Positions 1 through 64,000 of a stretch of DNA of 64,000 nucleotides are shown in pieces (the first letter of the stretch is position 1; the number at the start of each line of letters is the position of its first letter). The stretch is taken from assembly GCA_025766275.1 (NCBI GenBank), contig JAFKAC010000032.1, forward strand, positions 124,001 to 188,000. Reading direction: 5' to 3'. This DNA is from Lactarius indigo. Taxonomy: Eukaryota > Basidiomycota > Agaricomycetes > Russulales > Russulaceae. The notes beneath the pieces are model-generated. The model did not search any database and was not told the DNA's origin. It was given only the letters and a program-made list of their open reading frames with translations. The translations under genes were made by a program, and so were the position numbers.

Positions 1-108
1 CACTGTGGGGATTTTACAATGTAATCCAATTCAGTTGCAAAAATATGACCAATCAGATTTCGTGAAATAGCCGACTAAATTGGATTACATTGTGAAATGC
101 CCGCAGTG
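1..108. mobile_element. Short TIR element (MITE-like)
   Basis: The stretch is an almost complete inverted repeat. The first 34 bases, beginning CACTGTGGGGATTTTACAAT, match the reverse complement of the last 34, beginning CACTGCGGGCATTTCACAAT, with about four mismatches. About 40 bp of A/T-rich sequence lies between. There is no coding capacity. It looks like a non-autonomous DNA transposon. The left flank lies outside the window, so no target-site duplication can be checked and the superfamily is unknown. Confidence 0.65.
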
Positions 109-338
109 AGACAAGATCCTGGCATCGTTTCTCTAGTACATTCAGGTACGCGCATTTAAAGCCGATGCTCAAGCAATACAAAGAGCCTATTGATCTCATT
201 GGTAGAGCCTTTGCTACGTTTTTATAATACAGATTTTAGAGCAGTCAGATAAATGGGAATGACGTCCAAGAGAGTATCAATGCTCAGTTTAAGGGTTCGG
301 AGTTGTCGGGATGGGATGGGCTTAACGAACGATAATAA

Positions 339-608
339 TCAGAAGCAGTTGGTACGAGAAAGGTGATCCAACATACGAAGACGATGGCTGAGTAGAATTT
401 CAGACAGTGCGGCGATGAATGCGGTTCGTTCGGACGAATCCCCTAGTTGCACAAGGGCGATCTCAACCTTCTCCTGTGTGTCAGTTTCCATATATATTGC
501 AAAAGCCTTGCGAAAGGCGTCGATAAAGGAGATGGACGAGGATTGGTACCAAAAGGAATTTTCCAGACAAATGACGAGCGCTGCATGATGCCGAAAAATG
601 AACGGCAA
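339..608 (-). CDS. Conserved C-terminal exon-like frame, possibly of the GTPase
   Basis: This is a minus-strand frame without a convincing ATG. It encodes a helical segment (SFIDAFRKAFAIY, then SSERTAFIAALSEILLSHRL) ending in a stop. The duplicate at 20960-21245 keeps the same frame with mostly conservative changes, which suggests past coding constraint. Its composition and position resemble the last exon of the GTPase at 17524-19577, which is also a helical tail near a hydrophobic stretch. If it belongs to the GTPase exons at 3776-4817, the minisatellite would lie inside an intron. Homology is inferred from pattern only. Confidence 0.35.
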   Translation of the reverse strand: MPFIFRHHAALVICLENSFWYQSSSISFIDAFRKAFAIYMETDTQEKVEIALVQLGDSSERTAFIAALSEILLSHRLRMLDHLSRTNCF

Positions 609-864
609 CTTCGAAGGACAATAAGTACAGGAAGATAATCGAACGAACCAGAAAACATGGGAATGGAGGGTTTCTGATGTTAATCAGGATCTATTACTGT
701 GACGTGAGATTAAACATGACGAACATCAGACATTTTCTCCACGATTGCCAATACTTCCTCGGTGTTGTGTGACTGAGGAAAGGAAGAACGAAGTTGAAGG
801 CAGGCGGGATCAGCGTGATTGCAACGGTACAAGAGGAGGGTACCCACAAGCTGGTGACGTTAAA

Positions 865-3133
865 GTCAGCTTGTCAGTCATAAAGTTCCGAACAAAAGGG
901 AGAGAGCAACTCACAGTCTGGACACGTTTTCAAGTTGGGTTGTCAGTCACTGAATTTTGCACAAAAGGGAGAGAGAGACTCACTGCCTGGACGTGTTTTC
1001 AAGTGGCGTGATCAATCGGCAAACATTGCACAAAAGGGAGAGAGCGACTCACAAACTGGAAACGTTTTCAGGTAGCGTGGTCAGTCGATGGATTTTTCAC
1101 AAAACGGAGACCAACTCACAAACTGGACACGTTTTCAGGTGGCGCCATCAGTCGGTGACTTTTTCACAAGGGAGAGAGTGACTCACTCGCTGGACAGGTT
1201 TTCGGGTGGCATCATCAGTCGGCGAATTTTGCACAAAATAGAGAGACCAACTCACAAACTGGAAAGGTTTTCAGGTGGCGTGGTCAGTCGACGAATATTG
1301 CCCAAACGGAGAGACCGACTCACGAACTGGACACGTTTTCAGGTGGTGTGGTCAGCCAGCAAACATTGCAAAAACGAAGAAACCGACTCGCTCGCTGAAC
1401 ACATTTTCAGGTGGCATGGTCAGTCGCCGAATTTGGCACAAAACATAGACAGCCACTCACGGCCTGGACACGTTTTCAGGTGGCATGGTCAGTAGGCAAA
1501 CATTGCACAAAACGGAGAGAGCGACTCACTCCCTGGACACGTTTTCAGGTGGCGTAGTCAGTCAGCGAACATTGCACAAAACGGAGAGAGCGACTCACTC
1601 CCTGGACACGTTTTCAGGTGGCGTAGTCAGTCAGCGAACATTGCACAAAACGAGGGGCGACTCACTCGCTGGACATGTTTTCAGGTGGCACGGTCAGTTG
1701 CCGAATATTTCACAAAACGGAGAGAGCGACTCACTGCCTAGACACATTATCAGGTGGGATTGTCAGTCGCTGAACATTGCACAAAACAGAGAGAGCGACT
1801 CACAAACTGGACATGTTTTCAGGTGGTTGGTCAGTTGCCAAATTTTGCACAAAACAGAGAGAGAAACTCACTCGCTGGACACGTTTTCAGGTGGTATCGT
1901 CAGTCGGCGAATTTTGCACAGAACGGAGAGAGCGACTCACTCCCTAGACACGTTTTCAGGTGGTGTGATCAGTCGCCGAATTTAAAACAAAACAGAGAAA
2001 GCGACTCACTCCCTGAACACATTTTCAGGTGGTGTGATCAATTAGCGAACATTGCACAAAACAAAGGGACCAACTCACTCGCTGGACACATTTTCAGGTG
2101 GTATGGTCAGTCGCCGAATTTTGCACAAAATGAAGAGACCGACTCACCGCCTGCACACATTTTCAGGTGGCGTGGTCAGTCACCAAATTTTGTAAAAAAA
2201 AAAACGGGGAGAACAACTCACTCCCTGGACACGTTTTCAGGTGGCGTGATCAGTTGGCAAATTTTGCACAAAACAAAGAGAGCGACTCACTCGCTAGACA
2301 CGTGTTCAGGTGGCGTCGTCAGTCGGCGAATTTTGCACAAAACGGAGAGACCTGCTCACCGCCTGGACACGTTTTCAGGTGGCGTGGTTAGTCGGCGAAC
2401 ATTGCACAAAATGGAGAGAGCGTCTCACAAACTGGACACGTTTCAGTTCAGGTGGTGTGGTCAGTTGCCGAATTTTGCACAAAACGGAGAGCGCCACTCA
2501 CAAGCTGGACACGTTTTCAGGTGGCATGGTCAGCTGCCGAATTTTGCACAAAACGGAGAGACCGACTCACTTCCTAGACACATTTTCGGGTGGCGTGGTC
2601 AGTTGGTGAATATTGCACGAAACAGAGAGACCGACTCACTACCTGGACATGTTTTCAGGTGGCGTCGTCAGTCGGTGAACATTGCACAAAACAGAGAGAC
2701 CGACTCACTCCCTGGACACGTTTTCAGGTGGCATCGTCAGTCGGCGAACATTGGACAATATAGAGAGGAAATCACTTCCTGGACACGGTTTCAGGCAGCG
2801 TGGTCAGTTGCCGAACATTGCACAAAACGGAGAGAGCAACCCACTCGCTGGACACATTTTCAAGTGGCGTGCAGTCACCGAATTTTGCACAAAACAGAGA
2901 GAGCAACTCACAAGCTGGACACATTTTCAGGTGGCGTGGTCAGTCGCCGAATTTTGCACGAAACCGAGAGACCGACTCACAACCTGGACACGTTTTCAGA
3001 TGGCATAGTCAGCCGCCGAATGTCGCCCAAAACGGAGAGAGTGACTCACTTCCTGGACATGTTTTCAGGTGGCGTGGTCAGTCGCCGAATTTTGCATAAA
3101 ATGGAGAGACCGACTCACGAACTGTACACGTTT
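865..3133 (+). repeat. 69-bp minisatellite, degenerate array
   Basis: There are about 33 tandem units of about 69 bp. Each has a TTTTGCACAAAAC core, then a gag(a)gagcgactcac segment, then CTGGACACGTTTTCAGGTGG and a gtcagtcgccgaa junction. Units differ by many substitutions, so the array is old compared with its partner at 21505-22965. Because the unit is 23 codons long and lacks stops in all three forward frames, long open frames appear in each frame. That is a by-product of unit length and not good evidence of a protein. Confidence 0.9.
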
Positions 3134-3775
3134 TAGGCCAGCATTATCAGTATTCCAGTCACATCAGGAATGGTTTCTAAGTACCTCCTATATAGATCGT
3201 TATCTTCAGCTTCTGCGTCGTAGTATTACATTTCTTTCTTACCGTCTGCCACTACAACCCCGATCGTATGTTTCTGAGTACAATTCTCGATAATGCAACT
3301 TACATACTGTCATATAAATGTCAGTTATCGCTTCCGTCCATCGAAAATATTCATTCTCTCACGTCCTAAACAGCGCATCAATTCACCGTCTCTCGTCAGA
3401 AAATATCGCATCCTTCGTACATTGACCTTTGCCTTGTTAGTCCGCATCCATCCACTGTGATAGTATGTCAACAAATGAGAAAATACCCAGAAGATAAACC
3501 TCTTACCTCTCACGATTTCGATTGTACTCACTTCGAACTGTTGGCATAGTAATTCAAGGAAGAACAAACGAACATGGCTTTCACTCACATATGAATGGCG
3601 AAACCATGACAAACATCCCATCACGAGTTCCACCTTTGACCATTACAATCAATGCAGGAAAGATCTGGTCCGATACCAGGATAATACGAACCATGGGAAC
3701 GCTCGACATAGGATTCGGCGCACTGGAATGGACGTCAATGAGCGCGTTCAATCATGTTTTTCGGGGAAACGCCTA

Positions 3776-4817
3776 CTATTTCACCGCATATTTGACACAC
3801 AGTTCCAGGTTGTTCTGCTGCACAGAAACGAACAATATCTTCAGTGCAAGATTATCCAACGACTCTGCTGTCTTCTCGATCAGTACTTTCACCTGCTCTT
3901 GGTGGTTCCCGTCATCATTGTGCATATCTGTATCCCGACCAAGTCAACAGACCGACGAACCACAAGAAGCATATCATGAACGCGCCTTCCAAGCATACAT
4001 CTGCTCTGGGTGGAAACTTATACTCGAATAACGGTGCTCGGAGTTTGTTCTTCAATAAACTCTCCGCCACCTGGCGATTTTCGTCGTCCTCCAAGTCTAT
4101 ATCGTAGACTTGACTTATCAGATGATCGAATTTCGTGAAGATCGCGATCACTGGAACTGCGGAGAGTTTCATATATGTCAGCGGGAAGTTCAGAAAATAG
4201 TGAAAGTTGACAAACTATTTCCTGCTCGTTGCTCATCGAAGAATCTCTTTTCTAAATCCAGGAGGAATCTCGATATATTCGGTATAAAGCAGAACCTGTG
4301 CGAGAAATAAGGGAGAGCAACAAAGCGAGACGGTGAAAGTGACCAAATGGCGTGAAGCTGATCGTCTACTTCCGTGGCCCGAGCACGCTTCTCGATGAAC
4401 GACTGGACTTTCTTTAACTGACTCTCGTCTCCTGTCTCAAACCCAGGAGAATCGTGGAAGATGAACTGTGGATTACTCGCAAAGGCGAATGGGCGATCGA
4501 TGTCGTGGATGCCGCGCTGATTAGCAGCAAGGTTAAATAGTCGAGATCAGTCAGCGATATCACAGAAATCACCTCCGAAGTCGGCTCCAACTGAATTTCC
4601 GTTGTGAGATTAGAGAACTGCGTCCATGACTGAGTAAGAAACACACCAAACTGTTACTCTTTTCGTCATAAATGCAAGGTTCTTCGGTGGTATTGCAAAC
4701 GCGCTTTAAGAGAGTTGTCTTGCCGGCATTGGCCCGACCGATGACGAGAATACGAAAATAGCGATATTTCTGGCGTGCTTCAAAGGAGTCCAAGATCTGG
4801 TTTGAGACGTCGCCCAT
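3776..4817 (-). pseudogene. G-domain GTPase, copy A (frameshifted)
   Basis: This is a multi-exon P-loop GTPase of the type common in Agaricomycete genomes. Reading minus from 4817, the first exon has RILVIGRANAGKTTLL (G1, GxxxxGKT). The next carries FIFHDSPGFE (G3, DxxG) and ends QLHAIW. A short exon follows, then PVIAIFTKFD (G4-like TKxD), and finally an exon with HQEQVKVLIEKTAESL and NNLELCVKYAVK. Around 3919-3921 one base is missing relative to copy B, which breaks the frame between the G4 exon and the last exon. The other exons are open, whereas copy B is broken elsewhere. The closest intact relative in the window is at 17524-19577. The substrate is GTP by motif; the cellular role is unknown. 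Confidence 0.7.
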
Positions 4818-5345
4818 GTTGATGCTCGATCAATAAGAGAGTGAGGGTAGCGGGGAATCACCACCACACCGATAGTCATGTGATGCAGGGTCTTACGCGA
4901 CCGCAACTCGGAGCGTACAGGACGCTTTCGACCTTCAAGTTACTTTCGACCCGTCGGGAGTCCCGACGGTGATACAGTGACAGCTCATTACGCTCACTCA
5001 CGTATAATACATGTGAAATTGTTCCAAAAAAATGAGCGGTCCATAAATGACCCTTTCCAAACGGACCAAACCAAGAAAGTATGTATCGCTGCGCCAATGC
5101 CAGAGAAAGGGGAGGAGGTAAGTGACAGAAAAAATGTGTGGGATTGGGTGGATATAGTGGTAACGTGGATCATGCAGATCGGAATGGCCTATTAGATCGT
5201 ACATCTTTGCTATCGAATGTATGCGGGCGTGCAGTGCTGAGATTAAAAGAGAGAGAGAAGCGGATGGGAAACGAACGCTCGAATCGAGTGGGGGGCTCAG
5301 ACTCATCGCGCCGAGGGACCCAGCGACGGCGTCTCATCCCTGTCT

Positions 5346-8180
5346 CTACCTCAGGGATGCCTTCGAAGCCTTTGTGCTAACCCCACCACCATTTTCGCTG
5401 CCGCCCCCGCTGCTTGCACTGGCGCTCGCGTTGCGGATCGACAACAGTACCTCCTTGCAGTACCTCAGCTTATCCAGCAGCCGCTGTGCGAACTTGGCCT
5501 GCTCCGCGTCCGACGACGGTGGCACGAGCGCCTGCGCCATCACTTGGCTCAGCGTCCAGCGCGTTAGCACGTAATTCTTATCGATATGCGCGATCGCGAG
5601 ACCTTGTGCTGATAGAATGATCTTCGAGTGATCGTAAAAATTGAACTGATTGTCACGTTAGTTGCGTGTTCCCGTACGGCCAGTAGTAAGGGAGGCGTGC
5701 ACCTGGAGGGCGTCGTGTCTTAGCTTGAATACAATCACATGCTTCATTCGTAAGGTACTTCTCCACGAAGTGCATGCACTTCGTACATTGCAGGTCCGTA
5801 AATGCGTACTCGTAATCGCCGTATATGATGTACCCCTCAAAGTGTTTCAGGAGGTCTTACTCTTCAACTCCTCTGGATAGTCCGCGACCGTATAGCTCTT
5901 GCGCACGTACACCGTTCCTTGTCGGCACGACGAAATGTAATCGAAGTGCCTGCCATAACGGATCAACACGCCGTACAAAGGAACGAACGATAAATGACGC
6001 GCTGCTTGTCAGCGGCGAGGACGAGCGTCGTGCTGTCGTTGAAATGCACGCCGACCGAGCCATCCGTGAGTGCATAACCCATACCATATTTGTTACAGTA
6101 GTCGACCCAGGATGCAATGAATACCCGCTCCTCCGGCATGTCTACATCGTCGCTTGGGTCACGGAAAAAACAGGCCCTATAAGAACGCATCGAATGCCGC
6201 ACAGAGGGTCTCCGCCGCAGCATCGAATCCGTTTACCTTGGGAGTAGCTGGTGTTGGTGCGTTAGCGATGGCGCCGTCTGATGATCCTGCATTGAAGATA
6301 GCACATCAGCCCCAGTCCAGAAACGGGTGAGTAGGCGGCCTCACCGAGAACGGCCTGGGTCTCCTTCGTGCGCACTCGGACACGTCGCTAGCCTTGTGCT
6401 GTCTCCAGGGACGGTGCAGGTACATTCTCCGCATCCTCGAATGAAGGAGATTCGGTGGTGGAACGTGGGACCTGCGCAGGCACCATCTGCTCGACGATCC
6501 TGGCTTTCTGATTGAAGCTCTTTCGTCCGCGCTTCCTCACCCTGCATTTCGTACGCAGCACCGCCCTCCTCCGTGATCCCCTGCAGTCTTGTGGCTTTCT
6601 GGTTCTTGGCGGGCGACTTGACCGCCTCTTTCTTTGCGGCTTGCAATTTACGGAGGAGTGTCGGTTCCCTGCGCGCGACACCAATGCCACCGGGCGCCAC
6701 CATGAGCGGCTGACGTGCAGAGCTGAGCAGAGCGGAGATCGGGCTCCCAGGCTGCACTGCATTTCGGAATTCACGCTCCTGCTGTGCAAGACTGCTGGCG
6801 CTACTTATGCTGGGGGTGGGGGGTTCGATGTCACACGACGTGGCTGGATCGACCTCCCCATCGAGCTGGTACGCCCGTCGCAAGCGAACAAGATTCGCCT
6901 GTGAGACGAAGGGAGAGAGGTGTCGAAAGTCGGGGGGCATGTCCCGCGCGGAGACAGGTATGTATCCAAGAACGATGGCACGGGTAATGAATGAGTGGAC
7001 GACGATGTCGTGCAACGAAGGCCGCTCTTGGGGAATGGGCGTAGGCATTTGCTGCACCAGCTCGCGGGCGTCGAGTGATACATCTCGGTGTGAAGGAACT
7101 CATATTGGTTGTCATGGATACGCCTGCGCAGAGCTGAGGTCAAGTCGCTAGTAGGAATACCCGCGAACTTACTGATACACCTCTTTGACTTCTTTAGTTT
7201 GGAACGGAGGACGGCGAACGACGAATGTGTAAAGGATGACACCGATCGACCAGATGTCGACTTCAAAACTGTGTCCGTTTGCGGTATCAAACAATACCCC
7301 CGGCGCGATATAGTTGGGCGTGCCGCAGATGGTCTTCTTTCCGCTCCCTGGGGCTCTCGATAAGCGCGGCCAAACCAAAGTCGCCAACTTTGATGTTCGT
7401 GTCCGCGTCGAGGAAAAGGTTGCCAAGCTTAAGGTCACGGTGGATGACCTGGTGGGTGTGCATATAGTGGCAGGCACCAATGAGTTGCACCATGAAAAAC
7501 CGTGCCTCTGGCTCTGTGAAGACGCGACGACAGTGGAGCATGCCCATGAGAGAGCCGCTGAAACAAAGCTCAAGGGTGATGTATACGTTCTCGTCATCCT
7601 CGAAGCAATCTCCATGAACTGGACGATGTTGGGGTGGTCTAACGCCTTGTAGATTTTGATCTCTGGGTAAAGCCAAGGGTAAAGCCGGAATTTGTTTAAT
7701 ATCGAGGAGGTCGGGTACAGTTAGCGCGCACCTTGGTTTTAGCTTTCTTGGTCTTGACTCTTGAGCGAGCTCTTGGTCACGACCTCACAGGCAAGGTAGT
7801 TATTGCGGGAATCTCTGACTCGAGACACTCTAGCGAAACCGCCCTGTAAGGTTACGGTAGGTAAGGACCAGAGAGGGCAGAGATAGGTCGGTGCTTACTT
7901 CTCCGAGGTAAGACATTCTTTGAAATCGCAGGGAACCCGTCTCGTCTTGAGTGACTCGGGGTGGGGGAGGGGCTGAACTTTGGCGTTCTGGAAAAGCAGG
8001 GGGGACGATGGTTTCTTTTCGTGGGACGCTAGCTTGGTGGGACCTCAAGCCTCTGGAGGTGGTTATTGATAGCATTAGATAAGGGGTTGCGCCAATGGGG
8101 TGGTCGTTGAGGTGGCCGGTGGAGAGTTCGGAGCGAGACAAGGATGCTGGATGTGAGCGTTCATAACGTTCATTTTTCAC
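5346..8180 (-). pseudogene. Polo-like kinase remnant, copy A
   Basis: The order of domains is that of PLK/Cdc5/Plo1, a mitotic Ser/Thr kinase. It starts with an N-terminal tail and the glycine-rich loop region, followed by [31 protein letters not shown] and [13 protein letters not shown] linker with MPPDFRHLSP comes next, then polo box 1 (WVDYCNKYGMGYALTDGSVG) and polo box 2, ending VLTRWTLSQVMAQAL and a Ser/Gly-rich tail. It is broken. The ATP-anchoring Lys codon is GAG (Glu) at 7784-7786, where copy B has AAG. One extra base near 7338-7340 shifts the frame in the activation segment. APE has become APG at 7298-7300. The N-terminal frame also disagrees with copy B. A functional PLK gene presumably exists elsewhere, since PLK is usually essential. 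Confidence 0.85.
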
Positions 8181-8270
8181 AGATGCCTGACACCAGAGAG
8201 AACTAGAAAGAAGAATTACGATTTGCTGGCCGACTTGCGCGCTGTTGAGCGAGTTTACGCTTCCAACACT

Positions 8271-8689
8271 TATGCGTGTTTATTATGTAATCAATACTAC
8301 CCTCATCGCAAACCATCATGTGACCCCGTTCTGAGCCCACGGAACGAGACTGTGACAGCCGCCATGACTGCATATATCCCCACCAAACCACATTCGTTGT
8401 GTGTGCGTAGCTTTGATGTAATTTGTGTTGCCATGATCGTGCCTTTGATTTCCTAGCGATTCATCAATGCGGGCCTCTTGACTGTCACCGACCCAAGCGC
8501 ATTCGACAAAGATAATTACGAATACACCCTGCTGTATTGTTTTTCACCATTCAACCACTAAAAAATGCAACCACGATCGCGAAGCATATTTCCAGTCCAC
8601 TGCGCGGGGTGGAATCTAACTTCTCCATGTAGCGCTATCCAGCCTATCAACCCTCCTGTGCGAGGGTCTGCTCGTGCAGCTCGCTGCTC
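8271..8689. other. No recognised feature
   Basis: This is the unique spacer between the end of the duplicated block and the RRS1-like remnant. It contains only short open frames with no recognisable motif and no clear repeat. Confidence 0.4.
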
Positions 8690-9267
8690 CCACCGCCCAT
8701 GACGCAGCTCCCATACGTCAAGCCCGTCAAGCTCAAGCCCCTGACAAAGTGGTAACTGCTCGCGCGTGAGAAGGGCATCAACCTGAACCAGCATGACGAG
8801 AAAATCTGGGATGACGAACGCCAGGCGTGGGTACCGTGCTAGGGATGGAAAGGGAAGAACAGGGATGAGGAGAGACAGTAGCTACACGAGATGCCTGCTA
8901 ACACAGGTGCGTCCCCTTTTTTTGTGTTTGCCGGGCAGGAGCTGAAATGTCACGACAACGTTGGGTTGGCTTCTACTAGACAAGCTTCAGCACTGTGCCT
9001 ACGGCACAGGTTGCTTCAGCTTGTCTACTAGATGCGGGATATGACCCATACAAGGAGGCATGGGTGGAGTGGGAGGAGCGCATGGTGAAGAACGAGCCCC
9101 AGCACCTGCGGAATCTCGCCTGGGTCGAGCAGGGGTGGACGACGGTGATGGCCACTGGCCCTCAGGTCAACCGTAAGCGGTATGTTGATCACACTCTCGC
9201 TACGACACGTATGAGCACGACGAACCTAGGCAAGTTCAGCCGCATGCTCGACGGCGAGAAAAGCTAG
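8690..9267 (+). pseudogene. RRS1-like ribosome biogenesis pseudogene
   Basis: The translated remnant follows the order of Rrs1, a nucleolar factor for 60S assembly. First comes a PYVKPVKLKPLTKW segment, then EKGINLNQHDEKIWDDERQA. WVP and GWKGKN follow, and after a gap come WEERMVKNEPQHLRNLAW and finally TTNLGKFSRMLDGEKS. In-frame stops lie at 8753-8755, 8840-8842 and 8879-8881. The last two fall where tryptophan is expected (TGG to TAG), and an adjacent expected Arg reads Cys (CGC to TGC), a deamination-like pattern. Between the halves, roughly 8906-9030, lies non-homologous sequence containing an imperfect hairpin, perhaps an intron or small insertion. Identity is from recognised family motifs. 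Confidence 0.65.
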
Positions 9268-10799
9268 GCCAGGTGAAAACCAAGGTACCGTACGCCTCCC
9301 GCCTTACTCTCACGCGCTCACTACTTCACCCCCGATTATATTTATACAGTACCACTCGCCCCCAGCTCGAACCAATTGAAAAGTCCTGTCGACGCGCAGA
9401 AGATGCGAATCTCATCAAACAAATAAGAAATGGCACGCCCGGTGGTTAGCCATTTAAAAAGTCGAAACAGGATCGGGGCGGTAGGCAGTGCAGGGGACTT
9501 GGTCGAACGTGCGCAAGGTGCGATTCGCTTCTTGGGGGCAGGAGAGCAGGTGCGCAAGTCAGTCTCGGGTCGTGAGAAGCTGAGGTGATAATGATAATTC
9601 CCTCATGACATCCGCAAGAATACACAGGCCCCTGGGCACGACTCTAAACCCGCGTCGCAAACGCCATAAATCTGCATTGTGGTCGTGACAGCGTACTTGC
9701 TCCGTGCCTACGAATTCTGCAACAACGGGATCGAGGTGCTCAAGGTTACTATGGAAAGTCCCCATGCTTCTAGTTCCCTCCCGTCCATCTGGATTCGGTC
9801 GGCGTTCTCAATCTCCCGGACAGCATCACTGATATCCTCGTCTAGGTCGGCGCTCTCAATTCCTCATGCTGTCTCGCAGATATCCTCGTCTGAGCGCACA
9901 TATCCTTGAAGCATATTACCTATCACAGCAAGGAGCACAGTCGTCGTAGATTCCGAATACGAAAAATCTGACGAGATCCCACGGCCTCGGAAAATCAGGT
10001 CCCACTGGGTTGGGCGTCATATCGACGGTGGTCGTCCTAAAGATACCATCTGAGATGGCAGTGAGAATCTAGATCTAGATCTAGACATAACTCATCACTC
10101 GACAGACGTCCTCTGAATCCTGGCTCGTGGAGACACTTTCTCACGTTTCCCTCCGTCTCCATCATTCCCGTCTTTGGACCTTATGTACGCGACCCCTACG
10201 GGGGCCTTCTGAACCCTTAAGTTTCCCTGCTCGGTTTCGGTTCCGTATTTACGATTCATGTACCTCATCTCTTGCCTCGTCTACGTCTTCTCATAAGCGT
10301 AGTGGTACTCGCTGCGACCGGTCTGTATCCTTGATGCGCACTTCGGAATACAAATGGTTTCAAAAAAAACAATCCTGGCCCGTGGTCATGGATGAAGCAC
10401 GTCAAGTCAGACACCAATCCACGCGTCATGAGTGAGGTAGAAAATCTGGACGAAACGGGCCATTTTACGCCAGACAGGCTCTTATGGTGTTTGGTGGCGA
10501 TACAGACATCACGGTTTTTCTCGTTGAGAGTGAACCGTTTTTATCAAGGCTTTACTCCGGTCAACCCCAGACAGTGATCTGAAATTCCACGCACGCGAAC
10601 ATCATGATAATTTAATTTGCTTATTCCTTGCCACCTTCATTTCCGATGTGACTGCGGGCAGAATTTCAGCAAATTGGTGTCGCCTCCATGACGTCTAGTA
10701 AATCTGTCTCTATTTGGTGCATGCGTCCAGCTACTTTAAATGCAAAACAATCCAAGTTCCTCTAGTAAGTCCCATATTCAGAACTGCTGTCTGTCACGA
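9268..10799. other. Intergenic, no recognised gene
   Basis: No convincing coding region was found. A minus-strand frame at 9559-9765 and short frames near 9679-9909 lack known motifs. A short direct repeat (gatatcctcgtct) occurs near 9830 and 9880. An 18-bp perfect palindrome, TCTAGATCTAGATCTAGA, lies near 10070-10086. The right end abuts the 3' end of the UGGT gene. Confidence 0.4.
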
Positions 10800-13700
10800 C
10801 TACAGCTCATCCCGGATGGGTCCAGCGGGCACTTCGCTCTTGTCCGCGCCTTCCTCCTCGCCCGCAACACGGCCCTCAATTGTCTCTTCTGCGGGAACGG
10901 GGACAGGGATGGTCCCAGCCTTGGCGAGCTCGTTCACGTCCGCAGCGGCGGCGCTCGCGTGAATGCGACCCTCGTTCGCCAGTCTCCGTGTGAAGCGTGC
11001 AATCTCGGTATCGTACAGCTCCCATTCAGGGATCTGACGGGCCCGCGCAAGCTTCGGTTCTTTCTATAGGTGTAGAGGCGGGATTAATAGCTGAACAAGG
11101 CTGTTTGAAGGAAAGGGAAGGGGTGTACGAACCGTTAGAGGATTTTGGCAGAGATCGATGGTCTTGGCACGATCTAGTCTGTCCTTGCTACCTAGACGAC
11201 TGTTAGCATGGGGTCTCTAACTCGCCGCAGACTCGCTCTCAACTCACACCACGTTTCGCACTAAGGGAGAGTTTGTGTTACAGTAGCGTCATACTAGAAA
11301 TTCACGAAAGAAACTTACCCATAGCCAGTCTTCATGTAGAGAGAACTTTGAACGCATAAGCGACGCCAACAGTAGTCAAATAGTCCTGGACTCACTATAG
11401 GAACGTGTCCTTGCAGGTTATTCGGAAGGTCTGTAACAGGCCGTCAACCTCATCGCGAGTTTACATTAATTCACGAATGAGATGAGCGTACCTTGATCAA
11501 GGTTGGCAAGCGAATTGGGGTCGGCCGAGAGCTGTTGATAATGACTGCGCAGGATATCCTAGAGAGCGAAATGTGGTGTTCACAAGGCGAAGACAAGGAC
11601 AAGGGATTCCACGTACCCCGGCAGCCATCTGGCGGAACCGAACCAAGTCCACGACATACAGTGCGCTGCGGAGCCAACCAATCAGTAATCGGCACCAACC
11701 GGGCAAGGGCCGCAACTCCCCCTACCCCCTCCAAAAAAAAAGGGTATCACCTGATGTGGTAGGGACGCCCTCGCAAGAACTGCTCCCAATATCCCGTTTT
11801 CCAGAACCGGAAGCCCTCCATCTCCTCGTTATCGTCGCCCATCGGAGTATAGCCATAAGGTGCTCCGTGCAAGTCGAGGTCAATCAGTTCCTTCAAGTCT
11901 GCACGTACAATCTGGTCCGCGTCGACAAAGATCACTTTGTCGAGGTCCATCGGGAATAGAACGTCGAGGAAGAGAATCTTGTACGCCCAGATGATCCGTT
12001 GCTTTTCGCGTTGTTGTCTCAACCACGTCGGCCACTTGTACGTGACGAGCTCATACTGGAAACCGTATTCCTGAGCGAATTGAGGGATAAATTCCTGTGA
12101 AAAATGGTTAGGTTGCTCCCCATCAGACAGTGGATGGGAATCGTACCAGGAAGGATGGCGATAGAAAGTTCTCGATGAACCAAAACTTCACTGTGTGCTT
12201 CGTGTTGCGTAGAACACTTAGGATCATGATTGACGCGAATCTCTGGAAAATACGTGAGCTCCAGGCCGCATGAGTTAGTCTTTGCGTTAACTTTACCTCG
12301 TACAACAATCCCGACGCCACCGTGAAAATATTGATCTCGGCGTGTCTTTGCGTCGACACCCCTGTCTCCGCCTTGCTTCCCGATGACTTGAACATCGACG
12401 AAATGCTAACCTAGGTATCAGCTCGACTCACTTGACGGGACGAAACGTGGGGACTCACCGCGAAACGATACTATCGACGATTCCGCTGGGCTGCCGTTCT
12501 TCTTCTTCGGGGTCCTCGAGTACATCGACGAACTCCTGACCTGGAAGACGCGCTAGGCGCGGATACAGCGTCAGGCCCTCGAAGCTCGTCACCGTAACTT
12601 CGTTGTCCGCCTCCTCAACAGGGGGACTGACCCATCCCTCATTCCCCGCGCTTTCTAGCCAGAACACCTCGCGCCCGCGTCCCTCCCGAATCTCGAGGTG
12701 GTACACGCCCGGGGTTGCCTTGAACTGCAGGTAGCCTAGGTTCTCCACGACGAGGGTGTCGTCGATCGGCCTGCCATGGTGACCTGCGAGTTGTAGCTGC
12801 ACGCCCCGCGGGGGGGAATTCGTGCCCCTTTCGCGAGCGTGTCCGCCGACGATGATATAGTCGAGCTCGAAAACGGCCTCCACGCCGCGTTGTCGCTCGT
12901 CGCCAGACAAGACACCAAGCTGGATATTATCTAGGTCGTAGAGCGCTTCACGAGGGCGCACGACCCACGAAGAAGGCTCATCCAGGCCGAGAGTGTAGAT
13001 CGGTTCGGTTGGAAGGTCACGGAACAACACTTGCGCGGGAACCTCGTATCTGCAAATAGTCTATGAGAAGAACAAATGCTGGGAGTTAATGCAATGTTAC
13101 CCATTATCATCGAATGTGAGTGAAGGGATGAGATTGTAGCGGTAGAAACGTTTCAACGGGAGCTGTGGCGCGATGATGAGGTAAGTTCGTGAATAAGCAA
13201 ATACAGGTCAGGTGACATACTTCTGAGTACTCGGGCGGCTGGAGATGGAACTCCACCGTAACCGTCGGAATATTCGAGAGCCACTATACGCAGGGCAGTA
13301 TGAGCAAGCAAGCGAAAGTGCCTCATGGACCCAAAAGCACCTCAAAGAGACTTGTGTATTTTTGTGCCTGTTCGCTCAGAGGATCCAAGATGACAACGAA
13401 ACGATGCAACGCAGTCGTATTGTCGCCGATGGTAAATGCACTGATCGTAGACGGGAACCATCAAAATGTTAGTTAGCCTGTCGACCCTGCGAAGGGGCGA
13501 TGGATCACAGACGTGTATTGGCTTTCCATAACCTTGTAATTCTGATTGCGCGACACCAGGCCTTTGTTGAAGATGCCCGATCGGGTCGGATCCTCGACTT
13601 GCAACGTGGACATGACGGAAGATATCATCGACACGACGTCAGCCGCGGTCGCTCTGTGAATCGCAGTTTCAGAAAACTGGGTATCTACGCGCTTCGAAAC

Positions 13701-16700
13701 GCGGTGCCGGGGCTCACCGGTCGTAGCCCGCAAAGGCGGGGACAATATCCCCGAGAGCGCTCAACACAGGCTCGACGCGCTTCGCTAGCTCGTAGTCCTC
13801 AAGAATTCGATAATCCTCCGCGGTGAACTCTCCTGGTGCGATAGGCCCAATTATCTGTGAGAGCCGGATGGGCACATTATGTCAGCAGCTGGAAGCGAAC
13901 AGACAAAGTGGAAGGGACATCACTCGGCCGTTTATGATCAGTCCCGATGCGCCGGGTGCGAGGCCTGCCATCTTCGCGACCAATTTGCCTGTCTGAACGT
14001 ACCGCTGGTAATCGTCCTGGTCGATGTCTGCTAGGGCGACACCACCGGTGATCTCGTCAAGCGGAGAGGCCATGCTCAGAACGGTCTGCCCGTCCTGCCT
14101 AGATCCCGAGTCGTCACGAGGGCCGAGGGCCTGAAGCAGCTGTGACGCGGTAGCCTTCGAAAGGAGATCCTTAGATACAAGGTGAGACAATAGCGAGGAG
14201 ACATGTATGTGCCGTCCCGGGTCGCTGTTCGGTGATGCGGGATTATGAAGGAAGGTGAAACGTGAACGTGCAGAGCCAGTGTCCTTTTTGGAAGCCTATC
14301 AAACTAGGCGCGAAAACGGACTATATTCGACGACGTACAGCGAATGTGAGCGCGTCTCGTAACGAACTCAGGCCATCTTCAGTATCAAGATCCGCGACCA
14401 CGTAGACAGACAGCGATACCTGCTCAGAAGCTGCAACACATCGTCAGCGGCCAAGGGAGCTGACGTTGGGGGTCGACTCACCAGGGTATATAAATGCGTC
14501 CGGAGAGATGCGCAGTCCAGTCTGCTTGTGCAAGTCGGACAGGGTAATCACGCGCACGCCGCCGCCCAGTGGGACGATGTGACGATTGCGCCTCTTCATG
14601 GTGGTGGGCAAATCGTAGAAATGATTCTCAATGTCGTCCGCCTGATCATCCGTAATTGCACCCGCGTAGATCTAACAAAAAACAGTTCGTCAGATGCCAA
14701 CTGCGCGCAGTGGCAAAACGGTGACCTTCTCTTGGAAATACTGAAGAGCCTGTCCGACACTGGTTTGCAGCGGGTTAAGGAAGTTCTGCCCCCATTGGCG
14801 ATAAGATAGAACTTGGGAGACAAGGCAGGGGATCGACGTACGTCATCGAGCGCGTAATACTTTCCATTGATAAATGTGTGGCCGTTAGGTGACGAGGCCG
14901 CATCTGTACCCAGCCGTTGTGCATACGCGCGAGCCTTGTTGATCCTCGCTTCGAAGACTTCGGAAGTGCCGTCGGCCAGAACATCGAATGACAATGCCTC
15001 TCCTCCTCCTTTGATTTCCTCGCTACCAGCGAGCGCGTCGAATTGCCTCTGCACGTGGGACCAGTCCAATTCTGGCTCTCCCCTGTCCTGCAGATCCAGG
15101 ATCTGACGTAGAATAATCAGTCAGGGTAAAAGTCGTAAGTATGGTCCACGCACAGCGCCGAAGAATCGCATAGTCGCAACACGCCCGTAGTTCTCCGTCA
15201 AGTAGTAGAACACCCTGGCCATCCTCGCGCCCTCTTCCGTCTCAACGACGGGAACAATACCAAGGCGAATCGGGTAGGAGCGCTGGATGAGCATCGAGAC
15301 CGTGTTCGTAATGAAGTGCAGGCTTGCTGGTCGAGACAGGTCGAACACGAACACGACGTTGAACATGTTGCGACGGACAGTGGGCGCTTGACCTGGATAC
15401 ATCGGGTGCAAGAGCTTCGTTCGGTCAGTGACGCGTAAAAACGAACGGAAAAGGTGGACTTACTGCATATAAGGATGGCTGCCAACGTGCGTAGCTGCGC
15501 AAGAGTGAGAAGGCTAGGCATAGTACGAACTAGGCCACTTACCGGCTATCTTTCTCTATGTCATTCCACCAGAAGATAAGATTCCCATCTTCCGCACGGT
15601 CGCTGGAATCGAAAAGGCCATCTGTGGCGTCGGCTCTCGGCGAAGAAGTACCAAAAGAGGGATGGATGACAAGGTCAAACGCTTCTCCGGGTAGGAGGCC
15701 AAGGGACGTCAAGGAGAGCATAAGATCTCTTTCCTTGCGTACTAGACGAAGAAGGCTTCGGGAGGTTGTCAGTGACATCAGTCGGATGTAAGGAACAGTG
15801 AAAAGAAGGGAAGTATAGGACATTACCTGTACGGGTTCATCTCGTCTGGGGAGACCGGCGCCCCGTTCAACCAGACCGCGCTCACGCCAGAGCGAATTTT
15901 GTAAGAATTCGAAGAGACTTCCTCTAGGAGGCCGGACTGTGGCACAATGCGTCGGGCGAGAGAAGTCGCGTATCTTGGGAAGTCATGGACCAGGTGTTTT
16001 AATGTCTGGAGCGGGGTCGATGATTCGGAGACCAGCTGAGTGGCAAGAACACCAATCTCTTGCACGAAAAGGTCAGCAGGACGCGACGGATCGCGACGGG
16101 GGAAATAGTGGGACGCTTACGAGCTATCTCGTCTTTTGTTAGAGGCTCCCCGACGTTCAAGGTCGTATTGAGGGGGTGTTGTTCTAGGAGAAGGAGGACG
16201 CTATCTAAATCGCCTTCTGCCTCATCGGCATAAATTGTCTGGGCGTCTTCCGATGTGAGGTCTAGTGCCGCTCAGCGTCAGAAGAAAGTCGTAAGGGAGA
16301 ACGACGCCAAAAAGTACTTCTGCTGTGGGACCGTCTATCGTCGAGAGCGAGATAATCCATCTTTTTCAAGTCCAGCGTGACGCCGTAGCCAGAGAGGTAG
16401 CTCCTTTCCCGTACTACGCCATCAGGAGGGACGGGTCTTAAGATGTATTGGACTCTCGGAGTGGGACCACTGGACAACCGTAGGAGGTGTGAGTGGAGCT
16501 GTCGGAAATTGGTAGATAGGAAAGAGGCATAGAGGACGGCAGTGCGCGGTGGACTACTCAGAGCCTGATCGGGTGTAGGATATATGTGATCGAAAGCAAG
16601 TGTGTGGGGCTTCGGAAACGGTTCACTGACGCTGCAACGTGAGCACCGCAAGAGCAGAAACCCGGAGAGAGGTTGACGACTCACGAAGACAAGGGGCCCC

Positions 16701-17274
16701 CCGCATGATCGAGGGTGTCCGGGCCCGTAAGGTGTACGAGCCTTTCCACGTCGCAGACGACCTCTCCATACCAGTCCACCCACGAGCCACACGACTCTGC
16801 ATCCACAACTGCATCATTCAGGGTCTTTCTCGCATTGTCCGAATAATGTTGGTAAAAGGCGACGATTTTTGGATTTGCAGCGTGCAGGGCGAGCTGGGCT
16901 TGAACAACTTCTACTGCACCCGGTTTGGACAAGTAGCCGGCAGAGAGTGCGGTCTGTAATGCGAGCTGCTGCTGCGCCTCGGGTGAGAACTTGTCCTTGG
17001 CCGGAAACGCGTCAGGGCTGGTCAAGGCGTCCAAGAGTGGGAAGAATGCATCAGGTTCTTCTAATGAAATTGTTTCTCTGCAAAAGGAGACGTGACATTA
17101 GACGTAAGGTAATCGTCATGAGGGACCGTACATGAGTTCGAGGAGGAATGGCGGAGAAGGCCAGGAGGTGCGGAGGGAGACGTTGACTGGTGGAGAAGAA
17201 CTGCGACAAAAAATGGCAGAGGAAAGCAGGGACAGGACGAGACCAGGCCGTACTGAGACGGAGCTCGTCCTCAT
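10800..17274 (-). CDS. UDP-glucose:glycoprotein glucosyltransferase (UGGT)
   Basis: This ER-lumen folding sensor re-glucosylates N-glycans on misfolded proteins for calnexin recycling. The chosen start is the ATG at 17274. It gives a basic N-terminus and a hydrophobic signal peptide ([12 protein letters not shown]), then [16 protein letters not shown], a segment typical of UGGT N-termini. Intermediate exons carry the thioredoxin-like repeat region, for example [10 protein letters not shown] with [13 protein letters not shown], and [14 protein letters not shown]. The GT24 catalytic domain is clear: [50 protein letters not shown], then the DxD-bearing [36 protein letters not shown] and [17 protein letters not shown]. 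The last exon ends GPIRDEL-stop, an HDEL-like ER-retrieval signal. There are many short GT-AG introns, including one 13-nt micro-exon. No disabling change was seen, though exon joins were not all verified. Confidence 0.9.
11248..11260 (-). other. 13-nt micro-exon of UGGT
   Basis: On the minus strand TGCGAAACGTGGT is bounded by a cccttag acceptor and a gtgag donor. Joined to the preceding exon, which ends LW, and the next exon, which starts GTAGCAAGGAC, it yields C-E-T-W-C-S-K-D. That matches the CESWCSK-type stretch expected at this point in GT24 domains, and the phase works exactly. Without it the frame breaks. Confidence 0.8.
11319..11345 (-). other. 27-nt mini-exon of UGGT
   Basis: This encodes FSLHEDWLW, nine whole codons, between an ...aaag acceptor and a gtaag donor. 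It supplies the conserved segment between [12 protein letters not shown] and the 13-nt micro-exon. Confidence 0.8.
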
Positions 17275-17523
17275 TTCGGTGCCAGTGGAATGCGAGCCTA
17301 GGCTAGACGGTCACTGGTCTAGCGTGTGAGGTGGTAGATCACGTGATGTTGTGCGGCGTGTAAAGTGCTATATAGGTCACTGGTGACACGCGTTGCTTAA
17401 GGAACCTGGGCGTATGTTCTGATCAAATATATCAAGTTCGAGCAGAATACGGTGGGAATCTCATGAAAAAATCAAGCTATAACACGAGTCCGAGCACAAC
17501 CTCATCACAATTTCTGACCCGCC

Positions 17524-19577
17524 CTACTCCTTATCCATATCCAGTTGTTGGCGAATCAGATCTGCAAGTTTCTCCTTGGGGTCTAGAGCCCTCGTTCCAG
17601 AAGCTATATCACTAATCAGTCGGTGTATGTTTCCGGCGTGGGAGTCTTGGTAGCTCTTCAACGCGTCCGCGATGAGCTCCCTGTCGAGAGGCCTAGGTGG
17701 TTCCTTTACCAGTACGGCAATAAATAGGTCATGCAGAATCAGAGTGAGATCCACGATGTACGCCCCTAGACACCGAGCGGTCAATGGGCTGTTGCAAGCA
17801 AACATCAATATTAACTTGCGTCCGGGATATGATTTCCACGTACATCGCTTGATATTTTTGACAAAGGAATTTGACTGCGACAACTGCGATACCGGCTGCA
17901 CTAAGCACCTGCGCCAAAGAGGTGGCGACGGTACCAGCGATTGCAGTCAGGCCGGAGAGGGTGGATAGCGTCTCGTTCATGCCTCTAAAAACGACTATAG
18001 CTAAGATGTCGATTTTGGGTGGATGACTAGACTCACCCACTGGCAGGTTGGGGTTCAGTTAACAATGGCTCAATGAGCTTGATCATGTTTGCGCGAAAGT
18101 ATGTCGTTGACAGCAACTTAAAATAGTGACCAAATGAACAAACTATGCAGGGCGTTGTGGATGGAGCTCACCTTGTCCGGGTCGTGAAAATTCCAGACCT
18201 CAATAATATCCAGGTGAATACGCAACAAACAATCCGACAAAATGTATCCCCTAAACACGCTGCTCTTGCCCAAATCGATCCAATATTCTAGATCTATTGT
18301 AAGCTCTACTCGTAAGCGACCCAGTGGAAGAAAACGTACTTTTGAAGCCCTCGCTGACGATGACAGTTATTCAGACTCAGAAACAACCCCCGAGTCAGGG
18401 ATACGCACTTTATTGAAAAATTGACCTTTTGCTGCGCATTGATTTGCTGAGCAGCAGCCCACGGCACCCATAAGTCTCCTTCCACTGCATGCAGACATTT
18501 CCGAGTGGTCTCGGTCAATCCTTTGAGCATATCGAAACATTCTAAGCAAAGGCATGGTCAGCATCATAGGATATTGATATATAAAAAAGTATCGCTCATA
18601 CTAGGGTATTTTTGGTGCGTTGATACAGTGACATATTCGAAGCGTCGCTGAGAAGTACCAATCAACTCATCCAGATAATGCTTGGCTCTTGCTTCGGCAT
18701 CGGTTCGAATTCCTTGAGTACTAGCGGGCTCGCCAGGACGCCGTTGGGCTGCCTTGGCGGCTCGATAATGTTCGTTGAAAAGAACATCATACTTCGTGAA
18801 AACGATAATCACGGCAACCTTTACTTCAGCGTGCGTCAGTTCGAGCAGGGTCTAGGAGGATTTAAACGAATCTCACACTCGGTGGCGAGCTTTAGGACCT
18901 CCTCATCGGCAGTTTGCATCAAACGCGATCCGGTGCACGGGGTTTCGATGCACAACCTATGTGCCAGATGAAGGCTGTCCTAAACCATAACGAAAACATA
19001 ACAAAAAAAGATATTACCAAATGGCATGCAGTCGGTCCTTTGGCTTCAAGCGCTCGTCACATTTATCGCGAATAAACCCCTCGACGACTTCCCACTTCTC
19101 GAGGGTCCCAGGTTCAAAACCTTGGCTATCGTGAAGGATGAACCGTGGATTAGTGTCAGAAGTGTATTCATGGGCAATGTCTGCTTTTCCGACACGATCA
19201 TGGGCAATATCGATGTCCTGCTCACTGGCGTAAGACGTGATCAAGAAGGATCGACACAGCGATCTTACTCTTATGGCAATGTTGAAAACACTACTGACAA
19301 GAGAAGACTTTCCGATCCCCGTCTGTAGAAGTGATGCGGTCAATCCAGCGTTTCTGCCAGTGGAGTCGGAAAGAAGTCTCACGTTCCCCACCACGAGGAT
19401 TCGGAATCTGCAACAAAACAGCGCCCTACTAAGCCGATCAATAAGCCGATGATTGAATGATACATACCTCGGGCACACGGCAAGAGTTGCTTCAACTGTC
19501 GACGGAAGAGAGTCCGGGGGATTTGTGTTCATGATTGTAGGACGAAGAGGGTAGTCGCATCTGATAGAAGGGACCAA
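17524..19577 (-). CDS. Multi-exon G-domain GTPase with hydrophobic C-terminal segment
   Basis: Exon joins give RFRILVVGN plus TGIGKSSLVSSVFNIA, forming the P-loop GNTGIGKS. Next is TNPRFILHDSQGFEPGTLEK (G3, DSQG), ending RLHAIW. Another exon has MIIVFTKYDVLF (G4-like TKxD). Later exons contain TIDLEYWIDLGKSSVFRGYI and IIEVWNFHDPDK, then YFRANMIKLIEPLL. A hydrophobic stretch follows (LSGLTAIAGTVATSLAQVL, then AAGIAVVAVKFL), suggesting membrane association. The tail is helical and ends QLDMDKE. The start is either the ATG at 19577 or a second in-frame ATG about 15 codons later. It is the intact relative of the broken GTPases in the two duplication copies. Role unknown; GTP binding is inferred from motifs. 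Confidence 0.75.
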
Positions 19578-20742
19578 ACTGATAAGTTCACACCCTTACA
19601 TTCCCATCGGACCATTCCAGTACAATTAGTACCGTTTTTGTACGGGCCATCAATATGTCACGGGAAGGTGGCTACGCTCCATTGAGGCTTTCAAATTTAT
19701 CTATATTCATCCATATTTGTCCTTGACTGTGCGATGTCGTACTTGGGTGTTGACGCACGTTGATACATTGCTTCGCGCTTCGTCGCAGGAAGACATCTTG
19801 GCTCGTTCACAGACATAACCTTGGGCGTCCCAGGCTGGCCGGGCCGCAGAGAACCAGTCCCTTATCTTCTCGACTATTACTACTGGCACGCTCATACGCG
19901 TACGTTCCCACTGATCTATTTTAGATCGTCACACACTGAGGTAGATGTGGAGACGGAAGTGAAGGACCAAGACCGTGACCCCGAGGCATATGGAAATAGG
20001 TCAGGGGCCAACGCACGAGATGCGTTCAAAACAACGTCCCCGCATCTGCAGGACCGGAAACCACGCCTGCCGCAACGGTGGCAGATGCAGGTGCAGAGAA
20101 CCACCCAGCGCTGCCCCACAGTCGTCCATGACAACGACCCAGAGCGACTGTAGCTGATGTCCTACCAGTGCAACCCCAGGACGGGTCTTCCAGTTCGATG
20201 GTGCACGCGACATAAGTGGTGGACCTGCGGCCCGGGTCGATCAGCTATGAGACGGTCCTGAACTGCGTCGTCGATTTTAACGACAGGGGTGACGTGCATG
20301 GGCTGCCACGCAAAGGAAAGTACATCTTCCATCAGGTGTGCGTCAACCTGTGGCTGGTCCGATCTGCCAACACGGTAAGCAACCACCCGTGCCTCATCCG
20401 GTATTTTCTATTACATGTCCAGGCACTGGAGATGATGCTGGCAGGGTGAGCTGGCCGAGTGTCAGACCTGACAGTCGCCGGACGCTACCTTCACTTTGTG
20501 TGGGACCGTCACCAGCTCAGTACGAATGGACACTGAAAAGGGACTCACTGACCCGCTGCTGTCGCTCGCTCCCAGCCAGAGCCCTGGCCAGGAGCATGAC
20601 GTATATCCCTTCCAAGCTGTGCACCCGAAGCGATCATGCCTGCGTACCACACCCTCTAGTTTTCACATTGTTGCACCAGATTGTCTTTGGCAACGATGTG
20701 GTCAATGCAGACCGCTTCAGGTTCCGTGATGCGCAGAGCTGA
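19578..20742 (+). other. Intergenic; weak possible spliced reading frame
   Basis: A plus-strand frame near 20216-20376 encodes ETVLNCVVDFNDRGDVHG and HQVCVNLWLVRSANT. It ends at a plausible donor (gtaagc), with an acceptor (tccag) near 20421 leading to ALEMMLAG and a stop. No family was recognised and no start is convincing. The rest shows no recognised feature. Confidence 0.2.
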
Positions 20743-20959
20743 GAACCAGATCCTTGCATCGTTTCTCTGGTACATTTAGGTACGCGCATTTAAAGCCAAT
20801 GCTTAAGCAATTGTACAGAGAGCCTATTGATCTGATTGGTAGAGCCTTTGCTACGTTTTCATATAATACAGATTTTAGAGCAATCAGATAAATGAGAATG
20901 ACGTCCAAGACAGTATCAATGCTCAGTTTAAAGGTTCGGAGTTGTCGGGATGGGATGGG

Positions 20960-21245
20960 CTTAACGAACGATAATAATCAGAAGCAGTTGGTACGAGAAA
21001 AGGTGATCGAACATACGAAGACGATGACTGAGAAGAATTTCAGACAGTGCGGCGATGAATGCGGTTCGTTCGTGTGAATCCCCTAGTTTGTCAAGGGCGA
21101 CCTTGACCTTCCCTTGTGTGCCAGTTTCCGTATATATTGCAAAAGCCTTGCGAAAGGCATCGATAAAGGAGATGGATGAGGATTGGTACCAGAAGGAACT
21201 TTCAAGACAAATGGCGAGCGCTGGATGACGCCGAAAAATGAACGG
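20960..21245 (-). CDS. C-terminal exon-like frame, copy B
   Basis: This is the duplicate of 339-608. It reads SFIDAFRKAFAIY, then SHERTAFIAALSEILLSHRL, in one open minus frame, ending a little later than copy A because of a one-base indel near the stop. The surrounding sequence is also duplicated. Possibly the last exon of the neighbouring GTPase remnant. Confidence 0.3.
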
Positions 21246-21504
21246 CGACTTTGAAGGACAATAAGTACAGGAAGCAATTCCAACGAACCAGAAAACACGG
21301 GAATGGAGGGTTTCTAATTTTAATCAGCATCTATCACTGTGACGTGGGGCAAAACTTGACGAACATCAGACATTTTCTCTGCGATTGCCGAAACTTCCTT
21401 GGCGTTCTGTAACTGAGGAAAGGAAGAACGAAGTTCAAGGCAGACGGGATCAGCGTGATTGCAACTGTAGAAGAGCAGGATACCCACAAGCTGGTGACGT
21501 TTAA

Positions 21505-22965
21505 GGTCAGCTTATCAGTCATAAAGTTCTGCACAAAAGGGAGAGAGCGCCTCACAGCCTGGACGGGATTTGAGGTTGGGTTGTCAGTCACCGAATATTG
21601 CACAAAACCGAGAGAGCGACTCACTTCCTGGACACGTTTTCAGGTGGCGTCGTCAGTCGCCGAATTTTGCACAAAACCGAGAGAGCGACTCACTTCCTGG
21701 ACACGTTTTCAGGTGGCGTCGTCAGTCGAGCGAATTTTGCATAAAACCGAGAGAGCGACTCACGGACTGGACACGTTTTCAGGTGGCGTGGTCAGTCGCG
21801 CCGAATTTTGCACAAAACCGAGAGAGCGACTCACTCGCTGGACACGTTTTCAGGTGGCGTGGTCAGTCGAGCGAATTTTGCACAAAACCGAGAGACCGAC
21901 TCACTTCCTGGACACGTTTTCAGGTGGCGTGGTCAGTCGGCAAATTATGCACAAAACCGAGAGACCGACTCACTCGCTGGACACGTTTTCAGGTGGCGTG
22001 GTCAGTCGAGCGAATTTTGCACAAAACCGAGAGAGCGACTCACTCGACTGGACACGTTTTCAGGTGGCGTCGTCAGTCGCCGAATTTTGCACAAAACCGA
22101 GAGAGCGACTCACTCGCTGGACACGTTTTCAGGTGGCGTGGTCAGTCGCCGAATATTGCACAAAACCGAGAGAGCGACTCACTCGCTGGACACGTTTTCA
22201 GGTGGCGTCGTCAGTCGCCGAATTTTGCACAAAACCGAGAGAGCGACTCACGACCTGGACACGTTTTCAGGTGGCGTCGTCAGTCGCCGAATTTTGCACA
22301 AAACCGAGAGACCGACTCACTCCCTGGACACGTTTTCAGGTGGCGTCGTCAGTCGAGCGAATTTTGCACAAAACCGAGAGAGCGACTCACGAACTGGACA
22401 CGTTTTCAGGTGGCGTCGTCAGTCGAGCGAATATTGCACAAAACCGAGAGAGCGACTCACGACCTGGACACGTTTTCAGGTGGCGTGGTCAGTCGCCGAA
22501 TATTGCACAAAACCGAGAGACCGACTCACTTCCTGGACACGTTTTCAGGTGGCGTCGTCAGTCGCCGAATTTTGCACAAAACCGAGAGACCGACTCACGA
22601 CCTGGACACATTTTCAGGTGGCGTCGTCAGTCGCCGAATTTTGCACAAAACCGAGAGAGCGACTCACTCGCTGGACACGTTTTCAGGTGGCGTCGTCAGT
22701 CGCGCCGAATTTTGCACAAAACCGAGAGAGCGACTCACTCGACTGGACACGTTTTCAGGTGGCGTGGTCAGTCGCCGAATTTTGCACAAAACTGAGAGAG
22801 CGACTCACTCGCTGGACACGTTTTCAGGTGGCGTCGTCAGTCGCCGAATTTTGCACAAAACCGAGAGAGCGACTCACTTCCTGGACACGTTTTCAGGTGG
22901 CGTGGTCAGTCGCCGAATTTTGCATAGAATGGAAAGAGTGACTCACATCCTAGACACGTTTTAGG
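21505..22965 (+). repeat. 69-bp minisatellite, homogeneous array
   Basis: About 21 units share the unit of 865-3133 but are nearly identical to one another. Occasional one- or two-base variants occur at the gtcgccgaa / gtcgagcgaa / gtcgcgccgaa junction. The homogeneity points to recent unit turnover after the duplication. Confidence 0.92.
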
Positions 22966-23604
22966 CCACCATCATCAGTATTCCACTCGGATCACGGGTA
23001 ATTTATGATTACCTCCTGTATAGATCATCATGTTCAGCTTCCGCATCCTTGTATTACATTTCTTTCTTACCGTCTGTCCCTACACCACGATCGTATCTTT
23101 CTGAGTACAACTCTTGATAATGCAACTTACATACTGTTATACAAATGTCAGTTATCGCTTTCGTCCATTGAAAATATTCATTCTCTCACGTCCTAAACAG
23201 CGCATCAATTCTCCGTCTCTCGTCAGAAAATTTCGCATCCTTCGTACATAAACCTTTGCCTTGTTAGTCCGCATTCATCCTTTGTGATACTGTGTCAATA
23301 GATGAGAAAATACCCAGAAAGATAAACCTCTTACCTCTCATGATTGTCGGTTGTACTCACTCCGAACTGTTGGTATAATAAATCAACAAAGAACAAACGA
23401 ACACGGCTTTCACTCACATATGAATGGCGGAACCATGACAAACATTTGATCAGCCAATTCCCACTTTGACCGTTACAATTAATGTAGGAAAAATCTGGCC
23501 CAACAACACTGATAATACCAACCATGGAAGCGCTCGACATAGGATTCGGCGCACTGGAATGGACGTCAATGAGCACATTCAATTAGGTTTTTCAGGGAAA
23601 CGCC

Positions 23605-24652
23605 TACTATTCCACCGCATATTTGACACACAGTTCCAGGTTGTTCTGCTGCACAGAAACGAACAATATCTTCAGTGCAAGATTATCCGAGCGACTCTGC
23701 TGTCTTCTCGATCAGTACTTTCACCTGCTCTTGGTGGTTCCCGTCATCATTCGTGCATATCTGTATCCCGACCGTGTCAACAGACCGACGAACTACAGGA
23801 AGCATACCACTGGACGCGCCTTCCAAGCATACATCTGCTCTGGGTGGAAACTTATACTTGAATAACGGTGCTCGGAGTTTGTCCTTCAATACATTCTCCG
23901 CCACCTGGCGATTCTTGTCGTCATCCAAGTCTATATCGTAGACTTGACTTATCAGGATGATCGAATTTCGTGAAGATCGCGATCACTGGAACTGCACAAA
24001 GTTTCATTTATGTTAGCGAAAGTTCAGAAAATAGAGAGTCAACAAACTATTTCCTGCTCGTTGCTCATCGAAGAACCTCTTTTCTAGATCCAGGAGGAAT
24101 CTCGATATATTCGGTATAAAGCAGAACCTGTGCGACAAATAAGGGAGAGCAACAAAGCTGAGACGGTGAAAGTGACCAGATGGCGTGAAGCTTGATCGTC
24201 TACTTCCGTGGCCCGAGCACGCTCCTCGATGAACGACTGGACTTTCTTCAGCTGTCTCTCGTCTCCTGTCTCAAACCCAGGAGAATCGTGGAAGATGAAC
24301 TGTGGATTGCTCGCAAAAGGCGAATGGGCGATCGATGTCGTGGATGCCGCGCTGATTAGTAGCAAGGTTGAATGATCGAGATCAGTCGACGATAACACAG
24401 AAATTACCTCCGAAGTCGGTTCCAACTGAATTTCCATTGGGTGATTAGAGAACTGCGTGAATGACTGAGTAAGAAACTCACCAAACTGTTACTCTTTTCA
24501 TCATAAATGCAAGGCTCTTCCGTGGTATTGCAAACGCGCTTTAAGAGAGTTGTCTTGCCGGCATTGGCCCGACCGATGACGAGAATACGAAAATAGCGGT
24601 ATTTCTGGTGTGCTTCGAAGGAGTCCAAGACTTGGTTTGAGACGTCGCCCAT
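23605..24652 (-). pseudogene. G-domain GTPase, copy B (frameshifted)
   Basis: This is the duplicate of 3776-4817, with the same exons: RILVIGRANAGKTTLL (G1), NPQFIFHDSPGFETGDE (G3) and NDDGNHQEQVKVLIEKTAES. It has its own lesions. One extra base near 24190-24192 breaks the QLHAIW exon end, and one extra base near 23688-23692 causes an early stop after TAESL. Conversely it keeps the base that copy A lost between G4 and the last exon. The two copies are thus broken at different places. Confidence 0.7.
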
Positions 24653-25195
24653 GTTGATGCTCGATCGATAAGAGAGTGAGGGAAGCGGGGACTCGGAATC
24701 ACCACCACACCTGATAGAGTCATGTGACGCAGGGTCTCACGCGGCCGCAACTAGGAACGTGCAGTACGCTTTCGACCTTACTTTCGACCCGTTGAGTGCC
24801 GGCGGTGATACAGTGACAGCTCACTACACTCGCTCACGTATAATACATGTGAAATTGTTCCAAAAAAATGAGCGGTCCATAAATGACCCTTTCCAAACGG
24901 ACCGAACCAAGAAAGTATGTATCGCTGCGCCAATGCCAGAGAGGGAAAGGGAGGTAAGTGACAGAAAAAATGTGTGTGGGATTGGGTGGATATAGTGGTA
25001 ACGTGGATCATGCAGATCGGAAGGGCCTATTAGATCGTACATCTTTGCTATCGAATGTATGCGGGCAGTGCAGTGCTGAGAGTAAAAAGAAAGTGAGAGA
25101 GAGAAAAGCGGATGGGAAACGAACGCTCGAATTGAGTGGGGGGGGGCTCAGACTCATCGCGCCTCGAGACCTGCGACGGCGTCTCATTCCTGTCT

Positions 25196-27514
25196 CTACC
25201 TCAGGGATGCCTTCGAAGCCTTTGTGCTGACCCCACCACCGTTTTCGCTGCCGCCTCCGCTGCTTGCACTGGCGCTCGCGTTGCGGATCGATAACAGTAC
25301 CTCCTTGCAGTACCTCAGCTTATCCAGCAGCCGCTGTGTGAACTTGGCCTGCTCCGCGTCCGACGACGGTGGCAGGAGCGCCTGCGCCATCACTTGGCTC
25401 AGCGTCCAGCGCGTTAGCACGTAATTCTTGTCGATATGCGCGATCGCGAGACCTTGCGCCGACAGAATGATCTTCAAGTGATTGTAAAAATTGAACTGAT
25501 AGTCGCGTTAGTTGCGTGTTCTCGTACGGCCAGTAGTAAGGGAGGCGCGCACCTGGAGGACGTCGTGGCTTAGCTTGAATACAATCACATGCTTCATTCG
25601 AAGGTACTTTTGCACGAAATGCATGCACTTGGTCAAGGGGGGGCCGGAATTCTTAAAATTGCACGGGGTCGGTAAATTTTTTTAAGGGGTTGGGCCGTAC
25701 CCCCCCCCCCTACCCCCAAAAAGGAAATTAAATCCCAAATATGGAAATTTCTTAGATTACCCCCCCCCCATCGTGCATCGCTGCCAAACCGCTGGCACCA
25801 CACATGTTTCTGTGTGTTCTATAAACATTGCCATGAGTGCTGTATGCTACCACCAAGCTGGGAACATGCAACTTCATTGCTTACATTTATCATAGTTGAG
25901 TTCCCCTAACTTTTAAGCTCAGTGTCAGTGTAGCTCATTCTTTTTGTTCTCCAGCTTTCTGCATTTGTCCATGGCCTTATTGGCTCGAACAAGACGTATC
26001 TCCGACTCATACAACTACATATGTGAAGTTTTGTGTTATGCGCAAACGTGCACAATTATTTTCGACCCTCTGCAACAACCCGACCTTGTTTCTGTTCTCG
26101 ACCCTGCCGCACGTCTACGCACGTTTATCCCTTCGAGATAAACACATCCCCAATCACCGCGGACGCGTGCGCGACACCTTGCGACGCATCACATGCCCCA
26201 AGACCTGTAGATGCTCTTAGACGGAGTTGGGGCTCAGGCCACTGTAACTGTAGTTAAATAGATTCCTCATAGAATAGTACAGTAACATGTAGTAAGTAGA
26301 ATTCTAGTATCCCTTTGAAAAAACCCGCCATGCAATGGGTATGGGTTTTGTACGGGTACCTCAGATCTGACCCACACCCATACCCACAAACCCATATTCG
26401 GGTACCCACATGGGTTTACAAACACACAATATGCACTATTGCTGAGATGATATGGGGGAAAAGCGGGAAATTTCCAGATCGGCCTGGCCTTAGATGCCCA
26501 AAAAGCAAATTTTTTTAGAGACTTTCGGCTGACCCCCCCCCACCTCGGGTCACGGAACCATGGCCCAGCCCCCCCTTGCACTTGGTACGTTGCAGGTCCG
26601 TAAATGTGTACTCATAATCGCCATATAATTTACCCATGATGTACCCCTCAAAGTGTTTCAGGAGGTACACCTTACTCTTCAACTCCTCTGGGTAGTCCAC
26701 GACTGTGTGGTTCCTGCGCACATACACCATTCCTTGATGGCGCGATGAAATGTAATTGAAGTGCCTGCCATAATGGGTCAATACGCCGTACAAAGGAAAG
26801 AACTAGAATTGATGTACTGCTTGTCAGCGGCGAGGACGAGCGTCGTGCTGTCATTGAAGTGCACGCTGACCGAGCCATCTGTGAGTGCATAGCCCATACC
26901 ATATTTGTTACAGTAGTCGACCCAGGATGCAATGAATCAGGCATGTCTACATCGTCGCTTGGGTCACGGAAAAGCAGGCCCTGTGAGAACACATCGAATG
27001 CTGCACAGAGGGTCTCCGCCGCAGCATCAAACCCATTCACCTTGGGAGCGGCCGGTGTTGGTGTGGTAGCGACGGCGCTGCCTGATGATCCTGCATCAAA
27101 GATAGCCCATCAGCCCCAGTCCAGAAATGCGTGAGTAGGCAGCCTCACCGAGAACTGCCTGGGTCTCCTTCATGTGTACTCGGACACGTCGCTCACCTTG
27201 TGCTGTCTCCAGGGCTGGTGCAGGCACGTTCTCCGCATCCTCGAATGGGGACTCGGTGGTGGAACGTGGGACCCGCGCAGGCATCATCTGTGCGACGATC
27301 CTGGCCTTCTGACTTTGTAGCTCTTTCGTCTGTGCTTCCTCCCCCTGCATTTCATACGCAGCACCACCCTCCTCCATGATCCCCTGCAGTCTTGTGGCCC
27401 TCTGGGTCTTGGCAGGTGACTTGACTGCCTCTTTCTTTGTGGCTTGCAATTTACGGAGAAGTGTCGGTTCTCCGTGTGCAACACCAACGCCGCTGGGCGC
27501 CACCATGAGCAGCT
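25196..27514 (-). pseudogene. Polo-like kinase copy B, 3' segment (polo boxes)
   Basis: This encodes the linker and polo-box region. On the minus strand the order is TRLQGIMEEGGAAYEMQGEE, then polo box 1 exons, then FNYISSRHQGMVYVRRNHTV with LLKHFEGYIMG, and finally ILSAQGLAIAHIDKNYVL with LTRWTLSQVMAQALLPPSSD. It is split inside the polo-box 2 exon by the hAT-like element at 25634-26578 and cut upstream by the gypsy element at 27520. In this copy polo box 1 also lacks part of the segment around LHPGSTTVT relative to copy A. Confidence 0.85.
25634..26578. mobile_element. Non-autonomous hAT-like element (945 bp)
   Basis: It is bounded by an exact 8-bp duplication, CACTTGGT, at 25626-25633 and 26579-26586. 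Both ends begin CAAGGGGGGGC when read inward. Copy A lacks the insert, so the empty site is visible in the window. The interior has long C tracts near 25695 and 25760, another C tract near 26530, and self-complementary gggtacc / ggtaccc motifs near 26350-26410. There is no transposase frame. The 8-bp duplication and CA... termini fit hAT. Confidence 0.85.
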
Positions 27515-27519
27515 AACGT

Positions 27520-27983
27520 TGTAACGCCATCACGATGTTAGCTCGACTTGAGCTTGATAAGGCGACTCTACGACTTAGCTAATCCACGCTCAAAGGTGTA
27601 TGGCTCAAAGGCGGGTTCTAGATGTACGCAGACACTAGGATCTTGGTGATACTCCTCCTTGGATGGAGGTACGACGGAAGAAACGACAAGACTGGAAGAG
27701 ACAAGAAGTGACGATTGAAGAAGACCAAGATGGCGTGTCTTGGTCTTCTGCAGCTATCTTAAATACAAGACGAGCAGGCTTTCAAGCGCTGCTATGAGTC
27801 ACCGTATCGTAGCGTCCAACGTATCGCGTAAGTAGCGCAATCCTAGTACTACTACTACCTGTACTAGGGTCGAGTCATCCCTCAACTCCTAACTCCTATC
27901 GTAAATGCCGAGTCCGTGACTAATCTACCTTACCGCCGTAGTCACAACCGGTACAGTAAGGGTCCGATACGAGAACCGTAACA
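27520..27983 (-). repeat. 3' LTR of element 1
   Basis: The LTR is 464 bp, TG...CA in sense, starting TGTTACGG and ending GGCGTTACA. It is preceded in sense by a purine-rich tract, GAGAAGGGGGTGA (plus 27984-27996), the likely polypurine primer. Confidence 0.93.
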
Positions 27984-28013
27984 TCACCCCCTTCTCAGCG
28001 TGAGTCCCCAGAC

Positions 28014-31000
28014 TCACCGAAAGTCCCACGCCGTCCACGTAGCTTGCTCGTCACTGATCCTCTCAAAGACGTTAGCCCTCTCCAAGCGGTAGATACAGTC
28101 CCGCTTGTCGTCCCTCGCCGACAGCCGCATTGCCTGAAGCTGGCGAATGTGGGCCGCGAGTCGTTCTTCTTTGTATGCGGCTGCTCGATAACGCGTCACC
28201 TCCGCGGTCAGGGACTTGTCCCCGATGCAGTTCAGTGCACGGTCCATGATCTTGTTGGAGGCGAGGATAACTAGATCCTCGTGGGCGATGAAGGCGCGTC
28301 CCGCAGCCGATAGCATCGGGAAGGCGTAGAGGGGTTTGCCGTAGAGATGGGGAGAACCGGGGATAAGTCCCAGTACAAAGGGGTTCGCACCTCTGACAAT
28401 CTGAGTGTGGCTGGCGTTCCTCTCTACGCCGTCGGGCCCGGTGATGGGGAAATGAATGTAATGGGGCTGTCGATTTGCCCTGAACCCTTCAGGCGCAAGG
28501 ACCTGCGCCGGGTCGTCATTGCACGTAATGGGGGTGTGAAGTGCGACGCCGGGCAGTCGCACACGTCCTCGAGACATGGGGGTTCCGCCGGTATGGACGA
28601 GCCATGGGGTGATTCGGGGATTAGTAGGGTGGCTGTGCGTTCGAAGGAGGGGGTGTCTGACTGGGTAGTAATCTTCGTCGTCAGCGTGAGCCTCGTCGTG
28701 AGGGAGCGCTGCCGCAACTCGCTCAATCTCCTCTGTGCTAAGCGCAGTTGTTCGTCGGCCCACTCCTTCGCCGTCCTCCGCCAGTCCTCCGCTGCTTCTA
28801 ACTCCTGTTGGGTCTTCGAGGGGGCGGTCGGCAGGGAGAATTCCCCTTGTGCTGATGAGGTCGTCACCTGGGGGGATGACGGCAACCGGTTCCCGATTGC
28901 CATTGTCGTCTCTAAAGATGTGAGCGACGGCATGCTGCTGCTCATCGTTGGGCTGGTGAGTCGGGTCGGGGAACCTCTGTAGGACATTAGCCCATTCTTG
29001 AGCGGTGATATGCCCCGCTCGCATGTTTGCAGGTGTGTACGGAGTGAGCTGGACCTGTTGAACCACGGTTTCTTTGTTGTCTTCGATGAGGTTGGCGGCG
29101 TCTTGTGCGACTTGGTCGAGGAGGATCGCCATGGTGACATGTCTGAGAGGAGAGGTGGGCATAAAAGTACGAGTGGATCGGAGGTAGGAGGGATACTCTC
29201 CTTGATTGTTCATGGGCTGGCTTTTAAAGGATCGTATAGTCGCCCGGCCCGCTTGATACGCCTTGATCGTGTCTGGTGCGAATACGTCATCCTTGTCGAC
29301 CCACTGGTTCTCCGAGTTGGATAACCCTTCCATTTGACGAGGTATTGGAGTTTCTTGCGGTGGCCGAAATGCCGTGAATCTAGAATGGCCTCGACTTTGT
29401 ATTCCTCTTCGCCTTCCACAAGATCCGGCGGTGGTCGTGGGAAGTTCTCGCCATGAAAGGTCGTACTTTTGTATGGCGTGAGGAGATCGATGTGAAACAC
29501 TGGATGGATGCTCCACTGTGTGGGAAGTTCGAGACGGTAGTTGTACGGAGACATCACCTGTATCACTTTAAATGGTCCATGGCGTCGCGCCGCTAATTTT
29601 GCTGTGGGTTGATTGGTCCGTAGATGTCTTCCTTCTAGCCACACTTGATCACCGATTCGATAGCGTGGAGTATCTTTATGCCGAACCCAACTATCTTGTG
29701 CCTTTTTGATAAGGTCTTGGGCAAGTCAGCGCGCCTCCTTTAATTGTGTCAGTCTGGTGATCACGTTTGGGATTGGAGATGGCTTATCCGTCCAATCAGC
29801 CGTCGGGTTGTATCCCATCAGAAGCATGAATGGTGATTGTTTCGTATGTTCATGGGGCCAGTTGTTGTGAGCGAATTCTGCTATCAGGAGATACTCCGCC
29901 CAGTTATCTTGACGCTCGTTGGCCCAGAATCGTAGATATTGTTCAAGCCACTGATTGGTTTGCTCTGACTGCCCATCCGTACGCGGGTGATAAGCCGTGG
30001 AAATGTTCTGTTGGATGCCCAATATGCGGCATACTTCTCGTGTAAATTTGGAGGTGAACTGGGGGTCTCGGTCGCTGATGATTTTACGCGGTAGCCCGAA
30101 TCGTTTGAACACATGGTTGACGTACAGGATAGCGGTTCCCTCTGCCATGATCTCCTCGTTGCATGGGATAAATATGGATGCTTTGCTACAGTTGTGATCA
30201 GTGATGGTTAGAATACTGTCGTACGACTGTGAGATCGGCAGTTTAGTGATGAAATCGAGGGCGATGGTATGGAAAGGAGGGGCATCCGTGGCGGCGGTGA
30301 TTGGGTGTAACGGGGCACGGGTTGGTCTGGTATTGACTTTGTTTTGCTGACAGTCAGCGCATCCTGTAACATACTCGTATACGTCTCGGCGAATGCTTGG
30401 CCACCAGTGATGTCGCTCTACGATTCGTTGCGTCCTGCTTATCCCGGGGTGTCCGTGTACTGGTGGGTCATGGTGATCTTGTATGATGGCCCGATACGTC
30501 GCCATGGGTCCCGTGACTACCAGTCGTCCATCCTTATACCACTCTCCTTCTATCTTTTTGAGGCGATGGGCATCGACCCAGGTTTTGATTATGGCAGGAT
30601 CTTGTCGTCATCTCGGTGGTTGCATCATGGGATGTATTTCCAGCGTACGCGCAGCGTTAGTGGCTCGTATGAATACCTCTGGAGGTAGGGCAACCACACC
30701 TTGGTTGTCTCCTTCTCCTTGATCATAGTCCAGTCGCCTTGATAGTGCATCCGCTCTTCCATTGTTCTTCCCCTTGATGTGATGGATCTCAAAGTCGTAC
30801 TCCATTAATTCTAGTACCTCTCGAGCAACCCTTCGACTGATCTTTTGCGGAGTCTTCCAGTATTGGAGATTGAGGTGGTCTGAGAATATTTTGATCTTGT
30901 GTGGAGACCCTGCGAGTAGAGGTCTCCAGTGGCGAAGGGCTTTGACAATGGTGAGGAGTTCTAGGTCGTAAATGTTGTAATTTCGTTCTGCTTCGTTTAG

Positions 31001-32815
31001 CATTGCTGAATAATACCCTATAGGGTGCTTGCGACCGTCATTTTTCTTCTGTAGGAGTACCGCACCTACCGTGAATCCTGACGCGTCAACCTCTAGCTCG
31101 AACTGGTCTTGTAAGTTAGGGTGTGCTAACACTGGTTCTTCAGTTACGAGTCGTTTGAGGGTCTTGAAGGCCCGATTTTCATCGTCTCCCCAGTTCCACT
31201 TGGCATCTTTCCTCGTTAATCAGTTGAGTGGTCGCGCGTGGGTTGCGAAACCTCGGATGAAAAGACAGTAAAAGTTGCAGAAGCCCAAAAATGACCGTAC
31301 GTCCCTGACCTTAGTTGGTGTTGGCCAGTCTCTGATACCGCGAACTTTTACCAGGTCCATACGCGTTACCCCCCTTTCAAGGATTACCCCCAGGTAATCC
31401 ATCCGAGGTTGATGGAAAAGGCATTTTTCGAGTTTGAAGTAGAGGTCGTGTTCCTGGGCGACGCGAAGAACGTCTGTCACTGCGGCGATGTGGTCAGCGG
31501 ATGTAGCGCCCTCGCGTGTGGCAATGCCAATGTCATCCATGTAAACACGAATAACGGTACCACGGAGTTCGTGTTTTGTGATAGTATCACGATAGATGTG
31601 GTTCATCATTGTTTGGAAGGTGGCTGGCGAGTTGGTAAGACCGAAGAACATGACCGTCGGCTCAAAAAGGCCAAACTTGGTCTTGAAGGCTGCCTTTTCC
31701 TGATCACCGTCTCGTATGCGGATATTATTGTACCCCCAGCGAATATCGAGTTTCGTATAGATGTGAGCGTTGCTGAGGTCGTAAATGAGGTCTTGAATCA
31801 GGGGGAGTGGGTACTGATTTCGTATGGTGTATGAATTGATTGTACGATAGTCCTGCACAGGGCATAGTTTTCCGTCCTTCTTTTTGACAAAGAAGAATGA
31901 TGATGCGTACGGGGAGATGGAGGGTCTTAGATACCCTTGCTGCAGTTTCTCATCTAGGAACTCCTTGAGTTTCCCTTCTTCTTCTTGCATTAGTGGGTAT
32001 ATTTTGCAGTCTATTGCCGAGGGAGTATTAGGCTTGAAGTCTATCGCGTGATCCCATGGCCTGGCAGGGGGGAATCGTTGTGATGCCTCTTCGCTGAAGA
32101 GTTGTTGAAAGGCGTGGTAGACTGCCGGCAGTTCTACGGGCTTCTCCTCTCCTTTTGCCTGAATGGCCAATTCTGTAGACGTAGTTGCTCGCAAGTACGT
32201 GTCTTCCTCGTCCAATTCGAGGACTATCGCCTCCTTTTCATTGTCAGTTAGAGTGGTCGCGATGACGGTATGACGATCCAGACTGTCCTGTGTGCTGATT
32301 ACGACCGGCATGACCTTCTTGTGTATGACCGCGTCTCGCCAGTTAATGGTTGGCTTGTAGGTCGCCAACCAGGGGTAGCCTAGGACGATTTCTTCGGTTC
32401 CAAGGTTTGTGATGAGAAATCGCATGGTTCTATGATACCCGTTGGCGTATATGTCTAGATCGGTGAAGTGAGTGATGGACCCAGCTTTATTTTCTGTATT
32501 GTCTATGTTCCAGACTTTCCGTGGTTGGGTCAGCTGCTGGGCCCCTATACCCATTTTCTTGACGAAATTCAGATGTATGAAGTTGTCGGTGGCTCCTGAG
32601 TCCACCAACGCTCTTATGTCGGCCATTCGGTAATTCGTGCAAATCGAGACTGGAATTCGAAGAGAACGAAAGCACGTCATGATTACAGAATTACAGTTTA
32701 AAGCCCTCACCCAGGCCAATGGGTTCAGGCGCTCCGAAAACCCTCTTTCCCCCATAGATCCTGCAATATCAGGTCTTTCACTTCGTCGGGCGCGTTTGCA
32801 ACTCCGGTGAGCCAC
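28014..32815 (-). pseudogene. pol of element 1 (stops and a frameshift)
   Basis: The frame begins in the gag overlap (GFSERLNPLAWVRALN). It then carries protease DSGATDN, reverse transcriptase with VYMDDIGIATR, RNase H (ELEVDASGF), integrase zinc finger and catalytic core (ALDFITKLP, IISDRDPQFTSKF), and the chromodomain region. In-frame stops interrupt it after HARPLN (about 31220), after MMQPPR (about 30608) and after LKEAR (about 29726). The first two correspond to Arg codons in the intact copy (CGA to TGA). A frameshift near 29325 puts the chromodomain end and C-terminal extension in another frame. The enzyme is therefore not expected to be made. Confidence 0.9.
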
Positions 32816-33868
32816 TCTTTGGCGTGTTCTTCAGCTGTTTTGCTGGTCGAGGCAGCCTGTATCTGGGCTGGCGGTGACTCTTGCGTGTAGTAGTCGGTTT
32901 CCGTTGTTCGGACATTGGAAGGTCCGGGACTTTGTGGTCACCATTGCCGCGGCTGTCTAGGATGGGGGCAGTTTCGTGAGAGATGACCTGGTGCATTGCA
33001 GTTATAACACAACACCGTCCTTAGGTCTCGTCGCGACCCTCCCCTTCCTCGACCTCTGACTCCCGGCCCTCCTCTTGGCGGGAAGGGAGGTAGGTTGGTA
33101 TACGGCGGTTTGCTGTAGTCGATTTCTTCCGATCCTGCCAGTCGCGCTTTTGTTCGGTCGGCGGAAGTGTCCATTGCCCATGGATTGGCAAGGTTCTGGG
33201 GGACGGTCCATCCGGCATTACCTGTCTTTTTTGGTTTGCTGTCTTTGTACTCGTCCACCCGTGCGCGGATGTGGATGTAATTGCGTTGCCTGTGAAGCGT
33301 CGCTCGCTTCCATTCGTTGAACGTTTCCGGCTCATCCAGATCGTAGGTTTTCTCGTAGAGTTTCTTGGGCAACCCCTTGGTAAAAAGGTCGATTGTTTGG
33401 GGGTCGTTGAGGCGGTATCCGGCTTTCCTAGCGGCTTCTTCGAACTCATTGACATACTTATCAATATCTCCGTCAACCATTTTGAGCCCCTTTCTGAGAA
33501 GTGCTTGAGCTTGTTCGCGTTCGAGGGTGTTGATGAACCTTTGGTTAAATCCTTCTGCCACCGCGTTCCACAAATCGCGTGTGTGCTGGTCTATTCCTCG
33601 TTGTATCTGCCAGTTGAGCCATTTGAGGTACGAAAGTACCCATTTGCTGACTGATATCCCCTTTATATAGGACAGGAATAGGAGACTTTGTCGGTAGTCG
33701 TTGCGCATAACAGGGGTGTCGAGGTTCATTCCCCAGTATACATGCCATTGCGTAAGGAATGAGTCCACTTTAGTACGATCTCCGTCGAAGATGGTGGGAG
33801 GTTCACCGGTTAGTTTTTCATGTCCATGTCCTCCCCCTCCTGCACCTCCACCACCGCCACCTCCTCCT

Positions 33869-34474
33869 TGATGAACAGACACATAAGAACTATACTCACA
33901 GTGGGACAAAGTACTGTGGTGAGATATAGAGGGTGACTGAGAAGCAGCACAGGAGGTGTCAAGCAAGTGAAGCAAGATAATAGTCTGGCACACAAACAGT
34001 GAGAACTGATGTTATACATTGAGGGAAGGGAGCTTACCTGGCACACAAACAGTGAGAACTGATGTGGACCAGGAGCATACATGCTACTCTACTTATACAC
34101 TTTCTGGGAGTGACACTATACAAGGGATGTAACACTAGTCACGTACTACAAGACAGTTATTGTTCTACAAACGGACAAAGGAGTGGAAATTCTGAGAACA
34201 AGGACAGAAAGTACAAGGAGAGTCTAGAAGTAAGTGATATCATAATGACATCACAATAAAGATAACGCCGCAAAGAGAACAAAGGGAAGAGTACAATGAA
34301 AAGTCCAGAGTGTTCTACATGATGTCATTGTACATGATGTCATAGATAAGCTAAGAAGTCCGAGATTGTACAGATCATATAATCTAATCTACAGGTCCAA
34401 TATATCTTATCTAAAGCAGTCCATATCTGCAAGTCCTTTAGAGCCGCTAAGTGCGCGTGGGCCACTTATCAACA
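33869..34474. mobile_element. Solo LTR inside gag of element 1
   Basis: The 606-bp insert is TGTTGATAAG...TTCATCA on the minus strand. It is flanked by exact 5-bp duplications, ctcct on the plus strand, at 33864-33868 and 34475-34479. The TG/CA ends and 5-bp duplication identify a solo LTR. The TGTTGA start recalls Ty1/copia LTRs, but the family is uncertain. It contains a 28-bp direct repeat (CTGGCACACAAACAGTGAGA core) near 33984 and 34039. The intact gag at 41331-43316 shows the empty site. Confidence 0.85.
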
Positions 34475-35328
34475 CTCCTGGGGGCCCTCCTTCTGGTGGG
34501 TTATTCGGGAGGTCAGGTGGGTTTCCTCCTCCTCCTGGGCGTCGGGGAAAGTCGTCTCTGGGTGGCCTTCCCCATCCTGGTGGGGGGTCTAACGGTATTC
34601 CTCGTCTTACCCCATCCCCTGACAGGGGATCTCCTTGGTCGGGTCCAATAGCCCGAAAGATTGCTGCGTCGTCTGCCGTCATACGGTGCCCTGTTTCAGG
34701 GTTAATGGGCATGAGATGCCGCTGTGACTCTTGTCTAATTGCTTCGGCCGCTTCTCGCGCCGCTTGTTCTCTGACGGTCATAATTTCTTCGGCTGTCATG
34801 GTGGTGGTTGCCATTTCTGCTGCCGGTGATCGTATGTGAATGACTTCTGGCTGGTCTGAAATATGTAGAGACTCAGCTTGTTGGATGGTGTATTGTTTGA
34901 TAGGTCCGACACTTGCGGGTCAATTTTCTTCACTCTGTTCGTCCTCTTCAGTTTCTTCGCTAACTGCTTCTCCAGTGGAGTGTTCTCGCAACTGGCTGTC
35001 AATGGGTCCCCAATCGGCTTGTGAATTGAGCTCGCGTGCATCGATGTCGCACTGGTATTGTCTTCCTGCTGGCCTAATGATGTCCCAGTGGTGGTCTATA
35101 GGATTCCACGTAATTTCTACCCAGCACAGGTGGTCGAAATTGAACTCAACAGGTCTGAACCTTGTAGGTCCGTTGAATTCTACAAAGTATCCGGTTTCGT
35201 CTCCTCAGTCTCTCCACCTAGCTGCTCCTAGGAATCGGGTTGGTACGTTACGGTCTCCTCTTCGGTCTAGATGATAAGGACGGAAGCTCGTCCACTGGTC
35301 TCTGGTATTGATAGTCGCCACAGTGAAT

Positions 35329-35339
35329 ATCTTGGTCTT
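35329..35339 (-). promoter_or_regulatory. Primer-binding site of element 1 (self-priming type)
   Basis: In sense the site is AAGACCAAGAT, two bases after the 5' LTR. It is exactly complementary to ATCTTGGTCTT at 35543-35553 within the LTR, 34 bases downstream of a TATTTAAG box (35580-35587). This is the Tf1-type arrangement, where the folded transcript start primes reverse transcription. Confidence 0.75.
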
Positions 35340-35341
35340 AA

Positions 35342-35805
35342 TGTAACGCCGTCACGATGTTAGCTCGACTTGAGCTTGATAAGGCGACTCTATGACTTAG
35401 CTAATCCACGCTCAAAGGTGTATGGCTCAAAGGCGGGTTCTAGATGTACGCAGACACTAGGATCTTGGTGATACTCCTCCTTGGATGGAGGTACGACGGA
35501 AGAAACGACAAGACTGGAAGAGACAAGAAGTGACGATTGAAGAAGACCAAGATGGCGTGTCTTGGTCTTCTGCAGCTATCTTAAATACAAGACGAGCAGG
35601 CTTTCAAGCGCTGCTATGAGTCACCGTATCGTAGCGTCCAACGTATCGCGTAAGTAGCGCAATCCTAGTACTACTACTACCTGTACTAGGGTCGAGTCAT
35701 CCCTCAACTCCTAACTCCTATCGTAAATGCCGAGTCCGTGACTAATCTACCTTACCGCCATAGTCACAACCGGTACAGTAAGGGTCCGATACAAGAACCG
35801 TAACA
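35342..35805 (-). repeat. 5' LTR of element 1
   Basis: The LTR is 464 bp and carries a TATTTAAG box (sense) and a hairpin-forming GAAGACCAAGA ... TCTTGGTCTTC pair at the presumed transcript start. The flanking duplication aacat is at 35806-35810. Confidence 0.93.
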
Positions 35806-35810
35806 AACAT

Positions 35811-36094
35811 GCAGAGCTGAGCAGAGCAGAGATCAGACTCCCGGGCTGTACTGCATTCCGGAATTCACGCTCCTGCTGTGCAAGACTGCTCGCACTACTT
35901 GCACTCGGGGCAGGGGGTTTCATGTCACGCGACATGGCTGGATCGACCTCCCTGTCGAGTTGGCACGCCTGCCACAAGCGAGCAAGATTCGCTTGTGAGA
36001 TGAGGGGAGAGAGGTGTCGGAAGTCAGGGGACATGTCCCGCACAGACACGGGTATGTATCCAGGAACGATACCGTGGCTAAAGAATGTGTGGTC
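35811..36094 (-). pseudogene. Polo-like kinase copy B, middle segment
   Basis: A 284-bp piece of the PLK linker is stranded between two gypsy elements. On the minus strand it reads MSVRDMSPDFRHLSPLISQA and ANLARLWQACQLDREVDPAM, then SLAQQEREFRNAVQPGS, matching copy A at 6720-7010. It shows the two elements inserted independently about 290 bp apart. Confidence 0.85.
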
Positions 36095-36099
36095 GACAA

Positions 36100-36582
36100 T
36101 GTAACGCCGTCACGACGTTAGCTCGACTTGAGCTCGATAAGGCGACTTAGCTGGTCACGCTCAAAGGCGTATGGCTCGAAGGCGGGTTCTAGATGTACGC
36201 AGACACTAGGATCTTGGTAGTGGCGTTCCTTCTCGATAAGGACGCGGCGGAAGATAAGACGAAAAGAGACAAGAAGTGATGATTGAAGAAGACCAAGATG
36301 GCGTATCTTGGTCTTCCGCAGCTACCTTAAATACAGAAAGAGCAGGCTTTCAAGCGCTGCTATGAGTCACAGTAATGTAGCGTCCAACGTATCGCGTAAG
36401 TAACGCAATCCTAATACTACTACTACTAGTACTAGGATCGAGTCAGAGTCCAGTCAGCAATCACGCGCAATCTCCTATCGTACTACATCGTAAAGCCCTA
36501 AGGCCGTGAGTCCGTGACTAATCTACCTTACCGCCGTAGTCACAACCGGTACAGTAAGGGTTCAGTGCGCAAAACCGTAACA
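36100..36582 (-). repeat. 3' LTR of element 1b
   Basis: The 483-bp LTR starts TGTTACGG and ends GGCGTTACA in sense. It is nearly identical to 43339-43821. A purine-rich tract (GAGAGGGTGA in sense) precedes it. Confidence 0.95.
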
Positions 36583-36609
36583 TCACCCTCTCAGCGTGAG
36601 ACCCCAGAC

Positions 36610-39600
36610 TCACCGGAAGTCCCGCGCCGTCCACGTAGACTGTTCGTCGCTAATCCTCTCGAACACGTTGGCCCTCTCGAGCCGGTAAATGCAGTCCCTC
36701 TTGTCGTCCCTCGCCGACAGCCGCATAGCCTGGAGTTGGCGAATGCGGGCTGCGAGCCGCTCTTCTTCGTACGCGGCCGCACGGTAACGTGTTACTTCTG
36801 CCGTCAGGGACTCGTCCCCAATGCGGTTCAGTGCACGGTCCGTGATCTTGTCCGAAGCGAGGATGACCAGGTCCTCGTGAGCGATGAAGGCGCGTCCCGC
36901 AGCCGATAGCATCGGGTGAGCATAGAGGGGTTTGCCGTAAAGATGGGGGGAGCCGGGGATGAGCCCTAACACAAAGGGGTTCGCACCTCCAACGATTTGT
37001 ATATGACTAGCGTTCCTCTCTACGCCGTCGGGTCCGGTGATGGGGAAATGAATGTAATGGGGCTGTCGATTCGCCCGGAACCCTTCAGGCGCAAGGACCT
37101 GCGCGGGGTCGTCGTCGTGCGTGATGGGGGTGTGAAGTGCGACGCCGGGCAGTCGCACACGTCCTCGAGACATGGCGGTTCCGTCGGTGTGGACGAGCCA
37201 TGGGGTGATTCGGGGATTAGTAGGGTGGCTGTGCGTTCGAAGGAGGGGGTGTCTGACCGGGTAGTAATCCTCGTCGTCAGCGTGAGCTTCGTCGTGAGAG
37301 AGCGCTGCCTGCGCTGCCGCAACTCGCTCAATCTCCTCTGCGCCAAGCGCAACTGTTCGTCGGCCCACTCCTTCGCCACTCTCCGCCAATCCTCCGCTGC
37401 TTCTAACTCCTGTTGGATCTTCGAGGGGACGGTCGGCAGGGAGAATTCCCCGCGTGCCGATGAGGTTGTCACCTGGGGGGATGACGGCAATGGGTTCTCG
37501 ATTGCCGTTGTCGTCTCGGAAGATGTGAGGGACGGCATGCTGCTGCTCGTCGTCGGGCTGGTGAGTCAGGTCGGGGAACCTCTGTAAGACATTAGCCCAT
37601 TCTTGAGCGGTGATATGCCCCGCTCGCATGTTTGCAGGTGTGTACGGAGTGAGCTGGACCTGTTGAACCACGGTTTCTTCGTCGTCTTCGATGAGGTTGG
37701 CGGCGTCTTGTGCGACTTGGTCGAGGAGGATCGCCGTGGTGACATGTCTGAGAGGAGAGGTGGGCATAGACGTAGAAGTGGATCGAAGGTAGGAGCGATA
37801 CTCTCCCTGACACTCCTCGTCCTCGCTTTTAAGTCTTCGTACGGCTGTTCGGGCCGCTTGATATGCCTCTATTGCTTCCGGGGTGAACACGTCGTCTTTG
37901 TCGACCCACTGATTCTCCGAGTCAGGGTACCCCTTCCATTTGATGAGATATTGGAGTTTCTTGCGGCGGCCGAAGTGCCGTGAGTCCAGAACGGCCTCGA
38001 CTTCATATTCTTCTTCCCCCTCCACAAGATCCGGTGGCGGTCGAGGGAAATTTTCACCATGCATGGTTGTGCTCTTGTACGGTGTGAGAAGATCTATGTG
38101 AAACACCGGATGGATACTCCACTGTGTGGGAAGTTCGAGGCGGTAATTGTATGGGGACATCACCTGAACTACTTTAAACGGACCGTGGCGTCGCGCCGCA
38201 AGTTTTGCTGTAGGTTGATTGGTTCGAAGATGTTTTCCTTCTAACCACACTTGGTCACCTATTTGATATTTCGGGGTGTCTCGGTGTTTCACCCAACTGT
38301 CCTGGGCCCTCTTGATAAGAGTCTGGGCCAGCTGTCGCGCTTCCTTAAGCTGCGTGAGTCGGGTGATGACATTCGGAATGGGAGAGGGCTTATCCGTCCA
38401 ATCGGCAGTCGGGTTGTAGCCCATGAGTAGCATGAACGGAGATTGTTTTGTGTGCTCATGGGGCCAATTGTTATGAGCGAATTCCGCTATGGGGAGATAG
38501 GCTGCCCAGTTATCTTGCCGCTCGTTAGCCCAGAATCGCAGGTACTGTTCCAGCCACTGATTGGTTCGTTCCGATTGTCCATCCGTCCGTGGGTGATACG
38601 CTGTTGAAATGTTCTGTTTGATACCCAGGATTCGGCATACTTCCTTAGTGAACTTGGACGTAAATCGAGGGTCGCGGTCGCTGATAATTTTGCGCGGTAG
38701 TCCGAATCGTTTGAAAACATGACTGACGTACAGGATGGCGGTTTCTTCTGCCGTAATTTCTTCGTTACACGGGATGAATATGGACGCCTTACTGCAGTCG
38801 TGGTCTGTAATGGTGAGGATGCTGTCATAGGATTGGGACGCTGGTAGCTTGGTAATGAAGTCCAACGCGATAGTGTGAAAGGGGGGAGCGTCCGTTACTG
38901 TAGTAATGGGGTGTAGTGGCACGCGGGTCGGTCTTGTATTGACCTTGTTCCGTTGGCAATCAGCGCATCCTACCACATATTCGTACACATCCCGCCGGAG
39001 GCGCGGCCACCAGTAGTGTCGTTCGACGATCCGCTGCGTTCTACTGATGCCGGGGTGTCCGTGGACGGGCAGGTCGTGATGGTCGTGTATTATGGCGCGG
39101 TATGCGGTCATAGGTCCAGTAATTACCAACTTTCCGTCCTTATACCATTCTCCTTCAATTTGCTTCAACTGGTGGGCGTCGACCCACGCCTTGATGATGG
39201 TTGGATCCTGGGTTCGTCTCGGTTGTTGCAACAGTGGATGTGTTTCCGAGGCGCGCGCGGCATTAGCGGCTCGTACAAAAACGTCCGGAGGTAGGACGAC
39301 CACACCTTGGTTATCGTCTTCTCCCTGGTTATAGTCTGGCCGTCTGGATAGGGCATCCGCCCTGCCGTTGTTTTTCCCCTTAATGTGATGGATCTCGAAG
39401 TCGTATTCCATCAACTCTAGCACTTCTCGGGCGACCCTTCGGCTGATCTTTTGCGGAGTTTTCCAATATTGGAGGTTGAGGTGGTCGGAGAATATCTTGA
39501 TTTTGTGTGGGGATCCTGCGAGTAGGGGTCTCCAATGCCGAAGGGCCTTGACGATGGCGAGAAGTTCCAGGTCATAGATATCATAATTTCGCTCGGCTTC

Positions 39601-41421
39601 ATTGAGCGTTGCCGAGTAGTATCCTATTGGGTGCTTGCGACCGTCATTTTTCTTCTGCAAGAGTACCACACCTACCGCGAATCCCGACGCATCAACTTCT
39701 AGTTCGAACTGTTCTTGTAAGTCAGGGTGCGCCAGCACGGGCTCTTCGGTTACAAGACGTTTGAGGGTTTTGAATGCGCGGTCTTCGTCATCTCCCCATT
39801 TCCATTCGGCATCCTTCCTCGTCAGTCGGTTAAGTGGTCGTGCGTGAGTTGCGAAACTTCGGATGAAGAGGCAGTAAAAGTTACAGAACCCCAAAAATGA
39901 TCGTACGTCCCTGACTTTGGTTGGCGTTGGCCAATCCTTGATGCCACGAACCTTTACCGGGTCCATACGTGTCACCCCCTTTTCAAGGATTACCCCCAGG
40001 TAATCCATCCGAGGCTGGTGAAACAGGCACTTTTCGAGCTTGAAGTAAAGGTCGTGGTCTTGGGCAACGCGAAGGACATCCGTGACCGCTGCAACATGGT
40101 CGGCAGATGTAGAACCTTCGCGTGTGGCGATGCCGATATCGTCCATATAGACCCGAATGATTGTGCCCCGAAGTTCATGCTTGGCAATGGTGTCGCGATA
40201 GATATGGTTCATCATGGTTTGGAAGGTTGCCGGTGAGTTGGTGAGCCCAAAGAACATGACTGTTGGTTCAAAGAGTCCGAACTTGGTTTTGAATGTGGCC
40301 TTCTCCTGATCACCGTCGCGTATGCGGATATTGTTGTATCCCCAGCGAATATCGAGCTTCGTATAGATGTAAGCGTTGCTAAGGTCGTAGATGAGGTCTT
40401 GGATCAGGGGAAGTGGGTATTGATTGCGTATGGTGTGTGAGTTGATGATGCGGTAGTCCTGCACGGGGCGTAGTTTTCCATCCTTCTTTTTAACGAAGAA
40501 GAATGACGATGCGTACGGGGAGATTGAGGGGTGAAGATATCCTTGCTGAAGCTTTTCGTCCAAGAATTCCTTAAGTTTCCCTTCCTCCTCCTGCATCAAC
40601 GGGTATATCTTGCAGTCGATCGCGGAGGGTGTGCCGGGCTTAAAGTCGATTGCGTGATCCCATGGTCGGGCAGGGGGGAATCGTTGGGATGCTTCTTCGC
40701 TGAAGAGCTTCTGAAAAGCTTGATATACCGCCGGCAGTTCTGTAGGTTTCTCCTCCGTCTTCGCTTTGATGGCCAATTCGGTAGATGTGGTCGCCCGCAA
40801 GTACGTGTCTTCTTCGTCCATATCTAGGATGATTGCTTCCTTTTGTTCGTTAGTGAGGGCGGACGCGATAACCGTATAACGGTTCAGACTGTCCTGTGTA
40901 CTGATCACGATGGGCATGACGTCCTCGTGTATGACCACGTCTCTCCAGTTGATGGTCGGTTCATATGTCGCTAGCCAGGGATATCCCAGAACGACATCCT
41001 CACTTCCGAGGTCCGTGATAAGGAAGCGCATGGTCCTGTGATACCCTTTGGCATATACGTCTAAGTCGGTGAAGTGAGTGATAGACCCAGCTTTGTTCTC
41101 GGTGTTGTCTATATTCCAAATTTTTCGCGGCTGGGTCAAGGATTGGGTACCTATGCCCATTCTTGCTGCGAAGTTGGGATGCATGAAGTTGTCGGTGGCT
41201 CCGGAGTCCACCAATGCTCTTATGTCGGCCATTCGGTAATTCGTGCGAATCGAGACTGGAATTCGAAGGGAGCGAAAGCGCGTCATGATTACAGAATTAC
41301 AATTTAAAGCCCTCACCCAGGCCGATGGGTTCAGGCGCTCCGAAAACCCTCTTTTCCCCATAAGTCCTGCAGTATCAAGTCTTTTACTTCGTCTGGTGCG
41401 TTTGCGACTCCGGTGAGCCAT
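36610..41421 (-). CDS. Pol polyprotein of element 1b
   Basis: The 1603-residue frame has these parts: aspartic protease DSGAT at residues 72-76; reverse transcriptase about 270-450 with YMDD at 425-428; RNase H from about 570 (ELEVDASGF). The integrase HHCC finger is at about 783-822 (HHDLPVHGHPG, CADCQ), and its catalytic core has Asp854 (ALDF), Asp915 (ISDRD) and Glu951 (SERTNQW). The chromodomain is at about 1138-1190 (YLIKWKGYPDSENQWVDKDD). About 410 residues follow that I do not recognise (SRGRVRLPGVALHTPIT, then PHYIHFPITGPDGVERNAS). The frame has no early in-phase start used for gag. Its first 30 codons overlap gag in the -1 frame, and it is most likely made as a Gag-Pol fusion by frameshifting at 41343-41349. 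Confidence 0.93.
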   Translation of the reverse strand: MAHRSRKRTRRSKRLDTAGLMGKRGFSERLNPSAWVRALNCNSVIMTRFRSLRIPVSIRTNYRMADIRALVDSGATDNFMHPNFAARMGIGTQSLTQPRKIWNIDNTENKAGSITHFTDLDVYAKGYHRTMRFLITDLGSEDVVLGYPWLATYEPTINWRDVVIHEDVMPIVISTQDSLNRYTVIASALTNEQKEAIILDMDEEDTYLRATTSTELAIKAKTEEKPTELPAVYQAFQKLFSEEASQRFPPARPWDHAIDFKPGTPSAIDCKIYPLMQEEEGKLKEFLDEKLQQGYLHPSISPYASSFFFVKKKDGKLRPVQDYRIINSHTIRNQYPLPLIQDLIYDLSNAYIYTKLDIRWGYNNIRIRDGDQEKATFKTKFGLFEPTVMFFGLTNSPATFQTMMNHIYRDTIAKHELRGTIIRVYMDDIGIATREGSTSADHVAAVTDVLRVAQDHDLYFKLEKCLFHQPRMDYLGVILEKGVTRMDPVKVRGIKDWPTPTKVRDVRSFLGFCNFYCLFIRSFATHARPLNRLTRKDAEWKWGDDEDRAFKTLKRLVTEEPVLAHPDLQEQFELEVDASGFAVGVVLLQKKNDGRKHPIGYYSATLNEAERNYDIYDLELLAIVKALRHWRPLLAGSPHKIKIFSDHLNLQYWKTPQKISRRVAREVLELMEYDFEIHHIKGKNNGRADALSRRPDYNQGEDDNQGVVVLPPDVFVRAANAARASETHPLLQQPRRTQDPTIIKAWVDAHQLKQIEGEWYKDGKLVITGPMTAYRAIIHDHHDLPVHGHPGISRTQRIVERHYWWPRLRRDVYEYVVGCADCQRNKVNTRPTRVPLHPITTVTDAPPFHTIALDFITKLPASQSYDSILTITDHDCSKASIFIPCNEEITAEETAILYVSHVFKRFGLPRKIISDRDPRFTSKFTKEVCRILGIKQNISTAYHPRTDGQSERTNQWLEQYLRFWANERQDNWAAYLPIAEFAHNNWPHEHTKQSPFMLLMGYNPTADWTDKPSPIPNVITRLTQLKEARQLAQTLIKRAQDSWVKHRDTPKYQIGDQVWLEGKHLRTNQPTAKLAARRHGPFKVVQVMSPYNYRLELPTQWSIHPVFHIDLLTPYKSTTMHGENFPRPPPDLVEGEEEYEVEAVLDSRHFGRRKKLQYLIKWKGYPDSENQWVDKDDVFTPEAIEAYQAARTAVRRLKSEDEECQGEYRSYLRSTSTSMPTSPLRHVTTAILLDQVAQDAANLIEDDEETVVQQVQLTPYTPANMRAGHITAQEWANVLQRFPDLTHQPDDEQQHAVPHIFRDDNGNREPIAVIPPGDNLIGTRGILPADRPLEDPTGVRSSGGLAESGEGVGRRTVALGAEEIERVAAAQAALSHDEAHADDEDYYPVRHPLLRTHSHPTNPRITPWLVHTDGTAMSRGRVRLPGVALHTPITHDDDPAQVLAPEGFRANRQPHYIHFPITGPDGVERNASHIQIVGGANPFVLGLIPGSPHLYGKPLYAHPMLSAAGRAFIAHEDLVILASDKITDRALNRIGDESLTAEVTRYRAAAYEEERLAARIRQLQAMRLSARDDKRDCIYRLERANVFERISDEQSTWTARDFR

Positions 41422-43316
41422 TCCTTGGCACGTTCTTCCGCTGTTTTACTAGTGGAAGCGGCCTGTATTTGGGCTGGCGGCGGTTCTTGCGTGTAGTAAT
41501 CGGTTTCTGTCGCGCACACGTTTGAAGGTCCCACATTCTGCGTTTGCCACTGCCGCGGTTGTCTGGGATGGGGGCAGTTTCGTGAGAGGTGACCCGGTGC
41601 GTTACAATTGTAACACAATACTGTCCTGAGATCTCGTCGTGACCCCCCTCTTCCTCGTCCTCTCACCCCTGGTCCTCCTCTCGGCGGGAAGGGGGGTTGG
41701 TTCGTATATGGTGGCTTGCCGTAATCGATCTCCTCCGACCCTGCCAACTGTGCTTTCGCTCGGTCGGCCGAGGTATCCATTGCCCATGGGTTTGCGAGGT
41801 TTTGCGGGACAGTCCACCCAGCGTTGCCTGTCTTCTTCGGCTTTGTATCTTTGTATTCATCCACTCTAGCTCGAATGTGGATGTAATTGCGTTGCCGACG
41901 GAGTGTCGCTCGCTTCCACTCGTCGAAAGTTTCTGGTTCGTCTAGATCGTAGGTCTTCTCGTATAATTTCTTGGGTAGTCCTTTTGTGAATAAGTTGATG
42001 GTCTGGGGGTCGTTAAGGCGATAGCCAGCTTTTCTAGCGGCTTCTTCGAATTCGTTGACATATTTGTTGATGTCCCCGTCCACCATTTTAAGCCCCTTTC
42101 TCAACAGGGCTTGAGCTTGTTCTCGTTCGAGGGTATTGACGAACTTTTGGTTGAAACCCTCTGCTACTGCATTCCACAAATCCCTCGTATATTGATCGAT
42201 CCCTCGTTGTATTTGTCGGTTGAGCCACTTGAGGTATGAGAGTACCCATTCGCTGACCGATGCCCCCTTGATGTAGGAAAGGAAGAGGAGGCATCGTCGA
42301 TAGTCGTTACGCATAACGGGGGTGTCGAGGTTCATGCCCCAATATACGTGCCATTGCGTGAGGAATGAGTCGACCTTAGTGCGATCTCCGTCAAAAATAG
42401 TGGGAGGTTCACCGGTTAGTTTTTCGTGCCCTCCTCCGCCTCCACCTGGTGGGCCTCCTCCTCCGCCTGGTGGGCCTCCTCCTCCACCTGGTGGGTTATT
42501 TGGAATATCTGGTGGACCCCCTCCTCCTCCTGGTCGTCGGGGAAAGTCGTCTCCGGGTGGTCCTCCCCATCCTGGTGGAGGGTCTAACGGTATTCCCCGT
42601 CTTCCTCCTTCTCCTGATGGAGGATCTCCTTGATCTGGCCCGATGGCTCGAAAGATTGCTGCGTCGTCTGCAGTCATGCGATGTCCTGTTTCAGGATTGA
42701 TGGGCATGAGATTCTGTTGCGACTCTTGTCTGATTGCTTCGGCTGCTTCTCGTGCTGCCTGCTCTCTGACGGTTATGATTTCTTCGGCTGTCATGGTGGT
42801 AGTTGCCATTTCTACCGCCGGTGATTGTACGTGAATGACTTCTGGCTGGTCTGAAATATGAAGAGACTCAGCTTGTTGGATGGTGTATTGTTCGATAGGT
42901 CCGACACTCGCGGGTCGATTTTCTTCGCTTTGCTCGTCTTCCTCGGTTTCTTCACTGACTGCTTCTCCCGTAGAGTGTTCTTGTAGCTGGCCGTCAATGG
43001 GCCCCCAGTCGGCTCGTGAATTGAGCTCACGCGCGTTGATGTCGCACTGGTACTGTCTTCCCGCTGGTCTTATGACGTCCCAGCGATGATCTATGGGGTT
43101 CCACGTAATCTCTACCCAACACAGATGGTCGAAATTGAACTCAACAGGTCGGAACCTTGTAGGTCCGTTAAATTCGACAAAATACCCCGTTTCGTCTCCT
43201 CGGTCTCTCCACCGGGCTGCTCCCAGGAATCGGGTTGGTACGTTGCGGTCTCCTCTTCGCTCCAAGTAGTAGGGACGGAAGTTCGTCCACTGGTCTCGGG
43301 TGTTGACAGTCGCCAC
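41331..43316 (-). CDS. Gag protein of element 1b
   Basis: The 661-residue capsid/nucleocapsid protein starts MATVNTRDQW, 23 nt downstream of the LTR. The parts are an N-terminal domain (NVPTRFLGAARWRDRGDETG), an acidic and Gln-rich middle, and a helical segment (EEIITVREQAAREAAEAIRQ). A Pro/Gly tract (GGGGGPPGGGG) follows, then a retrotransposon-Gag capsid region (FLTQWHVYWGMNLDTP, then DLWNAVAEGFNQKFVNTLE). A CCHC zinc knuckle (CYNCNAPGHLSRNC) and a C-terminal tail ending DLWGKEGFRSA complete it. It forms the particle in which reverse transcription occurs. The same gene is split by insertions in elements 1 and 3. Confidence 0.93.
   Translation of the reverse strand: MATVNTRDQWTNFRPYYLERRGDRNVPTRFLGAARWRDRGDETGYFVEFNGPTRFRPVEFNFDHLCWVEITWNPIDHRWDVIRPAGRQYQCDINARELNSRADWGPIDGQLQEHSTGEAVSEETEEDEQSEENRPASVGPIEQYTIQQAESLHISDQPEVIHVQSPAVEMATTTMTAEEIITVREQAAREAAEAIRQESQQNLMPINPETGHRMTADDAAIFRAIGPDQGDPPSGEGGRRGIPLDPPPGWGGPPGDDFPRRPGGGGGPPDIPNNPPGGGGGPPGGGGGPPGGGGGGHEKLTGEPPTIFDGDRTKVDSFLTQWHVYWGMNLDTPVMRNDYRRCLLFLSYIKGASVSEWVLSYLKWLNRQIQRGIDQYTRDLWNAVAEGFNQKFVNTLEREQAQALLRKGLKMVDGDINKYVNEFEEAARKAGYRLNDPQTINLFTKGLPKKLYEKTYDLDEPETFDEWKRATLRRQRNYIHIRARVDEYKDTKPKKTGNAGWTVPQNLANPWAMDTSADRAKAQLAGSEEIDYGKPPYTNQPPFPPRGGPGVRGRGRGGSRRDLRTVLCYNCNAPGHLSRNCPHPRQPRQWQTQNVGPSNVCATETDYYTQEPPPAQIQAASTSKTAEERAKEWLTGVANAPDEVKDLILQDLWGKEGFRSA
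41343..41349 (-). other. Candidate -1 ribosomal frameshift heptamer
   Basis: GGGTTTT lies in the gag phase G-GGT-TTT, fitting the X-XXY-YYZ rule. A -1 slip here exits gag into the pol frame reading SERLNPSAW. GGGAAAA just upstream is also in phase and offers an alternative site. The GGGTTTT heptamer is kept in elements 1 and 3. Confidence 0.6.
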
Positions 43317-43325
43317 GATTAGAAT

Positions 43326-43336
43326 ATCTTGGTCTT
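43326..43336 (-). promoter_or_regulatory. Primer-binding site of element 1b (self-priming type)
   Basis: The sense sequence AAGACCAAGAT is exactly complementary to ATCTTGGTCTT at 43528-43538 in the 5' LTR, which lies about 34 nt downstream of the TATTTAAG-like box. Confidence 0.78.
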
Positions 43337-43338
43337 AA

Positions 43339-43821
43339 TGTAACGCCGTCACGACGTTAGCTCGACTTGAGCTCGATAAGGCGACTTAGCTGGTCACGCT
43401 CAAAGGCGTATGGCTCGAAGGCGGGTTCTAGATGTACGCAGACACTAGGATCTTGGTAGTGGCGTTCCTTCTCGATAAGGACGCGGCGGAAGATAAGACG
43501 AAAAGAGACAAGAAGTGACGATTGAAGAAGACCAAGATGGCGTATCTTGGTCTTCCGCAGCTACCTTAAATACAGAAAGAGCAGGCTTTCAAGCGCTGCT
43601 ATGAGTCACAGTAATGTAGCGTCCAACGTATCGCGTAAGTAATGCAATCCTAATACTACTACTACTAGTACTAGGATCGAGTCAGAGTCCAGTCAGCAAT
43701 CACGCGCAATCTCCTATCGTACTACATCGTAAAGCCCTAAGGCCGTGAGTCCGTGACTAATCTACCTTACCGCCGTAGTCACAACCGGTACAGTAAGGGT
43801 TCAGTGCGCAAAACCGTAACA
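43339..43821 (-). repeat. 5' LTR of element 1b
   Basis: The 483-bp LTR contains a TATA-like TATTTAAG and, just downstream, the self-complementary GAAGACCAAGA / TCTTGGTCTTC pair. The exact duplication gacaa follows. Confidence 0.95.
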
Positions 43822-43826
43822 GACAA

Positions 43827-44965
43827 TGTCATGCAACAAGGGCCGTTCTTGAGGGTTGGGTGTGAGTATCTGCTGCATGAGTTCACGGGCGTCGAGTGAT
43901 ACATCTCGGTGTGAAGGGAACTCATATTGGTTGTTGCGGATACGCCTGCGCAGAGTTGAGGTCAGGTCGCTAGTAGGAATACCTGCGAGCTTACTGATAT
44001 ACCTCTTTGACATCTTTAGTTTGGAACGGAGGACGGCCGACAACGAATGTGTACAAAATGACACTGATCGACCAGATGTCAACTTCAAAACTGTGTCTGT
44101 TCGCAGTGTCGAACAATACCTCTGGCGCAATATAGTTGGGTGTGCCGCAGATGGTCTTCTTCCGCTCCCCAGGGCTCTCGATAAGCGCGGCCAGACCAAA
44201 GTCGCCAACTTTGATGTTCATGTCTGCGTCAAGGAAAAGATTGCCGAGCTTAAGGTCATGGTGGATGACCTGATGTGTGTGCATATAGTGGCAGGCACCA
44301 ATGAGTTGCACCATGAAGAACCGTGCCTCTGGCTCTGTGAAGACGTGGCGACGGTGGAGCATGCCCATGAGAGAGCCGCTGGGACAAAGCTCAAGGGTCA
44401 TGTATACGTTCTCAACATCCTCGAAGCAATCTATGAACTGGATGATGTTGGGGTGGTCTAATGCTTTGTGGATTTCGATTTCTGCGTAAAGATGGGACCT
44501 GTTTAGTATCTGATAACAATCTGGGTATGGTGAGCATGCACCTTGGTTTTAGCTTTCTTGGTCTTGAGCAAGCTCTTCGTCATGACCTTACAGGCAAGGC
44601 GGTTGTCGCGGGAATCTCTAACTTGATACACTCTAGCGAAACCGCCCTGTAAGGTTAGGGTAGGTGAGAAACAGAGAGTGCTGAGAGAAGTAGGTGCTGA
44701 CCTCTCTGAGGAAAGACATTCTTTGATATCGCAGAGAACCTGTTTTGTCTTGGATGACTTGGGGTGGCAAAGGGAGCTGAACTTTGGCATTCTGGCGAGG
44801 CAAGGGGAGTAATGGTTTCTTTTCATAGGTCGCTGGCTTCGGTGGGACCTCAGGAGGAACGTGGTTATTGATAGCGTTAGATAAGGGGTTGCGCCGATGG
44901 GTGGTCATTGAGGTGGCTGGTGGGGGGATCAGAGTGAGACGAGCGTGATGGAGATGAGCGTTCAT
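43827..44965 (-). pseudogene. Polo-like kinase copy B, 5' segment (kinase domain)
   Basis: The N-terminus is MNAHLHHARLTLIPPP..., then GGFARVYQVRDSRDNRLACK with the ATP-binding Lys (AAG at 44587-44589). [49 protein letters not shown] and DIWSISVILY follow. The frame is better kept than in copy A, but the HRD catalytic motif reads HHD (VIHHDLKLGN). The gene is cut downstream by the element at 36100-43821. It cannot make a full kinase. Confidence 0.87.
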
Positions 44966-45071
44966 TTGTCACAGAGGCCTAACACCAGAGACAACTAGAG
45001 AGAAGAATTGGGACTTGCTGGTCGACACCTTGCGCATTGTTGAGCAAGTTAAAGTTAAAGTAAAACAAGTC

Positions 45072-45651
45072 TGTTATGATCCGACGCTTCGGACCTCAGC
45101 CACAGTATGTCTCCACCCTGCCTTTCCACTTCTGTACTATACATTGTTACCAAAGGAGCTACTCTTACCAGTGGCGTTGTTTCTCTTGATCCAAACTTCT
45201 GCTTACTCCGTTTAGTCTCTTTGATATTGTGTGGGCTTGTGTTCATGTTGTTTGGAACCCTGTCCTATATAAACCTGTACCATAGACCGTAGGAAGCCAG
45301 ACTTGGCTTCGTTTGCAATCTAGCAACCTTGCCTCCATACTTTGGTGTGACCTTGCCTTATCCCTCTCTTCTTGTGCATCCCCTACCTCAGTCCCTAACT
45401 CGGACACTTCGAAGTCTTTGCAGTTGAACTATATCAACGTGTTACACCTGTTAAACTCTGTGCACTAGCAAGATTAAGTGTAGAGAAGTGTTAGACACTT
45501 CGGACGAGGAGTCCTACATTACAGAGTAGTGCTGCACCTTGTGCCACACTTTTACCACTCGTATTTCATAGCAATAAGACAACAGAGGTCTTCGCTTGAT
45601 ACTTGTGTGATTCAGAACCTCTAGAACCCACGCCCCTGCTAGGGCGTAACA
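45072..45651 (+). repeat. 5' LTR of element 2
   Basis: The LTR starts TGTTATGATCC and ends GGGCGTAACA. It has a TATATAAA box at 45266-45273 and a GAAGCC...GGCTTC hairpin at the predicted transcript start (45294-45310). Confidence 0.88.
45266..45309 (+). promoter_or_regulatory. LTR promoter and predicted transcript start of element 2
   Basis: TATATAAA at 45266-45273 is followed 33 nt later by AGACTTGGCTT at 45299-45309. This is the exact complement of the primer-binding site and the likely 5' end of the RNA. Confidence 0.6.
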
Positions 45652-45652
45652 T

Positions 45653-45663
45653 AAGCCAAGTCT
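45653..45663 (+). promoter_or_regulatory. Primer-binding site of element 2 (self-priming type)
   Basis: AAGCCAAGTCT begins one base after the LTR and is the reverse complement of AGACTTGGCTT at 45299-45309. The 11-mer differs from that of elements 1, 1b and 3, but the pairing is kept. Confidence 0.78.
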
Positions 45664-45859
45664 ACAACTCCCAACACACCCAAGACACTACTGCCACACA
45701 GCAGAGTGGGTGACGATCCAAGAGGACGCATCAGCCAACAACCAGACACTCCACAGAACCCAGAAACGACAGCATAGCCGGGTGACGGATCCTCCTTGAC
45801 ACAAGAGGCCGCATCAGCCATCCCCTTACACAAATCAGCACCCAAGACAGACCACAATC

Positions 45860-47551
45860 ATGGCTAGCATCAGTGTCACCTTTGAATCAGACAACGATTG
45901 GACCCCAGTCACAACCAGAACACAAGACAACCTCCCACACCACGTTAAAAGCAGCCAACTAGGAAGAGGAGCTCGCTGGGCCACAACACCAAACAGACCA
46001 CCTTGCTACAAGTGCCTCATCAAAGGCGAACTCAGACTAGTAGAATTCATCAACAATAACTGGTACATCCTCCGATACTTTCAGAACACATACCATACCA
46101 GAGCCATAAACATCACACCAAAAAGATTCGCTGAAGGACTAGGCTGGTGGAACGAAGAGGATGAACAGAACCCAGAAACACCCACACAACAATCATCCTC
46201 AGCACCAAGAAACACTAGGGGAACATACGGACTACAACAAGACTCATCAGAAGAAGAACCCAGCTCAGACGGAGTGGAATCACACTCAGAACCATCTCAC
46301 TCCTCAGGACACCGCTTAGACATCACAGTACCCACACAAGCTTCGTCACAAGCCAGCCCCACCATCCCTATTTGGATAGAACCATCCCCAGCGGAAGAAG
46401 GATTCCCAACCCCACTACCACCAATCAGATTGCCCTCCCCAGTTGAACCACCCCAGATCCCCATCACACCACAGCCAACACCCATCATGTCAGCTATAAA
46501 CGCCACAGGCACTGGCACAGGTACTGGCTCAAGCACCGGAACAGGGGGAACACCAACAACAAACTCAGGAGGACTCAAAGGAGCACCCCCTACTCCGTTC
46601 ACTGGAGACAGAACAGAGAGTGGTCAGTTCAAAAGAGAACTACTGCGATACATCAAGTTGAACAGTGAAAATGAACTCATCAAAGAACCTTATGCACGAG
46701 TACTATTCGCTCTTAAAATGTTCAAAGGACCCGGTGTACAACTATGGGTCAACCAAACCGAAGATGACATGGAAGCAGCACTAGCAGACCCCACCAAAGC
46801 CCTCACCAAAAACAGCAAAGACCTTTGGGACGGTTTTCTTGACACCTTCGACAGAGACTGGACCGACACCCTAAACAAAGAAAGAGCCTACCAGAAGCTC
46901 ATCAGTCTGACGATGCAGGGTGGAGCATTGGACAGTTACATCCTCGACTTCAAACACCTTGCAGGAATAGCAGGATGGGCAAGAGATGCCCCTGGAACGG
47001 TGGAATTCTTCAAAAGAGGATTACCCACAGGACTGTATCGTGCTTGCCTTATGCGAACCACTATTCCAAACACCATGGACGAGTGGCAGACCGCTGCCAG
47101 AGCAGAACATCAACATTGGAAGCTGCTAAAAGCCAGACCAGGGAATAGAAACCCAGGGCCAACCCAGAACGTCCACCAAGGACGACCAAAGCGAGACCCA
47201 AATGTGATGGATGTAGATGCCACCACCTCCACCCCCTTTAAGAAGCTTACCGAAGAAGAAAAGAAAGCCCTCATGAAAGAAGGCCGCTGCTTCAAGTGTA
47301 GACAGCAAGGACACATGGCTAGGAACTGTCAACGACAAAACACCACCAACCAAACCAAAGCCAGAGCCACAGACACCCAAGAAGCGGACACTGCACCCCC
47401 ATACACCCCAGAAGCAAGCACCTCATCAGTAGCCACTACCACAACCGAAGACAAAGTCCGACAAGCCCATGCACTTGTCCAAGGCATGACTGAGGACGAA
47501 AAGAGATGCTACTATGCCTTAGACCAGGATTTTTGCGATGCCGACCTGTGA
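45860..47551 (+). CDS. Gag protein of element 2
   Basis: The 563-residue frame starts MASISVTFESDNDWTPVTTR, 208 nt after the LTR. A Pro/Ser-rich middle and a Gly/Thr tract (GTGTGTGSSTGTGG) precede a capsid region (PPTPFTGDRTESGQFKREL, then DLWDGFLDTFDRDWTDTLNK). A CCHC knuckle (CFKCRQQGHMARNC) follows, and the protein ends YYALDQDFCDADL. It is intact, unlike pol of the same element. The end overlaps pol in the -1 frame. Confidence 0.9.
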   Translation: MASISVTFESDNDWTPVTTRTQDNLPHHVKSSQLGRGARWATTPNRPPCYKCLIKGELRLVEFINNNWYILRYFQNTYHTRAINITPKRFAEGLGWWNEEDEQNPETPTQQSSSAPRNTRGTYGLQQDSSEEEPSSDGVESHSEPSHSSGHRLDITVPTQASSQASPTIPIWIEPSPAEEGFPTPLPPIRLPSPVEPPQIPITPQPTPIMSAINATGTGTGTGSSTGTGGTPTTNSGGLKGAPPTPFTGDRTESGQFKRELLRYIKLNSENELIKEPYARVLFALKMFKGPGVQLWVNQTEDDMEAALADPTKALTKNSKDLWDGFLDTFDRDWTDTLNKERAYQKLISLTMQGGALDSYILDFKHLAGIAGWARDAPGTVEFFKRGLPTGLYRACLMRTTIPNTMDEWQTAARAEHQHWKLLKARPGNRNPGPTQNVHQGRPKRDPNVMDVDATTSTPFKKLTEEEKKALMKEGRCFKCRQQGHMARNCQRQNTTNQTKARATDTQEADTAPPYTPEASTSSVATTTTEDKVRQAHALVQGMTEDEKRCYYALDQDFCDADL

Positions 47552-50500
47552 GAGCTGACAGGGAGGCCAATTCAATGTATAGTGTTCGAGATAGTGCTAT
47601 GACAATCAAAGTCCTCGTTCGCCTTTACTACAAAGAAGCTCGCATAAATGTGCTGCTAGACAGCGGTGCAACAGACAACCTAATCGACCGAAATCTGATC
47701 CAAAAACTTGGACTAGGAACCACTCCTTTAAAACCACCCAGATTGGTCCAAAATGTAGATGGATCGCTAAACAAAGACGGCACCATGATGGAAACATGCC
47801 AGCTATGGATGAAAAGAGGAGAAGAGGAAACTCCTTTCCAATTCTTCGTGACCAGCCTAGGAGAAGACAGAATGATCTTTGGATACCCCTGGTTTGAACA
47901 CGAAAACCCAGACATAGACTGGAAGAAACAAGAGCTGAAAGGAGAAGCAGTCACCATCCTGACAGGAGGGTACCGCTTCCGAAGAAAGCGACACCAAGAA
48001 GCAAAAGCGGCAGCAACCAAAACAACCTTTGACCCAGTAAAGGAAACCGCAATCCCAGAAGAATACCAGTGCCACAACAAAGTATTCTCAGATGAAGAAG
48101 CACAGTGCTTTCCCCCAGAAAGAGAAGAAGACCATCCCATCACACTGCGACCAGATGCACCTAACAAGATCAATTGCAAAATCTACCCCTTGACTCCAGA
48201 AGAAGACAAGGAGTTAAAAGCATATCTTGACGAAAACATAGCAAAAGGATACATCTATGAAGGAAGCTCCCCCTATGCTTCCTCCTTCTTCTTCAGAAAG
48301 AAAACAGATGGAGGGTTGCGCCCCATCCTGGACTACAGACCCCTAAATACTTGGACAATAAAAGACACTTATCCACTACCTCTCATCTCTGACATCCTGA
48401 CCAACTTAAATGGGAAAACACTGTTCTCAAAGTTCGACATCAGATGGGGGTACCATAACATCCGCATAAAGGAGGAAGACCAGTGGAAGGCAGCCTTCAA
48501 GACACCAAGGGGACTGTTCATCCCTCGAGTCATGACCTTCGGCCTTACAAATGCACCAGCCACCTTTGCAAGAACCATGAGCAGAATACTCCGACCACTC
48601 ATGGACAAATACCCCAGAGAACTATTTGTGTACATGGACGATGTCCTGATAGCCACAGAAGAAGATACAGAGCGCCACAGACAAATTGTACACAAATTCT
48701 TGGAAATCTGTGAAAAGGAATCTTATTTCCTCAAAGCGTCGAAATGCATGTTCGAACAAAGAAAGATCCACTACCTAGGCATTGTCATCGATGGGTCTCA
48801 GATCAAAATCGACCCAAAGAAGGTAGAAGGACTAAAAGACTGGCCAAGAGACATCAAGTCAGTCAAACAAGCAAGAAGCATGTTGGGGACACTAAGTTAT
48901 CAGCGACCCTTCATCCCCAACTTTGCTCACTTAGCAAGACCCATCACGGACACAATAAAGACATCAGAAGGACCCTTCAGATGGACAAAAGAAGCAGCAG
49001 AAGCCTTAGAAACTCTCATCACGCTTGTGTGCAAAGACCCCATCTTATGTCAACCAGATATGGACAAACCTTTCGAACTAGAAGTAGATGCCTCCACTTT
49101 CGCCACAGGGGCAATCTTAACACAAAGAGACAGCTAAAACAAACCACAAGCTGTGGGATACTTCTCCAAATCATTTTTAGAAGCGGAGCGCAACTATGAC
49201 ATCCATGACAGAGAACTCCTGGCAGTAATCAGAGGGTTAGAACACTGGAGACACCTTCTTTTAGGGTCCCCCCACGAAATCACAGTGTTTACAGACCACA
49301 AAAACCTAGAATATTATCGCCACCCTCAACAAATCAATAGGAGAGTGGCGCATTACATCCCCAGACTTGCAGACTATCACATCAAACTTCACCACAAACC
49401 TGGACCCCAGAACCATGCAGATGCCCTGTCAAGACGCCCTGACCATGACACCGGAGCAGGGGATAACACCGATGTGGTGGTCCTGACCCCAACTATCTTC
49501 GCAAACTCCGCTCTCTCCATAAGGATAGATGACCAGGTCATGGCACACCAATTAGACCACCAAGACACTCTGGACGAGTGGGCTGCCCCCTTCCACCTAG
49601 TAAAACAAGGCAAACACTGGTGGAGGCAACAAACTGGTGGTTGTGGACAACACACCGCTAAAGAGGGGGGTAATTTCCCTGTTTCATGATACAAAAACAG
49701 CTGGACACCCCGGAATAACAAAGACCTTGTGGTTAGTGTCACAAGATTTTTGGTGGCCAAACATGAAAGACGACATATCCGCATATATAAAGGGCTGTGC
49801 CACATGCCAATCAAACAAGAACTTCCCTGGGAACCTGAAACCACCGATATTCCCCATCAAGACTAACCCAGAAGCACTCCCTTTTGAAACCATCGCCCTA
49901 GATTTCATCACGAAACTACCCCAATCAGAAGGCAATGACACAATTCTCACCATCACGGATCATGACTGTTCCAAAGCAGCCTTCTTTATCCCATGTAGCG
50001 AAACAATAGACGCAGAAGGAGTGGCAAAACTCTATGCCAAAACTGTCCTGCCACACTATGGATTACCAAGAAGGGTCATCTCCGACAGAGACCCCAGATT
50101 CACTGCAAAGTTCATCAAAGAACTATGCAGGGTGCTCGACATAGAACAAAATATCAGCACAGCATACCACCCACAAACAGATGGACAATCAGAGTGAACA
50201 AACCAGTGGTTAGAACAGTACCTCTGGATGTTCATAAACCACCAACAAGACAATTGGACGGAGCTACTACCACTGGCACAGTACACCCACAACTCTTGGC
50301 CAAGCGCAACCACTAAAAAGGCACCTTATGAACTAATTCTTGGATACATCCCAAGAGTACACCAACCAGAAAGAACGGCCACAGTACCAGGAACACAAGA
50401 AAGACTGGAGCGGATCCAAGAAGCCAGAAGGACCGCCCAAGCAGCGATTACCCATGCACAGTCCCTCTACAAAGGATCCTCTCACTTTGAACAACACACA

Positions 50501-51411
50501 GAAGGAGATAGTGTGTGGCTGGATGCCAGGAACTTGAAAACAACGCACCCTAGTTTCAAGTTAGCCCCAAAAAGATATGGACCCTTCAGGGTCACAAAGA
50601 AGATCTCCACCACCACATATGCCCTGAAACTTCCCCATCAGTGGTGGATCCACCCAGTATTCCATGCGTCCCTCCTGATGCCATACAAAGAAACCTCCAT
50701 ACATGGAAAGAACTTCACGGAGCCACCCCCAGATCTAGTAGATGGAGAACAGGAGTGGGAAGTTGAGAAAATACTAGAAACAAGACGCCACAGGAACCAG
50801 TTACAGTTCCTAATCAAGTGGAAAGGATACTCCGATGCACACAATAGCTGGGAACCAGAAAAGAACCTCAACACCCCAGAACTTATTCAGGAACATTTTG
50901 AAAGCAACCCCAGAAGTGAAGGAGCAAAACAGTGGTTAAAACAAAAGGAAGTAACAATACGAACAGTAACCACCTTCCCCACTAGCTTCCTCACCATGCC
51001 CTCTCGCTCCTCCTCTGTAGAACGCCTCGTTGCTCGTGCCATGGAAAGAGGCTCCTTTGATGAAACACCCTCTGTCACACCCTCCTCTGGCTATTCTCCC
51101 TTCCCAGCACGACCCCCTTCCTTGCCTTCACTCATCCAAGAACCACAGCCCATCGATCCCACTATGCCCAGCGTCATAGAAACAGAAGGAGGAGGAATAG
51201 CCCTTCGCGTTCCCCCTCCTGGACACACAGCTCCCCCTACTCCAGAGATACACCGACCTATCACCTCCCCCCCTGATCCTAGAGTGGCTATAGCTCGCCT
51301 CAGCAAAATAGTTAACGACCCAATCATGGACGCACTCCCCATTGACTATGAAAGGATGAACATCACCGCTGAAGAAGATGACGACCCTGGCTACCCCTTC
51401 TTCTTGAATGA
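47506..51411 (+). pseudogene. pol of element 2 (two stops, one frameshift, truncated)
   Basis: Domains are protease (LLDSGATDNLIDRNL), reverse transcriptase (FVYMDDVLIATEED) and RNase H (ELEVDASTFATGAI). The integrase follows (HPGITKTLWLVSQDFWWPNM, then ALDFITKLPQSEGNDTIL and ISDRDPRFTAKF), and the chromodomain is near 50756-50920 (FLIKWKGYSDAHNSWEPEK). An in-frame TAA lies at 49135-49137 where Gln is expected, and an in-frame TGA at 50195-50197 where Arg is expected (QSE-stop-TNQWLEQY). A frameshift near 49625-49640 separates RNase H from integrase. The chromodomain is followed by a Ser/Pro-rich tail that runs into the LTR of element 3. Confidence 0.9.
47527..47533 (+). other. Candidate -1 frameshift heptamer, element 2
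   Basis: GGATTTT lies in gag phase (G-GAT-TTT), 18 nt before the gag stop. A -1 slip leads directly into the pol frame (FLRCRPVRADREAN). It resembles the GGAUUUA class of slippery sites. Confidence 0.45.
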
Positions 51412-51912
51412 TGTTATGGTACGGACTTTACTGCAGGAAGTGTACGACTCATGGCTGGTTATGACTACGGCCCGACGTGTCATTAGTCATGGACTTTTAC
51501 ATCGTATCAGTCAGCATGTAGTTAGCATGTGATTCGTGACTCATGTATGACTCATTCCTAGGATAGCTGTACTAGGGTTCGAGCTAGTTACGCTACTGGA
51601 TAGGTTACCTTCTAGCAGCGCTTCAAAGCCCGCGCGTATCTGTATAAGTAGTTGTCTTAGAAGACCAAGAGTCTCCATCTTGGTCTTCTTCAATCCACCA
51701 TTTGCCTCGCCTCTTGCCTTAGTCCCGGACTAAGAGTACTTCCGCTGCTATCCACCAAGGGATAGTACTTCTTCATCCTTGCTGCAGTGTGTGCCAGTGA
51801 GCCCCTGTTCAGTTCGCATTGGGTTGACACCAGTCCCCATTTGCCTAGTCTTCGCTAAGTCGATTACACCTATCTTGAGTCCAAGTTGGACTAATGCTGG
51901 TGGAGCGTAACA
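51412..51912 (+). repeat. 5' LTR of element 3
   Basis: The LTR is about 501 bp, starting TGTTATGGTACGGAC and ending GAGCGTAACA. It aligns by eye with the element 1 LTR (shared gactacggc block near 51463 and agcagcgctt block near 51613). A TATA-like TATAAG lies at 51643-51648. The 5' flank aatga (51407-51411) should recur beyond the window. Confidence 0.78.
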
Positions 51913-51914
51913 TT

Positions 51915-51925
51915 AAGACCAAGAT
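51915..51925 (+). promoter_or_regulatory. Primer-binding site of element 3 (self-priming type)
   Basis: AAGACCAAGAT is complementary to ATCTTGGTCTT at 51677-51687. That segment starts 34 nt after the TATAAG box and is preceded by the same inverted GAAGACCAAGA arm. Confidence 0.75.
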
Positions 51926-51929
51926 CCCC

Positions 51930-54629
51930 ATCGTGGCGTACTCGACCAGAGATCAGTGGACGTCTTTCCGTCCTTATCATATTAACCGAAGAGGAGATTG
52001 CAACGTACCAACAAGATTCCTAGGAGCAGCCCAGTGGAGGGAACGAGAAGAAGATACTGGATACTTCATAGAGTTCAACGGTCCAAACCATTTTCGACCT
52101 GTTGAGTTTAATTTTGAACACCTCTGTTGGACTGAGGTTACTTGGAACCCCATAGATCGTCGCTGGGATATAGTGCGACCAGCAGGAAGAAATTACAACT
52201 GCGACATCGACACATGAGAGCTTAATAGCCGTGCAGACTACGGCCCTATCAACAGGCAAGCACAAGAACATACTGACGAAGGAATCAGTGGGGAAGAAGC
52301 ATCCGATAGCCAGCAATCACCAAGCTGAGGAACTACGCCAGCAGAAGACGCCAGTCTAGGAGCATTGGCGAACACATCATACAACGAACTGAGTCTCTAA
52401 CCATTCATCAACCCGAACCGGAAGTAATCCACATTCACAGCCCAGCAATCGCAATGGCTACCGCCACCATTACACAGGAAGAGATACAACCACTACTCAC
52501 CACGGAAGAAAGGGATCAGATAGCCCTAGAAGAACAAAGACACATCGCCGAAGAATCGCGAGCCAATCTGGCTCCTATCAACCCCTACACTGGTCATCGA
52601 ATGACCGACAATGACGTAGCAATTCATCGAGCCATCAGGCCAGATGTAGCCGACCCCCCTAGTGGAGGAGGCGGACCTCCTGGTGACCTACCAGGAGGAG
52701 GACCGCCACCACGGGGGCACGGATTTGGAGGATTCCCTGGAGGGTTCCCTGGCGGACCACCAGGAGGAGGACACCCTGGAGGAGGATTACCAGGTGCAGG
52801 TCCCATCGCTCCCCCTCCGAATAGTAAACTAGCAGGTGAAGCACCAACAGTATTCGACAGAGAACGTGCAAAAGTCAAAGCATTCCTCACTCAATGGCAC
52901 GTCTACTGGGGCATTGTCACGAACTACCTGCTACATTTCCTTTCTTGTCCTTATCTGATCCATCTCCTGTTACCTTTTCTTGAACCTATGCTTCTCTGTT
53001 ATCTGATTGTTCTAGCACCTTCTGTGCTATTCTTGTCCACCCTTCTCCTGCCTTGCTGGCATGACACCATCTTGCACGACGTTGACACCATCTTGCCAGC
53101 ACATTATTCTATCTATAGCAACCAGTAGCACTATGCGCTCAGGCGCAATCCTGTACTATATAAGGAACCCTGTAGTGTGCCTTAGCTCCTTAGCTTTGGC
53201 TTAATCAATCATCTGCGTTGTATCTCCATTGACTCCTTGAGTGCTTCAGTCCCTTCAGCACTCAAGTCCTTGACCCTGAACCCTTGCCCCTTGACCCTTA
53301 TTTCCTTTGGGTCATTTCCCCTCTCAGCCTCTGTGCAGGCTTCCCCTTGACTTCGCTCTCATCCTCCTCCTGTCTTACTGGTCAGCCCAGTGACACGTGA
53401 CCTTTGGACTTAGGCCTCCGCGCTCGTCCATTGCTACAGACTCAGTCACCTTAGCACAAGGGGCTGTTACAGAAGGACCTTCCCACCTTAGCACAGGGGG
53501 ATTGCCACAGACTCAGCTACCTTGGTACAGGGGCTGTTACAGAGGACCTTAGGAGTCGTTGCACACAGTGCCGATCCGACTTGGCTGTCAACTGCCACGT
53601 GACAGGAAGCCATTACAGAAGACCACGCCCCCGCAGAGGCGTGACAGGCATGAATGCAGATGAAGGCATCATGGCCACCCCATATCGATGGGCCCTTCTT
53701 TTTTTATCATACATCAAGGGTGTCAATGTTAGCGAATGGGTATTGGCGATGCTCACCTGGCTCAATGGCCAGATACAAACAGGAATACCCCGAACAAGTG
53801 AAGGACTGTGGAACAAAGTCACGTGCAGTTTTATGCAGCGCTTTAGGAACACAATGGAGCAAGAACAAGCCCAATACGAGTTGAAGAAGGGCTTAAAATG
53901 ATTGGGGGCAATCTAGATGAGTATTGTACCCAATTCGAACAGCTAGTGCGACGCGCACAATATCGGCTTGACGACTCCCAGACGCTCGATCTATTTGCAA
54001 GTGGACTACCCACCGACCTGTACTCTAAAGTGTACACCCTCGACTCTCCACACAACTATCGCGAATGGAAAGAAGCAGCCACCACTCGCCAACAACAATA
54101 CATGCATCTTAAAGCGATGCTCAACAAAGGGGCGCCACAAAAACAAGAAAGATCACAGCGATAACGTCCCTGGCAAGGACTGCCCAGAAGTTCTTGGCAA
54201 CCCCGAAACCTTCCTAGAGACCCGAACGCGATGGACACATCTGCCGACCACATCCGGGGGCGACTAACAGGAGCCGAAGACATACTTGCTCCTCACCCCC
54301 CATATCGACCAAGGGGAGGGTTTTTGCAGAGAGGGGGAGGGTGTAACAATCAAAGGCCAGTCACTTGTTACAATTGTGGAAAGGACGGACACATGGCCCG
54401 TGATTGCAGACAACCACGGAGGGATTATCAATCCCAAGCATCTACCAGTCGGTATATCGACACCGACTATCATCAGCAAGAACCTGAAGTCGCCACTAGA
54501 GCAGTTCAAGAAACACCCCCTCAACAGCGTGCCAGCGACTGGCTTAACGGAGTAGCAGGAGAATCGGACGATGTCAAGGACATTATCCTCCAACAGTTGT
54601 GGAAGAAGGAGGGTTTTCAGGACGCCTGA
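51930..54629 (+). pseudogene. gag of element 3 (broken)
   Basis: The N-terminal segment has STRDQWTSFRPYHI and NVPTRFLGAAQWRER and ends at a TGA (52215-52217) where Arg is expected (CGA to TGA). Next come MATATITQEEI, a Gly/Pro tract, LAGEAPTVFDRERAKVKAFL and QWHVYWG. Here a solo LTR interrupts. Gag then resumes as MNADEGIMATPYRWALLFLS. One base is missing near 53898 (KKGLK / MIGGN), and a TAA lies near 54162. The zinc knuckle CYNCGKDGHMARDC is at about 54369-54410. The end overlaps pol in the -1 frame over GGGTTTT (54611-54617). Confidence 0.87.
52915..53646 (+). mobile_element. Solo LTR inside gag of element 3
   Basis: The 732-bp insert is TGTCACGAAC...GGCGTGACA with exact 5-bp duplications ggcat at 52910-52914 and 53647-53651. 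It contains TATATAAG at 53157-53164. Gag codons stop at WHVYWG and resume in phase with MNADEG. The LTR belongs to a family not otherwise present in the window; the CGTGACA end resembles the other gypsy LTRs. Confidence 0.92.
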
Positions 54630-55854
54630 ACCCATCGGCCTGGGTGAGGGCAGTTAATTGTAACAGTGTAATCATGACTCGCTATCGTTCTATGAGAGTT
54701 CCAGTATCGATTCGCACCAGTTACGCAATGGCCGACATAAGAGCGTTGGTTGACTCCGGAGCAACTCACTGCTTCATAAGACCCTCCTTTGTGAAAAGGA
54801 TGGGACTTGGGGTCAAACCACTCGATGTTCCAAAAAAGATATGGAACATTGATAATACAGAAAACAAGTCGGGACATATCACTCATTATACCGATGTTGA
54901 TGTCCAGACTAAAGGAATCCACAAGGAAATCCGCTTTCTCATCACAGACATTGGCAACGAAGACATTGTACTAGGATACCCATGGCTCGCTATTTACGAC
55001 CTGCATATCAAATGGTCGCAAGCAGCCATACATGAAGACATGCTCCCTATCATCATTCGATCAGTCAATCCCTACATCAAAACAGCATCAGTTGTCGCAG
55101 CAACCACCATTCAAAATGACGATTATGAAATCGTACACTCTTGTGTCGTCACAGATGAACAACGGGAACAATTCGAAGATGAATGCCGAATTAGAGCCAC
55201 TGCTACTGACCTCGCTATCGCCGCTCAACAATACATTACTAAAGCTGAGTTACCTCCCGAGTATTGTGAATTTGAACGCCTCTTCAGTGAAGAAGCGTCG
55301 GACAGGTTTCCACCCAGCAGGCCCTGGGATCACGCCATCGAATTCAAGCCAGGGACAGCCGACACAATTGATTGCAAAATATACCCCATGACACAAGAAG
55401 AAGACAAAAAGCTATGCGAGTGGATTAACGAACAACTGAAAAAGGGGTATATCAGACCCTCTAAATCCCCATACGCTTCCTCTTTCTTCTTTATCAAGAA
55501 AAAAGATGGGAAGTTACGACCCGTCCAAGACTATCGAAAAATCACAGCCAATGATCCAGCATGACTTCCATAACTGATGGGCCAACCGATGGTGAGAATC
55601 TTTGATATGTCATGGGCCAGCTGACGTCGGCCGACAGCAAAGAATCTCCCAAGACTCATGAGTCAACCGACATCGGCTTGGACAGACAAAATGTATAAAT
55701 ATCTCCAAGTCCGAGAACATATCTCGGACGGATAGTTAAGAACCACATCCAAGAATGTATCTCGGACAGATGGCTAAGAACCATGTCTGAGAATGTATCT
55801 TGGCCAGATGGTGAAGATACCTCGGACATGTACCAGACCAATATGTCCAAGATT

Positions 55855-57075
55855 ATGTTCACATACTGGAGGGTATGAACATGTATGGGTGTCCGAGATA
55901 TCTAGGACATGTTACGGACCAATAGGTCCGAGATTATATAGGTGTATTGGAGGGTATTAACATGTATGGGTGTCCAAGATATCTCGGACATGCTTCGGAC
56001 CAATATGTCCGAGATTATGTCCATATACTGGAGGGTATTAACATGTATGGGTGTCTGAGATATCTCGGACATGCTTCGGACCAATAGGTCCGAGACTATA
56101 TAGGTGTACTGGAGGTTATTAACATGTATGGGTGTCCGAGATATCTCGGACATGCTTCGGACCAATATGTCCGAGATTACATCCACATATTAGAGGGTAT
56201 TAACATGTATGGGTGTCCAAAAAATCTCAGACATGCTTCGGACCAATATGTCCGAGATTACATCCACATACTGGAGGGTATTAACATGTATGGGTGTCCA
56301 AGATATCTCGGACATGCTTTGGACCAATATGTCTGAGATTACATCCACATACTGGAGGGTATTAACATGTATGGGTGTCCGAGATATCTCGGACATGTTA
56401 CGGACCAATAGGTCCGAGATTATATAGGTGTATTGGAGGGTATTAACATGTATGGGTGTCCAAGATATCTCGGACATGCTTCAGACCAATATGTCCGAGA
56501 TTACATCCACATACTGGAGGGTATTAACATGTATGGGTGTCCGAGATATCTCGTTTTAAAACCTGAACCAGAGTAAGCTACCTTAGATCCTCGTGGAGTG
56601 GAAGGAACTAAGTATATAATCACCTGAACCAGAGTAAGCTACTACATGTAAATGAGCGGGCGGTATGGAAGTAAGCGCACTAAAACTTACCCTTAGATCC
56701 TCGTGGAGTGGAAGGAACTAAGGGTTAGAACGGACGAATATCAAGTCGCGTATAAACTACCGGTCACGTGTCCGCGGACCGAGATGGCGTGATCACTCGA
56801 CCTCAACATCTCGGACATGCTTCGGACCAATATGTCCGAGATTATGTCCATATACTGGAGGGTATAAACATTTATGGGTGTCTGAGATATCTCGGACATG
56901 CTTTGGACCAATATGTCCAAGATTATATAGTAGGTGTACTGGAGGGTATAAACATGTATGGGTGTTCAAGATATCTCAGACATGTTCCGGACCAATATGT
57001 CCAAGATTATGTGCACATACTAAAGGGTATTAACATGTATGGATGTCCAAGATATTTTGGACATGTTCTGGAGCA
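55855..57075 (+). repeat. 82-bp palindromic repeats, forward array
   Basis: There are about 11-12 tandem units starting near GGGTATTAACATGTATGGGT. Each contains TGTCCGAGATATCTCGGACA, a perfect 20-bp palindrome in the best units, and a second short inverted pair (CGGACCAATATGTCCG). Two unit types alternate: one with tccgagattacatccacata, one with tccgagattatataggtgta. The array is interrupted at 56554-56807. Confidence 0.92.
56554..56807. mobile_element. 254-bp insertion in the repeat array
   Basis: The array breaks after gatatctcg and resumes with atctcggacatgc, so atctcg is present on both sides. The insert has two direct repeats. One is CCTGAACCAGAGTAAGCTA at 56562-56580 and 56623-56641. 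The other is a 32-bp block, beginning CCTTAGATCCTCGTGGAGTG, at 56581-56612 and 56691-56722. No coding capacity was seen and the family is unknown. Confidence 0.5.
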
Positions 57076-57454
57076 ATACATTATGTGGGTGTGCTGGAGT
57101 TTATCAGGCAGGAAACACTTCAAGGCTTTGTGGAAGTCATCAAGTGTAGAAATGGTTGAGTGGAGCTTACACTGTGACACTGGATGTGTCAAGTCATAAC
57201 AAAGAGAACTTACTAAATACTCTGAAATGAATGGAAATGACATATACTGTCCTTTGTGCCTGATCAATTAGACTAATAACTAATAATAAAGGGAGTGTAC
57301 ATGTTCCAATCAAGTAACATGGGGTAATCATTACAATGGGAGAGAACATAATAAGTACACATACATGAGCCTTGGCTGTGGAAACAATTCATGCAGAATA
57401 TATCTATGGGGTCCTAGTCTCTGAATGCATACACATGGCTAGACACTCTAGGCT
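57076..57454. other. Spacer between the inverted arrays
   Basis: This is unique A/T-rich sequence between the forward and inverted 82-bp arrays. No gene or repeat was recognised. Confidence 0.5.
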
Positions 57455-58370
57455 AATCATCCAGAGATATCTTGGACACCTGTACATGTTTATACCCTCT
57501 GGTATACCCACATAATCTCAGACATATTGCTCTGGAACATGTCTGAGATATCTCAAACACCCATACATGTTTATACCCTCCAGTACACCTATATAATCTC
57601 GGACCTATTGGTCCATAACATGTCTGAGATATCTTGGACACCCATACATGTTAATACCCTCTAATATGTGGACATAATCTTGGACATATTGGTCCGAAGC
57701 ATGTCCGAGATATCTCAGACACCCATACATGTTAATACCCTCCAGTATGTGGATGTAATCTCAGACATATTGGTCTGAAGCATGTCCGAGATATCTCGGA
57801 CACCCATACATGTTAATACCCTCCAGTACACCTATATAGTCTCGGACCTATTGGTCCGAAGCATGTCTGAGATTTTTTGGACACCCATACATGTTTATAC
57901 CCTCTAATATGTGGACATAATCTTGGACATATTGGTCTGAAGCATGTCCGAGATATCTTGGACACCCATACATGTTAATACCCTCCAGTATGTGGATGTA
58001 ATCTCAGACATATTGGTCCGAAGCATGTCCGAGATTTTTTGGACACCCATACATGTTAATACCCTCTAATATGTGGATGTAATCTTGGACATATTGGTCT
58101 GAAGCATGTCCGAGATATCTCGGACACCCATACATGTTAATACCCTCTAATATGTGGACGTAATCTTGGACATATTGGTCCGAAGCATGTCCGAGATATC
58201 TCGGACACCCATACATGTTAATACCCTCCAGTATGTGGACGTAATCTCGGACATATTGGTCCGAAGCATGTCCAAGATATCTCGGACACCCATACATGTT
58301 TATACCCTCTGGCACACCCATATAATCTTGGATGTGCTCCTCCAGAACATGTGCAATTTCCTTGGACCTG
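57455..58370 (-). repeat. 82-bp palindromic repeats, inverted array
   Basis: About 11 units of the same 82-bp sequence run in the opposite orientation, forming a long inverted arm with 55855-57075. The repeated short frames on both strands are products of the repeat, not genes. Confidence 0.92.
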
Positions 58371-59344
58371 CAGATGTTTATACACCCCACTCCATTATAC
58401 ACATATGGTCTTGGAGTGCTTCCTTCAGTTCCATCTCTCCACTAATGATTTCTAGATATCTGAAAATCCCTGTGCACTCCCATATCTACTCCTTCGGACT
58501 GTAGTGGTATGACTTATCGCTTACAACTAGACCAAGGTGAAGGTTAGCGAACTGAACTGGGAGCACACCCAAGCCTAGCACGGAGACAAGTCACGCGCCG
58601 AACGTACAGGCACAGCGGAGAGTAGACACACATGAGGACTTTATACAAGTCCAAAGGTCAGGTGATCACGCTGTGGCATGCTGAGTGGAGAACCAAGAGG
58701 ACAAGTTAACATTGGAGAAGAATAAGGGAAGTACAATGGAAATACGCACCTGAGTGGAGAACCAAGAGGACAAGTTGGTTCCACTCAGGATGCTACATGA
58801 GGGTTTATGTACTATGCTGCGGCTGAGTTCAAATTACTACGGAACCTTGTTACTAAAGGTATGTGTAATAGTAATGAGTCAGACGCTGACGCGTCGTGTC
58901 TAATAATAGCGTTATCTATTGTGCTGACTGATGCACAGTCATTAACGCTGACAGAACAATGACGTGTCCTTATCTATGAGTCACAACCCTATGACAACGT
59001 AGTCTAGAACTATCTAGAATGTTCCCTGCTTATCGTCCAATGAGAAACTACTTATACTAATGAGGAATGTGCCCAAAAGGGGTAACATCCAATAAGGAAG
59101 TTACTATCCCAGGGTCACGTGCTTGTGGGTGCACATGTTGGTATCACGTGACTAACCATCTTATCATATCTTATGATAAGGACTTGGATGTGTTGACACA
59201 ATGTTGGAGGCTTATATCTTCACTGAATAAATCCATAAAAATGTGGAAAAATAAGGCAAAAATAGAGCATCCGTGACACGGACCACAACTCCGGAGTAAA
59301 TGTCTCCGAGCCGACATCAGCTGGCCCATGAGTTTTGGAGGAAT
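58371..59344. other. Right internal part of the 3.9-kb element
   Basis: There is no coding region. A 27-bp direct repeat, beginning CTGAGTGGAGAACCAAGAGG, lies at 58681-58707 and 58750-58776. The second copy sits in a hairpin with stem CCTGAGTGGA (58749-58758) against TCCACTCAGG (58780-58789). The section has the composition of LTR-like sequence, but no matching ends were found. Confidence 0.45.
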
Positions 59345-60541
59345 CTCCTGCGTCGGCCGACATCGGCTGGCCCATGACATATGTAAGACTCTCACCGTCG
59401 GTTGGCCCATCAGTTATGGAAGTCATGGCAGATCATTATGTGAAAATCAACGCCATCACTATTCGCAACCAATACCCGCTTCCCCTCATCACCGACCTCA
59501 TTACTGACCTTAGTAACGCTCACATCTACACCAAGCTTGACGTTCAGTGGGGATACAACAATGTACGCATCAAGGAGGGTGATGAAGAAAAGGCGGCATT
59601 CAAAACACGATATGGATTATTCGAACCAACGGTGATGTTTTTCGGCCTTACCAACTCCCCCGCAACATTCCAGACCATGATGAATTTCATCTTCAGAGAC
59701 GTCATCGCAAAGCACGAAACATGGGGGACCGTCATTCGGGTCTATATGGACGACATAGGCATCGCTACCAGACTCACTCATTCCCTAACAGACCACATAG
59801 AAGCTGTCAAGGATGTGCTCCGCATATCTGCGGAGCACGACTTGTACTACAAACTCGAGAAATGCCTCTTTCACTCCCCGCGTATGGATTACCTGGGGGT
59901 AATCCTTGAAAAGGGGGTGACACGCATGGACCCTGTCAAAATTTCCGGCATAAAGGATTGGCCTACGCCATCCAAGGTTAAGGACGTCCGCTCTTTTCTT
60001 GGCTTCTGCAATTTTTACCGACCTTTTATACGAGGTTTTGCATCTAAAGCACGACCGCTCAACAAACTCACACGCAAAGATGCTGAATGGCACTGGGGAA
60101 CCGAAGAAGAAAAGGCATTTCAAGACCTTAAAACACTTGTCACCAGCAAACCCGTCCTAGCACACCCCGACCTCACCCAACAATTCGAGCTGGAAGTCGA
60201 TGCATCAGGATTCGCAACTGGGGCGGTCCTCCTCCAACGCAAAGCGGATGGTAAACGACACCCCATTGGCTACTACTCGTCTACCCTCAACGAAGCCGAG
60301 CGAAATTACGACATCTACGACCTCGAACTCTTGGCAATCGTCAAAGCTCTCCACCATTGGAGACCTCTCCTAGCGGGCTCCCCCCACAAAATCAAAGTCT
60401 TCTCCGACCACCTCAACTTACAATACTGGAAATCACCACAGAAGATTAGTAGGCGTGTCGCCAGGGAAGTACTCGAACTTTCTGAATACGACTTTGAAAT
60501 TCACCACATCAAAGGGACTTCCAATGGACGCGCTGATGCAC

Positions 60542-61884
60542 TTTTTTTTTTTTTTTTTTTTTTGAATCCATTTTTGTGCGCCTGAGGGAATAGTACCCTA
60601 TGTAGCACTACACTTGCATCTGTATCTACGCGACCGTGTCTCTCCGCTTTCTGTGCTCTACCCTTTCATCTTAAGTCTCCCCTTTTCCGGAGTGGAAAAG
60701 CATAGCTTCTTGTCAAGCATTGAAGTTGGTGGGGCAATTGGATCGCCGTGGCGCAAGGCGCGGCTTGGGTTGCGATGGTCTTGGTGAGTGGGGTGTGGCC
60801 GCTTCCTTCGTCTACCGCCTTCTACTACGTCCCTTGAATGAACCTGTATGTGTTGGGTTCAGCAAGTTGTGGAGATGGGGTTTTGACGGGTTCAGGGTGG
60901 GGGGTTGTGTAGTTATTGGAGTGTGTTGTTTGGTGGGTGTCTTCTTCGGTCTCTTCCTTTCTCTGCTGCCCTACGTGCGCTGTTATTATCCTGCATAAAT
61001 CTCCCCGTGTCTTGTATGTAATTCACTACTTGAATAATGGTTTTCGGGTTCGTGATGATTTTCGCAAAGTCTTGCTCTTTGGGGTTGCGCTTTTTCGTGA
61101 GCGCCCATCTCTCATGTGCATAGGCCGGACAGTCTAGCAGGAAGTGTTGGGCATTCTCCATGTGATAGCTGCACGCTGGACAGTTTGGTTTGTCGACTCT
61201 TTTGAATCTGTTCAGGTACGCGTTGAGCAGGAAGTGGCCCACTCTTATCTGATATAGCCAGCTGGCTCCTTTCCTGGATAGGTTCGGAACACTCGTCAGC
61301 TTAAGGAATTTGTCAGACGGAGAAGTGAAGCCAAATTGTTTCAGTTTTTCTGCGCGTGGGGATAGGGCCCATTCCTCTTTCCAGATTTCTTTGAGTACAC
61401 TTTTGCAGTGTTGTCTGGTGGCCGATTTGTTCTTCCGTAGAGATTTCTTGAGTATTTTTGGGAGGTCGGATGCTTGCGATGTCTTTCCTTCTGTGGCTGC
61501 TTTCGCTTCCGCGTCTGCTTGTTCGTTTCCGTCAATGCCGACGTGACCCGCAGTCCAGCGCACTGTGAGTCTGTAGTTTGCCGTGCCTCTCTCGTTTCGG
61601 ATGCTGTGTGTGGAGGATAGGCAGCTGTCTGCTAGGTAGTGTCCCGATCTATTGTTTGGGGTAGCCAGTGCGCCTATTGCGGCTTGGTTGTCTGCTCCCA
61701 GTGCGTAACTGGTTCTGCCCTTTTTCTCCGTCTTGATTAGGTGTAAGCCTAATAGGAGTCCTACCAACTCCGCTTCGAACACCGTGTGGTGTTTTGCATC
61801 TCCCAGGTGGAAGTGTAGCACGCGTGGGTCTTTTCCCAGTCTGATCAGGATGGCGGCGGCGCCGACTTTCCCGTCTTGAGCTGA
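60542..61884 (-). mobile_element. LINE (non-LTR retrotransposon), 3' part with poly(A)
   Basis: On the plus strand the insert begins with 22 T (60542-60563), the complement of a poly(A) tail, directly after the element 3 codons for NGRADA. A minus-strand frame for a LINE ORF2 C-terminus follows. Its 5' portion is missing at 61885, where a KDZ transposon begins; the rest may lie beyond it, outside the window. Confidence 0.88.
60913..61884 (-). CDS. LINE ORF2 C-terminus: RNase H and zinc-knuckle region (partial)
   Basis: About 323 residues are open from the KDZ junction. RNase H motifs are VGAAAILIRLGKDPR, FEAELVGLLLGLHLI (catalytic Glu), GADNQAAIGAL (catalytic Asp) and WTAGHVGIDGNEQADAEAK (His and Asp). 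The first catalytic Asp should lie just upstream, at the KDZ insertion. Downstream is NRFKRVDKPNCPACSYHMEN with QHFLLDCPAY, the HCCH-type motif seen after RNase H in Tad/I-type LINEs. The protein removes RNA from the RNA-DNA hybrid during target-primed reverse transcription. The frame has no stop until NNTLQ, so the copy is fairly young. Confidence 0.87.
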   Translation of the reverse strand, partial: SAQDGKVGAAAILIRLGKDPRVLHFHLGDAKHHTVFEAELVGLLLGLHLIKTEKKGRTSYALGADNQAAIGALATPNNRSGHYLADSCLSSTHSIRNERGTANYRLTVRWTAGHVGIDGNEQADAEAKAATEGKTSQASDLPKILKKSLRKNKSATRQHCKSVLKEIWKEEWALSPRAEKLKQFGFTSPSDKFLKLTSVPNLSRKGASWLYQIRVGHFLLNAYLNRFKRVDKPNCPACSYHMENAQHFLLDCPAYAHERWALTKKRNPKEQDFAKIITNPKTIIQVVNYIQDTGRFMQDNNSARRAAEKGRDRRRHPPNNTLQ

Positions 61885-64000
61885 CACATAATGATCAGCG
61901 GTGGCTTATGTAATTGATACCCCCAGCCGACGGTGAGAATCTTCTGTAATTCATACTCAGCCGGCGCCGGCCGACGTCGGAGAATCCGACGTAATTGATA
62001 GTCCAACCGGCGCCGGCTGGAAGCGGGGTGTCCGCTTTTCGATTATTAGCACACACAAGTCGAAACATGCCTCATAGTAACACATATTAGTGACAGGAAG
62101 TACAGGGAATATGGATATACAAGGGACGACAAAAGGAACTCAGTGAATGGATGTGGGGGTATGCTTTTATGGTCTGTTGATTGTGAAACAAGTCAATAAG
62201 ATGTTTAGAGAGTTTGGATGAAATTGTAATAAGTCCTTACTACTCCAGGAGTTGGAATCAGTGGTCGTGATCATTATTTGATTGAGGGTAATATTCACAT
62301 AGAATGAATAGATATAGAAAGGCTATACAAATGTGAAGGGGTTGGAAGATACCATCCCTCATGAATGGACATGACTCGGTGCCTAACCAGCTAATATACC
62401 CAAGAATACACCTTGCATTGGCTGGTATCCATATGTGTCCAGTGGATCTATGATTGTAGCAGAGTCGGACACTCCGTCAATGTCACCATATACATACTTC
62501 TATCCATCTGAATATATTAACATAAGAGTATGGATATCCTGCAAAGAACTGATATCTATCCATATGTAAAATAATGGGAATGCATGTGTTAGAACAAGTG
62601 GATTGATTTAACTTTACAATGCTTTAATGGAGCATCTGTGATTGGGGTGAGGGCCTTAACTGAGCTTCTGGAGAGTTCTTCCCATGCATGCATCTGATAT
62701 GATGCATATGCTTGGTGCCCCTTAAGCGAATCCTGTGCAGCAATGGTCATGAGCTTCTTCCACATCTTTGCCTTGGCATGGAAGTATGCAGGGACCCATT
62801 CAGCTTCATTATGGATGCTGTGCTGCTCCTCCAACCATCGTTCAAACTGTGCCCTTGCACGGAGCCAATGAACCCTTTCAACTGTTAAATAATTGAGTCC
62901 ATCAATATAAGCACTGATGAATATGAGAACCTACAATCATCCATCCATGTTCCATCATCTTCAACAGTGTGGCCAAACCCCCAGATCCAGGATGTTTGCT
63001 TGTTACGCTGTCCTATTGGCTCTGATCCAAGAACCAAGGTTGCTACATGGAAGTCCTCTGCACGTAATCTTGGAAGGTCCTGTAGATTCATTGATGCCTG
63101 TCGGAGACTCCGGTATGCATCACGTGCCATGCTGTATATGCGTGCATGCTCATGGACAGTAGTATCAACACTGTGTATGGCATTCCAAGCACGGGTCTTT
63201 GTCTGCTGTGTGTTAGCAGGTCTAACCTGAGTGCGGAACAGAGCTGACTTGAATCCAAGGGCAAGGCGGATCCTGTGAATGGAATCACTGGCTTGTGCAT
63301 GGCGTAGCTGTACCTCCTTCCTGGCAAGAGATTGGGCTCCATGCTTGACACACCATTCCCATCCAAGGGATGAGGGAAGAAGAATGGGAAGATCTTCTGG
63401 ATTGATGCCATCCATCCCAGATCCATCCAATGCCTGATGAGTGTGATGATGGAAATCATGACCTGAATGATTGTCATCTGTATTATCGGGAGGTCCGAGA
63501 TCATCCACATGGTCGTACTCTTCATAATTACCCAATGGTGATATTGGGGAATCATCTGTGAGTTTCTGTTGGAGGAGGAAAGAATCTCCCTGATGCTCAA
63601 ATATGTCAATGAGCTTCTGGAGGCGACTCCGCTTATTTTCAATGACTTGGACCTCCTCTGTGTTGATCTTTGGACCATATGCCCGTAGTTGATATCTGAT
63701 GGCCAGTCTTCACAGGACATCAGCCAACAGTCACATATACCATTGAAGGGACCAACTGTAGCTCCTGAATCTTTATCCCACAAGAAATCCAAGATGTTTG
63801 CCCATGAGTAGTAATATCTCTACTTTCCTCTGAAATCAGTTGTTGCTGGATTTCTGCACGAGAGGGAGCTAATGATATTCATCAGTGTAGAATAGATTGG
63901 TTTATTGGGTAACAATACCTTTGGATGATGCTGTATCATATATGTCCATTAAAGTAGGGTCTTCATACCTGTTAGATTGAGCATGGTTCTCTGCCTCAAG
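61885..64000 (-). mobile_element. KDZ-type DNA transposon, 3' end (runs off the window)
   Basis: The left terminus CACATAATGATCAGC is abutted by LINE sequence. The subterminal region has GCCGACGGTGAGAATCTT and two GCCGGCGCCGGC palindromes (near 61955 and 62010). About 500 bp of A/T-rich untranslated sequence follows, and then the transposase 3' exons on the minus strand. The terminal motif is shared with the 3.9-kb element at 55543-59442. Confidence 0.75.
62589..63800 (-). CDS. KDZ (Kyakuja-Dileera-Zisupton) transposase, C-terminal exons
   Basis: The upstream exon (63800 to about 62940) has ENKRSRLQKLIDIFE-like sequence, an acidic His-rich linker, and LPSSLGWEWCVKHGAQSLAR. It continues with EVQLRHAQASDSIHRIRLAL, GFKSALFRTQVRPANTQQTK and TRAWNAIHSVDTTVHEHARI, ending TSWIWGFGHTVEDDGTWMDD. 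After a short intron the last exon reads RVHWLRARAQFERWLEEQ, then EAEWVPAYFHAKAKMWKKL and GHQAYASYQMHAWEELS. This order is typical of the C-terminus of fungal KDZ transposases. The catalytic N-terminal part lies outside the window. The gene appears open. Confidence 0.75.

Follow-up and report, generated by a model that had tools for sequence, protein, structure and literature searches.

Four LTR retrotransposons in the 64,000 nt of DNA analysed here (the window, which belongs to a 90.3 Mb genome assembly of 291 contigs) carry a PBS that is exactly complementary to an 11-mer of their own 5′ LTR. The complement occupies a fixed position relative to the TATA box and covaries with the PBS between families, and the PBS has no match to the scored tRNA genes. 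From these observations we infer RNA start, cleavage and priming: judged from the sequences, the elements are very probably self-primed in the manner of Tf1. While this mechanism itself is already known, the newer and less expected part is an arm in U3 which pairs with the primer copy. The explanation as a whole, namely Tf1-like self-primed chromodomain Ty3/gypsy elements, several of them with a hairpin that is likely under selection and may mask the 3′ primer copy, is one that we hold with good confidence.

Complementary 11-mers in four elements of the window

Two of the elements, E1 and E1b, are on the minus strand and the other two, E2 and E3, are on the plus strand. The following features were annotated.

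43339..43821, minus strand: 5′ LTR of E1 (TGTTAC...GTTACA), target duplication TTGTC at 43822-43826
36100..36582, minus strand: 3′ LTR of E1, target duplication TTGTC at 36095-36099
43326..43336, minus strand: PBS of E1, AAGACCAAGAT, 2 nt past the LTR
43528..43538, minus strand: self-primer copy of E1, ATCTTGGTCTT, predicted RNA +1 to +11, 34 nt from the first TATA base
43544..43555, minus strand: U3 arm of E1, GAAGACCAAGAT, pairs with the primer copy in the hairpin
43566..43572, minus strand: TATA box of E1, TATTTAA
36289..36299, minus strand: primer copy in the 3′ LTR of E1, the copy proposed as masked by the arm
36305..36316, minus strand: U3 arm in the 3′ LTR of E1
36610..41421, minus strand: pol ORF of E1, 1603 aa
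41331..43316, minus strand: gag ORF of E1, 661 aa, Retrotrans_gag and zinc knuckle
35342..35805, minus strand: 5′ LTR of E1b
27520..27983, minus strand: 3′ LTR of E1b
35329..35339, minus strand: PBS of E1b, AAGACCAAGAT
35543..35553, minus strand: self-primer copy of E1b
35559..35570, minus strand: U3 arm of E1b, GAAGACCAAGAC, loop end unpaired
45072..45651, plus strand: 5′ LTR of E2
45653..45663, plus strand: PBS of E2, AAGCCAAGTCT, 1 nt past the LTR
45299..45309, plus strand: self-primer copy of E2, AGACTTGGCTT, 33 nt from the first TATA base
45293..45310, plus strand: U3/R hairpin of E2, GAAGCCA GACT TGGCTTC
51412..51912, plus strand: 5′ LTR of E3
51915..51925, plus strand: PBS of E3, AAGACCAAGAT
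51677..51687, plus strand: self-primer copy of E3, ATCTTGGTCTT, 34 nt from the first TATA base
51660..51670, plus strand: U3 arm of E3, GAAGACCAAGA

E1 is flanked on both sides by the 5-bp target duplication TTGTC, and its two LTRs, when cut 2-4 nt wider than the LTRs themselves, are identical at 482 of 487 aligned positions. As a 3′ LTR was not identified within the window for E2 and E3, the ends of their LTRs were placed via TG...CA motifs and copies elsewhere. The pol gene of E1 has Pfam matches to RT, RNase H, the integrase zinc-binding domain, SH3_Tf2-1 and a chromodomain, with the matches to protease and integrase core remaining below the Pfam cut-offs. A similar set of domains is distributed across several ORFs in E2, and the protease-RT parts of the two elements share 39% identity. 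On the basis of these domains, E1 and E2 are classed as Ty3/gypsy elements that possess a chromodomain and an SH3 domain of the Tf2-1 type. The RT-RNase H part of E1 has 4895 relatives; among the best 120 listed, two come from Lyophyllum shimeji, and a fish and an alga are also represented. The host is probably a fungus.

Several other repeats were noticed in the window. One dispersed segment has copies at 6713-7611, 35807-36102 and 43917-44432, adjoining E1b and E1, and these two elements may have been inserted into copies of that segment. The gag gene of E1b is apparently interrupted at 33850-34485 by an insert which, by eye, resembles the start of locus L065 and perhaps represents another LTR family. 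A solo LTR (TGTCACG...GTGACA, 52915-53646, target duplication GGCAT) is nested downstream of the LTR of E3. There is also a large duplication (359-6443 and 20999-27247, about 20 kb apart) with repeats spaced by 69 bp, and the region 55733-58411 contains arrays of 81-bp repeats.

The first-pass annotation of this DNA had claimed exact complementarity between the PBS and an 11-mer of the 5′ LTR, and this is present in all four elements. It is also correct that two distinct pairs exist, with PBS AAGACCAAGAT in E1, E1b and E3 and PBS AAGCCAAGTCT in E2, each having its own LTR complement, and that the TATA box precedes the complement by about 33-34 nt: the distance from the first TATA base to the first primer base is 34 nt in E1, E1b and E3 and 33 nt in E2. 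The PBS had been placed just after the LTR. It is indeed near the LTR but does not directly adjoin it, the gap being TT (2 nt) in E1, E1b and E3 and T (1 nt) in E2. An exact 11-mer complement is expected by chance anywhere in one such LTR with a probability of about 1e-4, and within 3 positions with about 7e-7. In all families that were kept, the primer copy is 32-35 nt from the TATA box, which is the place where a transcript would start. The gap of 1 nt instead of 2 nt between LTR end and PBS, which is seen in E2 (position 45652) and in L070, would fit a primer of 10 nt.

Covariation of primer and PBS between families

When further family members were collected, as the first-pass annotation had advised, pairing was found to be kept across nine different primer/PBS sequences. 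In a matrix of 11 PBSs (nine of them different) against 11 LTRs, complementarity extends over 10-11 nt in the cells with the same primer and over 4-9 nt in the others.

The search for families combined 150 scored RVT_1 hits with the distant end of the search with the RT of E2 and led to 12 upstream stretches, for which LTR pairing was sought with nine downstream partners. LTRs are present in five of these nine pairs, and the PBS complement was found in four of the five loci (L064, L066, L070 and L072, with the same primer in L066 and L072) and is absent in L062. No complement in the corresponding placement was found in the remaining seven loci (L061, L063, L065, L067, L068, L069 and L071); LTR pairs were sought in four of these (L061, L065, L067 and L068) and not found. 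L062, which has an LTR pair, has neither a self-primer of at least 7 nt nor a tRNA match. It is a Ty3/gypsy element with its LTR at about 1069-1364 of the reverse complement.

Additional families came from records labelled bacterial or archaeal (one genome each for 84,980 species), where 67 Ty3/gypsy pol loci (L166-L232), presumably eukaryotic contamination, were detected. A strict scan, which covered each of these outside loci up to 600 bases beyond the match start and required a TATA box 27-45 nt upstream, gave hits in eight of the 67 loci compared to 3.6 in shuffles, so that support for the outside families comes from how good the individual matches are and not from their number. In those retained (L170, L171, L172 and L191), a TGACA end and the match of 11-12 nt are separated by exactly 2 nt, and the TATA box is 32-34 nt before the primer copy; an LTR pair was not confirmed in these four. 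L189 and L193 were detected through the similarity of their LTRs to that of L171. Four other loci that passed the strict scan (L182, L200, L212 and L213) were dropped as apparent A+T-rich chance matches; L201, which has a candidate of just 9 nt, was dropped as well. Viral contigs were also scanned for relatives and yielded no confirmed locus.

Within families, 61 copies of the 5′ LTR were compared, which comprise 18 of the E1 family (including E1 itself, L001), 6 of E2, 14 of E3, 11 of L072 and 12 of L064. LTR end and PBS are exact in all 61 copies of these five groups and the primer in 60, the exception being L094 with one changed base; since the copies were selected by a match extending beyond the PBS, these counts show constancy only. 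The 18 copies of the E1 family are those whose match extends beyond the LTR, from 30 loci excised out of 44 matches, and the others were chosen from the matches listed (6 of 40 for E2, 14 of 44 for E3, 11 of 40 for L072 and 12 of 40 for L064). The L070 family, for which eight relatives were fetched, was excluded from this set. PBS and primer are both exact in two of these (L113 and L114), part of the PBS has apparently been lost in L115, and in the other five the similarity stops at the LTR. In the L064 family (L121-L132), all 12 copies contain a second copy of the primer together with the next nucleotides, AACTTGTCCTCTTGGTTCTC, located 66-68 nt downstream of the first.

Priming by a tRNA is usual for Ty3/gypsy elements. 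The PBSs of E1, E2, E3, L066, L070, L064 and L062 were compared with 63 tRNA genes scored in this genome (37 distinct), another check that had been proposed, and for none of the seven does the match to a tRNA 3′ end surpass that of shuffles. The best match to a 3′ end is 5-6 nt in the six self-primed PBSs, which is within the range of shuffled PBSs, and 7 nt in L062; anywhere in a tRNA, the six self-primed PBSs match over 6-7 nt at best. TGG does not occur within the first 18 nt of any of the seven, and the combination typical of tRNA-primed Ty3/gypsy elements, a TGG start with a match to a tRNA 3′ end, was not found. Even though the 63 scored genes may not be the complete set and the comparison gave the initiator tRNA no separate treatment, it is highly improbable that a host tRNA, whole or halved, serves as primer and that the LTR complement is coincidental, as this complement recurs at the same place with differing sequences. 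Tf1-like self-priming, as originally claimed, is supported by the nine covarying pairs, the TATA spacing and the lack of a tRNA match.

By this mechanism, transcription would begin at the LTR 11-mer, with ATCTTGG... or AGACTTGG... as the first bases, and the first 10-11 nt of the RNA would fold onto the PBS shortly beyond the 5′ LTR. The RNase H of the element itself would then release these 10-11 nt, which would become the primer for reverse transcription. When leaders were folded with a nested model, the primer:PBS duplex reached a mean probability of 0.75-0.96 in six of eight leaders. In the leaders of 313-325 nt, the value is 0.003 for E1 and 0.000 for E1b, and forcing the duplex costs 2.2 and 5.2 kcal/mol, respectively; in the shortest leader, the duplex is the minimum for both. 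The outside leaders, which were cut shorter, have mean probabilities of 0.92-0.99 in six of six cases. The duplex is thus favoured in 12 leaders other than the longest ones of E1 and E1b.

A U3 arm paired with the primer copy

An inverted arm ahead of the presumed start, which had also been described earlier, is present in all four elements, and its stem with the primer copy is longest in E1 (13 bp), followed by E1b and E3 (12 bp each) and E2 (7 bp). Pairing between U3 arm and primer copy over 12-13 bp is found in E1/E3 and in two outside families. The hairpin is weaker in E2, L066/L072 and L172, and it is absent or differently built in L070 and L064; for L064, a strong hairpin was obtained with a wider folding window, and its loop contains the primer.

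The hairpin was matched by none of 1000 U3 shuffles in E1, E1b, E3, L170, L171 and L191. The p values are 0.04 for E2, 0.009 for L072, 0.125 for L066, 0.07 for L172, 0.43 for L070 and 0.48 for L064, and in the LTR stretch of E2, 7 of 190 other windows fold equally well. When each of eight families is represented by its worst member, Fisher's p amounts to 4e-7, for a hairpin window that was selected after E1 had been inspected. The value becomes 2e-5 if the E1 family is removed, and 1e-5 if only the three outside families are considered, which already looked promising before the shuffle test. The outside families have related pol genes (64-72% in the DNA pieces listed), and no similarity to the LTR of L171 was found in L191 or L172.

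Within families, the arm is more constant than the spacer next to it. In 26 distinct segments of the E1 family, one of 11 columns is variable in the arm and 10 of 10 are variable in the spacer between arm and TATA box. In 13 segments of E3, none of the 11 arm columns is variable, compared to 6 of 11 columns of the spacer. The primer has 11 columns, of which none is variable in the E1 segments and one in the E3 segments. Because the segments were located by anchor bases (TATA plus TCTTGG in E1 and E3, primer plus following bases in L072), the constancy of these bases is partly built in; the arm is outside the anchor. The LTRs of E1 and E3 can be aligned mostly around the hairpin part (86 nt at 79%), with only one more same-strand piece of 39 nt.

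In six copies of the L171 family, 71 of 72 cells of the 12-bp hairpin are paired, and this number drops to 13-36 of 72 when the arms are slid by 1-3 positions. The count left out the decayed 5′ LTR of L168, in which both the hairpin and the exact primer have been lost (L233, L234, L235 and L237 represent the same places as L171, L189, L168 and L170). Double changes affect two of the pairs, one of which has both sides in U3 and occurs in G-C, G-U and A-U forms. In L193, the same exchange occurs in arm, primer and PBS together. Paired cells amount to 77 of 80 in the L072 family, with one double change, to 120 of 121 in E3 and to 249 of 260 in E1, where all 11 open cells are at the innermost pair; as the copies are related, paired cells are not independent events. 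Between families, the sequence of the arm differs while the pairing is preserved. We consider it likely that the U3/R hairpin is under selection in some of the families.

Proposed masking of the 3′ primer copy and comparison with known systems

The first-pass annotation had suggested that the arm could fold the RNA end. The arm is real, but this suggestion has to be modified, since in the families with hairpins of 12-13 bp it begins 11-17 nt past the first TATA base, which is too near for a transcript start. Transcription from this TATA box would drop the arm from the RNA 5′ end and retain it in the 3′ LTR. In E2, the arm starts 27 nt past the first TATA base and the argument is weaker there. 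The primer sequence is present twice in self-primed elements, and only the 5′ copy should prime. The expected difference between the two RNA ends leads us to propose masking of the 3′ primer copy by the arm. One and the same DNA sequence would leave the primer free at the 5′ end but locked at the 3′ end, and the locked copy would neither compete for the PBS nor get cut. Being intact, it would template the restoration of the consumed nucleotides after strand transfer. According to the Tf1 scheme, as given in PMC7175516, the first 11 nt would be consumed as primer, so that restoration from the 3′ copy would be needed and protection of that copy would be useful.

Modelled opening energies are consistent with such a role. 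In ten sequences with the hairpin (E1, E1b, E2, E3, L072, L170, L171, L189, L191 and L193), opening of the primer copy costs 7.3-16.5 kcal/mol in the context of the 3′ LTR versus 1.1-7.0 kcal/mol at the RNA 5′ end, and an equal degree of closure is reached by 0-5 of 200 shuffled U3s. The difference between the contexts is no more than about 2 kcal/mol in L066, L070, L064 and L172, where 155, 56, 94 and 63 of 200 shuffled U3s, respectively, keep the primer copy as closed as the real one does. We regard masking of the 3′ primer copy as a serious possibility for the role of the hairpin. It would explain how an element distinguishes its two ends, which would act differently within one RNA although their repeats are identical, and arm, primer and PBS would together provide a sequence signature by which such elements can be recognised. 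Still more tentatively, many self-primed LTR retrotransposons may use a U3 arm to lock their 3′ primer copy, with a three-way evolution of arm, primer and PBS.

Instead of keeping the 3′ copy off the PBS, the arm might serve the first strand transfer or the integrity of the 3′ end, either by marking +12 as the landing point of the strong-stop DNA or through trans pairing to the 5′ end of the RNA. The stem of E1 ends at +12 to +13, beside the expected landing point, and arm and PBS share sequence, so that the RNA 5′ end could pair with either. We nevertheless consider such a role rather unlikely, as the stem in L171 and L191 spans about -3 to +9 and does not mark +12. Doubt is stronger for a feature of the DNA or promoter, such as a palindrome at the initiator to which a dimeric factor binds. 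In every case the hairpin is between TATA box and presumed start or across the start, and LTR promoters for Pol II often involve a hairpin, according to PMC3601003. A structure fits better than a bound sequence, however, since the arm sequences differ between families (AAGACCAAGA, AAGCCA, GTTCGCCTT, GTCGAGGCTGAA) and the pairing stays. It is improbable that the arm is a functionless by-product, a PBS copy or primer complement placed in U3 by template switching: it does repeat most or part of the PBS in E1, E2 and L171, but the stem exceeds the PBS match (by G-C at +12 in E1 and by -3 to -1 in L171 and L191), a variable spacer borders an arm that stays constant, and the pair with both sides in U3 appears in three forms.

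Tf1/sushi elements are characterised by a three-duplex 'pretzel' leader and by RNase H cleavage after nt 11 of the RNA. An LTR complement of about 11 nt near the expected start, as in this group, is found in E1, E1b, E2, E3 and the further families. For the PBSs of this genome that were compared with its 63 scored tRNA genes, complementarity to a tRNA is lacking, as in the group, and E1 and E2 have the chromodomain of the group.

The comparison with known systems is based on published descriptions. In the open-licence literature on self-priming elements, the portions covered contain no mention of a U3 arm of the primer copy. As proposed for the elements of the window, the first 11 RNA bases of Tf1/Tf2 from Schizosaccharomyces pombe are complementary to the PBS and self-priming replaces the tRNA, and a chromodomain is present as in E1 and E2 (PMC7175516, PMC10085805); primer sequences and host are different, and pairing of a U3 arm with the primer copy is not mentioned in these portions. 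Tj1 (S. japonicus), Tosmo and Tcry1 from fission yeasts likewise have a PBS that can pair with the presumed 5′ end of their mRNA, and a potential 'pretzel' leader is described for them (PMC4600332, PMC10085805). They differ by other primer sequences, and again the portions covered do not mention a U3 arm. For SM-Tcn1 from spikemoss, one study reports evidence for neither tRNA priming nor self-priming (PMC2864245), and SM-Tcn1 and Skipper are described in the literature consulted, which also includes PMC5006619, as having other or unknown priming. Self-priming has been described for Tf1/sushi, Tcn1, Tj1 and the plant Tcn1 clade (PMC6317226, PMC4600332, PMC7175516, PMC10085805). Like the elements analysed here, Tcn1 from the basidiomycete yeast Cryptococcus and the Tcn1 clade of non-seed plants are chromoviruses for which self-priming has been proposed or predicted (PMC7175516, PMC6317226).
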